This document shows positions 1 to 64,000 of a stretch of 64,000 nucleotides of DNA, piece by piece. How positions within the stretch are numbered: the stretch's first letter is position 1; each line of letters starts with the position of its first letter. The notes under the pieces were generated by a model, which saw only the letters and a program-made list of their open reading frames with translations, did no database searches and was not told the origin of the DNA. The position numbers were made by a program, and so were the translations under genes. The DNA lies in contig NZ_JAAXPA010000005.1 in the NCBI RefSeq assembly GCF_012396235.1, forward strand, positions 124,001-188,000. The letters are read 5' to 3'. Source of the stretch: Rhodococcus opacus (GTDB lineage: Bacteria > Actinomycetota > Actinomycetes > Mycobacteriales > Mycobacteriaceae).

Positions 1-1413
1 GGGTGAGCCGTGGCCGGTGGATTCCTTGGCGTCGTCGCGGTTGAGGACGAGGACGCGGCCGTGGAACGGGGCGAGGCCCAGCACGATGTCGCGGGCGAGT
101 GCGGAATCGCGGGTGACGAGGGATGCGACGAGGCTGCCCTTGCCGCGGGCGGCGAGTTCGATGACCTCGTCGGTGCTTTCGTATCCGATGACGGTGCTGA
201 CGGGGCCGAAGGCCTCGATGTCGTGGGGTTCGGTGGCGTCCTTGTCGTCGGAGCGCAGCAGGATCGGCGGCAGGAATGCGCCCGTCGCCTTGTCGGCGCC
301 GACGACCTCGAAGTTCTCCGGGTCGCCGACCACGATCTGCGCCGTCTTGGTCAGGCCGCGCAGCGATTTCAGGACCTCGTCGCGCTGTTCGAGGCTGGCG
401 AGGGCACCCATCGTGACGCCTTCGGCGTCGGGGGCGCCGACCACGACGCGCGACAGCCGGGCCTCGGCCGCGGCGATGACGTCGTCCATCAGTGCGGTCG
501 GCACGAAGGCGCGCCGGATGGCGGTGCACTTCTGGCCGGCCTTCACCGTCATCTCGGTGACGAGCTGCTTGACGTAGAGGTCGAATTCCTCGCTGCCGGG
601 CTCGACGTCGGAGCCGAGGATCGACGCGTTGAGCGAATCGGCCTCGGCGTTGAAGTGGACGCCCTCACCGACGACGTTCGGATGCGCCCGCAGGGTGGCC
701 GCGGTGTCGGCAGATCCGGTGAATGCCACGGAGTCCTGCCCGCCGAGGTGGTCGAGCAGCCCGCGGGCGCTCCCCGACAGCAGCTGGACCGAACCCTCTG
801 GCAGCAGCCCGGATTCGATGATGCGACGGAACACGAGCTCGGTGAGATAGGCCGACTGGCTCGCGGGCTTGACGATCGAGGGGACGCCGGCGATGAATGC
901 GGGGGCGAGCTTCTCGAGGAAGCCCCACACCGGGAAGTTGAACGCGTTGATCTGGACGGCCACGCCGCGGCGCGAGGTGTAGACGTGCTGGCCGAGGAAC
1001 GTGCCCTTCTTGCCCAGCTGCTCGAACGCGCCGTCGAGGTAGACGGTGTCGTTGGGCAGTTCCCGCCTGGCCTTGCTGGCGTAGCTGAGGAGGGTGCCGA
1101 ACCCGCCGTCGATGTCGACGCCGGAGTCGCGCTTGGTGGCGCCGGTCGAGGTGGAGAGGGCGTAGAACTCGTCCTTGCCGGCCATGAGGGTGAGTGCGAG
1201 CGCCTTGAGGGCGGCGGCGCGCTCGTGGAAGGTCAGCTTCGCGAGCGCCGGTCCGCCCACCTCGCGGGCGTAGGTGACCATCTCGCCGAGGTCGAGTCCG
1301 GTCGCGGAGATGCGCGCCACCTCGGAGCCGTCGACCGCGCTCAGCAGCGGCGTTCCCTCGTCCGGCGCGGTGTACCAGCGTCCGGCGGCGTAGCTTTCCA
1401 GTAACTTGCTCAC
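1..1413 (-). CDS. paaZ: PaaZ, aldehyde dehydrogenase/oxepin-CoA hydrolase (C-terminus beyond window)
   Basis: Ring-cleavage bifunctional enzyme of the aerobic phenylacetyl-CoA pathway: the hydratase domain opens oxepin-CoA and the dehydrogenase domain oxidises the semialdehyde. The frame is open to the window edge for 471 codons and covers the aldehyde dehydrogenase domain only. Residues QINAFNFPVWGFLEKLAPA, EADSLN with the general-base Glu near 257, and GQKCTAIRR with catalytic Cys296 match PaaZ of E. coli (681 aa) closely, as does the stretch ending KESTGHGSP at the edge. The MaoC-like hydratase domain would follow outside. The start is GTG at 1413, preceded by GGAG. It is divergent from paaJ across an operator-bearing intergenic region. 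Confidence 0.93.
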   Translation of the reverse strand, partial: MSKLLESYAAGRWYTAPDEGTPLLSAVDGSEVARISATGLDLGEMVTYAREVGGPALAKLTFHERAAALKALALTLMAGKDEFYALSTSTGATKRDSGVDIDGGFGTLLSYASKARRELPNDTVYLDGAFEQLGKKGTFLGQHVYTSRRGVAVQINAFNFPVWGFLEKLAPAFIAGVPSIVKPASQSAYLTELVFRRIIESGLLPEGSVQLLSGSARGLLDHLGGQDSVAFTGSADTAATLRAHPNVVGEGVHFNAEADSLNASILGSDVEPGSEEFDLYVKQLVTEMTVKAGQKCTAIRRAFVPTALMDDVIAAAEARLSRVVVGAPDAEGVTMGALASLEQRDEVLKSLRGLTKTAQIVVGDPENFEVVGADKATGAFLPPILLRSDDKDATEPHDIEAFGPVSTVIGYESTDEVIELAARGKGSLVASLVTRDSALARDIVLGLAPFHGRVLVLNRDDAKESTGHGSP

Positions 1414-1427
1414 GACAACTCCATTTC

Positions 1428-1445
1428 ACCGTACGTTCGGTCGGT
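1428..1445. promoter_or_regulatory. TetR/PaaR-type operator upstream of paaZ
   Basis: The 18-bp near-palindrome ACCGTACGTTCGGTCGGT matches the pattern ACCGACCG-NN-CGGTCGGT at 14 of 16 positions. It lies just upstream of the paaZ start. The same pattern recurs at 1520-1537 and 5254-5271, always in front of a paa transcript, which supports a shared repressor. Actinobacterial paa operons are known to be controlled by TetR-family PaaR proteins; no paaR gene is in the window. Confidence 0.65.
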
Positions 1446-1449
1446 TAAC

Positions 1450-1479
1450 AGAATCGTCGCTTCCGCCGCTGGTTGTCAA
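1450..1479 (-). promoter_or_regulatory. putative paaZ promoter
   Basis: On the minus strand a perfect TTGACA (1474-1479) is followed after 18 nt by a weak -10, GATTCT (1450-1455). Transcription would begin inside the operator at 1428-1445. This is read by eye; the -35 is good and the -10 is poor. Confidence 0.35.
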
Positions 1480-1513
1480 GGGTGGATCGCAACTTTTCGT
1501 GCGCTACCTCCTC

Positions 1514-1543
1514 TTGCGTACCGACCGAAGATTCGGTTATTAA
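1514..1543 (+). promoter_or_regulatory. paaJ promoter with TetR/PaaR-type operator (1520-1537) in the spacer
   Basis: TTGCGT (1514-1519) and TATTAA (1538-1543) are spaced 18 bp apart. The spacer is filled exactly by ACCGACCGAAGATTCGGT, an inverted repeat with ACCGA/TCGGT ends. The paaA promoter at 5249-5276 has the same arrangement and similar bases, so a bound repressor would block RNA polymerase directly. Confidence 0.6.
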
Positions 1544-1572
1544 TAGACGGCACCCCCGTGAAGGAGAAGACT

Positions 1573-2793
1573 GTGGCCGAAGTGTTTTTGGTGGACGGAG
1601 CCCGTACCCCGCAGGGTCGATACGGCGGAGCGCTCGCAGGAGTGCGCCCCGACGACCTTGCCGGTCTGGTCGTGGCCGAGGCCGCCCGCCGGGCCGGAAT
1701 CCCGGGTGACGCCGTCGACGAGGTGATCCTCGGTGCCGCCAACCAGGCCGGCGAGGACAACCGAGACGTCGCCCGCATGGCCGTGCTGCTCGCGGGCCTG
1801 CCGGACAGTGTTCCCGGCTACACGGTGAACCGCCTGTGCGCGAGCGGTCTGACCGCCGTGGCCTCCGCCGCGCACACCATCCGCAGCGGCGAGGCCGACA
1901 TCGTCATCGCCGGCGGCGTCGAATCGATGACCCGCGCACCCTGGGTGATGGCCAAGCCGGGCACCCCGTGGGCACGCCCGGGGGAGGTGGCCGACACCTC
2001 GCTCGGCTGGCGCTTCACGAACCCGCGGTTCACCGCCACCGACCGGGACGTTCCGGCCGGGGCCGGACCGGACGTCCGCAAGGTGACGTTGTCGATGGGC
2101 GAGACGGCCGAGGAGGTCGCCGCGCTCGAGGGCATCACCCGCGCCGAGAGCGACGCCTTCGCGCTGCGCAGCCAGGAGCGGGCGATCGCGGCGGTCGACG
2201 CGGGCCGGTTCGATCGCGAGATCGTGCCCGTGCCGGTGCGCGACGGTGAACTGACCGCCGACGAAACCCCCAGGCGGGGAACCACGCTGGAGAAACTGGG
2301 CTCGCTGAAACCGGTGTTCCGCACCGGCGGCATCGTGACCGCCGGCTCGTCGTCGTCCCTCTCGGACGGCGCCGCGGCACTGGTCGTCGCGAGCGAGGCG
2401 GCGGTGGAGAAGTACGGCCTGACCGTGCGCGGCCGCATCGTCACCAGCGCCAGCGCGGGTATCGCCCCCAACGTCATGGGTCTGGGCCCGGTCCCGGCCA
2501 CCCGCAAGGCCCTCGCCCGCGCCAACTGGTCGATCTCCGACCTCGGTGCCGCCGAACTCAACGAGGCCTTCGCGGCGCAGTCGCTCGGGGTGATCCGGCA
2601 GCTGAAGCTCGACGAGTCGATCGTCAACGCGGACGGCGGCGCCATCGCACTCGGCCACCCGCTGGGCTGCTCGGGTGCGCGGATCCTGCTGACGCTGCTC
2701 GGCCGGATGGAACGCGAAGGCGCCCGCCGCGGACTGGCCACGCTGTGCGTGGGCGTCGGCCAGGGCGTCGCGATGCTGATCGAGGCGCCGTGA
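1573..2793 (+). CDS. paaJ: thiolase, 3-oxoadipyl-CoA/3-oxo-5,6-dehydrosuberyl-CoA thiolase
   Basis: Beta-ketothiolase that releases acetyl-CoA at the end of the phenylacetate pathway. Length 406 aa, close to E. coli PaaJ (401). The nucleophile is Cys89 in NRLCASG, His362 is in GHPLG, and the second catalytic Cys392 is in CVGVGQG. Thiolase signatures GGVESM and NADGGAIALGHP are present. An in-frame GTG lies 15 nt upstream (1558), but GTG 1573 has AAGGAG at 1560-1565 with 7-nt spacing, so it is chosen. It is the first gene of a rightward operon whose next gene overlaps by GTGA. PcaF is the main alternative by family, but context favours PaaJ. Confidence 0.88.
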   Translation: MAEVFLVDGARTPQGRYGGALAGVRPDDLAGLVVAEAARRAGIPGDAVDEVILGAANQAGEDNRDVARMAVLLAGLPDSVPGYTVNRLCASGLTAVASAAHTIRSGEADIVIAGGVESMTRAPWVMAKPGTPWARPGEVADTSLGWRFTNPRFTATDRDVPAGAGPDVRKVTLSMGETAEEVAALEGITRAESDAFALRSQERAIAAVDAGRFDREIVPVPVRDGELTADETPRRGTTLEKLGSLKPVFRTGGIVTAGSSSSLSDGAAALVVASEAAVEKYGLTVRGRIVTSASAGIAPNVMGLGPVPATRKALARANWSISDLGAAELNEAFAAQSLGVIRQLKLDESIVNADGGAIALGHPLGCSGARILLTLLGRMEREGARRGLATLCVGVGQGVAMLIEAP

Positions 2794-3518
2794 ACACACT
2801 GAAGATCGAGGACCGCGACGACCGCATGGTGGTCACGCTGCACCGTCCCGCGCAGCGCAACGCGATCAACGCGGAGATGATCGGCGAACTGCACCAGGTG
2901 TGCGCGTCGCTGGAGGCGACGCCGAAGCCGATGCTGCTGACCGGCGAGGGCGACCACTTCGCCGGCGGCGCCGACATCGCCGAACTGCGCGAACGCGGCC
3001 GCGACGAGGCGTTCGCCGGCATCAACCGCAACTTGTTCGACCGCATCGCGAAGCTGCCGCTGCCCACCGTGGCCGCGGTGAGCGGGTACGCGCTCGGCGG
3101 CGGCGCCGAACTGTCCTACGCGTGCGACATCCGCATCGCCACCGAGACCGCAGTCTTCGGGAACCCGGAGCCGGGGCTGGGGATCATGGCCGCGGCCGGG
3201 GCCAGTTACCGGTTGCCCGAGCTGGTCGGCAAGTCCGTCGCCAAGCAGGTCCTGCTCGGCGGCCGGAACCTCGACGCGCAGGACGCGCTGCGCAGCGGAC
3301 TCGTGATGAGTGTCGTCGCACCCGGCGCGCACATCGATGCAGCGCACAAGGTCATCGACCGCATCACGCGGTCGGCGCCGCTCGCTCTCAAGCTCACGAA
3401 GATGATCGTCGACGCACCGGGCTCGCACCCGTTCGCCGACGACATCGCCCAGGCGGTGCTGTTCGAGAGCCGCGACAAACACGACCGCATGACTGCCTTT
3501 CTGGAGAAGAAGAAATGA
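2790..3518 (+). CDS. paaF: enoyl-CoA hydratase, 2,3-dehydroadipyl-CoA hydratase type
   Basis: Crotonase-fold hydratase expected to hydrate 2,3-dehydroadipyl-CoA in the lower phenylacetate pathway. 242 aa; E. coli PaaF is 255. The oxyanion-hole segments FAGGADIAELRE and SGYALGGGAELSYACD are clear. The segment GNPEPGLGIMAAAG covers the usual position of the second acidic residue. The GTG start at 2790 overlaps the paaJ stop (GTGA), indicating translational coupling. It ends in an ATGA overlap with paaH. Assignment as PaaF rather than PaaG rests on the motifs and on the partner crotonase at 4410-5201, which carries PaaG features. Confidence 0.85.
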   Translation: MNTLKIEDRDDRMVVTLHRPAQRNAINAEMIGELHQVCASLEATPKPMLLTGEGDHFAGGADIAELRERGRDEAFAGINRNLFDRIAKLPLPTVAAVSGYALGGGAELSYACDIRIATETAVFGNPEPGLGIMAAAGASYRLPELVGKSVAKQVLLGGRNLDAQDALRSGLVMSVVAPGAHIDAAHKVIDRITRSAPLALKLTKMIVDAPGSHPFADDIAQAVLFESRDKHDRMTAFLEKKK

Positions 3519-4369
3519 CGAGCTCAGCACCGAAGAATGTCGGAGTGGTCGGCGGCGGCCGGATGGGCGCGGGTATCGCGCAGGTCTTCGCCACCCTCGG
3601 CTCCACCGTCACCATCGCCGAGAGCGGCGACCGGCAGGCGGCCCTGAAGCGGGTGTCCGACGGACTGGACCGCGCGCACGAACGCGGCAAGCTCGGCGAC
3701 GTCGATCCCGCGACGATCCTCGGACGGGTGTCCACGGTGGCCGCCCCCGACGCGCTTCCGCCGGCCCTGGATCTGGTGGTCGAGGCGGTGCCGGAGTTGG
3801 TGGACCTCAAACTGTCCGTGCTCTCGCTCGTCGAGAAGACGGTCGACCCGTCGACGGTGATCGCCAGCAACACCAGTTCGATCTCGATCGCCGAACTCGG
3901 CAATGCCCTCAGCGACCCGGCCCGGCTGATCGGCATGCACTTCTTCAATCCGGTTCCCGCGTCGACGCTCGTCGAGATCGTCCGCGCCCCCGCCACCGAT
4001 GCCGGTGTCGTCGAGAAGGTCCGGGAGTGGGTCGCCCAGCTCGGTAAGACCGAGGTGCTGGTCAATGATTCCCCCGGCTTCGCGACCAGCCGTCTCGGCG
4101 TGTGCCTCGGGCTGGAGGCGATCCGGATGCTCGAGGAAGGCGTCGCCGACGCCGAGTCCATCGACCGGGCCATGGAACTGGGCTATCGCCACCCGATGGG
4201 ACCGCTGCGGTCCACCGATCTGGTCGGACTGGACGTCCGGCTCGCGATCGCCGAGCACCTCGCGAAGACGCTCGGCGACCGGTTCGCGCCGCCGGCGTTG
4301 CTGCGCGAGAAGGTCGCCAACGGGGAACTCGGCCGCAAGACCGGCCAGGGGTTCTTCACCTGGTCCTGA
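3515..4369 (+). CDS. paaH: 3-hydroxyadipyl-CoA dehydrogenase
   Basis: NAD-dependent 3-hydroxyacyl-CoA dehydrogenase making 3-oxoadipyl-CoA for the thiolase. 284 aa, i.e. the single-unit form; E. coli PaaH (475 aa) carries an extra C-terminal repeat. The N-terminal Rossmann motif is GGGRMGAGIAQVF. The family motifs IASNTSSISIAEL and GMHFFNPVPA contain the catalytic Ser and His. The C-terminal half has YRHPMGPL and GRKTGQGFFTWS. It overlaps paaF by 4 bp and is followed by 40 nt and a strong SD before paaG. Confidence 0.88.
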   Translation: MTSSAPKNVGVVGGGRMGAGIAQVFATLGSTVTIAESGDRQAALKRVSDGLDRAHERGKLGDVDPATILGRVSTVAAPDALPPALDLVVEAVPELVDLKLSVLSLVEKTVDPSTVIASNTSSISIAELGNALSDPARLIGMHFFNPVPASTLVEIVRAPATDAGVVEKVREWVAQLGKTEVLVNDSPGFATSRLGVCLGLEAIRMLEEGVADAESIDRAMELGYRHPMGPLRSTDLVGLDVRLAIAEHLAKTLGDRFAPPALLREKVANGELGRKTGQGFFTWS

Positions 4370-4409
4370 CCGGGCCACGCACACCACAACCAGCAGGAGG
4401 CACATTCTC

Positions 4410-5201
4410 ATGAGCACTGACGACGTGGTCGGACTTTCCGTGGACGCGGGACTGGCCACTATCACCCTGCGCCGCGCGGGCGCGTCCAACGCCCTGGATC
4501 GCGCGGTGAAGGAGCAGTTGCTGGCGGCGGTGGAGAAGGTCGCCTCCGACGACGGCGTGCGCGCCCTGCTGCTGCAGGCGGAGGGCAAGAACTTCTGCGT
4601 CGGCCAGGACCTGGCCGAGCACGTGGCCGGCCTCGAGGCGGACGCCGCGCACGCGATGGACACCGTCGCCGAGCACTACAACCCGCTGCTCCGGGCGCTG
4701 GCCGGGGTCCGCGTCCCGGTCGTCGTCGCGGTCGGCGGGGCCTGCGTCGGGGCGGGGCTGGGCATCGCCCTGGCCGCCGACATCCGGATCGTAGGGGAGG
4801 GCGCGAAGTTCGCCACGGCGTTCACGGGGATCGCGCTGGCCGGCGACTCCGGGCTGAGCCACACCCTGGTGCAGGCGCTGGGAGCGAGCCGGGCGACCGG
4901 GCTGATGATGCTCGGCGACCGGTTCACGGCGGCGCAGGCGCTGGACTGGGGGCTGGTGCACCGGGTGGTGCCCGACGCCGAACTCGGGGACGCGGCCACC
5001 GCGCTCGCGCGGAAGCTCGCCGACGGTCCCACGGCCGCGTACGCGCAGGTCAAGTCGCTGGTCTCGGCAGCGTCGAGCGGGCTGTCGGAGGCGCTCGAGC
5101 GGGAGCGCGAGGCCGCCGAGCAGCTCGGCCGGTCGAAGGATCACCGCAGCGCGGTCGACGCGTTCCTCGCGAAGCGCACGCCCGCCTTCGAAGGCCACTG
5201 A
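4410..5201 (+). CDS. paaG: 2-(1,2-epoxy-1,2-dihydrophenyl)acetyl-CoA isomerase
   Basis: Crotonase-superfamily isomerase converting ring-1,2-epoxyphenylacetyl-CoA to oxepin-CoA, and later shifting a double bond. 263 aa versus 262 in E. coli. PaaG-type features are FCVGQDLAEHV and AGDSGLSHTL, where an Asp replaces the second hydratase Glu. The ATG at 4410 follows a perfect AGGAGG (4395-4400). It is the last gene of the first paa transcript: a GC-rich hairpin (5211-5236) and a new promoter separate it from paaA. Confidence 0.87.
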   Translation: MSTDDVVGLSVDAGLATITLRRAGASNALDRAVKEQLLAAVEKVASDDGVRALLLQAEGKNFCVGQDLAEHVAGLEADAAHAMDTVAEHYNPLLRALAGVRVPVVVAVGGACVGAGLGIALAADIRIVGEGAKFATAFTGIALAGDSGLSHTLVQALGASRATGLMMLGDRFTAAQALDWGLVHRVVPDAELGDAATALARKLADGPTAAYAQVKSLVSAASSGLSEALEREREAAEQLGRSKDHRSAVDAFLAKRTPAFEGH

Positions 5202-5210
5202 CGTAATTCG

Positions 5211-5236
5211 GCTCCCGCCCTTGTGTGGGCGGGGGC
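5211..5236 (+). terminator. GC-rich hairpin after paaG
   Basis: GCTCCCGCCC and GGGCGGGGGC form a 10-bp stem (one G-T pair) with loop TTGTGT. No U-run follows, so it is a weak or attenuating intrinsic terminator. It sits between the paaJFHG block and the paaA promoter. Confidence 0.5.
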
Positions 5237-5248
5237 TGACATGCATAC

Positions 5249-5276
5249 TTGATACCAACCGATCATTCGGTAATAG
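5249..5276 (+). promoter_or_regulatory. paaA promoter with TetR/PaaR-type operator (5254-5271)
   Basis: TTGATA (5249-5254) and TAATAG (5271-5276) flank the operator ACCAACCGATCATTCGGT, which has 13 of 16 matches to ACCGACCG-NN-CGGTCGGT. The layout copies that of the paaJ promoter. A second reading is TTGTGT (5221-5226), 17 nt, CATACT (5244-5249), which would place the operator at the transcription start. Either way the site is positioned for repression. Confidence 0.6.
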
Positions 5277-5287
5277 AGGTAGGACAT

Positions 5288-6241
5288 ATGACCACGTCAC
5301 ACGCTTCCGATGAGCTGCAAGAGCTCTTCGATGACACCATCGCAGCCGACCAGAGGGTCGAGCCGCGGGACTGGATGCCCGACGGCTACCGCAAGACGCT
5401 GATCCGGCAGATCGCGCAGCACGCGCATTCGGAGATCATCGGCATGCAGCCGGAGGGCAACTGGCTCACCCGTGCGCCGTCGCTGCGTCGCAAGGCGATC
5501 CTCATGGCGAAGGTCCAGGACGAGGCCGGACACGGCCTGTACCTGTACTCGGCGGCCGAGACGCTCGGAGCCGACCGCGCCGACCTCACCGAGAAGCTCA
5601 TCGAGGGCAAGCAGAAGTACTCCTCGATCTTCAACTACCCGACGCTGACCTACGCCGACGTCGGCGTGATCGGCTGGCTCGTCGACGGCGCCGCGATCTG
5701 CAACCAGGTCCCGTTGTGCCGCAGCTCCTTCGGTCCGTACGCGCGGGCGATGATCCGGGTGTGCAAGGAGGAGTCCTTCCACCAGCGTCAGGGTTTCGAA
5801 CTGCTGATGACGATGATGCGCGGCACCGACGCCCAGCGCGAGATGGTGCAGGAGTCGGTGAACCGCTGGTGGTGGCCGGCGCTGATGATGTTCGGACCGC
5901 CGGACGATCAGTCGCCCAACTCCGAGCAGTCCATGAAGTGGCGCATCAAGCGGCACACCAACGACGAACTTCGTCAGCGGTTCGTCGACATGTCCATCCC
6001 GCAGGCCGAGGTGCTCGGCGTGACGTTCCCGGATCCGGACCTGAAGTGGAACGCCGAGCGCGGCGCTCACGACTTCGGCGAGCCCGACTGGAGCGAGTTC
6101 ATGCAGGTGATCAAGGGCAACGGCGCATCGAGCGTCGAGCGCGTCGCCAACCGGCGGGCAGCACACGAGAACGGGGCGTGGGTGCGGGAGGCCGCGACGG
6201 CCTTCGCTCGCCGCGAGAGCAGCAAGGAGAACGCACGATGA
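5288..6241 (+). CDS. paaA: 1,2-phenylacetyl-CoA epoxidase, catalytic subunit A
   Basis: Di-iron catalytic subunit of the multicomponent monooxygenase that epoxidises phenylacetyl-CoA. 317 aa (E. coli PaaA 309). Carboxylate/His iron-ligand motifs are visible in [12 protein letters not shown] and [13 protein letters not shown]. The segment [14 protein letters not shown] is typical of the family. The ATG at 5288 has an upstream GAGGTAGGA; an in-frame upstream start at 5249 lies inside the promoter and is rejected. The stop overlaps the paaB start by ATGA. Confidence 0.96.
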
Positions 6242-6543
6242 GCACGGACGACAACGCAGTGCGCGCGGACTGGCCCCTGTACGAGGTGTTCCTGCGCGGC
6301 AAGCGCGGACTCAACCACGTTCACGTCGGATCCCTGCACGCCGCCGACGACGAGATGGCCGTCCGGCACGCCCGGGACGTCTACACCCGCCGCAACGAGG
6401 GCGTGAGCATCTGGGTGGTGCGGTCCAATTCGATCGTGGCGTCCAGCCCGTCGGAGAAGGATCCCTACTTCGCGCCCAGCGGCGACAAGGTGTACCGGCA
6501 CCCCACGTTCTACGAGATCCCCGACAACGTTCCCCACATGTGA
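6238..6543 (+). CDS. paaB: 1,2-phenylacetyl-CoA epoxidase subunit B
   Basis: Small subunit that bridges PaaA-PaaC heterodimers in the epoxidase. 101 aa (E. coli 95). Typical PaaB segments are [35 protein letters not shown], and [15 protein letters not shown]. It overlaps paaA by 4 bp, and 8 nt separate it from paaC. Confidence 0.96.
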
Positions 6544-6551
6544 GGCTGACG

Positions 6552-7469
6552 ATGACCGACCACGACAATGCTTACGAAGGCCTCGTCGACGAAGACAGCC
6601 ACGGCCAGTGGGCGTTCGGCACCAGCTTCGACGACCCCCTCGCGGGTGTCGACACCACGGTTCCGGAGGACGTCGACCTCTCCGCGCTGGCGGGCTACTG
6701 CCTGATGCTCGGTGACGATGCACTGATCAGCTCACAGCGTCTCGCCGAGTGGAGCACGCGCGCACCGGAACTCGAGGAAGAGGTTGCGCTCGCGAACGTC
6801 GGGCTCGACCTGCTCGGTCAGGCGCGACTGCTGCTCGCCCGTGCGGCCGCGGCGGACGTGTCGGTGGTGCCGTACATCTCCGACACGAGCCCGATTCCCG
6901 CCGAGGACGCGCTCGCGTTCTTCCGGGACGAGAATCGGTTCCGCAACACCCGGCTGGCCGAACTCGACAATGGCGACTTCGCTCAGTCGATCACGCGACT
7001 GCTGGTGTTCTCGACGTGGCGCCTCGCACTGTTCGACCGTCTCCGCACGTCCCGGGACCCGGTCCTCGCGGCGGTCGCGGTGAAGGGCGTCAAGGAACTC
7101 ACCTACCACCGCGACTACGCGGCCCGCTGGGTTGTGACGCTCGGCTGCGGCACGGAGGAGTCGAAGACCAGGATGGCAGCGGCGCTTACCCGCGTGTGGC
7201 CGTACGTCGAGGAACTGTTCGTCCCGACCACCGAGGAGCTTGCGCTCGCGGCGGTGGGGGTGGGCGTCGACCCGCGGGACGTGCGCGAGGAATTCGATTC
7301 GGTGCTCGAGCAGGTGCTGCACGCCGCCGAGCTCACCGCCCCGACCGGCCGGACAGTCGGCACCGTCGGCGGTCGGGCAGGCAGGCAGGGGCTGCACACC
7401 GAGGCGCTCGGACTGCTGCTCGCCGAGATGCAGAGCGTGGCCCGGGCGCATCCCGAAGGAGTGTGGTGA
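6552..7469 (+). CDS. paaC: 1,2-phenylacetyl-CoA epoxidase subunit C
   Basis: Structural, iron-free ferritin-fold partner of PaaA. 305 aa, longer than E. coli PaaC (248) because of an acidic N-terminal extension of roughly 50 residues (DEDSHGQWAFGTSFDDPLAG). Family segments are AGYCLMLGDDALISSQRLAEW, LGQARLLLARAA, and ELTYHRDYAARWVVTLG. ATG 6552 is chosen because GAGG lies about 6 nt upstream; GTG 6540, overlapping paaB, is the alternative. Confidence 0.94.
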   Translation: MTDHDNAYEGLVDEDSHGQWAFGTSFDDPLAGVDTTVPEDVDLSALAGYCLMLGDDALISSQRLAEWSTRAPELEEEVALANVGLDLLGQARLLLARAAAADVSVVPYISDTSPIPAEDALAFFRDENRFRNTRLAELDNGDFAQSITRLLVFSTWRLALFDRLRTSRDPVLAAVAVKGVKELTYHRDYAARWVVTLGCGTEESKTRMAAALTRVWPYVEELFVPTTEELALAAVGVGVDPRDVREEFDSVLEQVLHAAELTAPTGRTVGTVGGRAGRQGLHTEALGLLLAEMQSVARAHPEGVW

Positions 7470-7470
7470 C

Positions 7471-7980
7471 ATGACCACCGCCGTGCGCAGCGACGCCCGT
7501 CGCCTCGCCGAATCCGTGCTCGACCCCGAGATGCCGATGCTCACGCTCGCCGATCTCGGTGTGCTGCGCGACGTCGAGGAATACGCCGACGGGTCGGTGG
7601 TCGTGACCATCACCCCCACCTATTCCGGTTGCCCCGCGATGGCCACCATGCGGGACGACATCGAGCACACCCTGCAGGACGCCGGGTTCGGCAGCGTCGA
7701 GGTCAGGACCGTCCTGTCGCCGCCGTGGAGCACGGACTGGATCAGCGAGAACGGCAGGCGCAAGCTCCGCGAGAACGGTTACTCGACTCCCGGTCCCGCG
7801 CCGCGACGCGCATCGGGCCCGGTGCCGTTGACCCTCACCGTCAAGCCGCGACCCGTGGCATGCCCCAAGTGCCACTCGGCGAACACGCGGCTCGACTCGG
7901 AATTCGGGGCGACGCTGTGCAAGGCGCTCTACCGGTGCCTGGACTGCCTCGAACCCTTCGATCACGTGAAGGAAATCTGA
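7471..7980 (+). CDS. paaD: 1,2-phenylacetyl-CoA epoxidase subunit D (Fe-S/metal maturation factor)
   Basis: MIP18/SufT-like protein thought to mature the epoxidase. 169 aa (E. coli 165). The N-terminal DUF59 domain has LDPEMPMLTLADLGVLRDV and the TYSGCPAM motif. The C-terminal zinc-type knot has CPKCHSANT and, 22 residues on, CLDC, with TLCKALYRC between. It begins 1 nt after the paaC stop, so translation is probably coupled. Confidence 0.95.
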   Translation: MTTAVRSDARRLAESVLDPEMPMLTLADLGVLRDVEEYADGSVVVTITPTYSGCPAMATMRDDIEHTLQDAGFGSVEVRTVLSPPWSTDWISENGRRKLRENGYSTPGPAPRRASGPVPLTLTVKPRPVACPKCHSANTRLDSEFGATLCKALYRCLDCLEPFDHVKEI

Positions 7981-7982
7981 CC

Positions 7983-9080
7983 ATGACCACAGCGGTCTCC
8001 CCGAAGCCTGGTGCGGCGTTGCGCAACAGGGCATTCCATACCCTCACCGTCGCCGACGTCGAATCCCTGTGCGACGACGCGGTCGCGGTCACGTTCGACG
8101 TTCCGGCCGAGCTCGCCGACGAGTTCGCGTTCGGCCCCGGACAGTCACTCACGCTGCGGCGGACGATCGACGGTGTCGAACACCGCCGCTCCTACTCCAT
8201 TTGCGCCCCCGCCGGTTCCGCGCCGCGGGTCGGCGTGCGCGAGGTGTCCGACGGTCTGTTCTCGACGTGGCTCGTGCGCGACGTCCGCCCCGGCGACCGG
8301 ATCGAGGTGCAGGGCCCGAGCGGAACGTTCGTCGCCGATCCCGCGGCCGGGGGTCGCCACGTGCTGATCGCCGCCGGGTCGGGCATCACGCCGATGCTGT
8401 CGATCGCCGCATCGATGCTGGCGAATCCCGAGGCCGAAGTCGTTCTCCTGTATGGCAACCGGCGCACCCGCTCGGTGATGTTCGCCGAGGAGATCGCCGA
8501 CCTCAAGGACACGTACGGGTCGCGCTTCGACATCATCCATGTCCTGTCCCGCGAGCCCCGCGAGGTCGAGCTGTTCACCGGCCGTCTCGACGCCGACCGG
8601 CTTCGGGCCATCTTCGACGCCGTGGTCCCCGTGGCCGACATCGATCACTTCTGGCTGTGCGGACCGTACGGGATGGTCACCGACGCCGAGACGGTTCTCG
8701 GCGACTTGCAGATCGACAAGAGCCGCGTGCATCACGAGCTGTTCTTCGTCGACGACGTGCCCCCGCCCATGGAAACCCACCGCGAGCCCGGCGTCACCGG
8801 GCCGAGCAGTGAGGTGACCCTGGTTCTCGACGGTCGCTCGACCACCGCGACGTTGCCGCGGGACGAATCGATCCTCGACGCCGCCGAGAAGTACCGCTCG
8901 GACCTTCCGTTCGCCTGCAAGGGCGGCGTCTGCGGAACGTGCCGCGCCAAGATCACCTGCGGTGACGTGGACATGCGCCGCAACTACGCGCTCGAGGACT
9001 ACGAGGTCGACTCCGGCTTCGTGCTGACGTGCCAGACCTTCCCGGTCAGCGACAACGTGACCGTCGATTTCGACGCCTGA
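7983..9080 (+). CDS. paaE: 1,2-phenylacetyl-CoA epoxidase reductase subunit E
   Basis: NADPH-dependent reductase that feeds electrons to PaaAC. 365 aa. Domains in order: FAD-binding barrel (RRSYSICAP around residue 60), NAD(P)-binding domain (AAGSGITPMLSI; CGPYGMV), and a C-terminal plant-type [2Fe-2S] ferredoxin with CKGGVCGTC plus a distal Cys in LTCQTF. ATG 7983 is 2 nt after the paaD stop. Confidence 0.95.
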   Translation: MTTAVSPKPGAALRNRAFHTLTVADVESLCDDAVAVTFDVPAELADEFAFGPGQSLTLRRTIDGVEHRRSYSICAPAGSAPRVGVREVSDGLFSTWLVRDVRPGDRIEVQGPSGTFVADPAAGGRHVLIAAGSGITPMLSIAASMLANPEAEVVLLYGNRRTRSVMFAEEIADLKDTYGSRFDIIHVLSREPREVELFTGRLDADRLRAIFDAVVPVADIDHFWLCGPYGMVTDAETVLGDLQIDKSRVHHELFFVDDVPPPMETHREPGVTGPSSEVTLVLDGRSTTATLPRDESILDAAEKYRSDLPFACKGGVCGTCRAKITCGDVDMRRNYALEDYEVDSGFVLTCQTFPVSDNVTVDFDA

Positions 9081-9112
9081 CCATACCCAGCCCGCCCACC
9101 CCGGAGACTAGA

Positions 9113-10411
9113 ATGACCAGTATCGCCACCCCCTCGCAGGACATCGAGTTCGCCACGCGCGACCGGATCTCATCGCTGCAACTCGAACGCCTGCAGTGGT
9201 CACTTCTCCACGCGTACACCAACGTTCCGCATTACCGGCAGGCGTTCGACGACGCCGGTGTCCACCCGAGTGACCTGAAGGACCTGTCCGATCTGGCGAA
9301 GTTCCCGTTCACGGCGAAGGCGGACCTGCGGGCGAACTATCCGTTCGGGATGTTCGCGGTGCCGCAGGAGAAGGTCTCGCGCATCCACGCGTCCTCCGGG
9401 ACCACGGGACGTCCGACGGTCGTCGGGTACACCACGGGCGACCTGAACAACTGGGCCGATCTGGTCGCGCGGAGCTTGCGGGCGGGTGGCGTGAAGCCGT
9501 CGGACAAGGTGCACATCGCATACGGGTACGGCCTGTTCACCGGTGGCCTCGGCGCGCACTACGGTGCGGAGCGGCTGGGCTGCACGGTGATCCCGATGTC
9601 CGGTGGCATGACGGACCGCCAGATCCAGCTGATCGAGGACTTCGAGCCGGACGCGATCATGGTGACCCCGTCGTACATGCTCACGATCGTCGACGCGATG
9701 ATCACGAAGGGCATCGATCCGTCGAAGACGTCGCTGCGGACCGGTGTGTTCGGGGCGGAGCCGTGGACCGAGGAGATGCGTTCCGAACTCGAGAAGCACC
9801 TGAACATGGACGCCGTCGACATCTACGGACTGTCCGAGGTGATGGGACCGGGTGTCGCGATGGAATGTGTCGACACCAAGGACGGCCTGCACATCTGGGA
9901 AGACCACTTCTACCCGGAGATCATCGACCCGGTCACCGGGGAAGTGCTGCCCGACGGTGAGGAGGGCGAACTCGTCTTCACGTCGCTGACCAAGGAGGCC
10001 ATGCCGATCATCCGGTACCGCACCCGCGACCTCACGCGGCTGCTGCCGGGAACGGCGCGGTCCGTGCGGCGGATGCAGAAGGTCACCGGACGCACCGACG
10101 ACATGATCATCCTGCGCGGGGTGAATCTGTTCCCCACCCAGATCGAGGAACTGATCCTCGCGGTGCCGGCGCTGGCCCCGCAGTTCCAGTGCATCCTCGA
10201 CCGCCCGGGCCGCATGGACGAGTTGACCGTGCGGGTGGAATCGCGTCCGGATGCCGTGACCGACGACCACGCACGGGCCGCGGGTGAACTGCAGAAGCTG
10301 GTGAAGAATAGGATCGGCGTGAGCGTGAAGGTCGACGTCGTCGCTCCCGGCGACCTCGAACGCTCACTCGGTAAGGCACGTCGACTGATCGACAACCGCT
10401 CCGCTCTGTGA
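9113..10411 (+). CDS. paaK: phenylacetate-CoA ligase
   Basis: AMP-forming ligase that activates phenylacetate to phenylacetyl-CoA, the first step of the pathway. 432 aa (E. coli 437). The P-loop-like motif SSGTTGRPTVVGYT, adenylate motif DIYGLSEVMGPGV, and RTRDLTRLLPG with GRTDDMIILRG are all present. ATG 9113 follows GGAG (9102-9105). It is the last recognisable paa gene; the AraC regulator starts 11 nt later, so read-through is likely. Confidence 0.95.
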   Translation: MTSIATPSQDIEFATRDRISSLQLERLQWSLLHAYTNVPHYRQAFDDAGVHPSDLKDLSDLAKFPFTAKADLRANYPFGMFAVPQEKVSRIHASSGTTGRPTVVGYTTGDLNNWADLVARSLRAGGVKPSDKVHIAYGYGLFTGGLGAHYGAERLGCTVIPMSGGMTDRQIQLIEDFEPDAIMVTPSYMLTIVDAMITKGIDPSKTSLRTGVFGAEPWTEEMRSELEKHLNMDAVDIYGLSEVMGPGVAMECVDTKDGLHIWEDHFYPEIIDPVTGEVLPDGEEGELVFTSLTKEAMPIIRYRTRDLTRLLPGTARSVRRMQKVTGRTDDMIILRGVNLFPTQIEELILAVPALAPQFQCILDRPGRMDELTVRVESRPDAVTDDHARAAGELQKLVKNRIGVSVKVDVVAPGDLERSLGKARRLIDNRSAL

Positions 10412-10422
10412 GGTGATCGAAG

Positions 10423-11382
10423 GTGCGTCTCGGTGGTGGGCCCGCGCGTGACGACGGGCAGTTCGAGCACTGGCGTCAGGCAGTCTCCACGGCGTTCGTC
10501 CCGCTCGCCGTGGTGTCCACGGCGGAGGACGGGCCGGGGCGCTTCACGGGGACCCTGCGCACCACCGCGCTCGGCGGGTTGCAGCTCAGCGAGGTCGGGG
10601 GACATGCGGTCGACGTCCGCCGGACCCGCACGTCGATCAAGCGGTCGGACCCCGGCCTGGTGAAGGTGGGCCTGCAACTGTCGGGGAGCGGCGTCATCGT
10701 CCAGGACGATCGAGAGGCCGTGCTCGGGCCCGGCGACTTCGCCGTCTACGACACCAGCAAGCCGTACGACCTTCACTTCGCGGGCGAGTTCAGCATGTTC
10801 GTGCTGATGTTTCCCCGCGAACTACTGCGCATCGCCTCGCGGGAACTGGGCACCGTCTCCGCGCGCCGCATCCAGGGCAGCACCGGCATGGGCGCGCTCG
10901 TCTCGCCGTTCCTGACGAACCTCCACCACTCCGTCGTCACCGGCACCATGCCGACGACCCCCCTCGTCGAGGATGCGGTGCTCGACCTGCTCAGTGCCGC
11001 GGTGCAATCGGAGGCGCCCGCCGACGCCACCGCTCCCGGCGCGTCGTTGCTGCTACGTGTGAGGTCGTTCATCGACGCGCACCTGCACGACCCCACACTC
11101 GACACCGCGACGGTGGCGTCCCACCACCACGTATCGACGCGGCACCTGCAGAAGATGTTCGAGGCGGACGGACACACGGTGGCCGGGTGGATCCGCCACC
11201 GCAGGCTCGAGAAGTGCCGCCGCGATCTCAAGGACGTCCGATTCCGCGGCGACAGCATCGGAACCATCTGTGCCCGATACGGTCTCGTCAACTCGTCGCA
11301 TTTCTCGCGGCTGTTCAAGGAGACGTACGGGGTCTCGCCGCGAGCCTTCCGCGAACAGGAACTGCTGTCGATCACTGCGTGA
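10423..11382 (+). CDS. AraC-family transcriptional regulator
   Basis: 319-aa regulator with an N-terminal AraC-binding/cupin-like domain (AraC_binding_2 type; segment PGDFAVYDTSKPYDLHF near residues 105-121). The C-terminal double HTH covers about residues 210-315, with TVASHHHVSTRHLQKMFEADG and the family end motif YGLVNSSHFSRLFKETYGVSPRAFRE. GTG 10423 has GAGGTG 7 nt upstream. It lies 11 nt after paaK and 70 nt before an amidase remnant, so its target could be paa, the former amidase, or iac. Effector unknown. Confidence 0.9.
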   Translation: MRLGGGPARDDGQFEHWRQAVSTAFVPLAVVSTAEDGPGRFTGTLRTTALGGLQLSEVGGHAVDVRRTRTSIKRSDPGLVKVGLQLSGSGVIVQDDREAVLGPGDFAVYDTSKPYDLHFAGEFSMFVLMFPRELLRIASRELGTVSARRIQGSTGMGALVSPFLTNLHHSVVTGTMPTTPLVEDAVLDLLSAAVQSEAPADATAPGASLLLRVRSFIDAHLHDPTLDTATVASHHHVSTRHLQKMFEADGHTVAGWIRHRRLEKCRRDLKDVRFRGDSIGTICARYGLVNSSHFSRLFKETYGVSPRAFREQELLSITA

Positions 11383-11452
11383 CGGCGGCAGAAATTCGGT
11401 CGCGCCGCACGGCCCTCCGGGCCACACTGAATCGGTCGTCGCGACCTGAGGA

Positions 11453-12297
11453 GTGGGACCGCTGGAACTGCGCGAGTACACCGGGCTCGACGCCGTCGGT
11501 CTGAGTGAGCTGATCCGGGCCGGTGAGGTGACGGCAACGGAGGTCGAAGCCGTTGCGCGCGTCGCGATCGCGCAGGCCGATGCCGACCTCGGCGCACTGA
11601 CGATGCGCACGGCAACGACGGCGCCGGTTCGCTCCGGGTGCCTGCCTCGTGCTGCGGGCTCGTCGGCCTGAAACCGAGCCGCGGCCGAATCCCCTGCGGC
11701 CCACTGGTCGGTGAGGCGGGGTTCGGGCACATCTACGAGTTCGCCCTCACCCGGACCATCCGCGACACGGCCCATTTGCTGGACGCCGTCGCCGCCCCGC
11801 CGGTCGGTGAAAAGTACACCGCCCCGGCGCAGTCCGGTCGCTACGCCGACACGATGCGCGCCGATCCCGGCCGTCTGCGGGTGGCCCTGACGACCGAGCC
11901 GTGGGGCGGGAGTTCGGTCGAGATGCAGGTATCGGCGGCCACGATCGCCGCAGGCAAGATCCTCGAATGGATCGGCCACACTGTGACCGAGACGCGCCCG
12001 CAATTCGACGCGGAGGACGTCGTCGAGGCGTCGACACTCACTGCGATCGCCACGGGTGCGGCGATCCTGCGCTCGTGGCTACGCCGCATCTTCGAGTTCG
12101 GACCGTTCACGGCACCGTTCAACGTGTCCGGGTATCCCGCGGTCAGCCTGCCGCTCGCGCTGAGCAGGGAGGGCCTCCCCATTGGCGTCCAGCTCGTCGC
12201 GGCCACCGGCAGAGAGGATCTGCTGCTGCAGGTGGCCGCGCAGTTGGAGCAGGCTGCGCCGTGGAAGGATCGCCAACCGTCGATCTTCGTCGACTGA
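11453..12297 (+). pseudogene. amidase (amidase-signature family) remnant with internal deletion and frame change
   Basis: A normal amidase N-terminus (LREYTGLDAVGLSELIRAGE) starts at GTG 11453 and runs about 50 codons. Near 11600 the reading must shift frame to continue as DAHGNDGAGSLRVPASCCGL, which in intact amidases follows the GGSS signature about 120 residues further on. The rest (to 12297) is a good amidase C-terminus, including SGYPAVSLPLA and GLPIGVQLVA. The deletion has removed exactly the catalytic Lys-Ser-Ser region, so no activity is expected. It converges on the intact amidase at 12314-13591 with 16 nt between. Confidence 0.8.
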
Positions 12298-12313
12298 CGA
12301 CCTTCTGTCGTTG

Positions 12314-13591
12314 TCAGAGTACGGCTTCCAGCCACGCTGCTGTTTCGAACAGGCGTTGCTCGGCGCCGGGACGCCCGATCAGCTGTAATCCGAGGGGAAG
12401 ACCCGCGCTGTCACGCTTCCCGGGGATCGTGACCACCGGCAGACCCATGGCCTGCCACGGTCGGCTCAGGATGGGCGTTCCGGTCGCGTCGTGCCCGGGT
12501 GGAGCGGCGCCGAGAGCCGCGGGCCCGAGGATTGCTTCGTCCTCGTCCAACGTCGAGAGCAGCAGCTGTCGGGTCTCGCGGATTCCGGCGAGGGCGGTAC
12601 GGTAGTCGGCTTCTGCGGTCGCCGCCCCCGTGGCGAACAGTTCGGCGAGGGGTGCGCTGATCTTGTCGGTCTGCGCGGCCTCTGCGGCGCGTTCCCTGGT
12701 CGCCTCGTACGCCATCACGGTGTGGTGGTGTTCCGTCAGTGCCACAATCGTTGCGGCGGCGTCCAACTCACGGCACCCGATCCCCGCCGACTCGGCGGAA
12801 TCAGCGGTAGTCCTGAGCGCCGCCGTCATCTCTCGGGACACCTCGCCGAGCTCGAACCCACTCCAGAGGCGAAGCCGGCGCGGAGCGGAAGGCTCGAGAA
12901 CGGGCGCCCGCGTGCCGTCGCGCAGTGCGGTCCACGCGAAGTGGAGATCGGGCACGGTTCGTGCCAGCAGCCCCACCGTGTCGAGACTGGGACTCAGCCC
13001 GGTGATGCCCGCGGTCGGAAGTTCGCCGTGGGCGGTGACGAAACCTGCGACTCCGCAGAACGACGCGGGCCTCGTCAGCGACCCCGCGGTCTGCGTGCCG
13101 AACGCCAGCGGCACCATGCCCGCGGCCACCGCTGCCGCCGAGCCGCTCGACGACCCGCCGGGGGTGTGACCCAGGGCGCGGGGATTGCGGGTCGGGCCGG
13201 GTTTGAAATACCCGAACTCGGTGGTGACGGTCTTGCCGAACGGGAGCGCGCCGAGTGCGCGCGACCGTGCCACACAGTCGGCGTCCGTCGTCGCCGGTTC
13301 CGTGCTCCGCAGCTCACTGCCACAGCGCGTCGGCATACCGGCGACGTCGATGAGATCCTTGACGCCGACGGGCACGCCCCAGAGCGCGCCGTCCGGGCCG
13401 CTGTCCTGGATCCGGGCGGCCGCGGACCGCACCGAGTCGGCATCGAGGTGGGCCCAGGCGTGGATATCCGGCTCGAGGTCCGCGATCCGTGCGAGTGCCG
13501 CCTCCGCCACGTCGATCGGCGTTGTCGCGCCCGTCGCCAGCTGCTCGGCCAGGTCCCGGAGTGGGCTCGGTGACCGGAGTTCCGTCCTCAT
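12314..13591 (-). CDS. iacH: amidase-signature hydrolase, probable IacH
   Basis: 425-aa amidase. The catalytic triad motifs are intact: Lys in VPVGVKDLIDV, the Ser-rich GHTPGGSSSGSAAAVAAG, and TAGSLTRPASFCG with the nucleophile Ser. The ATG at 13591 overlaps the upstream symporter gene by 4 bp, so it is the last gene of the leftward iacG-DUF485-symporter-amidase operon. IacH amidases accompany iac clusters in proteobacteria; their exact step in IAA breakdown is not settled to my knowledge. An open frame continues upstream through the symporter gene but is out of frame with it and is not part of the protein. Confidence 0.75.
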   Translation of the reverse strand: MRTELRSPSPLRDLAEQLATGATTPIDVAEAALARIADLEPDIHAWAHLDADSVRSAAARIQDSGPDGALWGVPVGVKDLIDVAGMPTRCGSELRSTEPATTDADCVARSRALGALPFGKTVTTEFGYFKPGPTRNPRALGHTPGGSSSGSAAAVAAGMVPLAFGTQTAGSLTRPASFCGVAGFVTAHGELPTAGITGLSPSLDTVGLLARTVPDLHFAWTALRDGTRAPVLEPSAPRRLRLWSGFELGEVSREMTAALRTTADSAESAGIGCRELDAAATIVALTEHHHTVMAYEATRERAAEAAQTDKISAPLAELFATGAATAEADYRTALAGIRETRQLLLSTLDEDEAILGPAALGAAPPGHDATGTPILSRPWQAMGLPVVTIPGKRDSAGLPLGLQLIGRPGAEQRLFETAAWLEAVL

Positions 13592-15138
13592 TGCATCGCC
13601 ACCATCGTGTCGTCGTTCGTCGTCTCGGTCTGCCCGGTGAGTGCTCGGGTGCGCATCACCGAGAAGAGGCGATCGGCTCGTGCTTTCGTCTCCCCGGACG
13701 GTGCCGACAACAGCGCGACAATGACGGACACCGCCAGCGAGAGGGGTGCCACGGCAAGTGCCGGGTTCGAGAATCCGAGGATGGAGTCCGGTCCCTGCAC
13801 GACCGGGCTGAGCAGGATGACGGTGACCGACAGGACGAGCCCGACCACGATCCCGGAGATGACGGCGCGCGCCGTCATGCGCTTCCAGTACATGGTCAGA
13901 AGCAGTGCCGGTAGGTTCGCACATGCTGCGATGGACATGCCCAGTGACGCGAGGAACGCGACGTTCTGCTTCTGCGCCGCGAATGCGATGGCGACACCGA
14001 TGACGCAGGTGGCCACCGTCGCGACGCGGGCCGCGCGGTGCTGAGCCTTCGCCGACACCGATCCGTTCCTGATCACCTGCCCGTACAGGTCGTGTGCGAT
14101 CGCACCGGAGGTGGCGATCACCAGGCCGGACAGCGCGGCCAGAATGGTCACGAACGCCACGGCCGCGACGAACGCCAGCAGGACTCCGCCGCCGACTGTC
14201 TCGGCGAGCTGCGCGACCGCGAGGTTGCCGCCCCGATTCTCGGACTTGATCACCTCGACACCGACCAGCTTGGCGGCGCCGTAACCGAGCACGGGAACCA
14301 GCAGGTAGAAGGCGAAGAAGATCCAGATCGCCGTGTAGGCGGACGTTCTCGCCTGCTTCGCGTCCGGAACGGTGAGGAAGCGGATCATCACGTGCGGCAG
14401 GCCGAGCACGCCGAGCACGAGCCCGACGGTCTGCGACAACTGGTCGAACGACGCGGTACCGGACGTGCGCTGCGGCGCGACGAACGACTGCCCGAACTCG
14501 GCGAGCGCGGTGCTGAACGGGCCGAAGGGATTGAAGTCGAAGCGCACCAGCACGAGAACGAACAGCACGACGGCGCAGACCATGAGGAGACCGGTTTTGA
14601 TGATCTGGATCCAACTGGTAGCGAGCATGCCACCCACCAACGTGTACGCGGTGGTGAGTGTTCCGATGATCAACACGGCCACGGCGTAGTCGAGGTCGAA
14701 CAGCAACGACACCAGAAGCGCGGCACCGACCAGCTGCGACACGAGATAGACCACGCTGATCACCACCGTGCTGATCGCCATCATCGACCGCACGTCCTTG
14801 CCGGGGAACCGGGTGGCGAGGACATCCGCCAGCGTGAAGCGGCCGAGGTTGCGCAGGGGTTCCGCGATCAGCAGCATCGCGAGGACGAACGCGACGGGCA
14901 CGAAGACCGCGAGGTAGAACCCGTTGAAACCGGTCAGCGCGATCGCACCGGTGACTCCGAGAAACGAGGCGGCAGAGATGAAGTCGCCGGCGATGGCGAC
15001 ACCGTTCTGCCTGCCGGTGAGGCTGCCGCCCGCGACGTAGTGATCGGCGGCGGACTTGTTCCTCTTGGAAGCCCACGCGGTGATCATCAGGGTGACAGCG
15101 ACGAGGGCCGCGAAAAGTGATGCGGAGACGAGGTTCAT
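13588..15138 (-). CDS. solute:sodium symporter (SSS family, ActP-like)
   Basis: 516-aa membrane protein with about 13 hydrophobic segments. Family features are GDFISAASFLGVTGAIAL (residues about 50-70), FTLADVLATRF, and GGMLATSWIQIIKT. Closest named relatives are ActP/MctP acetate and monocarboxylate symporters. It lies 6 nt after a DUF485 gene, the usual partner of ActP-type carriers, and overlaps the amidase by 4 bp. Given its place inside the iac cluster, indole-3-acetate (or a related monocarboxylate) is the inferred substrate; acetate is the alternative. Confidence 0.85.
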   Translation of the reverse strand: MNLVSASLFAALVAVTLMITAWASKRNKSAADHYVAGGSLTGRQNGVAIAGDFISAASFLGVTGAIALTGFNGFYLAVFVPVAFVLAMLLIAEPLRNLGRFTLADVLATRFPGKDVRSMMAISTVVISVVYLVSQLVGAALLVSLLFDLDYAVAVLIIGTLTTAYTLVGGMLATSWIQIIKTGLLMVCAVVLFVLVLVRFDFNPFGPFSTALAEFGQSFVAPQRTSGTASFDQLSQTVGLVLGVLGLPHVMIRFLTVPDAKQARTSAYTAIWIFFAFYLLVPVLGYGAAKLVGVEVIKSENRGGNLAVAQLAETVGGGVLLAFVAAVAFVTILAALSGLVIATSGAIAHDLYGQVIRNGSVSAKAQHRAARVATVATCVIGVAIAFAAQKQNVAFLASLGMSIAACANLPALLLTMYWKRMTARAVISGIVVGLVLSVTVILLSPVVQGPDSILGFSNPALAVAPLSLAVSVIVALLSAPSGETKARADRLFSVMRTRALTGQTETTNDDTMVAMQ

Positions 15139-15144
15139 GGCGCG

Positions 15145-15438
15145 TTATCCTTTCGCCCGCGAGGCGGTCCGGGAGTCGAGTTCGGCTGCCCGCGCCATGT
15201 AGTACCGGGCCACGACGATGGCGACGACGAATTGCGCCACCGCGTAGAGCCACGCCACCGTGACACCGCTGAAGACGACGCCGTCGAGCAGCGAGGTGAA
15301 CCCACCGAGGATCGGCAGGGGCAGGAACAGTGCGAGGACCAGGGCGCTGAGACGAAACGTCAAGGCGGCACGCGTGTCTGCGAGCACCTGCAGGTCGGAA
15401 TTCTGTGGGACTTGTTCGGGCGGTGACGAGGTGACCAT
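15145..15438 (-). CDS. DUF485 membrane protein
   Basis: 97 aa with two hydrophobic segments (about residues 32-50 and 59-80) and a basic C-terminus. It matches the DUF485/YjcH pattern, a small partner encoded next to ActP-like symporters. It is 2 nt downstream of iacG and 6 nt upstream of the symporter, so all are co-transcribed. Likely an accessory subunit of the carrier; no enzymatic motif. Confidence 0.8.
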   Translation of the reverse strand: MVTSSPPEQVPQNSDLQVLADTRAALTFRLSALVLALFLPLPILGGFTSLLDGVVFSGVTVAWLYAVAQFVVAIVVARYYMARAAELDSRTASRAKG

Positions 15439-15440
15439 GG

Positions 15441-16034
15441 CTATTTACCTCCGGCTGCGGCGGGAACGAGGGCGGGCGTCACGGTGATCGGATCGGACCA
15501 TTCGTCGTAGAACAGCCAGTCGGGGGACTCGACCGGAACCGACAAACGGTGGAATTTGCGTTGGAAGTAGACGAGGCTGTCGCCGTGTTCGCGCGTCTGC
15601 ACGCGGTCCAGTTCGACGAACATCACCGAATGCGATCCCACGGTCTTGCTGTCCGCGATCCGGCCGGCGAGCACCACGTGTGCGGCGCGCAGGATCGGAA
15701 CACCGTCGTCGGTGTCTTCTTCCCAGATGTCCCACTGGAACCGGTCCGCCATCGCGACTTGGGTTGCGCCCGCGAAATGCATGGCCAGCTCTTCGTCGTC
15801 GCCGGAGAGCACGTTGATACCGACTCGGCCGTTGTTCCGGAATACGTTGTGCATGGCGCTGTTCTGATTCACGCACACGAGTGCGGTGGGCGGGGAGTCG
15901 GTCACCGAGCAGACGGCGGTCACCGTCATTCCGCAGCGCCCGGCAGGGCCGTCGGTCGTCACGATGTTGACCGCGGCCGGCAGATTCGCCATGGCGGTGC
16001 GGAAGATCGATTGCATGGTTGTGAGTTCGGGCAT
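15441..16034 (-). CDS. iacG: flavin reductase (HpaC-like), probable IacG
   Basis: 197-aa NAD(P)H:flavin reductase of the HpaC/RutF type. It has AVNIVTTDGPAGRCGMTVTAV, CVNQNSAMHNVF, and GINVLSGDDEELA, with the terminal GSHSVMFVELD segment. Expected to supply reduced flavin to the two-component monooxygenase IacA. ATG 16034 is preceded by GGAGACGAA; an open frame continues upstream but lacks that signal. First gene of the leftward iacG-H operon, divergent from the response regulator. Confidence 0.82.
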   Translation of the reverse strand: MPELTTMQSIFRTAMANLPAAVNIVTTDGPAGRCGMTVTAVCSVTDSPPTALVCVNQNSAMHNVFRNNGRVGINVLSGDDEELAMHFAGATQVAMADRFQWDIWEEDTDDGVPILRAAHVVLAGRIADSKTVGSHSVMFVELDRVQTREHGDSLVYFQRKFHRLSVPVESPDWLFYDEWSDPITVTPALVPAAAGGK

Positions 16035-16169
16035 TTCGTCTCCATGAGTTGGAACAGGAAGTCGTGTCACCACGTTGCGCCGGCGTTCCTGCAAGAAGGA
16101 TATGACGCGCGTCGTGCGCTGGAACATTGGCGGCGACGCTACTTTCGCGCAGTAAGTCGCGTATCCGAG

Positions 16170-16182
16170 TAGGGGATTCCTT
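16170..16182 (+). promoter_or_regulatory. candidate response-regulator site between iacG and the response-regulator gene
   Basis: TAGGGGATTCCTT matches 11 of 13 bases of TAGGGAAATCCTT, read on the minus strand at 22668-22680 in front of iacA. These are the two divergent intergenic regions of the iac cluster. The 223-nt region 16035-16257 shows nothing else I can name. Confidence 0.35.
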
Positions 16183-16257
16183 CAGTTGCCTACCGCTTCC
16201 GTTACGGTCGGTGTTGACTGGACGAGGAAGCAAGCCATCTGTGCGAGGCAGGATTCG

Positions 16258-16878
16258 ATGGATCAGCAAGAAACACGGGTTTACATCGTCGACGACGATC
16301 AGGAGTTGTGCGCATCGCTTGCATGGCTACTCGATTCGGTCAACATCACGTCGGAGTACTACTTCTCCGTTCAGTCGTTCCTGGACGAGTACCGCCGCGA
16401 CATCCCGGCCTGCCTCGTACTGGACGTCCGCATGCCGGAAGTCGGGGGATTCCAACTCCAGGAGGCACTCCTCGCCGACGAATCCCCGATCCCGATCATC
16501 TTCGTGTCGGCGCACGGTGACATCAAGATGTCGGTGCGGGCCCTCCAGCGGGGTGCGCTGACATTCATCGAGAAGCCCTACGATCCGCAGCACATGCTCG
16601 ACGTCATTCAGGACGCGCTCCGGGTTGCGCGTCAACGGTTCGGCGAACGTCGGACGAGAACGGAATTGCAGGGACGAATAGACGCGCTGACGGTGCGAGA
16701 AAAGGAAATCCTCGCACTCGTCCTCGACGGATTGCCGAGCAAGAACATTGCGAAAGAGCTGGGAATCAGCGTGAAGACGGTCGACGTGCATCGCACCCGT
16801 ATCAAGGAAAAGACCGGAGCGGAAAGCATCGCGGTTCTCGTACGCGATATTCTGCAGGCCGGAATTGCCGTCACCTGA
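16258..16878 (+). CDS. FixJ/NarL-type response regulator of the iac cluster
   Basis: 206 aa. The receiver domain has acidic pocket residues in YIVDDDQ, phospho-acceptor Asp56 in LVLDVRMP, and a conserved Lys in FIEKPYDP. The C-terminal LuxR HTH (about residues 140-200) has LTVREKEILALVLDGLPSKN and VKTVDVHRTRIKEK. The last ATG of a longer open frame (16258) is chosen because it precedes the receiver core and follows GAGGCAGGA. The cognate kinase is probably the PAS kinase at 22736-24241. This replaces the MarR-type IacR of Pseudomonas clusters. Confidence 0.88.
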   Translation: MDQQETRVYIVDDDQELCASLAWLLDSVNITSEYYFSVQSFLDEYRRDIPACLVLDVRMPEVGGFQLQEALLADESPIPIIFVSAHGDIKMSVRALQRGALTFIEKPYDPQHMLDVIQDALRVARQRFGERRTRTELQGRIDALTVREKEILALVLDGLPSKNIAKELGISVKTVDVHRTRIKEKTGAESIAVLVRDILQAGIAVT

Positions 16879-16894
16879 AATAATTCAGTTCTCT

Positions 16895-17854
16895 TCAGGG
16901 AAGTTCGACGAGTAGTCGCCCGGATTTCGCGCGCGACACACACGCGGCAATTCTGTCTCCCGCCTTTCTCTCACTCTTGGTGAGGCAATTGTCGCGGTGG
17001 TCGGGCTCGCCCTCCAGCACTTCCAGGACGCACGTGCCGCAGATACCTTCCCGGCACGACGTGTCGATCTCGATGTCGTTCTCTTCGAGTACGTCGGCGA
17101 TGGACTTCCCGGCAGGCACCTCGAACACCTCGCCCGTGTCGAGTTCCAACTCGAACGCCGTGTCCGATCCGGTCGCGGTAGGCGTCGCCGCCTCGAAGTG
17201 TTCGAAGTGGACCGCGTCCTCCCCGACAGCGGGTTCCGCCAACCCTCGCACCCGATCCATGAAACCTTCGGGGCCACAGGTGTAGACGTGCGTGGCGGCG
17301 GACGCGTCCGCCAGGATCTTCTCGAGGGCGGAGAGCTGGTCGTCCCTCTTCAGGCCGAAGTGCAGGTGCACGTCCCGGCGGAGATCCGCGCTCTCCAGCA
17401 GTTCGACGAACGCGGCCTGCGCCCTCGTCCGCGCGAAGTAGTGCAGGTCGAACTGTTGTCCCTGCCGGTGCAACGCGAACGCCAGACTCAGCATCGGGGT
17501 CAGCCCGATCCCCGCCGCCACGAGGATGTGCCGATCGGCGCCCTCGGCGAGCGTGAGCAGTGTGCGCGGCCGGCTGATCTGCAACTCGCTGCCGATCGTC
17601 ACACGATCGTGCAGTGCGGCCGAGCCGCCGCGGGGTCCGGTCTCGCGTTTGACGGCGACCACATAGGATTCGGACTCGTGCGGCGGACTGCACAGCGAGT
17701 ACTGGGTGAGGACCTCGGTGGGGCCGAGGATGTCGATGTGGGCGCCGGCAGGGTACGGGTCGAACGGTGAACCGTCCGTCCGAACAAGCCGGAACGATTT
17801 GATGTCCGGCGTTTCCTCGACAATGTCCGCAACAGTGACAGTGAACATGCTCAT
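16895..17854 (-). CDS. iacF: oxygenase reductase (FNR plus ferredoxin), probable IacF
   Basis: 319-aa PDR/VanB-type reductase. The flavin domain has TQYSLCSPP, the NAD domain AAGIGLTPMLSL and CGPEGFMDRV. The C-terminal [2Fe-2S] domain has CREGICGTC and a distal Cys in NCLTKSE. It would pass electrons from NADH to the Rieske oxygenase IacCD. The start at 17854 has GGAGG 10 nt upstream; ATG 17848 is possible. Last gene of the leftward iacA-F operon, 16 nt from the end of the convergent response-regulator gene. Confidence 0.85.
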   Translation of the reverse strand: MSMFTVTVADIVEETPDIKSFRLVRTDGSPFDPYPAGAHIDILGPTEVLTQYSLCSPPHESESYVVAVKRETGPRGGSAALHDRVTIGSELQISRPRTLLTLAEGADRHILVAAGIGLTPMLSLAFALHRQGQQFDLHYFARTRAQAAFVELLESADLRRDVHLHFGLKRDDQLSALEKILADASAATHVYTCGPEGFMDRVRGLAEPAVGEDAVHFEHFEAATPTATGSDTAFELELDTGEVFEVPAGKSIADVLEENDIEIDTSCREGICGTCVLEVLEGEPDHRDNCLTKSERKAGDRIAACVSRAKSGRLLVELP

Positions 17855-17899
17855 GGTGATTTTTCCTCCGGTGCTGCGACCCGTCGCCCTGGAGCGGGG

Positions 17900-18640
17900 T
17901 CAGCGCATGTACAGGCCGCCGTTGACGTCCCAGCAGGCTCCCGTGACCGACGCGGCCGTCGGCGATGCGAGCAGGGCGACGGTCTCGGCTATGAAGTCGG
18001 GCGAGCCCAGGGTGCCCACCGGAATCGTGGTGAGGATGGCGGCCAGCTTGTCCGCGGGCACCGTCTCACGCACCACCGGTAGATCCAGAGGACCAGGGGA
18101 GACGGCGTTCACCGTGACACCCGACGGGGCGAGTTCGCGTGCGAAGACCTTGGTCAGTGTGCCGACGCCGCCCTTGGCCGCGGCGTAGTGCGCGCCGGTC
18201 GCCGTGCCACCGTTCTGTCCCGCCAGCGACGCGATGTTGACGATTCTGCCGTATCGCTTCTCGGCGAAATAGCTTCCGAACACCTGGCAGCCGAGAAAGG
18301 CGCCGTTGAGGTTGATCTCGACGATGTCGGAGAATTCCTCCGGTGCGATGTCCATCAGCGTGCCCGTCTGCGACCGGCCGGCGTTGTTGACGAGGACGTC
18401 GATGCCGCCCCACTCCTGGATCAGCCGGTCACGTACGGCTTCGAAACTCTTCCGCTTCCGGACGTCCAACTCCACGCCGATGGCCGTGTCGCCGTCCGGA
18501 TCCAGGTCCGCCGCGGTCTCTTTCGCGGCACCGCTGTCGATGTCCGCGACCGCGACGCGGTATCCGCGGTCGTGCAATTGGTGTGCGATCGCGGCACCGA
18601 GGCCGCGTCCGCCGCCGGTGACTACTGCGACAGAATCCAC
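17900..18640 (-). CDS. iacE: short-chain dehydrogenase/reductase, probable IacE
   Basis: 246-aa classical SDR. Cofactor motif TGGGRGLGAAIA at the N-terminus, VNNAGR near residue 85, catalytic Ser in NIASLAG and YAAAK (Tyr-x-x-x-Lys) near 155. GTG 18640 is chosen: AGGAG lies 6 nt upstream and the protein begins at the Rossmann strand, whereas longer frames do not. IacE is reported to act on the hydroxylated product of IacA in IAA breakdown; here the role is inferred from position between iacD and iacF. Confidence 0.82.
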   Translation of the reverse strand: MDSVAVVTGGGRGLGAAIAHQLHDRGYRVAVADIDSGAAKETAADLDPDGDTAIGVELDVRKRKSFEAVRDRLIQEWGGIDVLVNNAGRSQTGTLMDIAPEEFSDIVEINLNGAFLGCQVFGSYFAEKRYGRIVNIASLAGQNGGTATGAHYAAAKGGVGTLTKVFARELAPSGVTVNAVSPGPLDLPVVRETVPADKLAAILTTIPVGTLGSPDFIAETVALLASPTAASVTGACWDVNGGLYMR

Positions 18641-18681
18641 GTCGAGCTCCTGTTCGATCGATGAGGTTCGGAAAATGCTGG

Positions 18682-19170
18682 TCAGAGCAGGTAGCCGGAG
18701 GCGTTGACCGCTGCCTGCGAGTTCACCAGCCGGATGACCTTGAGATCCAACCGCGGTCCCCTCTCGGTGTAGCGGATGCGGTGCGTGACGTCGGCGGCGA
18801 GGGTCTGCTGATCGTCGCGCTTGAAACCCACGAGGATTTGCGCGGACCTCACGGTGATCGAGTCCTCGGTTCGCTCCTCGACCGTGAACCGCGAGACGGT
18901 GCGGACCGTCCGGGCGGCGGCGAGCGCGGACATCGAGTATCCGGAGGTCAGGCGTTCGATACGCATGCGCCGCATGCGAGTGTCGTCGTTGACCATGTTC
19001 AGGGATCCGTCGAAGTCGTCGGTGTCCGGGTCGATGGGAATGATGTACCGGCCTTCGTCGGTCCAGAGGGCGTCCCACGCCTGGTAGTCCTTGGCGTCGA
19101 GGAGGGCCGCTTCGTGCCAGATGAGTTCGATCGCCTGCAGTACCCGGGTGTCGGCGAGTTGGGCGGTCAT
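18682..19170 (-). CDS. iacD: aromatic-ring dioxygenase beta subunit, probable IacD
   Basis: 162-aa small subunit with the SnoaL-like cone fold (EAALLDAKDYQAWDALWTDE at the N-terminus; HRIRYTERGPRLDLK near the C-terminus). Structural partner of the Rieske alpha subunit immediately upstream (4 nt gap from its stop). ATG 19170 has GAGG 9 nt upstream; ATG 19185, inside the alpha-subunit end, is nearly as good. Confidence 0.85.
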   Translation of the reverse strand: MTAQLADTRVLQAIELIWHEAALLDAKDYQAWDALWTDEGRYIIPIDPDTDDFDGSLNMVNDDTRMRRMRIERLTSGYSMSALAAARTVRTVSRFTVEERTEDSITVRSAQILVGFKRDDQQTLAADVTHRIRYTERGPRLDLKVIRLVNSQAAVNASGYLL

Positions 19171-19174
19171 CAGA

Positions 19175-20464
19175 TCAGTCCTCATCGGTCATCATCCTCT
19201 TCCACATTGCGTAGGCCTCGCGCATGCCGGTCTCGTCGGTGACGTGCGAGGTGCGGTGTCCGTCGCTGTCGAGCGCTTCACGATTGAGACCGCGGTTCAC
19301 CATGATCGGCATTCCGGGTGCGCCGCGGGATCCGCGTTGTACCCGGTCCCAGGCCTCGGAATCGTCGGGGCTGCCGAACCCGAACGGGCCCTGGAAATGT
19401 TCGTGGATGCGGAGGCGTTCGCGGTTGACGATCTCCGGTCCGCCGTCCATGCCGAGGGCGATGTGCCGGATCTCGGTCTCGTCGACCGAGATCGGGCGTA
19501 GTACCCGGAAGAATGACATCGACATCGCGACGTTGGGGAAGATGTTGAGGTTGAACCCGGCGCCGTGCATGGAGCGGACGATGCGGCGGACCTTGTCGGC
19601 GGGCATCGTCTTCGACAGTTCTTCGACGATGTGGTCGAAACGGGCCTGAATCTTCTCGGTGCCGTCGTCGTGGTCCAGGTCGACGTGCTCCGGGACCATG
19701 ATGGCGACGCTGTGGCCGTTTCCGAGAGCGTGGGTCACGGCGTTGTCGTCGGTCATGAAGGAGAGCATGTCGGCGGTCTCGGCGTCGACGGAGGACATCC
19801 AGGATCGGTGCACGATCGGGAAGTGGTATCCGTCGGTGGTGTTCTCCAACTGGATCTTCCAGTTTCCGCGGAAGCGGAAGCAATGTTCGCCCTGCGTCTT
19901 GATGGGGTATCCGGCGCCCTGCTTCATGAACAGGTCGATCCATACCTTCGCGTCGCCGAGGAAGTCGTCGAGGGGTTCGACGTCGGGGTTGAAGCTGGCG
20001 AAGATCATCCCGGCGTAGGACTCCACCCGCAGGCTCTGCAGGGGCAGGTCCTTCTTGTCGAGGTCCTCGTCGTAACCATCGGGGTACGGGATTCCGCGCA
20101 GTCGCCCGTCGAGGGCGTACGACCAGCTGTGATAGGGGCAGGTGAACCCGTTCGCCTTGCCCTTGGGGACCTCGCAGACGCTGGCCCCGCGGTGGCGGCA
20201 CCGGTTCAGCAGGACATTGAAGTTCCCCTTGCGGTCGCGGTTGACGATCACCGGTTGCCGGCCGATGGTCGCCATCTTGTAGCTTCCGGCCTCGGGGATC
20301 TCGCTCTCGTGGGCAACCCAAACCCAGGTGCGGTAGAAGATCCTTTCGAGTTCCGCCTCGAACATGTCGGGGTCGGTGTACAGCGATCCGTCCACGCGGT
20401 CGTCCGTGGCGAGGGCCGCGAAGTTGGTGTCTGTAGTGGTGGTGGGATCCAGGGAAGTGGTCAT
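19175..20464 (-). CDS. iacC: Rieske non-heme iron oxygenase alpha subunit, probable IacC
   Basis: 429 aa. The Rieske cluster ligands are Cys89 and His91 (CRHRGA) and Cys109 and His112 (CPYHSW). Mononuclear iron histidines His214 and His219 are in DGYHFPIVH. With IacD and IacF it forms the ring-hydroxylating oxygenase that gives catechol at the end of the iac route. The start ATG 20464 overlaps the upstream stop by one base (TGATG). GTG 20467 is in frame too. The oxygenase family is certain; the substrate is inferred from the cluster. Confidence 0.87.
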   Translation of the reverse strand: MTTSLDPTTTTDTNFAALATDDRVDGSLYTDPDMFEAELERIFYRTWVWVAHESEIPEAGSYKMATIGRQPVIVNRDRKGNFNVLLNRCRHRGASVCEVPKGKANGFTCPYHSWSYALDGRLRGIPYPDGYDEDLDKKDLPLQSLRVESYAGMIFASFNPDVEPLDDFLGDAKVWIDLFMKQGAGYPIKTQGEHCFRFRGNWKIQLENTTDGYHFPIVHRSWMSSVDAETADMLSFMTDDNAVTHALGNGHSVAIMVPEHVDLDHDDGTEKIQARFDHIVEELSKTMPADKVRRIVRSMHGAGFNLNIFPNVAMSMSFFRVLRPISVDETEIRHIALGMDGGPEIVNRERLRIHEHFQGPFGFGSPDDSEAWDRVQRGSRGAPGMPIMVNRGLNREALDSDGHRTSHVTDETGMREAYAMWKRMMTDED

Positions 20465-20964
20465 CACGTTCTCTTTCCATTCGATTCGAGCAGTCGTGTC
20501 GCCTCGTCGAGCCGAGTGACGAACAGCTTCTCGGTCGTGAAGTGCTTGATTCGGGCGATACCGCCCCGCACTTCACACTCGGCGGTGATGCGTGCGACGA
20601 GCAGTTCGGCCGATTCGTCCTCGTATCGCGACAGCTGCTGCATGATCCACCGCCCCCGCGCCGCGGGGCCGTCCACGTCGATCTGCTCACTCCCGAGCAG
20701 GTGCACATTTCCCCGAAAATGGGAGTTCGGTGGAAGGTACGCGGTGAGCATTCCGACGATCTCCGGCCGGCCCCGACGTGTGCCGAACTTGCGCGCGTAC
20801 TCGGCGCCGATCCCTTCCCACACCGCGTCGGGCGTGAACAGCGAGGCGAGTTCCTCGACCGAAAACTCCACGGAGGGGACATCGCACAGTTCCATGTAGC
20901 GGCACATCACGCGGTGAACGGCCTCGCGGCTCTCGATGCGCTCGGTCGCGGTCGCAGAGTGCAT
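20464..20964 (-). CDS. iacI: SnoaL/NTF2-like protein, probable IacI
   Basis: 166-aa protein of the SnoaL/dioxygenase-beta-like fold (CRYMELCDVPSVEF; LASLFTPDAVWEGIG; GRWIMQQLSRYED). It is related in fold to IacD but encoded separately between iacB and iacC, as in described iac operons where IacI takes this place. ATG 20964 follows GAGG. Its role would be hydration, isomerisation or ring opening of an oxindole intermediate; no catalytic residues can be assigned with confidence. Confidence 0.7.
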   Translation of the reverse strand: MHSATATERIESREAVHRVMCRYMELCDVPSVEFSVEELASLFTPDAVWEGIGAEYARKFGTRRGRPEIVGMLTAYLPPNSHFRGNVHLLGSEQIDVDGPAARGRWIMQQLSRYEDESAELLVARITAECEVRGGIARIKHFTTEKLFVTRLDEATRLLESNGKRT

Positions 20965-20969
20965 TTTCC

Positions 20970-21347
20970 TCACACGCCGAGGTCGACGTCTTCGCGGACG
21001 GTGAGCGCACGGCCGATGCGGGCTTCGATCTTCGCGTATCGCCACAGCGTGTACTCGCCGACCGGGGTGGTGCGGAAGAGGTTGCAGACGGCCTTGACGG
21101 TCTCCTGGGTGTCGACGTCGGCGAGGATGTAGCAGGTCCAGGGCCAGCCGTCCGACGGTCCGACCAGGTGGCTGTCGTCGTCGATGTCGCCGATCACCCG
21201 GACGCCCGGTGTCTCGGCCACCGCGTCCATCATCCCGGAGAACGCCTTCCACACCAGCCCGCCCTGGCCGGTCGGGAGGTCGAAGAAGTTCTGATTGATG
21301 CCGATGCAGAACAGGACTCGCAGCGGTGCGGTCTTGGTGTCACTCAC
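20970..21347 (-). CDS. iacB: small conserved protein, probable IacB
   Basis: 125 aa, no membrane segment or metal motif. Notable segments are RVLFCIGINQNFFDLP and WPWTCYILADVDTQE; the ferredoxin-like (dimeric alpha-beta barrel) appearance suggests a small enzyme or tailoring protein. The assignment rests on size and on its place directly after the monooxygenase gene (29 nt gap), where iacB sits in other clusters. I do not recognise the family independently of context. Confidence 0.6.
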   Translation of the reverse strand: MSDTKTAPLRVLFCIGINQNFFDLPTGQGGLVWKAFSGMMDAVAETPGVRVIGDIDDDSHLVGPSDGWPWTCYILADVDTQETVKAVCNLFRTTPVGEYTLWRYAKIEARIGRALTVREDVDLGV

Positions 21348-21376
21348 GATTGGTCTCCTCGATTGAAACGGGGTGG

Positions 21377-22537
21377 TCAGATGAAGCCGGGGAACGGCGG
21401 GATGTCCATGAGCACCGCACCGGCGCTGTCGTAGATGCCGTCGCCGAGGAAGGCATGCTGCGGCGGGACCAGGGCCTCGCGCATGTACCGCTGCATCGCG
21501 TTGCCGTCGTAGATCGCCCCGGTGCCCGACAACTGGAATGCGGTGTGCACGGCGGAGGCGCCCGCCTTGGCCACGTGCGTCGAGGACAGGCGAAGAAGCG
21601 CCGCAAGCTTGTCCGGGACGGGCTTACCGGCCACCACCGTGGCGTACGCCTCGTCGGTGACCTCGTAGAAGAAGGCACGGGCGGACCTCAGCGTCGCCTC
21701 CGCCTTGGCCAGGTCGATGCGGTAGTAGGCGCGATCGGCGAGCTTGGGCGCTCCGGTGATTCCCGTGCGTCCCGCGCCGACCTTGATCGCGTAGTCGAGC
21801 GCGGCGCGGCCCACTCCGAGATTGACGACGGCCAGGACCTGGGCGGCGTACGCGATGGAGGGGTAGCGGTAGAGGGGTTCGTCGACGGTCGGGGTTCCGC
21901 CACGGATGAACGTCCAATCCTCGGGGACGACGACGCCGTCGACCTTCAGTTCGTGGCTTCCGGTACCCGACAGGCCGACCACGTCCCAGTTCTCGACGAT
22001 CTCGACGTCCTTCGGCCACAGCAGGGCGGTGCGGGGTTTTCCGGCTGTGGAGTCGCCGCCGCGGATTCCGACACCGAGAATGTCGGCACCCTTGCATCCG
22101 CTGGCGAACTTCCACTGCCCGGTGATCTTCAGACCACCCGGCACCTGTTCGGCGGGTTGGACCGGGAACAGTCCGCCGGCGAAGACGAGGTCCGGGCTGT
22201 CCTTGTACAACTCCGCCTGTGTCGCGAGCGGCAGTGCCGCCAGGTAGACGAGGGCGGAGCCGAAGCTCGCAACCCAGCCCGCCGACGCGTCCACCGCGGA
22301 GATGCGTTCGATCATCCGCAGAAACTCGCTCGGGGGCAGCGCGTCGCCGCCGAATCGGCGGGGGGTCGCCGCGCGGTAGATGCCGATCTGCTTGAACTCG
22401 CCGATCATGTCGCGAGGCACGAACTTCTGGCGAGCGAACTCTTCCCGCCGCATTGCGACGTGCTCGAGGACGTCCTCGAAGGACAGCGTCCCGTTCGCGG
22501 AGGCGTCCGTCGTGTCGAGGGTCGGTGCGTTGGTCAT
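21377..22537 (-). CDS. iacA: acyl-CoA-dehydrogenase-like flavin monooxygenase, probable IacA
   Basis: 386-aa group D flavin monooxygenase (acyl-CoA dehydrogenase fold, like HpaH/HsaA), first enzyme of IAA breakdown, hydroxylating the indole ring with reduced flavin supplied by IacG. Family features are IGIYRAATPRRFGGD, DASAGWVASFGSA, and GQWKFASGCKGAD with LSGTGSHELKVDGVVVPED. ATG 22537 has GGAG at 7-nt spacing. It heads the leftward operon A-B-I-C-D-E-F. The exact hydroxylation product is known only from proteobacterial homologues. Confidence 0.83.
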   Translation of the reverse strand: MTNAPTLDTTDASANGTLSFEDVLEHVAMRREEFARQKFVPRDMIGEFKQIGIYRAATPRRFGGDALPPSEFLRMIERISAVDASAGWVASFGSALVYLAALPLATQAELYKDSPDLVFAGGLFPVQPAEQVPGGLKITGQWKFASGCKGADILGVGIRGGDSTAGKPRTALLWPKDVEIVENWDVVGLSGTGSHELKVDGVVVPEDWTFIRGGTPTVDEPLYRYPSIAYAAQVLAVVNLGVGRAALDYAIKVGAGRTGITGAPKLADRAYYRIDLAKAEATLRSARAFFYEVTDEAYATVVAGKPVPDKLAALLRLSSTHVAKAGASAVHTAFQLSGTGAIYDGNAMQRYMREALVPPQHAFLGDGIYDSAGAVLMDIPPFPGFI

Positions 22538-22667
22538 CAAATACTCCGATCGACGCGAAGTAGAAGGGGTGATGCGTTTTTCGTGTCGAATTCACGCTAT
22601 TGCGGTGGCGGGCATCACTCAATCGGTGCTTCCTCCCGCGGACGTGCAGAGATGTCGCCTCGGAGTA

Positions 22668-22680
22668 AAGGATTTCCCTA
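22668..22680 (-). promoter_or_regulatory. candidate response-regulator site upstream of iacA
   Basis: On the minus strand this reads TAGGGAAATCCTT, resembling the element at 16170-16182. It lies about 130 nt upstream of iacA and 56 nt upstream of the kinase gene. The remainder of the 198-nt divergent region shows no clear promoter. Confidence 0.35.
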
Positions 22681-22735
22681 TCGTGTCCGCGGTCCGTCCG
22701 CTCAGTAGACTCGAGGTGAGCCGAAGGAGGCCGCA

Positions 22736-24241
22736 TTGTCCGATCTCGCGCCGTCCGACTACGAACGACTCGTCGAGTCCCTTCGCTACTGCGTCCTGGT
22801 CCATGATGCGGCCACCAAGGACATCCTCTGGGCGAACCGGGCTGCGTCCGAACTGCTCGAGTTCACGGTCGAGGAACTCAAACCGCTCAAGGCGCCCGAC
22901 ATGAGTTCCCCGGCGAAGCGGTACCGCCGGTCGGTGGGACGGCGGTGGCTGCAGGAGGCTGTCGACAACGGGGCGGCGGTCGTCGAATGGACGTATCGCG
23001 CGAAGAGCGGGCGAGAAATCCTGACGGAGGCGATCGCGATCCGGGTCGAGTTGAGCGCCCGGACCGTGGTGATGGTGCAGTTCCGCGACATCGAGCAGGA
23101 AACGTCGATGCGTCGCGACCTCACCCGCACCGAGGCCGACCTCACCCGCACCGAGGCCCGCCTGGCCGCGTTCCTGCGGAACATGGCCGAAGGAATCCTC
23201 GTCCTGGACGACGACAGCCGTATCACGTACGCGAGTGAGGCGGCGTCGCAGCTGCTGAAGGTTCCGGTGGCATCGCTTGTCGGCGAACGCTTCACGGAGT
23301 TCTGCCGGGCGGGGCAGTCACGGGAGAGCGTGCGGCGCGCCCTGCAACTGACGACCGCAGACGGGGGCTCCCAGAGCCTGCGCTACGAGGTGGAACTGTC
23401 AGCCGAGGAGCGCCGGTGGCATGCGGGGAGCTGCCAGCACATCGGTATCGAGAACGATCTGAGCGGCCACCTGCTGCTCTTCCACGACGTCACCGAACAC
23501 GTCCGCACCGAGCAGGAGCACGAACGGGACTCGCAGTACCTCAATTACCTGGCCCGCTACAACGCGATGGGCGACATGGCGATGGCCATCGCTCACGAGT
23601 TGGCCCAGCCGCTCGCGGCCGCCACCAATTTCATCGCCGGAACGCAGAGCCGCCTCGACGACGGCCGGACCGGTCACGACGAGGTGAGCTGGGGCCTGGG
23701 GGAGGCGCGCAAGCAGATCGACCGGGCCAATCAGATCGTCCGGAGTCTGCGTGAATACGTGACGCAACTCGAGGAGTCACAGCAGATCGTCGATCTCAAC
23801 GACATCGTCGACGAATGCGCGTATTTCATCGACATCCGGGCGCGGCAGAAGGGAGTTCACGTCGAGTACCTCCGTGCGCACGACACGGTTGCCGTCGTGT
23901 GCGAACGTGTGCTCACCGGGCAGGTCATCCTGAACCTCTGTTTCAACGCGATCGACGAGATGGCGGAATGGCCGGCAGCCGACCGCATCGTGACGGTACG
24001 CACCGACGTCACCGAGACGGAGGGCGTCGTGAGCGTCGAGGACCACGGCAAGGGGCTCTCGCACATCCCGGACGGCCGAATCTTCGACGGCGCGTTCACC
24101 TCGAAGTCCACGGGTCACGGAATCGGGCTCGCACTGAGCCACCGCATCATCACCCGCCAGGGTGGGACACTCACCGCACGCGAGAACGATCCGCACGGGG
24201 CCGTCTTCACGTTCACGTTGCCCGCCGATCCGAACCACTGA
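22736..24241 (+). CDS. PAS-domain sensor histidine kinase of the iac cluster
   Basis: 501-aa soluble kinase. The first PAS domain spans about residues 10-125, then a short coiled linker, a second PAS at about 145-260, the HisKA box with His287 in AIAHELAQPLA, and an HATPase domain with LNLCFNAIDEM, VEDHGKGL and GHGIGLALSH. No membrane segment, so it senses a cytoplasmic ligand, plausibly IAA or a catabolite. The start is TTG at 22736 behind AAGGAGG (22724-22730). Fused-type relatives are StyS/TodS/FixL. Divergent from iacA. Confidence 0.88.
   Translation: MSDLAPSDYERLVESLRYCVLVHDAATKDILWANRAASELLEFTVEELKPLKAPDMSSPAKRYRRSVGRRWLQEAVDNGAAVVEWTYRAKSGREILTEAIAIRVELSARTVVMVQFRDIEQETSMRRDLTRTEADLTRTEARLAAFLRNMAEGILVLDDDSRITYASEAASQLLKVPVASLVGERFTEFCRAGQSRESVRRALQLTTADGGSQSLRYEVELSAEERRWHAGSCQHIGIENDLSGHLLLFHDVTEHVRTEQEHERDSQYLNYLARYNAMGDMAMAIAHELAQPLAAATNFIAGTQSRLDDGRTGHDEVSWGLGEARKQIDRANQIVRSLREYVTQLEESQQIVDLNDIVDECAYFIDIRARQKGVHVEYLRAHDTVAVVCERVLTGQVILNLCFNAIDEMAEWPAADRIVTVRTDVTETEGVVSVEDHGKGLSHIPDGRIFDGAFTSKSTGHGIGLALSHRIITRQGGTLTARENDPHGAVFTFTLPADPNH
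23117..23158 (+). repeat. 21-bp perfect tandem duplication in the kinase linker
   Basis: GACCTCACCCGCACCGAGGC plus C occurs twice in tandem (23117-23137 and 23138-23158). It encodes the heptad DLTRTEA twice, in the coiled linker between the two PAS domains. Confidence 0.9.
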
Positions 24242-24339
24242 GCGGCCGACCCCCACACGGGTAAAGGTTTCTTGGATTCCGTTGGGCGCGGTCCGGTTCT
24301 AGCGTGGTGGGAAACACCACCGCGGCCCGGAGGTACCCC

Positions 24340-24609
24340 GTGGACTATTCGCATCATCACCGGACATTCCTGACCTGTTACGCCGACACCCACCGCTACG
24401 GGTGGCACCACGTCGACCTCTTTGTGCACGACGAGGACGGCAACGAAGTGAACTGGGTCCACTGGCAGACCCGGGAGGACGGACCGGACGGCGCCGACGC
24501 GGCTACCGCGCGCGTCGAGCCGAACCTGAGACGGACCACCGACTGGCAACGCGGAATCAGCGCCAACGGAAGCGAGTACTGGATCGCCGAGGCGGCATGG
24601 GCTCAGTGA
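24340..24609 (+). CDS. small hypothetical protein
   Basis: 89 aa starting at GTG 24340 with GGAGG at 24329-24333. Rich in His, Trp and acidic residues (DYSHHHRTF; YGWHHVDLFVHDEDG; NWVHWQTRED). No signal peptide or membrane segment. Not recognised. It is separate from iac (98 nt after the kinase) and a small inverted repeat, GTGGTG-ggaaa-CACCAC, lies just upstream at 24304-24320. Confidence 0.55.
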   Translation: MDYSHHHRTFLTCYADTHRYGWHHVDLFVHDEDGNEVNWVHWQTREDGPDGADAATARVEPNLRRTTDWQRGISANGSEYWIAEAAWAQ

Positions 24610-24718
24610 ATCGGCAGATCGGGTAGACCGGGGAATGCTCTCGGTAGAGCACGACTGCCTCGATTCGCAGCGCGCCCCCTCCATTGCCTCCACGCCCGGC
24701 GTCGCGCGGGTCGATTGT

Positions 24719-24748
24719 GCCATCGCCATCGCCATCGCCATCGCCATC
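24719..24748 (+). repeat. (GCCATC)5 hexanucleotide microsatellite
   Basis: Five uninterrupted copies of GCCATC, lying between the small gene at 24340 and the true end of the Lrp-type regulator. It is read as (Gly-Asp)n only in the frameshifted tail of that gene, so it is probably non-coding. Confidence 0.9.
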
Positions 24749-24798
24749 GCCGCCGCTGCTCACGCGGAGCGCGTCACCGACCGAGATTGCGGCAACAG

Positions 24799-25804
24799 TT
24801 ACGGCTCTATGGGTACCGTGCCGACGCGGCGACCGCCGGTATCGAGCACTGCTCCCAGCCGTTTCACGGTCTCCAACGTCACCTCTCGTTCGACAACCGA
24901 AAGCTCCGGTTGCTCTCTCCAAGCGGGTTTCGAAAACCTGGAGATCGCCGACGTGGCGCAGCCATACCGTGAGCACGAGATTGGACCGTCCCGTCACTCC
25001 GCAGCAGACACGGACCTCGGGGTACTCGACGAGATCACGTCCCACCGTGTCGAGACACTTCGCGGGAACGCGCGCCCAGATCGTGGCGGTGACCGGCCAG
25101 CCGTTGAGGACGTGTGCGACTTCGCAACGGACCGAGAGGATTCCCTCACTCACGAGTCGGTCGAGACGCTTTCGCACAGTGGGTGCGCTGACACCGATCT
25201 GCTCGGCGAGTTCGACGGCCGACCGCCGCCCGTCGGGAGCGAGGGCCGTCATCAGCCTCTGCTCGTCTGCCCTGGGTGGCCGGGTCATCGTGCCTGTGTC
25301 GGGCACGTACGGACTGAGCACGTGCTGTTGCATCGGGCTGAGCGACCCGAGTCGCCACCGCACGCTCTCACCGTAAATGCGCGTCACGATCTTCGTTCGG
25401 ATTCCGCGAACACCGTCGACGCGACTGAGGTCGTTCCGGATCCACTCGGACAGTGCACGGAGGTCAGCGACCATCACCGTCAGGAACAGGTCTTGTTCAC
25501 CCGCGACGACCTGAATGCTCGCGACCTGCGGCACCGTCGTCAGCAACGTGGTCACATGCTCGCGTCGAGTGGGTTCGCAGGTCACGTCGACGAATGCGCT
25601 GCACTGGGCGTTGAGGAGCGACGGCCCGGGGTACGCGATCACCCATGCCACACCGTCCTGCACGAGTCTGTCCCAGCGCCGGGAGGCGGTGACGGGGCTG
25701 ACCTGCAACGCCTCGCTCACCGCGCCCCACGGCGCGCGCGGGGCGATCTGCAGCGCGTGAGCGATCTGGTAGTCGATCTCGTCGAGCACCGCCTCATTCT
25801 GCAT
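24799..25804 (-). pseudogene. two-module Lrp/AsnC-family regulator with a frameshift near its C-terminus
   Basis: Two Lrp units in tandem: HTH plus ligand domain at about residues 1-150 (IDYQIAHALQ; VAGEQDLFLTVMV) and again at about 180-330 (RSAVELAEQIGVSAPTVRKR; VTGRSNLVLTVWL). After FETRLERA the frame runs on through a low-complexity tail to 24557. A one-base shift near 24906-24912 instead restores LSVVEREVTLETVKRLGAVL and ends naturally at TAA 24799. Either a real inactivating indel or a sequencing error. Divergent from the MFS operon, its probable target. ATG 25804 or GTG 25807; the RBS is poor. Confidence 0.7.
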
Positions 25805-25942
25805 CACGGTCGCGAATATTTTCAGAATCGTCCAATCTCGGCCCTGGTTCGGCTCCGGACCTAAGTTGAGACCACTGCGACAGTCCGCTGCGGGAAATGC
25901 TTACTCCCGGTGTGACTCCGACCCAATCGAAGGAGCTGATCG

Positions 25943-27361
25943 ATGCCTGATCAAGAGTTGCCCCAAAGGGGAGAACGATCGTATCGATACGAGTGGTATG
26001 TCGTGACGATCTGCATGATCGCGTATGTTTTCTCGTTCGTCGACCGGCAAGTGCTCTCGTTGATGATCGAGCCGATCAAGCACGATCTTCAGCTGAGCGA
26101 CACGCAGTTCAGTCTGCTCCACGGGCTCGCGTTCTCCCTGTTCTACGCGTTCATGGGAATGCCGATCGCGGTACTCGCCGACAAGCGGTCGCGGCGTGTG
26201 ATCATCTCGGCGGGCGTGGCCTTCTGGAGTCTGGCAACCGCGCTGTGCGGGTTCAGCAAGAATTTCACCCACATGTTTCTTGCCCGAGTCGGTGTCGGCG
26301 TCGGTGAGGCGGCGCTTTCGCCGGCTGCCTACTCGATGTTCAGCGACATGTTCCCCAAGAAGAAACTGGGGCGGGCGTACGGCGTCTACTCCGTCGGTTC
26401 GTTCATCGGGGGAGGCACAGCATTCCTCATCGGTGGATATGTCATCAACCTTCTTGCCGGAGTCGACAGCGTGCACGTTCCCCTGCTCGGCTCGATGTTC
26501 GGCTGGCAGGTGACGTTCCTGGTGATCGGGCTTCCGGGACTCCTGGTAGCCGTACTGATCTTTTTCACCGTGCGCGACCCTGCCAGGAAGGGGCTGACGC
26601 GTACCGCTGACGGGCGGGTGGAGAAGGTGACCCTGCGCAACGCGTTCGCCTTCATCGGTGGGCACCGCAGTACCTTTGCCTGTCACTTTCTCGGGTTCTC
26701 GTTCTATGCGATGGTGCTTTTCGCCCTCATGGGGTGGACCCCGGCCTTCTACATACGCCACTTCGAGCTGAGCGCGACCACCGTCGGATACATGCTCGGA
26801 GCTGTCGTCCTCGTTGCGAACACCACGGGGGTTGTCTTCGCCGGTTGGTTCATCGACTGGCTGGCGCAGCGAGGGCACACCGATGCCGCTATGCGTGCGG
26901 GCGTGGTCGGTGCGGTGGGAATGGCACTGCCCGCGGTGTTCTTCACCCAGGTGTCCGAACTCTGGCAGTCCATTACGCTGCTGTCCGCTGCGATGTTCTT
27001 CGCATCGTTCCCGATGCCGGCGTCCACCGCGGCCATGCAGGTGCTCAGTCCGAACCAGGTGCGCGCCCAGATTTCGGCGCTGTTTCTGCTGATATCCAAC
27101 CTCGTCGGACTGGGTGCAGGAACGACGCTCGTCGCAGTCCTCACCGACCGATACTTCAAGTCGCCGCAACTGGTGGGATCGTCGATGTCGGTCGTCATCG
27201 GAATCGCGGTCGTATTGACGGTGGCACTTCTCGGGCGGGGATGCCGCTATTTCCGCGAGAGCGCACGCACCGAGGCGGTAGTGGAATCGATTTTGCTCGA
27301 CCAGACCGAAATCGGCAATCCCGCGATCGATCCTTCGGTTCGCGGCGTCCGCATTCACTGA
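25943..27361 (+). CDS. MFS transporter (spinster/ACS-like)
   Basis: 472-aa major facilitator with about 12 membrane segments. Helix 1 carries SFVDRQVLSLMIEPI, loop 2-3 has VLADKRSRRVIISAG and helix 4 has ARVGVGVGEAALSPAAYSM, typical of spinster-like and anion:cation symporter carriers. ATG 25943 follows AAGGAG. It is the first gene of a three-gene rightward operon (44 nt to the next), so it probably imports the substrate of the following dehydrogenases. Substrate unknown; organic acids or amino-acid conjugates are plausible. Confidence 0.85.
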   Translation: MPDQELPQRGERSYRYEWYVVTICMIAYVFSFVDRQVLSLMIEPIKHDLQLSDTQFSLLHGLAFSLFYAFMGMPIAVLADKRSRRVIISAGVAFWSLATALCGFSKNFTHMFLARVGVGVGEAALSPAAYSMFSDMFPKKKLGRAYGVYSVGSFIGGGTAFLIGGYVINLLAGVDSVHVPLLGSMFGWQVTFLVIGLPGLLVAVLIFFTVRDPARKGLTRTADGRVEKVTLRNAFAFIGGHRSTFACHFLGFSFYAMVLFALMGWTPAFYIRHFELSATTVGYMLGAVVLVANTTGVVFAGWFIDWLAQRGHTDAAMRAGVVGAVGMALPAVFFTQVSELWQSITLLSAAMFFASFPMPASTAAMQVLSPNQVRAQISALFLLISNLVGLGAGTTLVAVLTDRYFKSPQLVGSSMSVVIGIAVVLTVALLGRGCRYFRESARTEAVVESILLDQTEIGNPAIDPSVRGVRIH

Positions 27362-27405
27362 TCATCCAACCGGTCACGAGATGGCCAGAAGAGGGAGAGC
27401 TTCAC

Positions 27406-28512
27406 ATGAAGGTTAGCGTTCTCGGTGGCGGTCACGGCTGCTACGCGGCAGCGGCTGCACTCGCGGAGAATGGGCACGAGGTGCGGTTCTGGCGACGGGA
27501 CCCCCGCGCTCTCGCCGACATCTTGCGTCACGGCGGACTCACTATTCGGGACCACAAGGGGGAGAGGGTAGTTGCTCTCGGTGACACACCGGGCACAATC
27601 GCGCCCACCGGTGTTCTGGCCGAGGCGATCTCCGGCGCGGAAGTGGTTGTGATCCCGCTCCCGGCACACACCCACGACGATCTTGCGCCGCAACTCGCGC
27701 CGCTGGTCGAGAACGGCCAGGTGGTGTTTCTCCCACCTGGCACGTTCGGAAGCTATCTCTTTGTCAAGGCAATGGCCGATGCAGGCAACCGTCACGATGT
27801 CGCATTTGCCGAGACAGGAACGTTGCCGTATCTGGCGCGCAAGCACGGACCAGCCGAGGTCGTGGTGAGTGGGTATGCGACGAGGCTTCCGACGGGGGTC
27901 TTTCCGGCCCGCCTCACAGACTCCACCCTGGCGGTCCTACGAGAGGTCTATCCCAGCGTCGAGCCTGTCGAGGACGGGCTGAGCGGTGCTTTGATGAACG
28001 CCGGGCCGGTGATCCACCCTCCGCTGATCATGATGAACGCCGGTCCTCTCGAGCATTTCGATGAGTGGGACATTCATAACGAAGGCACGCAGCCGTCCAT
28101 CAGAAGGGTCACCACTGCGCTGGACCGGGAGCGCATTGCAGTGCGCGAAGCCCTCGGCTACCGAGCGCCGCATTTTCCACTGGCTGACCACTATTCGTCG
28201 GACGGAGAGGAGTGGATGTACGGTCGGGCCGCGCACGAGAAGCTGACGGACAGCGGTGACTGGCGTGAGAAGATCGAGTTGGACAGCCACAGATACATGC
28301 TCGAAGACACGCGCCTCGGTCTCTCATTCCTGGTGTCGGTGGGCCGGTGGGCAGGTGTGCCGACACCGGTCGCACAGGGACTTCTGAATCTCGCGTCCGC
28401 GATCAGCGGAATCGACCTGTACGAGGAGGGTCGCACGCTGGAGGGGCTTGGCCTGTCGCAGCTGTCGCGCGAGGACATGCGCGAACTGCTTCACATCGGA
28501 GTACCGGCGTGA
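27406..28512 (+). CDS. NAD(P)-dependent octopine/nopaline dehydrogenase family protein
   Basis: 368 aa. The N-terminal Rossmann domain has VSVLGGGHGCYAAAAALAENG. The C-terminal all-helical octopine-dehydrogenase domain has MNAGPVIHPPLIMMNAGPLE with the family's catalytic His, then WREKIELDSHRYMLEDTRLG. The family interconverts opines (N-carboxyalkyl amino acids) with an amino acid plus a keto acid. In a catabolic operon with an importer, oxidation of an opine-like compound is the likely direction. Overlaps the next gene by one base. Exact substrate cannot be read from sequence. Confidence 0.8.
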   Translation: MKVSVLGGGHGCYAAAAALAENGHEVRFWRRDPRALADILRHGGLTIRDHKGERVVALGDTPGTIAPTGVLAEAISGAEVVVIPLPAHTHDDLAPQLAPLVENGQVVFLPPGTFGSYLFVKAMADAGNRHDVAFAETGTLPYLARKHGPAEVVVSGYATRLPTGVFPARLTDSTLAVLREVYPSVEPVEDGLSGALMNAGPVIHPPLIMMNAGPLEHFDEWDIHNEGTQPSIRRVTTALDRERIAVREALGYRAPHFPLADHYSSDGEEWMYGRAAHEKLTDSGDWREKIELDSHRYMLEDTRLGLSFLVSVGRWAGVPTPVAQGLLNLASAISGIDLYEEGRTLEGLGLSQLSREDMRELLHIGVPA

Positions 28513-29528
28513 TGGGACGGGTCCCGCATGTCGCAATCGTCGGTGCGGGACGAATGGGGCAGGGCATTGCGCTCGCGTTCATTCACGGTGGACTATCTGT
28601 CGCATTGATCGACATGAAAGTGCGTGAACCCGATGACGAACGGCTGTACTCGGAGCGGGTTCGCCTCGATCTCGACCGGGAATTGTGTGCCAAGATCGAC
28701 CTGGGGCGGATCACAGCGGAGCAGGCGCGCGAGTCCGCCGGCCGCGTGAGCATCTTCGGCCGGGAGGACGGATTGCAGGCGTTGTCCGATGCGGACGTGG
28801 TGTTCGAGAGTGTGCCCGAGGTCATGACTGCCAAAGCCGCTGCATTGAGCTTGATCAGCGACGTTGCCCGGCACGACATTCCCGTGGCATCGACGACGTC
28901 GAGTTTCCTCGTCACAGAACTTGCGACGCTGATCGAGGGGCCGCAGCGTTTCCTCAACGCGCACTGGCTCAATCCTGCAGATCTCATGCCTCTTGTGGAG
29001 ATCAGCAGAAGCGAACAGACAGACGATGCTGTGATCGACGACGTCGTAGGGTTGCTCGAGCGGGTAGGGAAGGTGCCGGTCGTGTGTTCGGCCTCCGCCG
29101 GATACATCGTTCCGCGGATTCAGGCGCTCGCGATGAACGAAGCCGCGCGGATGGTCGAAGAAGGAGTGGCGAGCGCCGAAGATATCGACAAGGCTGTCCG
29201 CGTCGGCTTCGGCTTGCGATTCGCGGTGCTCGGACTCGTCGAATTCATCGACTGGGGTGGTGGCGACATCCTGTATTACGCGTCGCGGTACCTTGCGGGC
29301 ATGCTCGGTGATCGATTCGAGGCGCCGGAGATCATTGCCGCGAACATGGCGTCGAGTCGAAACGGTCTCCGCGACGGCCAGGGGTTCTACACCTACGATC
29401 CCGATACGGTTGGTGACTACAAGTCCCTTCGCATGAGGGAGTTCTCGGTCCTCCTCGACGAAGTCGGGCTCAGCCCCGAGTACGGAGCAGCCCTTGCTCC
29501 GGTGCCGGAGAAGACCCGCCGCGGATAA
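28512..29528 (+). CDS. 3-hydroxyacyl-CoA dehydrogenase family protein (carnitine/gulonate dehydrogenase-like)
   Basis: 338 aa. NAD motif VAIVGAGRMGQGIALAF, family signature FLNAHWLNPADLMPLVEI where the usual HFFNP is replaced by HWLNP, and GFGLRFAVLGLVEFIDWGGG in the C-terminal domain. The altered motif and PADLMPLVE resemble L-carnitine and other hydroxy-acid dehydrogenases more than beta-oxidation enzymes such as the paaH product. Coupled to the octopine-dehydrogenase-like gene (TGATG). Substrate uncertain. Confidence 0.78.
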   Translation: MGRVPHVAIVGAGRMGQGIALAFIHGGLSVALIDMKVREPDDERLYSERVRLDLDRELCAKIDLGRITAEQARESAGRVSIFGREDGLQALSDADVVFESVPEVMTAKAAALSLISDVARHDIPVASTTSSFLVTELATLIEGPQRFLNAHWLNPADLMPLVEISRSEQTDDAVIDDVVGLLERVGKVPVVCSASAGYIVPRIQALAMNEAARMVEEGVASAEDIDKAVRVGFGLRFAVLGLVEFIDWGGGDILYYASRYLAGMLGDRFEAPEIIAANMASSRNGLRDGQGFYTYDPDTVGDYKSLRMREFSVLLDEVGLSPEYGAALAPVPEKTRRG

Positions 29529-29553
29529 CGGGAGTGGTCCACGACGGTTCCCG

Positions 29554-29588
29554 CGGAACGGCCCCACATCTGATGTGGGGCCGTTCCG
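29554..29588. terminator. bidirectional terminator hairpin
   Basis: A perfect 16-bp inverted repeat (left arm CGGAACGGCCCCACAT, loop CTG) lies between convergent genes ending at 29528 and 29608. No long U-run follows. Confidence 0.75.
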
Positions 29589-29607
29589 GCTCAGATAGGT
29601 AAGCCGA

Positions 29608-31320
29608 CTACGACGCGACACTCGCGGCGACGCGCTGGAACACGACCTCTCCACCCAGCACGGTGGAGACGATCTGCATTGCCGGGATGTCGTGTGGGTC
29701 GATGGTCTCGAGGTCGCCGTCGAGGATGCACAGGTCGGCCACCTTGCCGACCTCGAGGGACCCCTTCCAGTCCTCGGCGAAGTCCTGCCAGGCTGCGTTG
29801 ATCGTGTACGTGCGGACGGCGTCGGCGAGCCCGATGCACTGGTCGGGCCCGCTCACTGCGCCGCTGGCCTTGCTCTCGCGCAGGATCATCGTCGAGATGC
29901 CCTGGCGCCAATCGGGCGGTGTGACCGGTGCATCGGAACTGCTCATCAGGTGCACCCCGGATTCGACGGCGCTGCGATACGGCCATTCGTAGGCGGCTCG
30001 TTCGGTCCCGACCACCCCGACCTCCAGGTCGGCGATCGTCCACTTGATCGTCGGGTTCATGTTGACGCCGATGCCGTTGTCGGCCAGGCGCTTCAGGGTG
30101 GATTCGCTGATGAAGTCGCCGTGGATCAGGTAGTGCCGGGCATCCTCACGGGGGTGCGCATTCTGCGCGGCGATGATTGCGTCGGCGACGGTGTCGATGG
30201 CACGGTCACCGGTGACGTGCACACCGATCTGGTAGCCGGACTCGTGGCCGATGCGGACCATCTCGGTCACCTCGTACACCTGACGCTCGTCGGTGTCGCC
30301 GCCGACGCAGAGTGAGCCGCAGCCGCCGCCGACGTACTCCTCGTGCATCCACGCGGTCTTGCTCGGCGGGATGCCGTCGGCGAACACCTTCACCCCGAGC
30401 ACCCGGAACATCCGCGGATCCACCGATTCCGGGACCTCGATGTCCGCCAGGTTCTGTCCGAAATCCTCAGCCGACCCGGACATTCCGGTGGGCAGGAGGA
30501 GAAGGTTGACGCGGGCGCCCAGTTCGCCGCGGCGGGCGAGGTCGGCATACACCGCGAGGCCCTCGGCGCCCATCGCGCCACCGGCGAGGGCCTCGCCGCC
30601 GGGGCCGATCGCGGGATCGGTGAAGCTGGTGATGCCCTCGCTCTGCAGAATCGAGATCGCCGAGCGGAGTGCCTCCTCCCGGCGCTCCCGGGTGAGGGCC
30701 GGGAGAACACGCTGCACCAGCGCCTGCGCACCCTCCATGACGATGCCGGTCAGCAGGCCGTCCTCACCGACGGGCATGAGGCTGCCCGGCGGCAACGGGG
30801 TGGTCTCGTCCACCCCGGCGAGCGTGAGCGCCGCGCTGTTCACCCACGACGTGTGGCGCGAGAAGTCCTGCAGGAAAACAGGATTGTTCGGGGACACCTC
30901 GTCGAGGTCCCAGCGGGTCGGCGTCCGACCGGCCTCGGCGAGACACTCGTCGAGATACCCGTCGTCCCAGCCGGTTCCGATGATCCACTCGCCGTCCTCG
31001 GCCGCGGCGGCGGCCTCCCGCACGAGTTCACGGACGTCCGCGATCGACCGGACAGCCGGGAACGACACGTCCAGCGACAGCGGCGGAGTGTCGAGCCCGT
31101 AGGCGATGGCGTGCAGGTGCGAGTCGTTGATTCCCGGGAGGATCGTCTTCCCGCCGAGGTCCGTGACCACGGTGTCCGGCCCGATCAGGGTTTCGATTTC
31201 CGCATCGCTGCCCACCGCGTGGACGAGTCCGTCGCGCACCGCGAGGGCGGTGGCGATCGTGAAGTTCTCGTCGACGGTGAAGACCTTGCCGTGGGTGTAG
31301 ACGGCATCGGCGTAACTCAT
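29608..31320 (-). CDS. amidohydrolase, YtcJ-like
   Basis: 570-aa metal-dependent hydrolase. N-terminal small beta-sandwich, then metal motif INDSHLHAI, carboxyl-Lys region FRVLGVKVFADG, HVTGDRAIDTV, LIHGDFIS, and the catalytic Asp in LMSSSDAPVTPPDWR. The C-terminal strand region has LEVGKVADLCILDGD. ATG 31320 follows GGAGG. YtcJ-like enzymes hydrolyse amide or cyclic amide bonds; the substrate is unknown. Last gene of the leftward block containing the permease and copper amine oxidase, so an acylated amine is possible. Confidence 0.85.
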   Translation of the reverse strand: MSYADAVYTHGKVFTVDENFTIATALAVRDGLVHAVGSDAEIETLIGPDTVVTDLGGKTILPGINDSHLHAIAYGLDTPPLSLDVSFPAVRSIADVRELVREAAAAAEDGEWIIGTGWDDGYLDECLAEAGRTPTRWDLDEVSPNNPVFLQDFSRHTSWVNSAALTLAGVDETTPLPPGSLMPVGEDGLLTGIVMEGAQALVQRVLPALTRERREEALRSAISILQSEGITSFTDPAIGPGGEALAGGAMGAEGLAVYADLARRGELGARVNLLLLPTGMSGSAEDFGQNLADIEVPESVDPRMFRVLGVKVFADGIPPSKTAWMHEEYVGGGCGSLCVGGDTDERQVYEVTEMVRIGHESGYQIGVHVTGDRAIDTVADAIIAAQNAHPREDARHYLIHGDFISESTLKRLADNGIGVNMNPTIKWTIADLEVGVVGTERAAYEWPYRSAVESGVHLMSSSDAPVTPPDWRQGISTMILRESKASGAVSGPDQCIGLADAVRTYTINAAWQDFAEDWKGSLEVGKVADLCILDGDLETIDPHDIPAMQIVSTVLGGEVVFQRVAASVAS

Positions 31321-31354
31321 CGGTTCCTCCAGGTTGCTGTCGGTGGGATGGATG

Positions 31355-31876
31355 TCAGACGGCCATGGGAGCCATGCCCAGGATCATCAGTGCGGATCCC
31401 GTCGCGGCGGTCGTGACGCCGGACCCGTGTTCGGGGCGCGGGGTGGAGCGAAAGAGATGCAGTGTCAACAGTGCCCAGCACACGAGCACAGCGAGAGGGA
31501 ACCAACCCGTCGAGATCCCTGCGCCACCGTGGTGGTGGCCCGAGGGTGCCGGCGCCGACGCCGTCGAGGCGGGAGCGGACGTCGGGGCCAGGAGCAGTAG
31601 CACCCCCATGGCGGTGAGGTCCACCGCGCAGGGAACGGCTGTCCGGCGGTGCATGGTCTCACCGGTGACGAAGACGGCGAGGGCGATGAGGACGGCACCC
31701 TCGAGCAGGTGAATCCCCGCCGGCACGCCGGGGATCATCATCGCGACCATGGACACCGCCATCGCACCGTGCGCGATCCGCACCCGGCAGTCCGCTCCGT
31801 GCGCCCGCCACATCGGCACGACGGCCCCGACCGCTCCGACGAGCATCGCCGCGTGCACGGCAGGGATCTCGAACAT
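31355..31876 (-). CDS. DUF5134-type integral membrane protein
   Basis: 173 aa with five to six hydrophobic segments (AAMLVGAVGAVVPMW; GAMAVSMVAMMIPGV; LLEGAVLIALAVFV; FPLAVLVCWALLTLHLF) and a cytoplasmic or exposed GHHHGG loop. It resembles actinobacterial DUF5134 proteins. 8 nt after the permease stop and 34 nt before the amidohydrolase. No SD is evident before ATG 31876. The His-rich loop next to a copper-enzyme operon might suggest metal handling, which is speculation. Confidence 0.6.
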   Translation of the reverse strand: MFEIPAVHAAMLVGAVGAVVPMWRAHGADCRVRIAHGAMAVSMVAMMIPGVPAGIHLLEGAVLIALAVFVTGETMHRRTAVPCAVDLTAMGVLLLLAPTSAPASTASAPAPSGHHHGGAGISTGWFPLAVLVCWALLTLHLFRSTPRPEHGSGVTTAATGSALMILGMAPMAV

Positions 31877-31884
31877 CGTCGAAT

Positions 31885-33324
31885 TCAGATCGTGGGGGTG
31901 AGTTCGCGACGCTGCCCGACGTCCGCCCGGCTCTGCCGGGTGACCCGGGCGACGACCAGTCCGGCGACGAAGAACAGAGCGATCACTGCCAGCAGGATGT
32001 CCGCGAGCAGTTCCGACCCGCCGATCAGCGTGGTGAAGTTGTCGAGCACCAACCCGGTGACGGCCACCAGACCCACGCATCCGAGCACCGGAGCGATGCG
32101 CGTGTGCCAGAGCCGGGTATCCAGCCGGGTGCGGGCGAAGAAGGCGATGATCGCGACGCTGGTGAGCACCATCAGCACCAGGATGCTCACGGTGGCCAGA
32201 CCTGCCATCCAGGTGAACAGTTCCAGCACCGGGTCCGCGCCGACGAGGGCGAACACCCCCACGACCACCGTCGCGGAGATCGTCTGGGCGACCGAGCCGA
32301 TATGCGGGGATCCGTGCTTGGTGTGGGTGCGGGACAGTGCGCGCGGAGCGGCGCCCTTGCGGGCCAGGGCGAACACGTACCGGGAGATGGCGTTGTGGAA
32401 GGCGAGGAGTGCGGCGAACAGGCTCGTGACGAGCATGATCGCCATGACGTCGGCCGCGGGTCCGCCCAGGAAGTGCGCGGCGGCGGCGAACGTCAGCCCG
32501 GCAGTGTCGGCGGCGGCTGCGGCGGAGACGTTGTCGCTGCCGAACGCGAGCACCACGGCCCAGCTCGCCAGCGCGTACACCAGTCCGATGGCGATCACGG
32601 CGGCGTACGTCGCGATCGGAATCGTGCGCCGGGGGTTGCGGGCCTCCTCGCCGTAGATCGCGGTCGCCTCGAAGCCGATGAACGACGCGATCGCGAACAT
32701 CAATGCGACACCGGGGGATCCGCTGAAGAACGACGTCGGGGTGAACGACGCGAAGTCGATACCCGCGGCCCCGCCCCGCACCAGCACGCCGAACGACAGC
32801 GCCAGGATGATGCCGATCTCGAGCACGAGGAGCACCCCGAGGACCTTGGCGCCGAGGTCGATGCTGCGGTATCCGAGCACGGCCACGAGTGCGATGAGCA
32901 CGAGCGCCCACATCCACCACGGCAGGTCGGGTCCGCCGTACTGGACCACGAGGCCCCGAATCGTCGCGGCGGCCAGACCGTACACGGCGGCCTGGATGGC
33001 GGTGTAAGTCAGAAGTGCGAGCCCGGCGGCCCCGAGCCCGCAGGATTCGCCCAGCCCCTTGGCGACGTAGGCGTAGAAGGCGCCGGTGTCGACCATGTGG
33101 CTGCTCATGGCCGCGTATCCGACGCTGAAGACGAGCAGGACCAGTGCGGCGATGAGATAGGCGGTCGGGGCGCCCGCGCCGTTGCCGATCGCGATCATGA
33201 CGGGCAGAGCGCCGCCGATCGCGGTCAGCGGTGCGGCCGCGGCGATGACGAGGAAGACGATCCCGACGACGCCGATGGATCCGCGTAACGTGCCGGCTCC
33301 CGAACCCGTGGTGGTGTCAGACAT
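31885..33324 (-). CDS. APC-family amine/amino acid permease
   Basis: 479 aa with about 12 membrane segments. Family motif [20 protein letters not shown] in helix 1, [14 protein letters not shown] after helix 2, and [20 protein letters not shown] in helix 6/loop. It overlaps the copper amine oxidase gene by 8 bp, so the two are translated together; uptake of the oxidase substrate (an aromatic amine or its amino acid precursor) is the natural inference. Confidence 0.87.
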
Positions 33325-35275
33325 CTGTTCCCCCGTCCGCGTGGCAGCTGCCGCCTCCGGTCGCGCAGTGCTTCGACGTCGTGCGGGGAACGTCGAGAGC
33401 GGGGTTGCGGTCGAAGAAGCCGTTGGGCTTCAACGTGAATCCGGTGTAGTCGACGGGCATGATCGGCCAGTCCTCCGGTCGCGGGAAGTGCGTGAGGCCG
33501 AACGTGTGCCAGACGACGACGTCTTCGTTCTCCAGATCCCGATCGCCGGCCACGAAGCTGGGCAGTCCGGCGCCACCCGCGTGCTGGTTCACGAAATCCC
33601 CTGCCGCGTAACGCTCCTTCTCGTCGAACTGGGTGACCCACAGGTGCTTGGTGGCGAACGTCGCCCGCGCCGCGATCGAGGAGTCGTCGTCGGCCAGCAG
33701 GATCGGCTGACCCTCCGGGTGGAGTGCGTACGCCACCGGCTTGCCCAGACGGTTCAGCTTGTTCGGGTTGCTGATGTGCCACACGCGTCCGACGCTGTTG
33801 TCCGCGAGGCGCTGCGCCTCGGATTCCTTCGTCAGCGGCGTGCGCTCGAGGGTGAACGCGTTTCCGTGCAGGTTCCCGGGGCCCATCTTCACCCGCTTGG
33901 TCTGCACCTCCTCGACGGAGTTGCGGTCGCCGTCGATCATCATGTCGAGGCGGGCGCTGAACAAGTGCTGGTGGTACGGGGCGCCGAGGCCGGGGGCGAT
34001 CTCCGAGGCATACGGGTAGTCGCCGCCCGGATGACCCGACGTGAAGACGACGCCGGTGGCCTTGACCTCGAATTCGATGGTGCCGTCGAGGTACAGGTAC
34101 CAGAAGAAGCCGTAGTCGTAGTTGCCGATGGTGGTGAAGAAGGAGATGACGAGACGGCGCTGGCGGCGGGTCTCGGCGGAGCCGGCCCACAGGTCGGTGT
34201 GCTTCCACAGCACGCCGAAGTCCTCCTCGTGCATGCACACGGCGTTCTTCAGCGTCTTGGGGGTGCCGAACTCGTCGGCGATGACGGCGTCGAAGTAGGT
34301 GATGTCGCCGACGCAGTCGCAGCCGAGTTCGAGGGCGTTCGCGTAGCGGCCCACCATGTACTCGCCGGTGTCGAAGTAGTTCTGCCACGACCGGACCGGC
34401 GAGGGATCGCCGTAGGGCACCACCATCTCGGCGATGGACGCGCGGTGGATGATCGGGCGGACCCGGTCGCCGTCGGCGAATCCGAGCTGATGGAGGACGA
34501 GACCCTCGCGGGCGTCGAAACCGACACGGAACGACCACTTCTCCCAGTCGACGCGGTTGCCGTCGACGACGAAGCTGGGGCCCTCGGGCTGGGTGATCTC
34601 GATGGGCTTCTGGGTGGTGCGCAGGGGGCCGGTGACGGCGAGGTCGTCGAAGTTGCCCGATTCCTCGGGGACCGGGACGGCGCCGAGGTCGAGAACGTCG
34701 GTGACGGTCCGGTTCATGACGTCGACGAATCCGACGAGCCCGTCGATCGGGTGGGCCCAGGCATGGTCCTTCGGGTGGTCCTGGCGGAACGCGAGCCCCC
34801 GGAGGATCCGCGTGCCCGTCTCGCCGGGGTAGTCGAAGACACCCGCGGAGAGGGGAGCGACCCGGACGTCGGCGACGTCGAGTCCGCGGGCGGCGAGCGC
34901 GGCGAGCCAGCGTTCGTCGGCGGCCAGCACCTGTTCGACGAGTTCGAACTCCTCGTCCAGGACGGGCATCTGACCGTCGCGGACGGCGTCGAGGGTCACC
35001 GAGCTGATCACCGACCGCTGGGTCACGGACACGACGACGTCCACCGCGTTCGGCGACGAGATGTCGTGCAGCAGAACGCGGAAGCGGCGATCGGTCTCGG
35101 GGGCCTCCGCCGTGTACAGCGTCGACTTGTCCGGTTCCTCGAGGCCGACGTAGACGAATCTCGTCTGCTCGGTCAGCGCGTCGGCGGCCTCGAGGATCTC
35201 GCGCAGGGAGGCGATTTCTTCGACGGTCGGCAGCGACAGCGGGTGGTCGATACGCGCAGGGGAAAGGGTGGGCAT
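33317..35275 (-). CDS. copper amine oxidase (phenylethylamine/tyramine oxidase type)
   Basis: 652-aa topaquinone enzyme oxidising primary amines to aldehyde, ammonia and H2O2. The TPQ precursor is Tyr386 in GNYDYGF, the catalytic base Asp302 in YFDTGEY, copper ligands His435 and His437 in HQHLF, plus a third His in [10 protein letters not shown]. Long stretches ([29 protein letters not shown]) match Arthrobacter globiformis phenylethylamine oxidase as I remember it. The product phenylacetaldehyde would lead into the paa pathway; tryptamine would give indole-3-acetaldehyde. First gene of its operon. Confidence 0.92.
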
Positions 35276-35317
35276 GTCGCGATCCTTTGGTTCTACGGGT
35301 GTTGAATAAAAAGCTTA

Positions 35318-35331
35318 GTGACGTACGTTAC
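35318..35331. promoter_or_regulatory. near-perfect palindrome upstream of amine oxidase
   Basis: GTGACGTACGTTAC is a 14-bp palindrome with one mismatched pair, 43 nt upstream of the amine oxidase start. It could be a regulator site. Confidence 0.35.
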
Positions 35332-35378
35332 AGCCGAGGTGCCCTCGTGTAAACAGTGAGTTTCGCGCCCGAACATAC

Positions 35379-35392
35379 TGACCGTTCGGTCA
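35379..35392. promoter_or_regulatory. TetR-type operator between TetR and amine oxidase genes
   Basis: TGACCGTTCGGTCA has perfect 6-bp arms around TT. It lies about 100 nt upstream of the amine oxidase and downstream of the TetR gene, so it probably lets this TetR control the amine oxidase-permease operon. It resembles the inner half of the paa operators (CCG...CGG), so cross-recognition is conceivable. Confidence 0.5.
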
Positions 35393-35447
35393 ATAATGCC
35401 GAGCTAACAGATTCCGGGGCAACGTTTTTGGTCGAGCCGCGGCCGGC

Positions 35448-36029
35448 TCAGAGTGCGGCGACGAACTGCTCGAGCATCTCCAGCTGACGTGCCGCCGACG
35501 TTTCGCCCGGCGTGAGGACACCCAGAATCTGCATGCCCATCATCATGTTGAGGAGTTGCTCGACCACGATGCTGACGTCGATGTCGCCGACGGAGCCCTC
35601 CTCGCGCGCCTGATCCAGGAAGATCGCCATCTGCTCACGCCAATTGTCCATCGTCCGGCGGTTGGTCGCGGCCATCTGCTCGTCGTACATGGCCCGCGGC
35701 CACAGCGAGGCGGCGATCCGCGCCTCGAGGAGTTGCTCCTCGTTGATCGGCATCACTTCGCGGCAGAGGATGCGCAGCGCGTCGAGCCCGGTCGCGTCGC
35801 CGAGCGCCTCGGCGATCCGGCGGTCGGTGGCCTCGGAGATGTGCTCGTACGACGTCCGGAGGATCTCGTCCTTGCCGGCGAAGTAGTGACTCAGGGCGCC
35901 GTTGGTGTAGCCGGCCTCGGTGGCGATGTCGCGCATGTTGGCGGCGTCGATACCGCGGGCGGCGATCAGCCGCCAGGCGGCGGCGGTGATGCTTCGCCGA
36001 CGTTCGTCGTGATCCACGAGCTTAGGCAC
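35448..36029 (-). CDS. TetR-family regulator of the amine oxidation block
   Basis: 193 aa. N-terminal HTH RDIATEAGYTNGALSHYFAGKDE; C-terminal ligand domain (BetI/TetR_C_6 type) with LEARIAASLWPRAMYDEQMA. GTG 36029 gives the canonical start VPKLVDHDERRR; GTG 36047 is 6 codons longer. Placed between the amine oxidase and alcohol dehydrogenase genes on the same strand. The operator-like site at 35379-35392 is its likely target. Confidence 0.85.
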   Translation of the reverse strand: MPKLVDHDERRRSITAAAWRLIAARGIDAANMRDIATEAGYTNGALSHYFAGKDEILRTSYEHISEATDRRIAEALGDATGLDALRILCREVMPINEEQLLEARIAASLWPRAMYDEQMAATNRRTMDNWREQMAIFLDQAREEGSVGDIDVSIVVEQLLNMMMGMQILGVLTPGETSAARQLEMLEQFVAAL

Positions 36030-36069
36030 GATACGTACCTGCCCCACCAGCGATCATGCGACCACGGTA

Positions 36070-36156
36070 TCAATGAGCTCCGCCGAGATTGAGAACGACC
36101 ACTCCCGAGACGACGAGACCGGCGACGATCGCGGCAATCAGGAACACGTACGGCAT
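36070..36156 (-). CDS. possible 28-aa single-membrane-segment peptide
   Basis: The frame encodes MPYVFLIAAIVAGLVVSGVV followed by VLNLGGAH: one hydrophobic helix with a short tail. Codon use is like the neighbours (G/C third positions), but no SD is visible before ATG 36156 or the alternative ATG 36171. It sits in the 192-nt gap between the alcohol dehydrogenase and TetR genes. Confidence 0.3.
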   Translation of the reverse strand: MPYVFLIAAIVAGLVVSGVVVLNLGGAH

Positions 36157-36221
36157 GGGACAGGGAACCATGCCGGGAGCGGAGAGGCGTGCAGCGCCCA
36201 ACCGCTCCCGACTGTGCCGAT

Positions 36222-37337
36222 CTACGAGTACATGATGACGCCGCGGACGTTCTCGGCCTTCCGCATCGCCTCGTAGCCGTCGTTGATCTGATCGAGTGTG
36301 TATGTCCTCGTGATCATCTCGTCGAGCTTCAGCTGACCCTCCATGTACAGGCGCAGCAGATGAGGGATGTCGAACCGGATGTTCGCGTTGCCGAACCACG
36401 CGCCTTTGAGGGTCTTGCGCATCGCCGTCAGATCGAACAGGTTCAGGTCGACGTCGTTCTGCGTGACGTCGCCGACCGACACGTGGACGCAGGTGCCGCC
36501 CTTGGCCACCAGGCTCATCGCCGGGGCGATGATGCGGCCACTCGCATTCGCGACGGTGATGAGCACCTTGTCGGCGAGCTGGCCCCACGTCAGATCCTGG
36601 AGGAGCGGCAGCGCCTCGTCGATGCTCGCCGCGGTGTGGGTCGCGCCGAAGATCTTGGCCTGCTCCCGCTTGAATTCCGACGGGTCGACGACCACGACGT
36701 GCCGCGCCCCGGCGAGCGCTGCGCCCTGGACCGCCCCGCACCCGACGCCGCCCATGCCGATCACGACGACGGTCTCACCGGCCTGGACGCCGGCCGCGTA
36801 CACCGACGACCCCCAGCCGGTGGTGACGCCGCAGCCGACCAGCGCCGCCTTGTCGAGGGGAATGTCCTTCGTGATCTTGACGCACGACGCCTCGTTGACC
36901 ACCGTGTACGGCGAGAACGTCCCGATCAGGCACTGGATGGCGGCGTCCTTGCCGCGAACGTGATGCCGCGCCGTGCCGTCCGAGATCTGCCAGCCCTCGA
37001 GCAGGTGGGCTCCCAGGTCGCAGATGCTGGATTGGCCGGTCGCGCACTGCCGGCACCGGCCGCACGCGGGGATGAATCCGAGAGCGACGTGATCGCCCTT
37101 CTCGATGCTGGTGACACCGGGCCCGACCTCGAGCACGACTCCGGCGCCCTCGTGGCCACCGATGAACGGGTAGTACTCGAGCGGCAGGCTGCCGTCCCGG
37201 ACATGCTCGTCCGAGTGGCACATCCCCGACGCCGCCAACTGCAGAAGCACTTCTCCCTTCTTCGGCGGGTCGAGTTCCAGTTCTTCGATCTGCCACGGCT
37301 GACCGGGTTCCCACAGCACTGCTGCCTGGGTCTTCAT
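36222..37337 (-). CDS. zinc alcohol dehydrogenase, NDMA-dependent (mycofactocin-associated) type
   Basis: 371-aa MDR alcohol dehydrogenase. Catalytic zinc ligands in SGMCHSDEH and GGHEGAG, structural zinc Cys in CGRCRQCATGQSSICD, cofactor motif GMGGVGCGAVQGA. The inserts and the C-terminal region (GNANIRFDIPHLLRLY) resemble the actinobacterial NDMA-dependent family, whose NAD is held tightly and re-oxidised through mycofactocin. It would oxidise an aromatic or aliphatic alcohol to the aldehyde used by the next-door dehydrogenase. ATG 37337 has AGGAGCAGG. A FrmA/AdhC-like role is the alternative. Confidence 0.8.
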   Translation of the reverse strand: MKTQAAVLWEPGQPWQIEELELDPPKKGEVLLQLAASGMCHSDEHVRDGSLPLEYYPFIGGHEGAGVVLEVGPGVTSIEKGDHVALGFIPACGRCRQCATGQSSICDLGAHLLEGWQISDGTARHHVRGKDAAIQCLIGTFSPYTVVNEASCVKITKDIPLDKAALVGCGVTTGWGSSVYAAGVQAGETVVVIGMGGVGCGAVQGAALAGARHVVVVDPSEFKREQAKIFGATHTAASIDEALPLLQDLTWGQLADKVLITVANASGRIIAPAMSLVAKGGTCVHVSVGDVTQNDVDLNLFDLTAMRKTLKGAWFGNANIRFDIPHLLRLYMEGQLKLDEMITRTYTLDQINDGYEAMRKAENVRGVIMYS

Positions 37338-37376
37338 AAGTCCTGCTCCTGTCCGACGACGTCGATGCGGTGGGGG

Positions 37377-38864
37377 TCAGAGGATGATCGTGACGACCTT
37401 CTCCTCGGTGTTGGCTTCGATTCCGGCCCAGCCGAGTTCGCGGCCGGTGCCGCTGGTCTTCATGCCGCCCCAGGGCAGGGCGGGGTCGATGGGTGCCCAG
37501 CCGTTGACCGCGACCGCTCCGGCGCGGACCTTGCCGGCGAGGGTGTGGGCGTGGGACACGTCGCGCGTCCAGATGGAGGCGGCGAGCCCGTAATCGGTGG
37601 CGTTGGCGATCGCGATCGCCTCGTCGGTGGTGTCGAACGCGATGACGGTGCCGACGGGGCCGAAGATTTCTTCTCGCGCGATCTTCATGTCGTTGTTCGC
37701 GTCCGCGAAGATGGTCGGCTGGACGAAGAACCCGTCCCCGTCCGGGCGGCCACCGCCGGCGGCGACCCGTGCGCCTTCGCTGCGTCCGGCCTCGATGTAG
37801 CCGAGGACGGTGTCACGCTGCTTCGCGTTCACCAGGGCGCCCATCGTGGTGGCCGGATCGAACGGGTCGCCGAGGACCTGCGCGGCAGCGGCGGCGGCGA
37901 GACCGTCGACCACCTGCGAGTACAGCGAGCGGTGCACCAGGATGCGGGTGCCCGCGGCGCAGACCTCGCCCTGGTTGAAGAACAGTCCCATCGCGGTGCC
38001 GTTGATGGCGGCCTCGAGGTCGGCGTCGGGGAGGATGATCTGCGGGGACTTGCCGCCGAGTTCGAGGGTGGTGCGCTTGAACGTGTCGGCGGCGCGCTTG
38101 GCGATGATCCGGCCGACGCGGGGGCTGCCGGTGAAGCTGATCTTGTCGACGCCGGGGTGGCCGGCGAGCGCGTCGCCCGCGACCTCGCCGAGGCCGGGCA
38201 CGATGTTGACGGTGCCCGCGGGCAGTCCGGCCTCCTCCAGCAGCGTCGCGAGGTGCAGGATCGACAGCGGTGCGTCCTCCGGTGGCTTGACCACCAGGGT
38301 GTTCCCGGCAGCGAGCGCGGGGGCGATCTTCCATGCCGAGATCATCAACGGGGTGTTCCACGGGACGATCGCGCCGATCACGCCGACCGGTTCGCGGACG
38401 GTGTACGAGTGGGTGGGCTGGCCGAAGTAGCCGGCGGTCGGGATGGACTGGCCGGTGATCTTGTCGGCCCAGCCGGCGAAGTGCCGGAACGTGCCGGCGG
38501 CCATCGGGATGTCGAGCATGGTGGGCTGGCCGACGGGCTTGCCGACGTCGAGGGCCTCGAGCCGGGCCAGGATCTCGCCGTCGCGTTCGATGAGATCGGC
38601 GACCTTGTTCAGGATTCGTCCGCGGGCGGCGCCGGGCAGTGAACCCCATTCACCGTTCAGCTGCGTGCGGGCGGCCCGGACCGCGTCGTCGATGTCCTGC
38701 GCGGTGCCGGACGCGATCTGGGCGAGGGGGCGACCGGTGGCCGGGTTCAGATCCGTGAACGTCCCGCCGTCCGACGCCGCGCGCCACTGCCCGCCGATGA
38801 ACAACTCGGTCGCGGTTCCATCAGGAAGTCCTGTGGCACTGACGTTCTCGTGTACTGCGGTCAT
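37377..38864 (-). CDS. aldehyde dehydrogenase (phenylacetaldehyde dehydrogenase-like)
   Basis: 495-aa NAD-dependent aldehyde dehydrogenase. Active-site Glu in LELGGKSP, catalytic Cys in NQGEVCAAGTR, cofactor region PWNTPLM and FTGSPRVGR. Of the betaine/phenylacetaldehyde/indole-acetaldehyde dehydrogenase group by motif. It starts a leftward block whose later members are alcohol dehydrogenase, TetR, and amine oxidase, so arylacetaldehyde to arylacetate is the likely reaction. ATG 38864 follows GGGAGAG. Confidence 0.88.
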   Translation of the reverse strand: MTAVHENVSATGLPDGTATELFIGGQWRAASDGGTFTDLNPATGRPLAQIASGTAQDIDDAVRAARTQLNGEWGSLPGAARGRILNKVADLIERDGEILARLEALDVGKPVGQPTMLDIPMAAGTFRHFAGWADKITGQSIPTAGYFGQPTHSYTVREPVGVIGAIVPWNTPLMISAWKIAPALAAGNTLVVKPPEDAPLSILHLATLLEEAGLPAGTVNIVPGLGEVAGDALAGHPGVDKISFTGSPRVGRIIAKRAADTFKRTTLELGGKSPQIILPDADLEAAINGTAMGLFFNQGEVCAAGTRILVHRSLYSQVVDGLAAAAAAQVLGDPFDPATTMGALVNAKQRDTVLGYIEAGRSEGARVAAGGGRPDGDGFFVQPTIFADANNDMKIAREEIFGPVGTVIAFDTTDEAIAIANATDYGLAASIWTRDVSHAHTLAGKVRAGAVAVNGWAPIDPALPWGGMKTSGTGRELGWAGIEANTEEKVVTIIL

Positions 38865-38931
38865 AGCGTCAACTCTCCCGGTGGTGTTGTGATGGCTGTC
38901 ACAAGCATGCGGGCGCGGGCGCGGCGTCGTC

Positions 38932-38967
38932 TTGCACGCATGCGCATGGTTGTTGCTCGTATGCGCA
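38932..38967 (+). promoter_or_regulatory. two direct repeats between aldehyde dehydrogenase and XRE regulator
   Basis: TTGCACGCATGCGCA (38932-38946) and TTGCTCGTATGCGCA (38953-38967) agree at 13 of 15 bases and begin 21 bp apart, two helical turns. A weaker ATGCG core is at 38907. They lie between the divergent genes and are plausible binding sites for the XRE-cupin regulator. Confidence 0.45.
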
Positions 38968-39034
38968 CCGATTCACCGTCCGGCGTAGTGAGTCGCGGTT
39001 TCCTGACAGTAAACGGCGCTGCTACGATGCGGAC

Positions 39035-39700
39035 GTGACCACTCGACCCGAGACCGAGGTCCACCGCGACACGGGAGACCCAGCGCCCGTCGAGCGTGAG
39101 GTGCCGTCCGATACGCCGACCGGGCCCGATCTCGAGAAGGTGATCGCCAGGCAGGTGCGGTCGCTTCGTAAAGCCAGTGGACTCTCCGTGGGGGACATGG
39201 CGGCCAAAGTCGGAATCTCGAAGGCCATGCTGTCGAAGATCGAGAACTCGCAGACCTCGTGCAGTCTGTCGACGCTGGCGCGTCTGGCGGCCGGACTCGA
39301 CGTGCCCGTGACCTCCCTGTTCCGGGGTGCCGACACCGCACGCGACGCCGTGTACGTCGAGGCGGGCCACGGTGCGGTCATCGTCGGGCGAGGCACCCGG
39401 GTGGGGCACCACTACGAACTTCTCGGCGCACTGCGCGGGCAGCACAAGCGACTCGAGCCGGTTCTGGTCACGCTCACCGACTCCAGCGAGACGTTTCCGC
39501 TGTTCCAGCACGCCGGCACCGAGCTGCTCTACATGCTCGAAGGTGTCATGGTCTACGGGCACGGTGAAGCCGAGTACACGCTGCGGCCGGGGGATTCGCT
39601 GCTGCTCGACGGTGAAGGTCTGCACGGGCCCAACGATCTCGTGCGGTTGCCCATCCGGTTCCTCGCCGTCACGGCGTACCCGGACCATCACGAGGACTGA
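39035..39700 (+). CDS. XRE-family regulator with C-terminal cupin
   Basis: 221 aa. HTH_XRE at about residues 35-95 (VRSLRKASGLSVGDMAAKVG; LSKIENSQTSCSLSTLARLA), cupin_2 at about 135-210 (AGTELLYMLEGVMVYGHGEA). GTG 39035 lies close after the repeats at 38932-38967. Regulators of this build often sit beside type III glutamine synthetase or putrescine/aldehyde dehydrogenase genes; here it is divergent from the aldehyde dehydrogenase, so autoregulation and control of that block is the best guess. Confidence 0.87.
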   Translation: MTTRPETEVHRDTGDPAPVEREVPSDTPTGPDLEKVIARQVRSLRKASGLSVGDMAAKVGISKAMLSKIENSQTSCSLSTLARLAAGLDVPVTSLFRGADTARDAVYVEAGHGAVIVGRGTRVGHHYELLGALRGQHKRLEPVLVTLTDSSETFPLFQHAGTELLYMLEGVMVYGHGEAEYTLRPGDSLLLDGEGLHGPNDLVRLPIRFLAVTAYPDHHED

Positions 39701-39757
39701 CGGCAGAATCGGGATTTCGACCTTCCTTCGCCCCCGCGCCGGCGCGTAGAGTGGCGG

Positions 39758-40369
39758 ATGGTTCGAAAGGTTGTGGTTACCGTGATATCGACAGTTCAGA
39801 TAGCGTCCGAAGAGAAGGCCGCGCTGCCCTTCGACCGCCTCGAGCCGGTTCACCTGGCCACCGCGGGCACGATCGGTCTCTACTATTTCGACTACGGGAC
39901 CGATGCGCGGATGAACCCGAACGATCCCGGCGATTTCTACGTCGTTCAGATCCCTCTGTCGGGTACGGCCCGAATCACCTCTGGCGCAGAGGAGTTCGAT
40001 TCGACGATGTCGGTCGCGTCGATTCTGCAGCCGGGCCGCCCGGCAACCATGCAGTGGCACGAAGGGCAGACTCAGCTGATCATCCGACTCGCGCGCCAAA
40101 GCCTCGAGGAGCACTTGCAGGAGATTCTCGGCAGCCCACTCGTCGAACCACTGCGATTCGAGCCGCAGATGGAACTCGGAAGACCCGCGATCCGTGGGTG
40201 GCGTGAGGCGGTCGAACTACTGGAGCACGAAGTGACGAATCATGCCTCGATTACTGCCGATTCGGCTGCCATGCAGGAATTCGACCTGATCGTGCTGAGT
40301 CAGTTCCTTTCGGCCCAGCCGAACAACTACAGCGCGAGGCTTCGGGGTCTGGCTCAGAGCCTGACCTAG
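39758..40369 (+). pseudogene. AraC-family regulator lacking its DNA-binding domain
   Basis: 203 aa matching only the N-terminal AraC_binding_2 sensor domain of ThcR/FeaR-like regulators (GDFYVVQIPLSGTARI; SILQPGRPATMQWHEG; LSQFLSAQPNNYSARL). A TAG stop occurs where the roughly 100-residue double HTH should begin, and downstream sequence is a terminator hairpin, not HTH. Compare the intact relative at 10423-11382 (319 aa). Could be a decayed gene or a free ligand-binding/dominant-negative domain. Start ATG 39758 or GTG 39782. Confidence 0.65.
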
Positions 40370-40373
40370 CTGG

Positions 40374-40432
40374 GACACAGGCAGTGGCCCTGCCCCCACA
40401 GCATTCCGCGGGGCTGGGCCACTGCCTGTGTC
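40374..40432. terminator. long terminator hairpin between convergent genes
   Basis: Left arm GACACAGGCAGTGGCC (40374-40389) is exactly complementary to 40417-40432. The inner 27 nt can pair further (CTGCCCC with GGGGCTG). It lies 4 nt after the truncated AraC stop and 11 nt from the amt stop. Confidence 0.8.
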
Positions 40433-40442
40433 GGACGCTGGA

Positions 40443-41795
40443 TCAGGCCTTCGCGGGGTCCGCCGCCCTGGTCGTGATCGCTTCTGCACCGAGCACCGCG
40501 TCGGTGCCGTGCTTCGAGGCGCCGGTCAGGCCGACGGCATCGAGCACGTAGGCCGTCTCGCCGTGGACGGAGACGTCGAGACCGTCGTATTCGCTTTCCT
40601 GGTCGGCGCGGATGCCCATGAATTTCTTCAGTGCGAGGACGATCACCAGCGTGACCGCGAAGGAGTACGCGAGAACGGCTGCCACGGCGACACATTGGCG
40701 CCACAGCACGTCGACGCCACCACCGTAGAAGAGTCCCGTCGCACCGCTGGGAGCGGCCGGATCCGCGAGGAAACCGATCAGAACGGTACCGAGGATGCCG
40801 CCGACCAGGTGCACGCCGACGACGTCGAGTGCGTCGTCGTAGCCGAGCCGGTACTTCCAGGAGACCGCGAAGCAGCAGACCGCGCCGGCCGCGCCTCCCA
40901 CGACCAGCGCGCCGAGGGGTGAGACGGCGCCACAGGCCGGCGTGATGGCGACCAGCGCCGCGATCAGACCCGACGCGGCGCCCAGCGACGTGGCGTGGCC
41001 TTCGCGCAGTTTCTCGACGACCAGCCAGGCGCAGATGCCGGCGCACGACGCGGCGACCGTGTTGAGGATGACGACGGACGCACTGTTTCCGGCGGAGAGA
41101 GCCGAGCCACCGTTGAACCCGAACCAACCGAAGAACAGGATTCCTGCGCCGAGCATGGTCAGGGGAAGGCTGTGCGGGCGCGGCGAGACGGGGAACGTCT
41201 TGCGGGCCCCGAGGACCAGGACGACCGCGAGAGCGGCAACGCCGGCATTGATGTGCACGGCCGTGCCGCCGGCGAAGTCGACGGCGCCGAGGGTGTTTGC
41301 GATCCATCCACCGATCACCGATCCGTCCTCGGAGTCGAACGCGAAGACCCAGTGTGCGATCGGGAAGTAGACGAACGTGGCCCACAGTCCGGCGAACACC
41401 ATCCAGGCACCGAACTTCATCCGGTCGGCCAGCGCTCCGGAGATGAGCGCGACGGTGATGCCGGCGAACAACAGCTGGAATCCGGAGACCAGGGCGGGCG
41501 GCAGTCCGGGTTCGGCGGGGGCCTCCAGTAATGAACTGGAGCCGAAGTACTCGAGGGGGTCGCCCAGGATGCCGAGACCGCCGAGGGAGTTACCCAGCAC
41601 GGCGGAGTAGCCGAACACGATCCACAGCACGCCGACGACGGCGAACGCGCCGAACGTCATCATGGCCATGTTGAGGGTGTTGCGCACGCTGACCATTCCG
41701 CCGTAGAACATTGCCAGGCCCGGCACCATGAGGCTCACTGCCGTGAAGGCCGCAAGAACCCAGGCGGTGTCGGCCGCAGCGACTGCTTCGTTCAT
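40443..41795 (-). CDS. amt: ammonium transporter
   Basis: 450-aa Amt/MEP/Rh channel with 11 predicted membrane segments. Family features are GLAMFYGGMVSVRNTLNM, AGGTAVHINAGVAALA, and the conserved His in DVVGVHLVGGILGT. The twin-His pore is supported by HINAG and GVHLVGG. ATG 41795 has AAGGTGG 7 nt upstream; the open frame extends 11 codons further without an SD. No glnK follows, so it is a stand-alone amt. Nitrogen context: hutD divergent, methylamine genes beyond. Confidence 0.93.
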   Translation of the reverse strand: MNEAVAAADTAWVLAAFTAVSLMVPGLAMFYGGMVSVRNTLNMAMMTFGAFAVVGVLWIVFGYSAVLGNSLGGLGILGDPLEYFGSSSLLEAPAEPGLPPALVSGFQLLFAGITVALISGALADRMKFGAWMVFAGLWATFVYFPIAHWVFAFDSEDGSVIGGWIANTLGAVDFAGGTAVHINAGVAALAVVLVLGARKTFPVSPRPHSLPLTMLGAGILFFGWFGFNGGSALSAGNSASVVILNTVAASCAGICAWLVVEKLREGHATSLGAASGLIAALVAITPACGAVSPLGALVVGGAAGAVCCFAVSWKYRLGYDDALDVVGVHLVGGILGTVLIGFLADPAAPSGATGLFYGGGVDVLWRQCVAVAAVLAYSFAVTLVIVLALKKFMGIRADQESEYDGLDVSVHGETAYVLDAVGLTGASKHGTDAVLGAEAITTRAADPAKA

Positions 41796-41903
41796 AGTCG
41801 TCCACCTTGATCGAGGATGGCGCGACACTTGTCGTGTCCGCCTTTGGGAATCAATGTCTAGTGTCAGTGAACCAAAGCGGAGATTGCGGAAATGGTTCGC
41901 CGC

Positions 41904-41919
41904 GTGACAACTGCGTAAC
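41904..41919. promoter_or_regulatory. possible GlnR half-box upstream of amt
   Basis: GTGAC-n6-GTAAC on the plus strand (GTTAC-n6-GTCAC on the amt strand), 109 nt upstream of amt. Spacing fits the GlnR pattern gTnAC-n6-GaAAC, but the second half does not match well. Confidence 0.25.
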
Positions 41920-41996
41920 GGAATTCGGCGTGCGCCTGCGTGCCGATGTGCGAAACAAAGTATCTTGGCAGTGAACTCTCTAGGTGAGGAGAAGGA

Positions 41997-42548
41997 GTGA
42001 CCACAGTTCGCGAGGCCCGCATCATCCGGCGCTCGGATCGCCGGACCACCCCATGGGCCAACGGCGCGGGCACCACTGCGGAGATCGCCGCCGGTGCCGC
42101 GTCCCGGTGGCGCTTCAGCGTCGCGACGCTCGACGCGGGCTCGACTTTCTCGCCGTTTCCCGGGGTGGATCGGATATTCACGGTGATCGGCTACCAGCCC
42201 GTGTCACTCGACTTCGGCGGCGGCCCCACCGTGATTCCGCGCCTGAGTCCGACGGCCTTCGCCGGTGAGCGCGGCCCCGACTGCGTGGCGGAAGGGCCGA
42301 CCGAGGCGTTCAACGTCATGGTCCACAGGACCACCACCGCGGCCTCCGTGAACATCGTCGACATCGGAGCGGCGCGGGACGTGACCGCCGACGGACGGCT
42401 GGCCGCTCTCGCCCTGGTCCTCGGTGGGCGGCTGACGACGGACCTCGGTCTCGTCGAGCCGGGCGACTGCCTCCTCGTCGAGCGGGGGTCGGTGCGCGTC
42501 TCCGGACCGGCGTCGGTCGTGGTGGCGGAGATCCTCGACCGCACGTGA
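41997..42548 (+). CDS. hutD: HutD/Ves family protein
   Basis: 183-aa bicupin of the HutD/Ves family (TTPWANGAGTTAEIA at the N-terminus; RWRFSVATLDAGSTFSPFPG; FNVMVHR). HutD is thought to modulate histidine degradation by binding formylglutamate-like ligands. GTG 41997 has GAGGA 6 nt upstream. No other hut gene is nearby, but an allantoate/carbamoyl amidohydrolase is at 52015. Its stop codon lies within the hairpin repeat at 42541-42588. Confidence 0.85.
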   Translation: MTTVREARIIRRSDRRTTPWANGAGTTAEIAAGAASRWRFSVATLDAGSTFSPFPGVDRIFTVIGYQPVSLDFGGGPTVIPRLSPTAFAGERGPDCVAEGPTEAFNVMVHRTTTAASVNIVDIGAARDVTADGRLAALALVLGGRLTTDLGLVEPGDCLLVERGSVRVSGPASVVVAEILDRT

Positions 42549-42588
42549 GTGGCAAAGCGTGCCGGGGCGCACTTTGCCACTCACGTGC
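42541..42588. repeat. intergenic hairpin repeat, family A copy 1
   Basis: A perfect 17-bp stem (left arm GCACGTGAGTGGCAAAG at 42541-42557, right arm 42572-42588) with an inner GTGC/GCAC helix and a CGGGG tip. Copy 2 is at 53241-53280. The hutD stop TGA is inside the left arm; the convergent TetR gene ends 4 nt past the right arm. Likely a bidirectional terminator. Confidence 0.85.
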
Positions 42589-42592
42589 CGGG

Positions 42593-43168
42593 TTACCTCG
42601 CGGTCGACAGAATCCGGCATAGTCGCCCGATCGCGCGCTCGGTCGCGGGACGATCCTTCGCGATCAGCTGGTGCATGATGAATCCCTCGATCGCCGAGTA
42701 CACCAGCAGGGTCAGGTCTTCGTCGGCGGTGATGCCCAGCCGGGTCAGTGCCTGCGACGTCGCCTCGATGTACGTGGCGTACAGCAGTTTCACGTGCGGG
42801 TCGAGGCGTGGCGTGCGCCGGGACTCGAGCATCAACTCGTACTGGAAGACCTGGAGGTCGGGGTCGCGGGCGACGAGGTCGGTGAGGTGTTCGACGAAGT
42901 GGTCGAGCGACGATCCGGCGGCGATGTCGGCGAAGACGCTCGCGCTCTTGTCCAGTGCGTAACGGAGTGCGGCGTCGACGAGGGCGTCCGTCGATCCGAC
43001 ACTGTGCAGGACGCCCTCGTCCGAAACGCCGGCCTCACGGGCGACGGCCTGGGTCGTCAGACCGCGCAGGCCGTCGCGGGCGATCACGGAGACCGTCGCG
43101 AGAACGAGGTCGAGAGCCTGATCGCTCTGGGATGCCGACCTCCGCGGCCGCCCGTCGGCCAGCGTCAC
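42593..43168 (-). CDS. TetR-family regulator of the N-demethylase operon
   Basis: 191 aa. N-terminal HTH TTQAVAREAGVSDEGVLHSV, with helix 1 ALDLVLATVSVIARDGLRGL. The C-terminal ligand domain covers about residues 75-190. GTG 43168 overlaps the stop of the upstream heme-demethylase gene (GTGA), so it is co-transcribed as the last gene of the operon and probably regulates it. Its C-terminal end abuts hairpin repeat A1. Confidence 0.87.
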   Translation of the reverse strand: MTLADGRPRRSASQSDQALDLVLATVSVIARDGLRGLTTQAVAREAGVSDEGVLHSVGSTDALVDAALRYALDKSASVFADIAAGSSLDHFVEHLTDLVARDPDLQVFQYELMLESRRTPRLDPHVKLLYATYIEATSQALTRLGITADEDLTLLVYSAIEGFIMHQLIAKDRPATERAIGRLCRILSTAR

Positions 43169-44163
43169 GGTGCGACATTCCCATGGGTCAGCAGCCATCT
43201 CATGCCGGGTTCCCGGGTGCGGCTGATGCCCTTGTATTCGGCCATGTCCACCGGGAGGTCCTCGAGTACCCGGTACAGCCGATCGCCCCACTCCGGAACG
43301 GATGCGACGTCCCGGAACGAAAGCAGATACGTCCGGATCAGGAACATGACGGTGCCGGAGTGCGCGAGCCGGATCAGATGCTGCACTTCGGTTCTCAGGA
43401 ACAGGCGGTCCCCGACCTCGTCCAGCGGACCGTCGGCGAGGGTGCGCCGGTCCTTCCCCCACCGGGGATAGGTCTCGGTCGAGGTGTCGAGTTTGCCGTC
43501 CACGGTCAACGACCAGTTGGTGCGCCGGTAGCTCTGGCCGGGCTCGAGCCGCATCAGGAAGTTGTGTGCGCGGGTGATGATCTTCTCGCTGTGAATTCGC
43601 GGGACGGGGCCGTGAATTTCGAGGAAGCTCATGCCCACGTCGAATCCGAAGGACCAGTCCGCCGCGAACGTCACCAGTCCGGCGTCGCCCCACAATTCGC
43701 CCTCACGCTGGTCGAGCAGCACGACGTCTTCCTGGATCTGGCCGCAGATGTATACCAGCGGCGGCGCCGGCAACGTGTCGAGATCGCCGAACACGAAGCT
43801 GTGCTCGATCCCGAGGAGGTCGTTCTTCCAGAACCAGCTGCCCTCGCGCCGTTCGAGGGTCATGGTGCCGGGGTATTCGTCGGCGAGCATGCGCATCAGC
43901 GTGAGCATCGCGTCCCACGCGGCGGGGACCATGTGGGGCAGGCACTGGTGCCGCGACGGATCCTCGGCCAGGATGCGCTCGCGTTCGGCGAGTTCGCGGT
44001 GGTAGTCGGCGTCGATGGCGATGCGGGTCTCACCCCAGCTGCCGGTGGCGGTGTCGGTCGAGTGTCCGGCCGGTTCGACGTTGGTGCTGTAGCGGTACTG
44101 GTCGCGGGGAAAGGGGAACGGAAAGCGCGCGATGTGGTCGGCGCGCGAGTCGGTGGTTGTCAC
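43165..44163 (-). CDS. heme-dependent oxidative N-demethylase, DUF3445 catalytic subunit
   Basis: 332-aa DUF3445 protein. This family binds heme in a PAS-like fold and is the catalytic alpha subunit of dimethylamine N-demethylase/monooxygenase (DmmC-type). Characteristic segments are RFPFPFPRDQYRYSTNVEP, DQREGELWGDAGLVTFAADW and LRLEPGQSYRRTNWSLTVDG. Starts at GTG 44163 in a GTGA overlap with the reductase gene. The product would be methylamine plus formaldehyde if dimethylamine is the substrate; other small secondary or tertiary amines are possible. Confidence 0.83.
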   Translation of the reverse strand: MTTTDSRADHIARFPFPFPRDQYRYSTNVEPAGHSTDTATGSWGETRIAIDADYHRELAERERILAEDPSRHQCLPHMVPAAWDAMLTLMRMLADEYPGTMTLERREGSWFWKNDLLGIEHSFVFGDLDTLPAPPLVYICGQIQEDVVLLDQREGELWGDAGLVTFAADWSFGFDVGMSFLEIHGPVPRIHSEKIITRAHNFLMRLEPGQSYRRTNWSLTVDGKLDTSTETYPRWGKDRRTLADGPLDEVGDRLFLRTEVQHLIRLAHSGTVMFLIRTYLLSFRDVASVPEWGDRLYRVLEDLPVDMAEYKGISRTREPGMRWLLTHGNVAP

Positions 44164-45137
44164 AGATCCAGCTCCAATCGGTCTCCTGCGGAACGTGATA
44201 CGCACGGCATGATCGAATCTCCGGAGGCCTTCTCCTCCTCGGTGAGGAAGAGGTCGCGGTGTTCGATCTCACCGCCGCGAACCGGCAACCGGCATTCGCC
44301 GCACACACCCTGTCGGCAGAGGTTCGGAACGTTGATTCCCTTGTCCAGCAACGCTTCGAGGAGACTGGTTCCCGAGGGCACGGGCACGATCATTCCGGTG
44401 CGCCCGAGCGTGGCGGCAAAGGGCGCCCCCTCGGGCAGCGGGCCCGCCCCGAACGCCTCCGAGTGCACGCGCCCCGGCGGCCAGCCGCAGTCGCGGGCCC
44501 ACTCGGCCACCGCCGCGATCATCGGCGCGGGACCGCACGTGTAGACGTGGGTACCGAGTGGCTGGTCCGCCAGCTTCGGGATAAGTTGGTCCGCGAGTTC
44601 TCCGGGCGTGGAGACCGTGATCATCCGGTCACCGCACAGCGCCGCCAACTCGTCGGCGTGCGCTCCCGACTGGTCGCGGAAAGAGTAGATCACTTCGAAC
44701 GAACGACCCCACTCGAGCGCGGCCCGGACGTGCGACAGGATCGGTGTGACGCCGATTCCACCCGCGACCAGCAGGTGGTGCCGAGCATTGAGCACGGGCG
44801 CGAACGCACTCCGCGGAAGGCTCACACGGATGCGCTGATCCGGCTGGAGGTCGTGGACCCAGCGCGAACCCCCGTGGCCGTTCTCGTCGAGCCGGACCGA
44901 GATCGCGTAGTGGTCCGGCTCGATCGAGGGGCCGGTGAGCGAGTAGGAATTCTGCCGACCCTCGGCCCAGGTGACGGCGATGTGGCTGCCCGGGGTGAAC
45001 GACGGCAGGGTGCGGCCTGCCGGGTCCGCGAGGACGACGTGACGGATGCCCGGACACAGCAGCCGTGCCTCGCGCACTGTCAGGGTGAGCCCTCCGGTGA
45101 TGCTCTCGCCCGCAACTGTTTCGAGGGCCGTGGTCAT
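44160..45137 (-). CDS. PDR/VanB-type reductase, N-demethylase reductase subunit (DmmB-like)
   Basis: 325 aa. Flavin domain with RQNSYSLTGPS, NAD domain with AGGIGVTPILSHV and CGPAPMIAAV, C-terminal [2Fe-2S] domain with CRQGVCGECRLPV. It resembles IacF in build but serves the heme demethylase: it overlaps the DUF3445 gene by GTGA and the DmmA gene by 4 bp. ATG 45137 follows CGGAGGA. Confidence 0.85.
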   Translation of the reverse strand: MTTALETVAGESITGGLTLTVREARLLCPGIRHVVLADPAGRTLPSFTPGSHIAVTWAEGRQNSYSLTGPSIEPDHYAISVRLDENGHGGSRWVHDLQPDQRIRVSLPRSAFAPVLNARHHLLVAGGIGVTPILSHVRAALEWGRSFEVIYSFRDQSGAHADELAALCGDRMITVSTPGELADQLIPKLADQPLGTHVYTCGPAPMIAAVAEWARDCGWPPGRVHSEAFGAGPLPEGAPFAATLGRTGMIVPVPSGTSLLEALLDKGINVPNLCRQGVCGECRLPVRGGEIEHRDLFLTEEEKASGDSIMPCVSRSAGDRLELDL

Positions 45138-45670
45138 GGCAGTTCCTCCGAGTCGGCTCGATATCCCAGGTAGGCGCTGTGGCGTCGGGAGTAGTGGTAG
45201 TAGACGGTGAGTTCGGCGGAACAACCGGCGCACGGTGTCCGGCCGCCGATGGCGACCGGCACCGAGGGCGACGTGGTATGGCAGTGCGCGCAGAACACGT
45301 CGCGCACCGGGGCGTCGGGGGCGATGATCGCGGCGATCTCGGCGGGCAACGCGCCCGCGGAGATCAGCCGGGCACGCACCGCTCCCACCATGCGCTCGGG
45401 GCCCGCCACGACGAACCGCCACCCGATGCGCGCCTCGGACAGCAGTTCGCCGAGCCCGCCGAACCCGGATCCGGCCCCGTCGTCCACGATCACCGTGCGA
45501 GTGGGAACGGGCGCCACGCGCTCGGACAGCTCACGGATGACCTGTGCGCCGACCGAGCGCTCCGAGACCAGTACGTAGCGGGTGACGAGAGCGCCCGCTC
45601 CGAGGTCGTCGACGGCCGAGTAGTCGGATCGCCACCGTGGGACGCTGGTCGACCTCATCGATACCGTCAT
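45134..45670 (-). CDS. dmmA: dimethylamine monooxygenase subunit DmmA family protein
   Basis: 178 aa. The C-terminal zinc-type motif is FCAHCH plus CAGC, then YYHYSRRHSAYLGY, which I recognise from DmmA-family proteins. The N-terminal part (FVVAGPERMVGAVRARLISAG) resembles an NAD-domain fragment of reductases. Third component of the N-demethylase, encoded just before the reductase. Start ATG 45670 or 45658; neither has a strong SD, consistent with coupling to the cupin gene 6 nt upstream. Confidence 0.75.
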   Translation of the reverse strand: MTVSMRSTSVPRWRSDYSAVDDLGAGALVTRYVLVSERSVGAQVIRELSERVAPVPTRTVIVDDGAGSGFGGLGELLSEARIGWRFVVAGPERMVGAVRARLISAGALPAEIAAIIAPDAPVRDVFCAHCHTTSPSVPVAIGGRTPCAGCSAELTVYYHYSRRHSAYLGYRADSEELP

Positions 45671-45676
45671 CGCGGA

Positions 45677-46060
45677 TCAGGGAGCGAAGGAACGGTGGCC
45701 GACGAAGTAGGCCAGTGCGCGGTCGGGGGTGGTGAAGCGGATACGCGAGCCCCTGGGGAAGAAGATCGCATCCTTCGCCTTCGCCACCTCGACCTGGCCG
45801 GTGTCGAGGTTCTCGAGGGTGAACTCCCCTTCGAGGACGACCTTCATCTCGTCGTAGGCGTAGTAGTAGTCGAGCGGGGCGTCGGTGCGCTGGAGTTCGA
45901 AGTAGCCGGCCGACATCTCCGAGCCGTCCGGGTTGGCGAAGACGTCGTCGATGTACCCCTTGGTGCCCGGGTACTCCGAGACCGGCATCTGAGGCAGGTT
46001 CTCGTGGAATCCAGCGGTGACGCGGAACGGGACGGCGGTGGGCTTGTCGGTCGTGGTCAT
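45677..46060 (-). CDS. cupin protein (EutQ-like)
   Basis: 127-aa single-domain cupin (YYYAYDEMKVVLEGEFTLEN; FFPRGSRIRFTTPD). Similar small cupins are annotated as EutQ-like. First gene of the leftward N-demethylase operon, ATG 46060 after GGGAGA. Possible roles are binding of amine or formaldehyde-derived metabolites; no evidence for catalysis beyond the fold. Confidence 0.75.
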   Translation of the reverse strand: MTTTDKPTAVPFRVTAGFHENLPQMPVSEYPGTKGYIDDVFANPDGSEMSAGYFELQRTDAPLDYYYAYDEMKVVLEGEFTLENLDTGQVEVAKAKDAIFFPRGSRIRFTTPDRALAYFVGHRSFAP

Positions 46061-46375
46061 GGGTTCTCCCTGAAGGTGTGGTGAGTTGGGTCCGCGACCT
46101 CCTCTGCATGAAACGAGGAGTAGCAACAGGAAACCACACGACGTATTTCGATGACGTAAATCAATCGGACAGAGCCGGAAACGTGCAGATCAGAGCGAGG
46201 ATATTTATTGAAAGAGCGTTTGAACGCCGTAAATTGGTGATGCACCAACAACGTTGCCGTAACACGATCGACATAGTAGAACTGTTTCATAGTGAACAAC
46301 AGCGATTCATGACATGAAACGAACCGCTACCCATGCCGACAGCGCCCGATCATCCGGCCGAATGAAGGAAGCAAC
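46061..46375. promoter_or_regulatory. 315-nt divergent control region of the methylated-amine cluster
   Basis: Markedly A/T-richer than the surroundings and free of credible genes. It holds ATGAAAC three times: within CATGAAACGA at 46108-46117 and 46313-46322, and inverted (GTTTCAT) at 46284-46290. A run of A/T-rich sequence at 46198-46240 (GGATATTTATTGAAAG) could contain promoter -10 elements. It should carry promoters for both the demethylase and the glutamylmethylamide operons. Confidence 0.5.
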
Positions 46376-47569
46376 GTGACACAGACAGCAAAGTTCGTGA
46401 TCGTCGGTGGGGGACTCGAAGGTCTCGCCATCGCGTGGTCGCTCGCGGACCGCGGAGAGACCGATGTCCTGGTCCTCGAGCGTGACACCCTGTGCTCGGG
46501 TATGACCGGCAAGTCCAGTGGCGTGGTCCGGTGCCACTACGGGTCGCCGTCGCTGGCGGCGATGTCGTGGTACGGCGTCGAAATCTTCACCAGGGCCACC
46601 GAGATCTTCGGCGACGACATGGCATTCCGCCAGTGCGGATACGTGGTCGGCGTCGGTGAGAACAACATCGACCCGCTGAAGGCGAACGTCGCGATGATGC
46701 AGGGCCTCGGTATCGACGTCGACTACATCGGCCACGACAAGATGGCCGAACTGTGGCCGGGGCTGCATCTCGACGACTTCGCCGCCTTCGCGTACGAGCC
46801 CCTCGGTGGCCGCGGTGAGGCGTACATGGCCGGCATGGCGTTCGGTGCCTCGGCCCGCAAGCTGGGCGTCACGATCCGCCAGAGCACGCCGGTGGCGTCG
46901 CTGCTGCAGAACGCGGACGGCCGCGTCTACGGGGTGACGCTCGCGAACGGCGACGAAGTGCATGCCGAGCAGGTGATCCTCGCGACCGGTCCGTGGGCCC
47001 CCGAACTCGGCGCCGGTGTCGGCGTCGACATCCCGGTGAAAGCCCAACGGGCGCAGCTTGTCCTGATCGATCAGGGTGTTCCGACTCCGGAGGTGCCGGT
47101 GCTGTCGGACCTGGCCGGACTGCAGTACATCTGCCGCGAGCCGAACGGCGAACTGCTCGTCGGCAACAGCGACCACGCTGCGCCCGAATACATCGACCCC
47201 GACAAGTACAGCAACCGCGCGGACGACAGCACCATCGAGAAGAACATCGGCAAGCTCGGGAACCGTCTGCCCGACATGCCCGATCCGCGGATCACCTCGA
47301 GCTACGTCGGCGCGTACGACGTCACTCCCGACTACAACCCGATCATCGGACCCGCACCGGTCGACGGACTGTTCCTGGCCACCGGGTTCTCCGGTCACGG
47401 TTTCAAGATCTCGCCGGCGGTCGGCCGCCTCGTCGCCGACATGCTCCTCGACGACGGCACGACCAGCCTCCCGAACGTCGAGCCGTCCGACTTCCGCTAC
47501 TCACGCTTCGAGGAGGACGACCTCCTCTTCAGCCTGCACCCCTACGAGGGTGCCGGCGAGATGCGCTGA
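46376..47569 (+). CDS. FAD-dependent oxidase, sarcosine oxidase beta-like; candidate N-methylglutamate oxidase
   Basis: 397-aa DAO-fold flavoprotein. FAD motif VIVGGGLEGLAIAWSLADRG at the N-terminus, the conserved GKSSGVVRCHYG, and FLATGFSGHGFKISPAVG near the C-terminus. GTG 46376 has AAGGAAG. It is the first gene before GMAS and the N-methylglutamate synthase subunits, in the place where a four-subunit N-methylglutamate dehydrogenase (MgdABCD) occurs in methylotrophs; here a single SoxB/MgdA-like protein may do that job, giving glutamate and formaldehyde. Sarcosine or dimethylglycine oxidation is the alternative. Confidence 0.78.
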   Translation: MTQTAKFVIVGGGLEGLAIAWSLADRGETDVLVLERDTLCSGMTGKSSGVVRCHYGSPSLAAMSWYGVEIFTRATEIFGDDMAFRQCGYVVGVGENNIDPLKANVAMMQGLGIDVDYIGHDKMAELWPGLHLDDFAAFAYEPLGGRGEAYMAGMAFGASARKLGVTIRQSTPVASLLQNADGRVYGVTLANGDEVHAEQVILATGPWAPELGAGVGVDIPVKAQRAQLVLIDQGVPTPEVPVLSDLAGLQYICREPNGELLVGNSDHAAPEYIDPDKYSNRADDSTIEKNIGKLGNRLPDMPDPRITSSYVGAYDVTPDYNPIIGPAPVDGLFLATGFSGHGFKISPAVGRLVADMLLDDGTTSLPNVEPSDFRYSRFEEDDLLFSLHPYEGAGEMR

Positions 47570-47614
47570 CCCACAGACCCCCTCACCCGTAGACCACCAG
47601 TTCAGGAGCTACCC

Positions 47615-48976
47615 ATGGCTGTCGACACTGCTGACGCGTTCACCGCGCAGAACATCGTGACAACCCCACCGCAGACCTTGTCCGAGGTGGCCCGGGCCAC
47701 CGGAACCACCTTCATCCTCGCCCTGTTCGTGACGCTGTCCGGCAAGCCGTGCGCCAAACTGGTCCCGATCGAGGCCGTCGAGCAGCTTCAGGACGACGGC
47801 GTGGGCTTCGCCGGGTACGCGGCGGGGCACATGGGGCAGGAGCCCAAGGATTCCGATCTCGTTGCCGTACCGGACGTCTCGTCGTTCACGCCGATCCCGT
47901 TCGTCAAGCCCGGACTGGCGATCGTGCACTGCGACCCGCACGTGGAGGGTAAACCCTGGCCGTATGCGCCGCGGGTGATCCTGAAGGAGACGCTGAAGAA
48001 GGCGTCCGATCTCGGCCTGTCCGTCAACGTCGGCGCGGAGATCGAGTACTTCCTCGTCCACCGCGTCGGAGACGGCGCCCTCACCACCGCGGACACCGCC
48101 GACGTCAGCCGTCAGCCGTGTTACGACGCCCGCGACGTCACCCGGATGTACGACCATTTGACCGAGGTGTCCGCGGCCATGAACGCGCTCGGCTGGGGTA
48201 ACTACGCCAACGACCACGAGGACGGCAACGGGCAGTTCGAGCAGAACTTCGACTACGCCGACGCCATGACCACCGCCGACCGGGTGATCACCGCCCGGTA
48301 CCTGCTGTCGGTGATCGCCGAGAAGCGCGGCATGAAGGCCACGTTCATGCCCAAACCCTTCTCCGACCGCACCGGGTCCGGCATGCACCTGCACCTGTCG
48401 CTGTGGAACGACGCCGGTTCGGTGTTTCCGGACGGCGACGATCCGAAGGGGCTGGGACTGTCGAGGACGGCGTACGCGTTCATCGCGGGGATCCTGGAGC
48501 ACGCGTGCGCGCTGCAGGGTGTGATCGCGCCGACCGTCAACTCGTACAAGCGGACCGGCGCCACGTCCACGAGCAGCGGCGCCACCTGGTCGCCTCGCTA
48601 CGCCACGTACGGCGGCAACGACCGCACCCACTACCTCCGGGTGCCGGACAAGAACCGGGTGGAACTGCGCGGCGGCGACGGCTCGGCCAATCCCTACCTC
48701 GCCGCGGCCACCGCCATCGCCGCCGGCCTGGACGGCATCGAACGCGATCTCGACCCCGGCACCCCCGGCTCCGGCGACAGTCCCAGCGACATGCTGCCGA
48801 TGACGCTGCTGCACGCGATGGACGCCCTGGAATCGGATCCGGTCGTGACGGGCGCCCTGGACGTCGCGGGCCCCGGGGTCGCCGAGTACTTCGCGACACT
48901 CAAGCGCGAGGAGTTCTTCGCCTGGCACAACACCGTCTCCCCCTGGGAACTCGACCACTACCTGACAGCGTTCTGA
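47615..48976 (+). CDS. type III glutamine synthetase-like, gamma-glutamylmethylamide synthetase
   Basis: 453 aa of the GlnT/GMAS class. Glutamine-synthetase metal and ATP motifs: VGAEIEYFLVHR, GNGQFEQNFDYADAM, GSGMHLHLSLW, NSYKRTGA and NRVELRGGDGSANPY. Shorter than GlnA and lacking the adenylylation loop. Next to N-methylglutamate synthase genes it most likely couples glutamate to methylamine (or another short alkylamine). ATG 47615 is 45 nt after the flavoprotein. Confidence 0.85.
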   Translation: MAVDTADAFTAQNIVTTPPQTLSEVARATGTTFILALFVTLSGKPCAKLVPIEAVEQLQDDGVGFAGYAAGHMGQEPKDSDLVAVPDVSSFTPIPFVKPGLAIVHCDPHVEGKPWPYAPRVILKETLKKASDLGLSVNVGAEIEYFLVHRVGDGALTTADTADVSRQPCYDARDVTRMYDHLTEVSAAMNALGWGNYANDHEDGNGQFEQNFDYADAMTTADRVITARYLLSVIAEKRGMKATFMPKPFSDRTGSGMHLHLSLWNDAGSVFPDGDDPKGLGLSRTAYAFIAGILEHACALQGVIAPTVNSYKRTGATSTSSGATWSPRYATYGGNDRTHYLRVPDKNRVELRGGDGSANPYLAAATAIAAGLDGIERDLDPGTPGSGDSPSDMLPMTLLHAMDALESDPVVTGALDVAGPGVAEYFATLKREEFFAWHNTVSPWELDHYLTAF

Positions 48977-49000
48977 CAGACCTCCCGAAAGGAGACATCC

Positions 49001-49897
49001 ATGTGTGGAATCGTCGGACTTCACCTGCGTGAGCCGTCCCTCTACCCACAACTCGGCGCCCTGCTCACCGACATGCTCGGTCAGATGTGCGACCGCGGAC
49101 CCGATTCCGCAGGCATGGCGATTTACGGGGACCAGGCCTGGTCGCCGGTCGGTGAGTCCACGGTCTCGCTGCTCGACTGCCCCGTCCCCGCAGCGGAACT
49201 CGCCGCAACGCTGTCGGCGTCCCTCGACACCACCGTCACCGGAATCGACCTGCAGCCGACGACGATCCTGCACGGCGTCGTCGGCGCCGAGGATCTCGCG
49301 GCGGCAGTGCGCAGCGTGGTGCCGTCGGCGCGGGTCATCGGCTTCGGTGACGACCTGACCGTTCTCAAGGGCGTCGGAAACCCCATCGACCTGGCGAACC
49401 GGTTCGGGCTGCCGTCGGCGAGCGGCTGGCAGGGTGTCGCGCACACCCGCATGGCCACCGAATCCGCGGTGACCGCCGAGGGGTCGCACCCGTTCTCCGT
49501 CGGCCCCGACCAGTGCCTCGTGCACAACGGCTCGTTCTCCAACCACATGAGCATCAAGCATCAGCTCGAACGTGACGGCGTCGCGTTCGACAGCGCCAAC
49601 GACACCGAGGTCGGGGCGCGGTTCGTCGCCAAGCAGCTCGCCGAGGGCGTCGACCTGGAGAAGGCGCTGCTGATGCTGAACGAGACGTTCGACGGCTTCT
49701 ACACCCTGCTCGTCTCGACGGCCGACTCGTTCGCCGTGGTCCGGGACGCCATCTCCTGCAAGCCCGCCGTCATAGCCCAGACCGACCAGTGGGTCGCGAT
49801 GGCCTCCGAATACCGCGCCCTGGCGAACCTGCCTGGCGTCGACAACGCCCGAATCTTCGAGCCCGAACCGGAAGAGGTGTACGTATGGCACCGGTAG
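49001..49897 (+). CDS. mgsA: glutamine amidotransferase class II, N-methylglutamate synthase subunit A
   Basis: 298-aa Ntn-type amidotransferase. The nucleophile Cys2 is exposed after Met removal (MCGIVGLH), followed by MCDRGPDSAGMAIYG, VAHTRMATES and CLVHNGSFSNH. Corresponds to the GltB N-terminal domain as a separate subunit. In N-methylglutamate synthase it handles the gamma-glutamylmethylamide. ATG 49001 follows AAAGGAG. Overlaps the next gene by 13 bp. GlxB is the same family under another name. Confidence 0.83.
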   Translation: MCGIVGLHLREPSLYPQLGALLTDMLGQMCDRGPDSAGMAIYGDQAWSPVGESTVSLLDCPVPAAELAATLSASLDTTVTGIDLQPTTILHGVVGAEDLAAAVRSVVPSARVIGFGDDLTVLKGVGNPIDLANRFGLPSASGWQGVAHTRMATESAVTAEGSHPFSVGPDQCLVHNGSFSNHMSIKHQLERDGVAFDSANDTEVGARFVAKQLAEGVDLEKALLMLNETFDGFYTLLVSTADSFAVVRDAISCKPAVIAQTDQWVAMASEYRALANLPGVDNARIFEPEPEEVYVWHR

Positions 49898-50583
49898 CCA
49901 CCACCGAAGCGACTGTCCTGAACCTCGAGACGTCGAGTACCCGTGCCGTCAACGAGCGGCTCACCTCCCCAGAAGCCCCGAAGACGGTCACGGTCACCGG
50001 CCCGCAGGGCGCGCACGCGCTGGCCTGCGGCCTCGACTCCGACATCGACGTCACCATCGACGGGCACGTCGGCTACTACTGCGCCGGCATGAACCAGCAC
50101 GCGACGGTGACCGTCACCGGAAACGCCGGAGTCGGGGTCGCCGAGAACATGATGTCGGGAACGGTGCACGTCAAGGGTGATGCGTCGCAGTCCGCGGGCG
50201 CCACCGCCCACGGCGGCCTCCTCGTGATCGACGGCAATGCCGCTGCGCGCTGCGGCATCTCGATGAAGGGCGTCGACATCGTCGTCGGCGGCAACATCGG
50301 CCACATGTCCGCGTTCATGGGTCAGGCCGGGCGTCTCGTCGTTCTCGGCGACGCCGGCGAGGCCCTCGGCGACTCGCTGTACGAGGCCCGCATCTACGTG
50401 CGCGGCACCGTCGCCTCCCTCGGCGCCGACTGCATCAAGAAGGAAATGCGCGAGGAGCACCTGACGGAACTGCGGGAACTGCTGGATCTGGCCGGTTTCG
50501 ACGCCGACCCGTCCGAGTTCACTCGCTACGGCTCTGCCCGCAAGCTCTACAACTTCCACGTCGACAACGCCAGCGCGTACTAG
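49885..50583 (+). CDS. mgsB: GXGXG-domain protein, N-methylglutamate synthase subunit B
   Basis: 232-aa beta-helix corresponding to the GltB C-terminal GXGXG domain, with repeated glycine-turn units (VTVTGNAGVGVAENMMSGTV; ARCGISMKGVDIVVGGNIGH; LVVLGDAGEALGDSLYEARI). ATG 49885 lies inside the end of mgsA, and the longer upstream frame is antisense-like shadow of mgsA. Also known as GlxC. Structural/domain partner of the FMN subunit. Confidence 0.83.
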   Translation: MAPVATTEATVLNLETSSTRAVNERLTSPEAPKTVTVTGPQGAHALACGLDSDIDVTIDGHVGYYCAGMNQHATVTVTGNAGVGVAENMMSGTVHVKGDASQSAGATAHGGLLVIDGNAAARCGISMKGVDIVVGGNIGHMSAFMGQAGRLVVLGDAGEALGDSLYEARIYVRGTVASLGADCIKKEMREEHLTELRELLDLAGFDADPSEFTRYGSARKLYNFHVDNASAY

Positions 50584-50593
50584 GAGAACCGTC

Positions 50594-51910
50594 ATGAACA
50601 CCCCGAACCCGGCCCTGCGCGAATCGGCGACGTTCGACCGCGGCGTCATCTCCGAGATCCAGCGGGCCGCCGAGACCGGCATCTACGACATCCGCGGCTG
50701 GGGTGCCAAGCGCAAGCTGCCGCACTTCGACGACCTGCTGTTCCTCGGCGCGTCGATGTCGCGGTACCCGCTCGAGGGCTACCGCGAGAAGTGCGACACC
50801 GACGTCGTGCTCGGCGACCGCAACGCCAAGTTCCCGCTGCACCTGGACATCCCGATCACCATCGCCGGCATGAGCTTCGGGGCATTGTCCGGGCAGGCGA
50901 AGGAAGCCCTCGGCCGCGGCGCCAGCGAGGTCGGCACATCCACCACCACCGGTGACGGCGGCATGACCCCCGAGGAACGCGGGCAGTCGAAGAACCTCGT
51001 CTACCAGTACCTGCCGTCCCGGTACGGGATGAACCCGGACGACCTCCGCAAGGCCGACGCCATCGAGATCGTCCTCGGCCAGGGCGCCAAGCCCGGCGGC
51101 GGCGGAATGCTGCTGGGACAGAAGATCACCGAACGCGTCGCCGGGATGCGCACCCTCCCGATGGGTGTCGACCAGCGGTCGGCCTGCAGGCACCCCGACT
51201 GGACCGGTCCCGACGACCTCGCGATCAAGATCATCGAACTGCGCGAGATCACCAACTGGGAGAAGCCGATCTACATCAAGGTCGGCGCCACCCGCACCTA
51301 CTACGACGTGAAGCTCGCAGTGAAGGCCGGCGCCGACGTCGTCGTGGTCGACGGCATGCAGGGCGGCACCGCCGCCACCCAGGACGTGTTCATCGAGCAC
51401 GTCGGCATCCCCACCCTGGCCGCGATCCCGCAGGCGGTCCAGGCGCTGCAGGAACTCGGGGTGCATCGCAAGGTACAGCTCATCGTGTCGGGGGGTATCC
51501 GTAGCGGCGCCGACGTCGCGAAGGCCATGGCGCTCGGGGCGGACGCCGTCGCCATCGGCACCGCCGCCCTGATCGCGCTGGGCGACAACAGCCCCCGCTA
51601 CGCGAAGCAGTACGAGGAACTGGGCTCGGCGGCCGGGTTCTACGACGACTTCCAGGCCGGCAAGGACCCCGCCGGCATCACCACCCAGGACCCGGAACTG
51701 TCGAAGAACCTCGACCCCGTCGAGGGCGGACGCCGGCTCGCGAACTACCTGCGGGTGCTCACCATGGAGGCGCAGACCCTCGCCCGCGCCTGCGGGAAGT
51801 CGCACCTGCGCAACCTCGAACCCGAGGACCTCGTCGCCCTCACCGTCGAGGCGTCGGCGATGGCCCGCGTGCCCCTCGCCGGAACCACCTGGATCCCCGG
51901 CGCCCTGTAG
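50594..51910 (+). CDS. mgsC: FMN-binding glutamate synthase family protein, N-methylglutamate synthase subunit C
   Basis: 438-aa TIM-barrel corresponding to the synthase domain of GltB. FMN/substrate motifs are SFGALSGQAKEALGRGA, TTTGDGGMTPEER, GQGAKPGGGGMLLGQKI and VDGMQGGTAATQD. The 3Fe-4S cysteine region of full GltB is replaced by CRHPDW plus CGKSHL. 10 nt after mgsB. Its TAG stop is the foot of hairpin repeat B1. Also named GlxD. Confidence 0.84.
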   Translation: MNTPNPALRESATFDRGVISEIQRAAETGIYDIRGWGAKRKLPHFDDLLFLGASMSRYPLEGYREKCDTDVVLGDRNAKFPLHLDIPITIAGMSFGALSGQAKEALGRGASEVGTSTTTGDGGMTPEERGQSKNLVYQYLPSRYGMNPDDLRKADAIEIVLGQGAKPGGGGMLLGQKITERVAGMRTLPMGVDQRSACRHPDWTGPDDLAIKIIELREITNWEKPIYIKVGATRTYYDVKLAVKAGADVVVVDGMQGGTAATQDVFIEHVGIPTLAAIPQAVQALQELGVHRKVQLIVSGGIRSGADVAKAMALGADAVAIGTAALIALGDNSPRYAKQYEELGSAAGFYDDFQAGKDPAGITTQDPELSKNLDPVEGGRRLANYLRVLTMEAQTLARACGKSHLRNLEPEDLVALTVEASAMARVPLAGTTWIPGAL

Positions 51911-51982
51911 GCGGCTCCGCCACCCGTGCGCCTTTTTGGTAGCTGGAGCAACCAGAAAGGCGCACGGGCGCGAAGCGCCTAC
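51907..51982. repeat. intergenic hairpin repeat, family B copy 1
   Basis: Main 13-bp stem CCCGTGCGCCTTT (51923-51935) with 51956-51968, enclosing a second small helix GGTAGCT/AGCAACC. An outer 7-bp GTAGGCG/CGCCTAC clamp (51907-51913, 51976-51982) starts over the mgsC stop. Copy 2 is at 55380-55425. Confidence 0.85.
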
Positions 51983-52014
51983 CGGCTTGAAACTATGAGT
52001 AGAGGACCGACAAC

Positions 52015-53244
52015 ATGACTTCCTTCGATTCGCTCTGGGCGAGCATCCTCGATGTGGGACAGCACAAGTCGACCAGGGGATACCGAAGATTTGCGTGGAA
52101 CGACGCCGACATGACGCTGCGCGAATGGTTCTCGGACTGTGGGCAGGCTCGTGGCATGAGCGTCGAGGAGGACCGCAACGGCAATCTGTGGGCGTGGTGG
52201 ATGCCCGAGGGCTGGGACGGTGACCCTCGCGACGCGTTCGTCACCGGATCGCACCTCGACTCGGTGCCCGACGGCGGCGCCTACGACGGACCGCTGGGGG
52301 TGGTGTCCGCGTTCGCCGCGATCGACCTCGTTCGCGAGCGGGGGATCACGCCGACGCGTCCGGTGGCGGTCACTGCGTTCTCCGACGAGGAGGGCGCACG
52401 GTTCGGTGTCGCGTGCGTCGGCTCGCAACTGTCCACCGGGGCACTGGCACCCGAACGCGCCCTGGCGCTGCGGGACAACGACGGCATCAGCCTCGGCGAA
52501 GCACTGGTCGGCGCCGGCCGCGACCCGCACCATCTCGGCGAGGACCCCGACCTGGTCGACCGCGTCGGCGTGTATGTCGAGTTGCACGTCGAGCAGGGAC
52601 GCGCCCTCGACCTGGTCGACAGCCCCATCGCCGTGGCCTCGTCGATCTGGCCGCACGGCCGGTGGCAGTTCGTGTTCTCGGGGGAAGCCAACCACGCCGG
52701 CGCCACCCGACTCGTCGACCGCCGCGACCCGATGCTCGCGTTCGCGTCCTCGGTTCACACGGCCCGGACCGCCGCGACGCTGCACGAGGCGGTCGCGACG
52801 TTCGGCAAGGTGCGGGTACTTCCCAACGGTGCCAACGCCATTCCGTCGGAGGTGCGGGCGTGGCTCGACGCGCGGGCCGCCGACGAGGAGACGTTGACGA
52901 AGCTGGTGCAGCAGATCACCGCCGAGGCGCAGGCCTACGCGGCCGCCGACGGTATCGGTCTCGAGGTCGACGCCGAATCGGTCACGCCGATCGTCGAGTT
53001 CCCACACTCGACCCGGGAACGACTGCGCCGCTCACTCGCCCACCTGGGTGACATTCCCGTCCTCCCGACCGCTGCCGGGCACGACGCCGGAATCCTGTCC
53101 GCGAAGGTGCCCACCGCGATGATGTTCGTCCGCAACCCCACCGGCGTGTCCCATTCGCCCGACGAGTTCGCCGAAGCGGACGACTGCAACCGCGGCGCCG
53201 AGGCGCTGGCGGACGTGATGGCGGACTGGGTCACCGCCATGTGA
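52015..53244 (+). CDS. M20-type amidohydrolase (allantoate/N-carbamoyl-amino-acid hydrolase family)
   Basis: 409 aa. Metal ligands in GSHLDSVPDGGAYDGPLGV and FSDEEGARFG, then ELHVEQGRALD, and the terminal His in TGVSHSPDEF. The dimerisation/lid domain is at about residues 205-320 with FSGEANHAGATRL. It would release ammonia or an amino acid from ureido or formimidoyl compounds; in actinobacteria such enzymes also occur in hut clusters, in line with hutD at 41997. ATG 52015 after GAGG. Follows repeat B1; its stop TGA is inside repeat A2. Confidence 0.85.
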   Translation: MTSFDSLWASILDVGQHKSTRGYRRFAWNDADMTLREWFSDCGQARGMSVEEDRNGNLWAWWMPEGWDGDPRDAFVTGSHLDSVPDGGAYDGPLGVVSAFAAIDLVRERGITPTRPVAVTAFSDEEGARFGVACVGSQLSTGALAPERALALRDNDGISLGEALVGAGRDPHHLGEDPDLVDRVGVYVELHVEQGRALDLVDSPIAVASSIWPHGRWQFVFSGEANHAGATRLVDRRDPMLAFASSVHTARTAATLHEAVATFGKVRVLPNGANAIPSEVRAWLDARAADEETLTKLVQQITAEAQAYAAADGIGLEVDAESVTPIVEFPHSTRERLRRSLAHLGDIPVLPTAAGHDAGILSAKVPTAMMFVRNPTGVSHSPDEFAEADDCNRGAEALADVMADWVTAM

Positions 53245-53280
53245 GTGGCAAAGCGTGTCGGGGCACACTTTGCCACTCAC
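53241..53280. repeat. intergenic hairpin repeat, family A copy 2
   Basis: 13-bp stem GTGAGTGGCAAAG (53241-53253) with 53268-53280 and an inner GTGT/ACAC helix around CGGGGC. Relative to copy 1 the inner helix changed from GTGC/GCAC to GTGT/ACAC, a compensatory pair that keeps the fold. Again placed exactly between two convergent stop codons. Confidence 0.85.
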
Positions 53281-53281
53281 G

Positions 53282-53875
53282 TCAGGAGGTGGGCCGCCAT
53301 TCCTCCAGTTGCTCGACAGCGGTGTTCGCGACCGCGACGGCTTCGTCCCGGTTGACCCGCGACAGCAGGAGCGCGCTGACGGACAGTGATGTCAGGAGCC
53401 GGGTCCGGTGTGCCAGGGTGGCCGTCGACGCGTCCGGGTCGTGGGCCCGGAGAGCGTGGGCGAGCGCTCCGGACAGTTCGCGCTGGTATGCGTCGACGAC
53501 GGACCGTTGCGTGTCGTCGTGTGCGGCGAAACCTGCGGCACTGTTGAGCAGCAGGCAGCCGCGTCCGGGGGTTTCGTCGGGGAGGGACGCGAGGGCGCCG
53601 GCGAGGCTGCGGTAGTAGCGCTCGGCGGCGTCGGGGCGGGTCGGCTCGTCGGTCAGGATGCGGAGGCGCGGGCGAACCACCCGGTCCAGGTAGTCGTGCA
53701 CGGCGGCGTCGAAGAGTCCGCGTTTGCTGGTGAACGCGTTGTACAGGCTCGACCGATTCAGTCCGGTGACGCGCTCGAGGTCGGGTATCGACGTGGCTTC
53801 GAAGCCCTTGTCCCAGAACAGGTCGCGGGCGCGGCCGACCACTTCGGCCGTGTCGAAATCCTGCGTGCGCGGCAT
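53282..53875 (-). CDS. TetR-family regulator
   Basis: 197 aa. HTH TSIPDLERVTGLNRSSLYNAFTSKRG near the N-terminus; C-terminal TetR_C domain with RGCLLLNSAAGFAAHDD, a feature of the NemR/YcdC-like subgroup. ATG 53875 is chosen: GAGG lies about 6 nt upstream. Divergent from the DUF1304-oxidoreductase pair, with a perfect operator (53903-53930) between them. Confidence 0.88.
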   Translation of the reverse strand: MPRTQDFDTAEVVGRARDLFWDKGFEATSIPDLERVTGLNRSSLYNAFTSKRGLFDAAVHDYLDRVVRPRLRILTDEPTRPDAAERYYRSLAGALASLPDETPGRGCLLLNSAAGFAAHDDTQRSVVDAYQRELSGALAHALRAHDPDASTATLAHRTRLLTSLSVSALLLSRVNRDEAVAVANTAVEQLEEWRPTS

Positions 53876-53902
53876 GACGATCCTCACTCCTGGTTGTGAA
53901 AC

Positions 53903-53930
53903 GACCATTTCAGTATATATTGAAATGGTC
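53903..53930. promoter_or_regulatory. TetR operator between TetR and DUF1304 genes
   Basis: GACCATTTCA (53903-53912) and TGAAATGGTC (53921-53930) are perfect 10-bp inverted arms around GTATATAT, whose TATAT core probably doubles as a -10. It lies 28 nt upstream of the TetR start and 26 nt upstream of DUF1304, so it should control both. Confidence 0.75.
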
Positions 53931-53955
53931 AGTTCAGAACGAGGAGGAGTTTCGT

Positions 53956-54342
53956 ATGGTCGCCGCGGGTCTTGTTCTTGCCGCGCTCGCCAGTGCGCTG
54001 CACGTGTACATCTTCGTGCTCGAGTCCGTCCTCTGGACCGCTCCGCGCACCCGCGCGACGTTCGGGACCACTGCCGAAGAAGCCGCGGCCACCAAGGAGC
54101 TTGCCTTCAACCAGGGCTTTTACAACCTCTTCTTGGCGATCGTGACGGCAGTCGGCATCGTCGCCGTGATCATCGGCGCGACCGCCGTCGGTGCGGCTCT
54201 CGTCTTCGCCGGCGCGGGCTCCATGCTCCTCGCGGCCCTCGTGCTCCTGCTGTCGTCGCCCGACAAGGCTCGCGCGGCGATCACGCAGGGAACACTTCCG
54301 CTGCTCGCGGTACTCCTCTTCGCGCTCGGACTGGCGCTGTGA
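53956..54342 (+). CDS. DUF1304 family membrane protein
   Basis: 128 aa with four membrane segments. Conserved motif ALHVYIFVLESVLWTAPRTR at about residues 15-35, and NQGFYNLFLA. DUF1304 proteins are small, of unknown function, and often lie next to TetR regulators and flavin/quinone or MDR oxidoreductases, as here. ATG 53956 follows GAGGAGGAG. 26 nt to the next gene. Confidence 0.85.
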   Translation: MVAAGLVLAALASALHVYIFVLESVLWTAPRTRATFGTTAEEAAATKELAFNQGFYNLFLAIVTAVGIVAVIIGATAVGAALVFAGAGSMLLAALVLLLSSPDKARAAITQGTLPLLAVLLFALGLAL

Positions 54343-54368
54343 CCTCAGAAGTATCGAAAGGAACACCC

Positions 54369-55376
54369 ATGACGACGAGCACCCAGATTCAGCTGATCAA
54401 CCGGCCGGTGGGCTGGCCCACCCAGGACGACTTCCGCACCGCGACCGTCGAGCTGCCCGACCTCGGGCCCGACCAGGTGCGCGTGGCCAACGAGTTCGTC
54501 TCGGTCGACCCGTACATGCGCGGCCGGATGAACGACGTGAAGTCGTACATCCCGCCGTTCGCGCTGGGCGAGACGATGACCGGCGGAGCTGTCGGTCGCG
54601 TCATCGAATCCACCGCCGCCACGCATCCGGTCGGCTCGGTGGTGGTTCACGACCTCGGGTGGCGGGACGTCGCGCAGGGTGACGCCTCGGCGTTCCGCGT
54701 CGTCGAAGAGATTCCGGGAGTGCCGATCTCGGCCTATTTGGGGATTCTCGGACTGACCGGGCTCACGGCCTACGTCGGACTCGTCCACATCGCCCACCTG
54801 AAGCCCGGCGACTCCGTGTTCATCTCCGGCGCCGCGGGTGCGGTGGGGACCGCCGCCGGGCAGATCGCACGACTCGAGGGCGCGTCGCGCGTCATCGGAT
54901 CCGCCGGGTCCGCCGAAAAGGTCGCCCTGCTGACCGACCGCTACGGATACGACGCCGCATTCGACTACAAGCAGGCACCGGTGCGCGAGCAGCTTCGCGG
55001 ACTCGCCGGTGACGGCATCGACGTCTACTTCGACAACGTCGGCGGCGACCACCTCGAGGCCGCGCTCGACGTCATGCGGAACGGCGGACGCGCCGCCCTC
55101 TGCGGTGCCATCTCCGCGTACAACGCCACCGAGCGCACGCCGGGCCCCGACAACATGGTGAACATCATCAGCCGCGGGCTCACCCTCGAGGGCTTCACCC
55201 TCGGCAACTACACGCACGTCTTCCCCGAGTTCGCCGCCAAGATGGGACCGTGGCTCGCGTCCGGCGACGTGGTCCACGACGAGACCGTCGTCGACGGCAT
55301 CGAGAACTCGGTCGACGCGTTCCTGCAGCTCATGCACGGCGGAAATGTCGGGAAGATGCTGGTGAAGGTGGCGTAG
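54369..55376 (+). CDS. NADP-dependent oxidoreductase (CurA/leukotriene B4 dehydrogenase-like MDR)
   Basis: 335-aa zinc-free MDR reductase of alpha,beta-unsaturated carbonyls. N-terminal RPVGWPTQDDF and SVDPYMRGRM, cofactor motif ISGAAGAVGTAAGQIARLEG, then YFDNVGGDHLEAALD. Co-transcribed with DUF1304 under the TetR operator, suggesting an electrophile-detoxification pair. The stop is 4 nt before repeat B2. Confidence 0.88.
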   Translation: MTTSTQIQLINRPVGWPTQDDFRTATVELPDLGPDQVRVANEFVSVDPYMRGRMNDVKSYIPPFALGETMTGGAVGRVIESTAATHPVGSVVVHDLGWRDVAQGDASAFRVVEEIPGVPISAYLGILGLTGLTAYVGLVHIAHLKPGDSVFISGAAGAVGTAAGQIARLEGASRVIGSAGSAEKVALLTDRYGYDAAFDYKQAPVREQLRGLAGDGIDVYFDNVGGDHLEAALDVMRNGGRAALCGAISAYNATERTPGPDNMVNIISRGLTLEGFTLGNYTHVFPEFAAKMGPWLASGDVVHDETVVDGIENSVDAFLQLMHGGNVGKMLVKVA

Positions 55377-55379
55377 CCA

Positions 55380-55425
55380 CCCGTGCGCCTTTTTGGTAGC
55401 TGGAGCAACCGGAAAGGCGCACAGG
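55380..55425. repeat. intergenic hairpin repeat, family B copy 2
   Basis: Same core as copy 1: CCCGTGCGCCTTT (55380-55392) pairs with 55413-55425 with one mismatch. The loop TTGGTAGCTGGAGCAACC is conserved apart from the next base (G for A). It lies between the convergent MDR and xylulokinase genes. Confidence 0.85.
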
Positions 55426-55429
55426 CGCG

Positions 55430-56812
55430 TCAGCGCCTCACGAAGGAATACCGTTCGCGCACTTCGGGTGCCGGGTCGGCCTCGTAACGCTGGGTGGACG
55501 TCTGATCCCACTGGGGTGGTTCCGGGGTCCCGGCCAGCGTCCAGGCCGCCTGCCTGCAGGCGCCGATCGCGACGTACTCCGCCGGTTGCGGCACCAGGAC
55601 CGGCGCCCCGAAGATCGCGGGCGCGAGTTCGCACAGTGCCTGTGAGCGGGCGCCGCCCCCGACGAGGAGGATGCGACGCACCGTGACACCCTGGGCGATC
55701 AGGTGGTCGATGCCGTCCGCCAGGCCGCACAGCAGCCCCTCGACTGCCGCGCGAGCGAGGTGAGCGGGGGTCGAATTGGCCAGCCGCAGTCCGTGGACGG
55801 AGCCGGTGGCGTTCGGACGGTTGGGGGTGCGCTCACCCTCGAAATACGGCACCATCACCAGCCCGCCACTGCCGGACGGCGCCGACAGCGCCAGCCGCGA
55901 CAGTTCCTCGTGATCGACGCCCAGCAGCGAGGCGGTCGCGTCGAGCACCCGGGCGGCGTTCAGCGTGCACACGAGGGGCAGTTGACGTCCGGTGGCGTCG
56001 GCGAAGCCGGCGACGAATCCACCCGGATCGTTCGCCGGTGTCACGGACACCGCGGATACGACACCCGACGTTCCCACCGAGACGACGACGTCGCCTTCCT
56101 GGGCGTCGAGGGCGAGTGCGGCGGCGGCGTTGTCGCCGGTGCCGGGACCGACGGCGGCGCCCCATCGGGTTTCCCCGATCCGCTCGGCCGGGCGGGCCAC
56201 GCGCGGCACGGCGGCGGTGCGTCCGCGCAGTGCCAGCGACAGCAGGTCGGGGCGGTAGGAATCCGTTGCCGCGGAGAAGTATCCGGTTCCGCTGGCGTCA
56301 CCGCGGTCGGTGGCCAGGGTGCCGAGATCGGACCTGCCGGTGAGCTGCCAGCCGAGCCAGTCGTGCGGCAGGCACACCGTGGACGTCCGGTCGGCGTTCG
56401 CCGGTTCGGAATCGGCGAGCCAGCGCAGCTTGCTGACGGTGATCGCGGCGAGGGGCACCACCCCCACCGCGTCCGCCCACGCGTCCGGACCACCGAGATC
56501 GTCCACCAGCTGTGCGGCGGCGTCGGCGGAGCGAGTGTCGTTCCACAGCAACGCCGGACGCACGACCGTTCCGGCGTCGTCGAGGCACACCATGCCGTGC
56601 TGTTGCGCACCGACCGACACCGCGGCGACGTCGTCCAGTCCGCCGGCGGCGGCGATGGCGTTGTCGAGAGCCGCAGCCCACGCCTGCGGGTCGACCTCGG
56701 TGCCGTCCGGATGCGGCGCCCTGCCCTCGCGGACGAACTCACCGGTGTCGGCGTCGCAGACGATCACCTTGCACGACTGGGTGGACGAATCGATGCCCGC
56801 GACGAGGGTCAT
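55430..56812 (-). CDS. xylB: xylulokinase
   Basis: 460-aa FGGY-family kinase phosphorylating D-xylulose. N-terminal [20 protein letters not shown]/substrate motifs [14 protein letters not shown] and [13 protein letters not shown]-terminal [16 protein letters not shown] 56812 overlaps the PfkB gene by 4 bp. Last gene of the leftward polyol operon. With the mannitol-type dehydrogenase it suits D-arabitol or xylitol use via xylulose. Confidence 0.9.
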
Positions 56813-57732
56813 TGCCGGACACCTGCCGCGCGGTCCAGTGTCTCGCGGGTGGGCAGGTCCGCCCCGGCACACGCGACCGTGAGACCCGACATCAGCACGG
56901 CATTGTCCAGCACGTTCCGCACTTCCTCCGAGGCGATCGCGTGGAGTGCGTTGCGGCTCTCCGCGCCGAGGAAGCCGTGCGACCAGAACCCGTCGAGGAG
57001 TCCGGCCATGAACGCGTCGCCCGCGCCGACCGTGTCGACCACCTCGACGTCGCGGGCCGCGACCTCGACGAGTCCGGCCGCGCAGACCGCGAATGCGCCC
57101 TCGGCGCCCTTCGTCACCGCGACCATCGCCGGTCCGCGGGAAAGCCATTCGCGGGCGATGTCGACGGGATCCCGTTCGGGGTCGTACCAGCGGAGGTCCT
57201 CGTCGCTGACCTTGACGATGTCCGAGATCGACACGAGGTGCTCGATCCGCTGCCGGGCACGTGCCTTGTCGGTGATCAACACCGGTCGCACGTTGGGGTC
57301 GTAGCTGATGGTCGCGGACGAGCGGCGGCGGTGGAGCATGTCTGCGACGACGTCGCAGCCAGGCTCCATCACGGCGGCAATGGAACCGGTGTGAACGAGC
57401 GACGGGGTAGATGACCCGCTGGGGGAGGGAAGGTCCCACTCGATGTCGAACTCGTAGGTGGCGGATCCGGCGGAATCGAGGGTGGCGTGGGCCGTCGCCG
57501 TTCGCTGCGCGGTGACACTGCCGGGCGCGAGGCTCACCCCCGACTGCTCGAGGTGCCGAACGATCGCACCGCCCCTCGTGTCGTCACCGATCCGGGTGAC
57601 GAATTCGACCGGACGGCCCAGCCGGCCGAGACCGACCGCGACGTTGAGCGGGCTACCGCCGACGTACTCGGTGGTGGTGCCGTCGCTCGCCGTGACGATG
57701 TCGATGAGGGCTTCACCGATGACCAGACTCAT
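56809..57732 (-). CDS. PfkB-family carbohydrate kinase (fructokinase-like)
   Basis: 307 aa. Substrate motif [15 protein letters not shown] near residue 25 and the terminal anion-hole [16 protein letters not shown] with the catalytic Asp. ATP-site region [13 protein letters not shown]. Overlaps both neighbours by 4 bp (ATGA). Probably phosphorylates the fructose made from mannitol or sorbitol by the two dehydrogenases of the operon. Confidence 0.88.
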
Positions 57733-59210
57733 GACTGCACCTTCTCACGCAGAGCCTCGAGCGTCTTCCGTGCACCGACGCTGTACAGCGAGTCCAGCGC
57801 CCAGAGATACGCGGTGACGAAGCGCGGATTCTCGGCCAGGTCACCGAAGACCGACTGGTTCTCGATGAAGGCCGTGCGATTCTCGTGCTGGCTGCGCGCG
57901 ATCGGCACGAGGGAGTCCTTCAACTGGTCGACGACGTCGATGGGTTCGCCGTTCTCGTCGACTCCCTCGGCATACCGGGCCCAGCTCGCCACGATCGCGG
58001 CGGACAGTCGAACGGGGCGGTCGGCGACCAGGTTCTCGCGGATGACCGGCAGCAGCCACTTCGGGATGCGGTCGGAGGACTCGGCGCACAGGCGGGCGAC
58101 GGTGTCGCGGATCTCGGGATTGGAGAAGCGCTCGATGAGCGTGCGTTTGTAGTCGTCCAGGTCGACTCCGGGCACCGGCGCCAGGGTGGGCGTGGCCTCC
58201 TCGTCCATGTACGCGAGCAGGAAGTCGGCGAAGAGCGGATCCTGCGCGACCTCGTGCACGAGCCGGTATCCCGACAGGTATCCGAAGTAGCAGAGGCCCT
58301 GGTGGCTCGCGTTGAGCAGGCGCAGCTTCATCAGTTCGTAGGGTTCGACGTCGTCGACCACCTGGACGCCGACGTCCTCGAATGCCGGGCGACCGAGCGG
58401 GAAGGCGTCCTCGAGCACCCACGACGTGAACGGTTCGGCGGCGACGGGCCACCGGTCGTCGATGCCGAACCGCGACGACAGCGCCTCGGTCACCTCGGGG
58501 GTGGTGACGGGCGTGATGCGGTCGACCATCGAGTTGGGGAAGGACGTCTCCTCGCGCATCCACGCCGCCAGTTCGGGATCCTTCAACTCTGCGTAGGCCA
58601 GGAACATCTTGCGGGCCACGTCGCCGTTGCCCTGAATGTTGTCGCAGGACATGATGGTCGGCGACGGCAAGCCGCGCGCGCGGCGCCGGGCCAGGGCCTC
58701 GATGACGAGTCCGAACGTGGTCCGCGGGGCGGCGCCGTCGGTGAGGTCGTGCACGACGTCCGGGTTCTCGGCATCGAACTCGCCCGTGTCGTGGGTGAAG
58801 TTGTAGCCGCCCTCCGTGATCGTCAGCGAGACGATCTTCGTGGTCTCCGCGGCGATCTTCTCGATCACGGCCTCGGGATCGTCCGGAGCGAAGAGGTAGT
58901 CGACGATGGACCCGATGACGCTCACGTCCCAGGTGCCGTCCGGGTGTCGCAGCGCCAGCGTGTACAGGCCGTCCTGCGCGTCGAGGACGTCCTTCATCCG
59001 CCGGTCACCGGGAAGGACCCCGACCCCGCAGATGCCCCACTCGCGGGCCTCCCCGCGCCGCAGCAACCGGTCGACGTACATCGCCTGATGCGCGCGGTGG
59101 AATCCGCCGACACCGAAATGCACTATCCCTACGGTGATGTCGCTTCGATCGTAATTCGGCACCTGCACGGTGTCGTCGAACTGCTGCAGTGCCTGCGCGC
59201 ACAGTTGCAT
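57729..59210 (-). CDS. mannitol 2-dehydrogenase-type polyol dehydrogenase
   Basis: 493-aa long-chain polyol dehydrogenase (mannitol/D-arabinitol/fructuronate family). N-terminal VGIVHFGVGGFHRAHQAMYVD, LTITEGGY, and the catalytic region FPNSMVDRITPVT with KLRLLNASHQGLCYFGYL. Oxidises mannitol to fructose or arabitol to xylulose with NAD. Upstream of the kinase genes with ATGA overlap; ATG 59210 is 10 nt after the upstream dehydrogenase stop. Confidence 0.88.
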   Translation of the reverse strand: MQLCAQALQQFDDTVQVPNYDRSDITVGIVHFGVGGFHRAHQAMYVDRLLRRGEAREWGICGVGVLPGDRRMKDVLDAQDGLYTLALRHPDGTWDVSVIGSIVDYLFAPDDPEAVIEKIAAETTKIVSLTITEGGYNFTHDTGEFDAENPDVVHDLTDGAAPRTTFGLVIEALARRRARGLPSPTIMSCDNIQGNGDVARKMFLAYAELKDPELAAWMREETSFPNSMVDRITPVTTPEVTEALSSRFGIDDRWPVAAEPFTSWVLEDAFPLGRPAFEDVGVQVVDDVEPYELMKLRLLNASHQGLCYFGYLSGYRLVHEVAQDPLFADFLLAYMDEEATPTLAPVPGVDLDDYKRTLIERFSNPEIRDTVARLCAESSDRIPKWLLPVIRENLVADRPVRLSAAIVASWARYAEGVDENGEPIDVVDQLKDSLVPIARSQHENRTAFIENQSVFGDLAENPRFVTAYLWALDSLYSVGARKTLEALREKVQS

Positions 59211-59220
59211 CGGTCTCTCC

Positions 59221-60264
59221 TCATTCCTGGACGCGTACGACGGCCTTGAGGCTGCCCGGCGTCCGGTCTGCGTTCAGTGCTTGCTCCGCTTCGGCGAGCG
59301 GAAATCTTCCGGTGACCATCGAATCGAGGTCGACCCGTCCCGACCGCGCGAGGGCGATCGCCGTCGGCCAGGTGTTGGCGTAGCGGAATACCCCGGTCAG
59401 CAACAACTCCCGGTTCTGGATGGTCTGGACCGACAGCGTCATCTCGGGGGCGCCCATGCCCACCAGAACCACGGATCCCGCGGGCCTGACGGCCTGGATC
59501 CCGGCCAGCACCGCGCTCGGGGCGCCGGACGCGTCGACGAACGCGTCCACGTGGAGTCCCGCGACGTCCTGCTCGCGGGGGTCGAGCACCGCGGTTGCGC
59601 CGAATTTGGTTGCGACGTCGCGTCGCCGGGGATCGAGGTCCGAGACGACCACTTCGGTGGCACCGAACGCGAGGGCGGTCTGCACCATGGCGATTCCGAT
59701 CGGTCCCGCGCCCGCGATCAGAACACGGGATCCCGCCGTCACTCCGGCTTTGCGGGTGGTGGCGATGGCCACAGACAGCGGCTCGCACAGCGCGGCCGCG
59801 TCCTCGGACATCTCGTCCGGAATCGCGTGGGCGAACGCCGAGCCGATGGTCACGTATTCGGCCAGCGCCCCGTCGATCGGCGGGGTGGCATAGAACTGCA
59901 TGTGCGGGCACAGGTTGTAGAGACCGCGCCGGGATTCGTCGGTGTCCGGGTCGGGGCGCTGCGGTTCGATGGAGACACGCTGCCCGATACGCGCTGCCGG
60001 GACCCCGTCGCCGACACCTACGACGGTGCCCGACGCCTCGTGGCCCAGCACGATCGGCTGTTCGACCACGAACTCGCCGATGCGGCCCTCGCGGTAGTAG
60101 TGGGCGTCCGATCCGCAGACGCCTACCGAGGCCACGCGGACCAGGACGTCGCCGGGGGCGGGAGTGGGCACGGGGCGTTCCCGGATCTCGATCACACCCG
60201 GCTCGACGAGCACGCTGGCACGCATCGTCCTGGGGATATCCGAAGGGAGTGTTGTGTGGGTCAC
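59221..60264 (-). CDS. zinc-dependent polyol (sorbitol/xylitol) dehydrogenase
   Basis: 347-aa MDR dehydrogenase. Catalytic zinc ligands in GVCGSDAHYYREG and LGHEASG, cofactor motif IAGAGPIGIAMVQTA. The structural-zinc cysteine loop is degenerate (a short RRGLYNLCP segment), as in sorbitol dehydrogenases. GTG 60264 is taken as start with only a weak SD; a downstream ATG at MRASVLV is possible. First gene of the leftward operon, divergent from the SorC regulator. Confidence 0.85.
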   Translation of the reverse strand: MTHTTLPSDIPRTMRASVLVEPGVIEIRERPVPTPAPGDVLVRVASVGVCGSDAHYYREGRIGEFVVEQPIVLGHEASGTVVGVGDGVPAARIGQRVSIEPQRPDPDTDESRRGLYNLCPHMQFYATPPIDGALAEYVTIGSAFAHAIPDEMSEDAAALCEPLSVAIATTRKAGVTAGSRVLIAGAGPIGIAMVQTALAFGATEVVVSDLDPRRRDVATKFGATAVLDPREQDVAGLHVDAFVDASGAPSAVLAGIQAVRPAGSVVLVGMGAPEMTLSVQTIQNRELLLTGVFRYANTWPTAIALARSGRVDLDSMVTGRFPLAEAEQALNADRTPGSLKAVVRVQE

Positions 60265-60282
60265 ACTTCGATGCTAGCGTAT

Positions 60283-60315
60283 TGAGCAGATGAACGCATA
60301 GTGATCATTTGCTCA
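60283..60315. promoter_or_regulatory. SorC-type operator between polyol operon and regulator
   Basis: TGAGCAGATGA (60283-60293) and TCATTTGCTCA (60305-60315) are 11-bp inverted arms with one mismatch, 11 bp apart. TGAGCA/TGCTCA half-sites are suitable for a tetrameric SorC/DeoR-like protein, and the site lies 19 nt from the divergent dehydrogenase start. Confidence 0.6.
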
Positions 60316-60376
60316 CGGTTTCCCCGAGGCTCCGAAGACACACACGACGGACCCGGGATCATGGCGAGGAGAACCA

Positions 60377-61399
60377 GTGACGTCCCCCAATTCGACGGCC
60401 CCGACGCCGTCTCTCATCACGGCACCACCGCCGTCCACGACGGAGGATCTGCGCCTCGCGTTGCGCGCTGCAACGCTGTACTACCTCGACGGAATGACCC
60501 AGGCCGAGGTCGCCACACGACTCGGTGTCTCCCGCCCCACCGCGGGCCGGCTGGTGGCACGAGCCCGCGCCCAGGGCCTGGTACGCATCGAGGTGCAGGC
60601 TCCCGCGCATCTGCGGGATTCGCTGCGCTCGGACGAGGAGCGTGCGCTCGAGGAGAAGTACAGCCTCGTCGAGGCGGTGGTGGTCGCCGATTCCGTCGAC
60701 GCCGCCGGTTCGATCGACGACCACAACAGCTTCGCCGGGGTCGGGCGCGCCGCCGCGTCCCTGCTGGTGCGCCGGATCCGGGAAGGCGACACCCTCGGAT
60801 TCACGTGGGGGCCCGAGACGGTCGCCGTCGCGCAGGGGTTGCCGTCCGGGGCGGCCACGTGCGCGTCGGTCGTCCAGCTCGACGGCTCGGTGAGCGCGAT
60901 CAACTATCAGACCGGAACGGAGTACGTCTTGGGTAGATGCGCAGAGCAACTGCAGGCCAACACCGTTCGGCTTCCCGTTCCGCTGTACGCGGACGCATCG
61001 ACCGTGGTATCCATGCGGGGCGACTCCGTCATCTCCAAGGCCCTCGAGGCCGGCCGCACCGCGGAGATGATGATGTTCGGCACGGGCGCCGTCTCCACGT
61101 CGACCACGTTGTTCGAGGGCAGCTTCATCGACACGGACATGCTGTCGGTGCTCACCGACCTCGGCGCAGTCGGCGAAGTCGGTGGACGCTTCTACCGGCT
61201 CGACGGAACCGAGGTCGCCGGTCCACTGGACGAACGGGCCATGTCCGTTCCACTCGACGACATCCGCGCATGCGAGGGATCGATCCTCGTCACGGGTGGC
61301 GTCGCCAAACACCAAGCGGCACTGGGTGCCCTCCACGGCGGACTGGCCAAGATGCTGGTCTGCGACATCGAATGCGCGCGTTGGCTGCTCGATCAGTAG
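60377..61399 (+). CDS. SorC/DeoR-type sugar-binding transcriptional regulator
   Basis: 340 aa. N-terminal HTH YYLDGMTQAEVATRLGVSRP at about residues 35-55; C-terminal sugar-binding (SorC) domain with GDTLGFTWGPET, FGTGAVSTSTTLFEG and LVTGGVAKHQAALGAL. GTG 60377. Governs, by position, both the leftward enzymes and the rightward ABC importer; the operator at 60283-60315 is its likely site. The inducer is probably a polyol or its phosphate. Confidence 0.9.
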   Translation: MTSPNSTAPTPSLITAPPPSTTEDLRLALRAATLYYLDGMTQAEVATRLGVSRPTAGRLVARARAQGLVRIEVQAPAHLRDSLRSDEERALEEKYSLVEAVVVADSVDAAGSIDDHNSFAGVGRAAASLLVRRIREGDTLGFTWGPETVAVAQGLPSGAATCASVVQLDGSVSAINYQTGTEYVLGRCAEQLQANTVRLPVPLYADASTVVSMRGDSVISKALEAGRTAEMMMFGTGAVSTSTTLFEGSFIDTDMLSVLTDLGAVGEVGGRFYRLDGTEVAGPLDERAMSVPLDDIRACEGSILVTGGVAKHQAALGALHGGLAKMLVCDIECARWLLDQ

Positions 61400-61424
61400 C
61401 ACCACGCAAGAGAGGTGAAGATCG

Positions 61425-62777
61425 GTGAAGAAACACAGGAAACCGGCGACGATGCTGGTAGCGGGCGCGGGAGCACTCTGCCTCACGCTCAGCGGATGCG
61501 CGGGCGCAGGAACGCTGGGTGCATCGGACCAGACCATCACGATCGCGATGGTCTCCAACTCGCAGATGCAGGATGCCCAGAAGCTCGCCTCGCAGTTCGA
61601 GGAGGAGAATCCCGACATCGACCTGAAGTTCGTCACGCTGTCGGAGAACCAGGCGCGCGCGAAGATCACGGCATCCACCGCAACCGGTGGCGGCGAGTTC
61701 GACGTCGTGATGATCAGCAACTACGAGACTCCGCAATGGGCCAAGTACGGCTGGCTGAAGAATCTGTCGCAGTACGCGCAGGCCACCGAGGGCTACGACG
61801 AGGCCGACTTCATCCCGACCCTGCGCGAATCCCTGTCCTACGAGGGGAACATGTACTCGGTGCCGTTCTACGGCGAGTCCTCGTTCCTGATGTACCGCAA
61901 GGACCTGTTCGAGCAGGCCGGAATCACCTTGTCGGAGAAGCCGACCTGGACCGAGGTGGCAGCGGCCGCAAAGCAACTCGACTCCGACGACATGGCGGGA
62001 ATCTGCCTGCGCGGCAAGCCGGGCTGGGGTGAATTGCTCGCACCCCTCGACACGGTGATCAACACGTTCGGTGGCCGCTGGTTCGACGAGGACTGGAACG
62101 CTCAGCTGACCAGCCCCGAGGTGGAACGGGCGGTGCAGTTCTACGTCGACCTGGTGCGCGAGTACGGCGAGCCGGGCGCCGCGACGAGCGGTTTCGGTGA
62201 GTGCGCCACGCAGCTGGCTCAGGGTCAGGTGGCGATGTGGTACGACTCGACGTCCGCAGTGTCCACGCTGGAGGATCCGGCGTCGAGCGCCGTCGTCGGC
62301 AAGATCGGCTACGCGCCCGCGCCGACCGAGGTGAAGGACAACGCCGGCTGGCTGTACAGCTGGTCGCTCGGAATTCCCGAGAGCAGCGAAAATCCCGATG
62401 CGGCGTGGAAGTTCATCTCGTGGATGACCGACAAGCAATACATACGCACGGTCGGTGAGGATCTCGGCTGGGAGCGGGTGCCTCCGGGCAGCCGGCTGTC
62501 GACCTACGAGATTCCCGAGTACAAAGAGGCCTCGGCGGCCTACGGTCCGCTGACGCTCGAGGCGATCGAAAACGCGACACCGGAAGCGCCCACCGTGCAA
62601 CCGGTTCCGTACACCGGCGTGCAGTTCCTGGCGATCCCGGAGTTCCAGGATCTCGGAACCCGCGTCAGCCAGCAGATCAGCGCGGCGATCGCAGGACAGC
62701 AGACCGTGCCCGAGGCGCTCGCCCAGGCACAGCAGTACGCCGAGGTGGTCGGCGCGACGTATCGGGAGGAACGATGA
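61425..62777 (+). CDS. ABC transporter substrate-binding lipoprotein (polyol/sugar)
   Basis: 450 aa. Lipoprotein signal with basic KKHRKP, hydrophobic core and lipobox LTLSGC (Cys about residue 25). Family 1 solute-binding fold: TITIAMVSNSQMQDAQKLAS, FDVVMISNYETPQWAKYGWL, QVAMWYDSTSAVSTL. Resembles SmoE/MtlE-type mannitol-sorbitol binding proteins. GTG 61425, 25 nt after the SorC gene; overlaps the permease by ATGA. Confidence 0.9.
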   Translation: MKKHRKPATMLVAGAGALCLTLSGCAGAGTLGASDQTITIAMVSNSQMQDAQKLASQFEEENPDIDLKFVTLSENQARAKITASTATGGGEFDVVMISNYETPQWAKYGWLKNLSQYAQATEGYDEADFIPTLRESLSYEGNMYSVPFYGESSFLMYRKDLFEQAGITLSEKPTWTEVAAAAKQLDSDDMAGICLRGKPGWGELLAPLDTVINTFGGRWFDEDWNAQLTSPEVERAVQFYVDLVREYGEPGAATSGFGECATQLAQGQVAMWYDSTSAVSTLEDPASSAVVGKIGYAPAPTEVKDNAGWLYSWSLGIPESSENPDAAWKFISWMTDKQYIRTVGEDLGWERVPPGSRLSTYEIPEYKEASAAYGPLTLEAIENATPEAPTVQPVPYTGVQFLAIPEFQDLGTRVSQQISAAIAGQQTVPEALAQAQQYAEVVGATYREER

Positions 62778-63739
62778 CAACCATCGCCGAGAAACCCACC
62801 GCGGACGGCACCGCCGACCGGGTGCGGCAACTGCGGGAGGCCAAGGACGACAGCGTCTCCCGCGCCGAGGGATGGCGTCGCCGGGGACCGTTGCTCCCCG
62901 CCCTGATCTTCATGATCGTGGTGACCCAGATCCCGTTCCTGTTCACGCTGTACTACTCGACGCAGTCCTGGAACCTGGTCCGTCCGGGGTCCCAGGCCTT
63001 CGTCGGACTGCAGAACTACGTGGACGTGTTCCAGGACAGCCAGTTCCGTGAGGTCGCGGTCAACACCGTGATCCTGATCGTCGGGACCGTGATCATCTCG
63101 GTGGTGCTGGGCCTGCTGCTGGCACTGCTGCTCGACCGCGCCTTCCTGGGCCGCGGCATCGTGCGGACCCTGCTCATCACCCCGTTCCTGGTGACCCCGG
63201 TCGCCGGTGCGCTGCTGTGGAAGACCACGATGTTCGACCCGGTGTTCGGCATCGTCAACTTCGTCCTCTCCCCGTTCGGGGTGGGACAGGTCGACTGGGT
63301 CAGCAAGTTCCCGCTCGCCGCGGTCATGGTGAACCTGATCTGGCAGTGGACCCCGTTCATGATGCTGCTGATCCTGGCCGGTCTGCAGTCCATGCCGCGC
63401 GACATCCTCGAGGCGGCACGGGTGGACGGCGCCAAGCCGATCGCGATGTTCCGCGAACTGACACTCCCGCATCTCCGCCGGTTCATCGAACTCGGCGCGG
63501 TGCTGGGCGCGATCTACCTGATCAACACGTTCGACGCCATCTACATGATGACCCAGGGCGGGCCGGGCACCGCCAGTGCCAACCTCCCCTTCTACATCTA
63601 TCAGCGCGCATTCCTCGGTTTCGACATCGGGCAGGCCGCAGCGATGGGCGTCATCGTCGTGATCGCGACCATCGTCGTCGCGACCCTGGCGCTGCGCCTG
63701 ATCTTCAAGAGCTTTACCGGCAACGAGGAGGCAGCGTAA
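62774..63739 (+). CDS. ABC transporter permease (polyol/sugar, SmoF/MtlF-like)
   Basis: 321 aa with six membrane segments after a hydrophilic N-terminus of about 40 residues. The ATPase-contact EAA loop is EAARVDGAKPIAMFRELTLP. MalF-type features are ALIFMIVVTQIPFLFTLYYS at helix 1 and TQGGPGTASANLPFYIYQRA. Overlaps its neighbours at both ends (ATGA; TAATG). Confidence 0.92.
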   Translation: MTTIAEKPTADGTADRVRQLREAKDDSVSRAEGWRRRGPLLPALIFMIVVTQIPFLFTLYYSTQSWNLVRPGSQAFVGLQNYVDVFQDSQFREVAVNTVILIVGTVIISVVLGLLLALLLDRAFLGRGIVRTLLITPFLVTPVAGALLWKTTMFDPVFGIVNFVLSPFGVGQVDWVSKFPLAAVMVNLIWQWTPFMMLLILAGLQSMPRDILEAARVDGAKPIAMFRELTLPHLRRFIELGAVLGAIYLINTFDAIYMMTQGGPGTASANLPFYIYQRAFLGFDIGQAAAMGVIVVIATIVVATLALRLIFKSFTGNEEAA

Positions 63740-64000
63740 TGAGTACCGACACTGCGGCGGCGCCGGTGGAGTCCACCCCCACCGCGCCGGAGACGAAGCG
63801 GGCACGCAAGCACCGCAAGTTCAGTCCGTGGAGCGTAGTGGCGTGGATCGTGGCGCTCGGCTTCTTCTTCCCCGTGGCGTGGATGGTGCTCACCGCGTTC
63901 AAGCAGGAGGGCGACGCCTACACGACTCCGCCGAAGCTGTTCTTCACTCCCACCCTGGACCAGTTCAAGGCGGTCCTCGACAGCGGAATCGGCACCGCAC
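63739..64000 (+). CDS. ABC transporter permease, second subunit (truncated by window end)
   Basis: 87 codons visible from ATG 63739, overlapping the preceding stop by one base. A hydrophilic basic N-terminus is followed by the first membrane helix SVVAWIVALGFFFPVAWMVL and TAFKQEGDAYTTPPKLFFTP, typical of MalG/SmoG-type permeases. The rest, and presumably the ATPase, lie beyond the window. Confidence 0.88.
   Translation, partial: MSTDTAAAPVESTPTAPETKRARKHRKFSPWSVVAWIVALGFFFPVAWMVLTAFKQEGDAYTTPPKLFFTPTLDQFKAVLDSGIGTA

Follow-up and report, generated by a model that had tools for sequence, protein, structure and literature searches.

Results

Gene content of the locus

A stretch of 64,000 nucleotides of Rhodococcus opacus DNA (the window, to whose positions all coordinates refer) was analyzed, and a gene cluster of the iac type, named for the degradation of the auxin indole-3-acetate (IAA), was located. 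Its features are:

12314..13591, minus strand: amidase in the iacH position (PF01425, 7.4e-65)
13588..15138, minus strand: sodium/solute symporter (SSS), MctC/ActP-related (MctC model; co-occurrence with iacB)
15145..15438, minus strand: DUF485 (YjcH-like) partner of the symporter (PF04341, 2.5e-12)
15441..16034, minus strand: iacG, HpaC/RutF-type flavin reductase, assigned to IacA (TIGR02296 HpaC)
16170..16184, plus strand: FixJ-like box, iacG/response regulator intergenic region
16258..16878, plus strand: FixJ-type response regulator (receiver and LuxR/GerE domains)
16895..17854, minus strand: iacF, ferredoxin reductase of the Rieske system (family models; synteny)
17900..18685, minus strand: iacE, short-chain dehydrogenase, SDR (family models; YxxxK motif)
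18682..19185, minus strand: iacD, Rieske oxygenase beta subunit (Pfam Ring_hydroxyl_B, 9e-19; synteny)
19175..20467, minus strand: iacC, Rieske oxygenase alpha subunit (identity, tree, motifs)
20464..20964, minus strand: iacI, SnoaL-like protein (Pfam SnoaL_4, 1.7e-16)
20970..21347, minus strand: iacB, small protein diagnostic of iac (identity to annotated IacB)
21377..22540, minus strand: iacA, flavin monooxygenase of acyl-CoA dehydrogenase fold (plasmid matches and tree)
22666..22680, minus strand: FixJ-like box, iacA/kinase intergenic region
22736..24241, plus strand: PAS-domain histidine kinase (family models; HELxQPL motif)

All genes named in an earlier note on this DNA were found intact and on the strand given there. 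Operon 1 (minus strand, 22540-16895) comprises iacA-B-I-C-D-E-F, the single leftward operon which that note had described, with gaps of 45 bp at most, down to short overlaps. Operon 2 (minus strand, 16034-12314) does contain the flavin reductase and amidase genes recognized before, but the DUF485 and symporter genes between them had been missed. The kinase and response regulator genes are divergent from the two operons. A sigma-70 scan returned no promoters (1.0 expected) and a terminator scan returned two (5.6 expected), neither of them informative. For iacA, an alternative start ATG is located at 22537; the open frame of iacG extends to 16127, and a GGAG precedes the ATG at 16034.

Enzymes of the cluster

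None of the family models names Iac proteins; the enzymes were compared with plasmid-encoded iac loci. IacA showed 43-66% identity to its plasmid matches (best 40 of 434 records). In the IacA tree, from which locus L086 was left out, all 95 iac rows fell on IacA's side of the branch and five paralogues of the same genome (26-30% identity), which join on a long branch, fell outside; the protein was assigned as the IacA orthologue. Four plasmid proteins annotated as "IacB protein" share 53-58% identity with IacB. The predicted structure of IacB (mean pLDDT 81) has a ferredoxin-like fold, which in a fold search resembled chlorite dismutase/HemQ and YgiN/SnoaB only weakly (best E-value 2.2e-4, TM about 0.5). 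IacI was 36-38% identical to the protein encoded at the corresponding place of the Acinetobacter NCu2D-2 and Klebsiella loci; the pairing of this SnoaL protein with the flavin reductase IacG is that of iac clusters. IacG scored 206.6 bits against TIGR02296 HpaC (cut-off 205.95).

The IacC/D Rieske oxygenase is likewise accompanied, as in iac clusters, by an SDR (IacE) and a reductase (IacF). IacC carries the Rieske motif CxH-x16-CxxH and the motif DGYHxxxxH; its identity is 59-60% to the IacC proteins of Acinetobacter and Klebsiella, 77% to one from Cupriavidus and up to 81% to one from Arthrobacter, and its nearest relatives in the tree sit in iac loci. IacE was 46-68% identical to the SDR of iac loci beyond the nearest Rhodococcus loci. 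The suspicion that the IacA-I candidates might belong to other oxygenase families is contradicted by the IacA and IacC trees, both of which place the protein with iac proteins. Furthermore, the Acinetobacter and Klebsiella plasmid loci in which the B gene is annotated as "IacB protein" have the same A-B-I-C-D-E-F order; this shared order, together with the placement of IacA and IacC, argues that the cluster is more than chance.

Amidase, symporter and catechol cleavage

The amidase contains GGSSSGS and other amidase motifs. It had been taken for IacH; it is only 29% identical to Acinetobacter IacH, and trees place the two in separate clades, the present one being an actinobacterial amidase clade. 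Thus, "IacH" is a positional name only. Forcing both clades together against ten amidases of the same genome lowered lnL by 9.03 (AU test, P = 0.0325); long branches are involved in this comparison. The tree was built from 17 actinobacterial rows that we picked among the 66 loci with such an amidase, together with those 18 of 19 Hp matches that had over 80% coverage.

The symporter reached 463.6 bits against the MctC model, below the cut-off of 670. At E ≤ 1e-150, 19 of the 301 family genomes encode it, and each of these also has iacB, within about 9 kb of the symporter (hypergeometric P = 3e-20, a value that ignores kinship); at this threshold no symporter without iacB was found in the 301 genomes. 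The relatives used in this comparison were four that we chose from nine iacB-positive genomes of the same genus. The symporter is likely the dedicated IAA importer of the cluster, as judged from this linkage. It was present within the fetched stretch of only 13 of 77 non-Pseudomonadota loci, and other transporters therefore probably serve most relatives.

A Streptomyces catA query found no catechol dioxygenase in the window, in line with the earlier note. Ortho-cleavage genes catA-catB-catC were found on another contig (C44, 183523-185804), with identities to the Streptomyces queries of 57% for catA, 54% for catC and only 30% for catB; CatA scored 515.8 bits against TIGR02438 (cut-off 404.4). 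On these grounds we rejected the view that the pathway is incomplete because catechol cleavage is lacking: together, the iac cluster and catABC encode a route from IAA via catechol to beta-ketoadipate. A catA gene (≥40% identity to the Streptomyces query) lay within the fetched stretch of 18 of 97 iac loci.

Two-component system and FixJ-like box

A PAS kinase and a LuxR-domain regulator beside the iac genes define the two-component iac subtype (IacS/LuxR), and both are present. The regulator carries the motif DVRMP and scored 176 bits against the PRK09390 FixJ model (cut-off 255). The highest 19-residue mean hydropathy of the kinase was 1.60, indicating no clear membrane span. No MarR regulator (IacR) was matched in the window by an Acinetobacter query. 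The regulator is therefore different from MarR-type IacR, as previously claimed; however, PMC11630574 already describes kinase/regulator pairs of this kind in four Pseudomonas strains and in Paraburkholderia phytofirmans PsJN. Of the 77 non-Pseudomonadota loci examined, 75 have a kinase homologue, and in 74 of 84 loci having both genes the kinase lies less than 600 bp from iacA.

A simple exact inverted repeat was considered as operator and discarded, arms of five or six bases occurring in at most 5 of 64 promoters; alignment then revealed the box. Exact matches to TAGGKRAWTYCYTYA occur twice in the whole 8.1-Mb genome, once in each of the two promoters of this locus. The box at 22666..22680 is the best site of the window by position weight matrix (PWM; score 26.6) and was a training site; the box at 16170..16184 is second (17.6; next site 12.4) and lay outside the training set. 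Among 73 held-out two-component loci, the best PWM site of the whole locus fell upstream of iacA in 45 (expected 1.93), four of these sites scoring under 12. It fell elsewhere in 28, and 11 loci had no box upstream of iacA among their top three sites. The controls gave 0 of 12 for kinase-less loci and 2, 4, 0, 9 and 0 of 73 for five column-shuffled matrices. From these data we infer that the FixJ-type regulator acts on both promoters via the box.

Distribution among related loci

Gene content was determined for 97 loci by tblastn (E ≤ 1e-5, 40% coverage): B was found in all 97, A and E in 96 each, C, D and the kinase in 84 each, the regulator in 81, F in 76 and G in 71, the SDR, kinase and regulator being matches to common families. 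Of at least 529 confirmed loci, the 80 named ones were the closest to the window by IacB, which biases the counts towards this lineage; plasmids were the only source of the loci from Acinetobacter, Klebsiella and Alphaproteobacteria. Each locus ends after a flank of 10-15 kb or where its contig stops, and absences are therefore lower bounds. L049, a metagenome-assembled genome titled Rhodococcus with the tree label Cyanobacteriota, was counted as non-Pseudomonadota; one sequence set left out L093 (stop codon), L074, L104 and L119.

The two-component iac loci form a lineage across Actinomycetota and Burkholderia/Cupriavidus/Pseudomonas, apart from the fetched Acinetobacter, Klebsiella and alphaproteobacterial loci. 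In Rhodococcus jostii NBRC 16295 and R. tibetensis the entire cluster recurs in this order, with the symporter, the regulators and each of the two boxes; only the sequence differs (78-100% identity per protein). In the Cupriavidus, Ralstonia and Pseudomonas loci fetched, the box is likewise found upstream of iacA, but the amidase is of the IacH type and the gene orders are different. The Acinetobacter and Klebsiella plasmids encode the same enzymes in the same A-F order; in contrast to R. opacus, they carry a MarR gene beside H-A-B-I-C-D-E-F-G instead of the kinase/regulator pair, have G and H in line with A-F rather than in a second operon, possess an IacH-clade amidase, and show no SSS symporter within the 24 kb fetched. 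PsJN, likened here by published description only, has a kinase and a LuxR-domain regulator as in R. opacus and the MFS transporters IacT1/T2 (PMC11676955).

Discussion

Gene content, gene order and trees agree with the earlier proposal that the two operons form an actinobacterial iac cluster whose regulator is not the MarR-type IacR. We hold with high confidence that the iac cluster is complete, belongs to the two-component-regulated lineage and serves in the proposed way to convert IAA to catechol; it very probably degrades auxin for food. These assignments are made by homology.

Caballeronia IacA and IacE take many 3-substituted indoles (PMC7225977), and homology hence does not fix the substrate. 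The pathway might mainly serve another such indole (indole-3-propionate, indole-acetamide) or indole detoxification, with IAA as a side substrate. This broad range, the monocarboxylate-type symporter and the amidase of another clade would fit such a role; the full catechol-forming gene set, the linkage of cat genes in 18 of 97 loci and the gene order common to loci annotated iac speak against it, and we regard it as unlikely. It is very improbable that the locus is iad-like or encodes a different Rieske/monooxygenase pathway (of the anthranilate, HsaA or XiaF type). Family models do name HsaA, anthranilate dioxygenase and p-hydroxyphenylacetate hydroxylase, and XiaF is among the solved structures nearest to IacA, ranked below Rv3094c and others. 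However, none of these three models comes near its cut-off, the plasmid matches listed for IacA and IacB reach 42-67%, and the five paralogues lie outside the iac group; the Variovorax iad locus is described as lacking iacA (PMC9613470), which is present here. Family-model scores, plasmid IacA matches and the IacA tree led us to reject an iad-like or anthranilate pathway.

The kinase/regulator pair and the symporter could also be chance neighbors with another function, given that such kinase families are common and that regulator binding and uptake are inferred roles. The proximity of kinase and iacA in most loci, the coincidence of the only two exact box matches with the two promoters and the failure to find the symporter without iacB make this unlikely.

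For the iac cluster as a route of IAA degradation, the following course is proposed. IAA would be taken up by the symporter with its DUF485 partner; the amidase may release IAA from IAA-amides or indole-acetamide. The kinase, which shows no clear membrane span, may sense IAA or an early product and phosphorylate the FixJ-type regulator, which would bind one box per divergent promoter, as the conserved box suggests, and turn on both operons. By homology with the studied pathway (PMC7225977, PMC9613470), IacA with reduced flavin from IacG would hydroxylate IAA, the first step towards 2-hydroxy/2-oxo-IAA, IacE would yield dioxindole-acetate, and IacC/D with the reductase IacF, and IacB and IacI in unsettled roles, would lead to catechol. 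CatA would then cleave catechol, followed by processing by CatB and CatC. The near-palindromic box resembles in layout the FixLJ box TAAGTAATTTCCCTTA (PMC4999443), and the regulator matches the FixJ model, although at a score below its cut-off; in contrast to FixLJ, the pair is proposed to respond to IAA or a product instead of oxygen.

Actinobacterial iac clusters are already in print. Auxin-degradation loci were reported in five phyla including Actinobacteria (PMC9613470, which lists them there without giving the type), an iac cluster was predicted in Nocardiaceae (PMC12462448), and Rhodococcus is listed among genera with complete aerobic IAA degradation (PMC11676955). New are the two-component lineage, the shared box and the co-occurrence of symporter and iacB. 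Bacteria that degrade auxin change root growth, and the studied loci in the literature cited here are mostly proteobacterial with MarR regulators; this cluster and many like it in Actinomycetota point to another control system with a sensor kinase, a DNA site and a transporter. The box offers a marker by which co-regulated genes can be sought. The lineage argues against the suggestion in PMC11630574 that Pseudomonas evolved or acquired its two-component system independently. On balance, we slightly favor the view that two old iac regulatory lineages exist. One of them, found mainly in actinobacteria but also in Burkholderia, Cupriavidus and Pseudomonas, would use a soluble PAS-kinase/FixJ-type auxin sensor and a conserved FixJ-like box, joined in rhodococci and some other actinobacteria by a dedicated auxin symporter. 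If true, this would provide a sensor kinase for auxin in bacteria as well as a family of auxin importers, for which no characterized member was found in the literature.

Gene content of the iac cluster

The iac genes were located on the minus strand of the window (G000:C55:124001-188000 of the host genome, which comprises 8.1 Mb in 109 contigs). They form two operons, and one regulator gene on the plus strand diverges from each of them:

22540-16895, minus strand: operon 1, iacA-B-I-C-D-E-F
16034-12314, minus strand: operon 2, iacG-DUF485-symporter-amidase
22736-24241, plus strand: PAS histidine kinase gene, divergent, adjoining iacA
16258-16878, plus strand: FixJ-type response regulator gene, divergent, adjoining iacG

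All reading frames of the cluster are open. Sequence motifs searched in its proteins were present with one exception; a loose N-box pattern searched in the kinase gave no match. The leftward A-B-I-C-D-E-F operon described in an earlier note was found on the minus strand with open frames. For the second operon, the flavin reductase and amidase named there are present, and DUF485 and symporter genes have to be added.

Identity of the Iac proteins

For IacA, IacC, IacD, IacE, and IacF, NCBIfam provided distant names only (HsaA, anthranilate dioxygenase, FabG, and others) with scores below the cut-offs; therefore, identity was judged by comparison with other loci. The flavin reductase narrowly exceeded the HpaC cut-off. 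IacB matched four plasmid proteins annotated 'IacB protein' (from Acinetobacter, Psychrobacter, and two Klebsiella) at 53-58%, in agreement with its earlier naming; plasmid records contained 28 IacB matches in total. An IacA tree was rooted with five paralogues of the same genome (26-30% identity), and 95/95 iac rows were found on one side of a branch with 100% SH-aLRT support, as obtained by a quick method with a long-branch warning. Gene content, gene order, and trees support the proposed iac identity. In the IacC tree, built without an outgroup, the window groups with proteins of R. tibetensis and R. jostii; among the matches listed, Rhodococcus tibetensis (IacA and IacC 98-99%) and R. jostii are the closest named relatives of the cluster. 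The order A-B-I-C-D-E-F is common to the window and the loci of Acinetobacter NCu2D-2 and Klebsiella, which read amidase-A-B-I-C-D-E-F-flavin reductase with an adjoining MarR gene.

Roles of IacA, IacE, IacB, and IacI are described in the available parts of PMC7225977, and the substrate of the cluster would be indole-3-acetate (IAA). IacB (20970-21347, minus strand) is predicted to adopt a ferredoxin-like fold (dimeric alpha+beta barrel). Its matches to YgiN, SnoaB, and chlorite dismutase family proteins are weak; a cofactor-free oxygenase or binding role may be taken as a lead only.

Two regulatory lineages

We compared 97 loci: the window, 16 loci on plasmids, and 80 named loci, the best of at least 529 confirmed when named genomes were scanned. 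Homologues of the kinase and of the regulator were detected in 84/97 and 81/97, respectively; the regulator, which the earlier note had rightly called different, is a kinase/response regulator pair and is not peculiar to the window. Kinase and iacA are separated by ≤600 bp in 74 of the 84 loci having both, and lie on opposite strands in 64/84. The 13 kinase-less loci comprise 11/20 from Pseudomonadota and 2/77 others; the latter two are the USK13 plasmid locus, with transposase genes after iacF, and the Amycolatopsis jejuensis locus, in which B and E alone were detected.

In the IacC tree, eight loci belonging to Acinetobacter, Klebsiella, and Alphaproteobacteria are set apart from the other 75 by one branch (100%, quick method). 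None of these eight has the kinase (0/8), and five (5/8) have a MarR match. The matching split in the IacA tree obtained only 82-88% support, and kinase presence mapped on that tree requires three changes. The available text of PMC11630574 reports a two-component pair at iac for PsJN and Pseudomonas and suggests that the Pseudomonas system evolved or was obtained within the genus; in contrast, the three Pseudomonas loci analyzed here fall inside a wider two-component lineage.

A conserved FixJ-like site

Alignment of the sequences preceding iacA in Rhodococcus and Arthrobacter-type loci revealed a conserved ATAGGKRAWTYCYTYA-like site, which recurs in the iacG/regulator region. This candidate box resembles the FixJ site TAAGTAATTTCCCTTA, as given in the accessible portion of PMC4999443, consistent with a FixJ-type regulator. 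A matrix was built from nine iacA-upstream sites out of 11 loci and applied to 73 other two-component loci, where the site scoring highest across the entire locus had to fall at -450 to +60 of the matched iacA start. This was observed for 45/73 loci (Pseudomonadota 8/9, others 37/64), with 1.93 expected from position alone, and for 0/12 kinase-less loci; five column-shuffled matrices yielded 2, 4, 0, 9, and 0 of 73. When the top six sites were taken from each of the 84 two-component loci, those used for training among them, 124 scored ≥15; of these, 105 are located upstream of mapped cluster or cat genes and 19 elsewhere.

Against the box, the best site is not upstream of iacA in 28/73 test loci; of the 45 best sites that are, four (L099, L101, L111, and L120) score <12. 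No box was found upstream of iacA among the top three sites in 11/73 loci (L042, L043, L054, L058, L060, L078, L103, L115, L118, L125, and L127), although in some of these a site precedes iacG or the regulator gene.

In the host genome, the pattern TAGGKRAWTYCYTYA is matched exactly at two places (16170-16184 and 22666-22680 of the window) and, at one mismatch, at two more on other contigs; its reversed control has one match. As the pattern was derived partly from the two window sites, its weight lies in its rarity elsewhere in the genome. The response regulator would bind the box upon a signal perceived by the kinase.

Symporter, amidase, and probable catechol route

The symporter matches the MctC and ActP models, both below cut-off. 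Thirteen iac-linked symporters form one group (100/99) separate from three paralogues of the same genome (38-43% identity, long branches). At E ≤ 1e-150, the symporter occurs in 19/301 family genomes, all of them among the 37 iacB-positive ones, and on the same contig as iacB in 19/19 with a gap of at most about 9 kb (hypergeometric P = 3e-20, which takes no account of relatedness); the other 18 iacB-positive genomes lack it at this threshold. This co-occurrence and linkage make the symporter a good IAA importer candidate.

The amidases form two clades, the actinobacterial-locus type and the proteobacterial IacH type; forcing both together against ten amidases of the same genome was disfavored (AU P = 0.0325, long branches). 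An amidase gene remnant (11605-12228, plus strand), of which the first third and an inner part are missing, converges on the iac amidase. At its site, relative G259 has a longer copy and G222 a split copy; no counterpart was found in the fetched stretches of G284 and G230.

In the host genome, catA-catB-catC are located on contig C44. A catA with ≥40% identity to a Streptomyces query occurs within the fetched stretch of 18/97 loci, and on a linear plasmid of Streptomyces NBC_00564 (L041) iac A-B-C-D-E-F-G-amidase is directly followed by catB-catA-catC. This linkage supports catechol as the probable product, toward which flux would be directed. Left of the cluster, a phenylacetate (paa) gene set was identified (1558-11382, plus strand) with PaaA, PaaC, PaaE, and PaaK above model cut-offs; a thiolase akin to 3-oxoadipyl-CoA thiolase and an AraC regulator of the FeaR-like kind score below cut-off. 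It adjoins iac in 3/4 relatives fetched and is not within the G230 stretch. The gene set at 24557-31320 encodes a two-module Lrp/AsnC regulator (minus strand), an MFS transporter, an Amidohydro_3 protein (minus strand), a dehydrogenase-like protein whose matches are all weak, and a 3-hydroxybutyryl-CoA-dehydrogenase-like protein (plus strand; 472 bits, cut-off 427).

Distribution and previous reports

Within the GTDB family, 37/301 genomes encode IacB, as do 10/28 same-genus genomes listed. Of the best 80 of at least 529 loci, 73 belong to Actinomycetota; these 73 include Arthrobacter, Amycolatopsis, Saccharopolyspora, Pseudonocardia, Streptomyces, Mycolicibacterium, and others. According to the IacA and IacC trees, more than one iac lineage exists under the name Rhodococcus: the jostii/tibetensis type of the window, a ruber type, and the plasmid types of YL-1 and USK13. 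Locus L127, from a record titled Kitasatospora arboriphila NRRL B-24581, has iac genes near-identical to those of Williamsia muralis L125 (IacA, IacC, and symporter trees); its record name looks wrong.

Iac homologues were reportedly noted in Rhodococcus RHA1 by Leveau and Gerards in 2008, and the PsJN study by Donoso in 2017 is said to have reported a two-component regulator. Searches of the open-licence literature yielded no description of the box or the two-phylum lineage, nor, in queries that did not name the symporter, of that protein as an IAA transporter. The accessible parts of PMC8383072, PMC9973260, PMC8022969, and PMC11373566 do not mention an actinobacterial iac locus; those of PMC9613470 list Actinobacteria among carriers of auxin-degradation loci. 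The actinobacterial iac version claimed earlier holds by content and trees, and an iac cluster in Nocardiaceae had already been predicted (PMC12462448, as far as excerpted). The cluster is complete as an iac set by content and otherwise ordinary; it belongs to a regulatory lineage that looks under-described.
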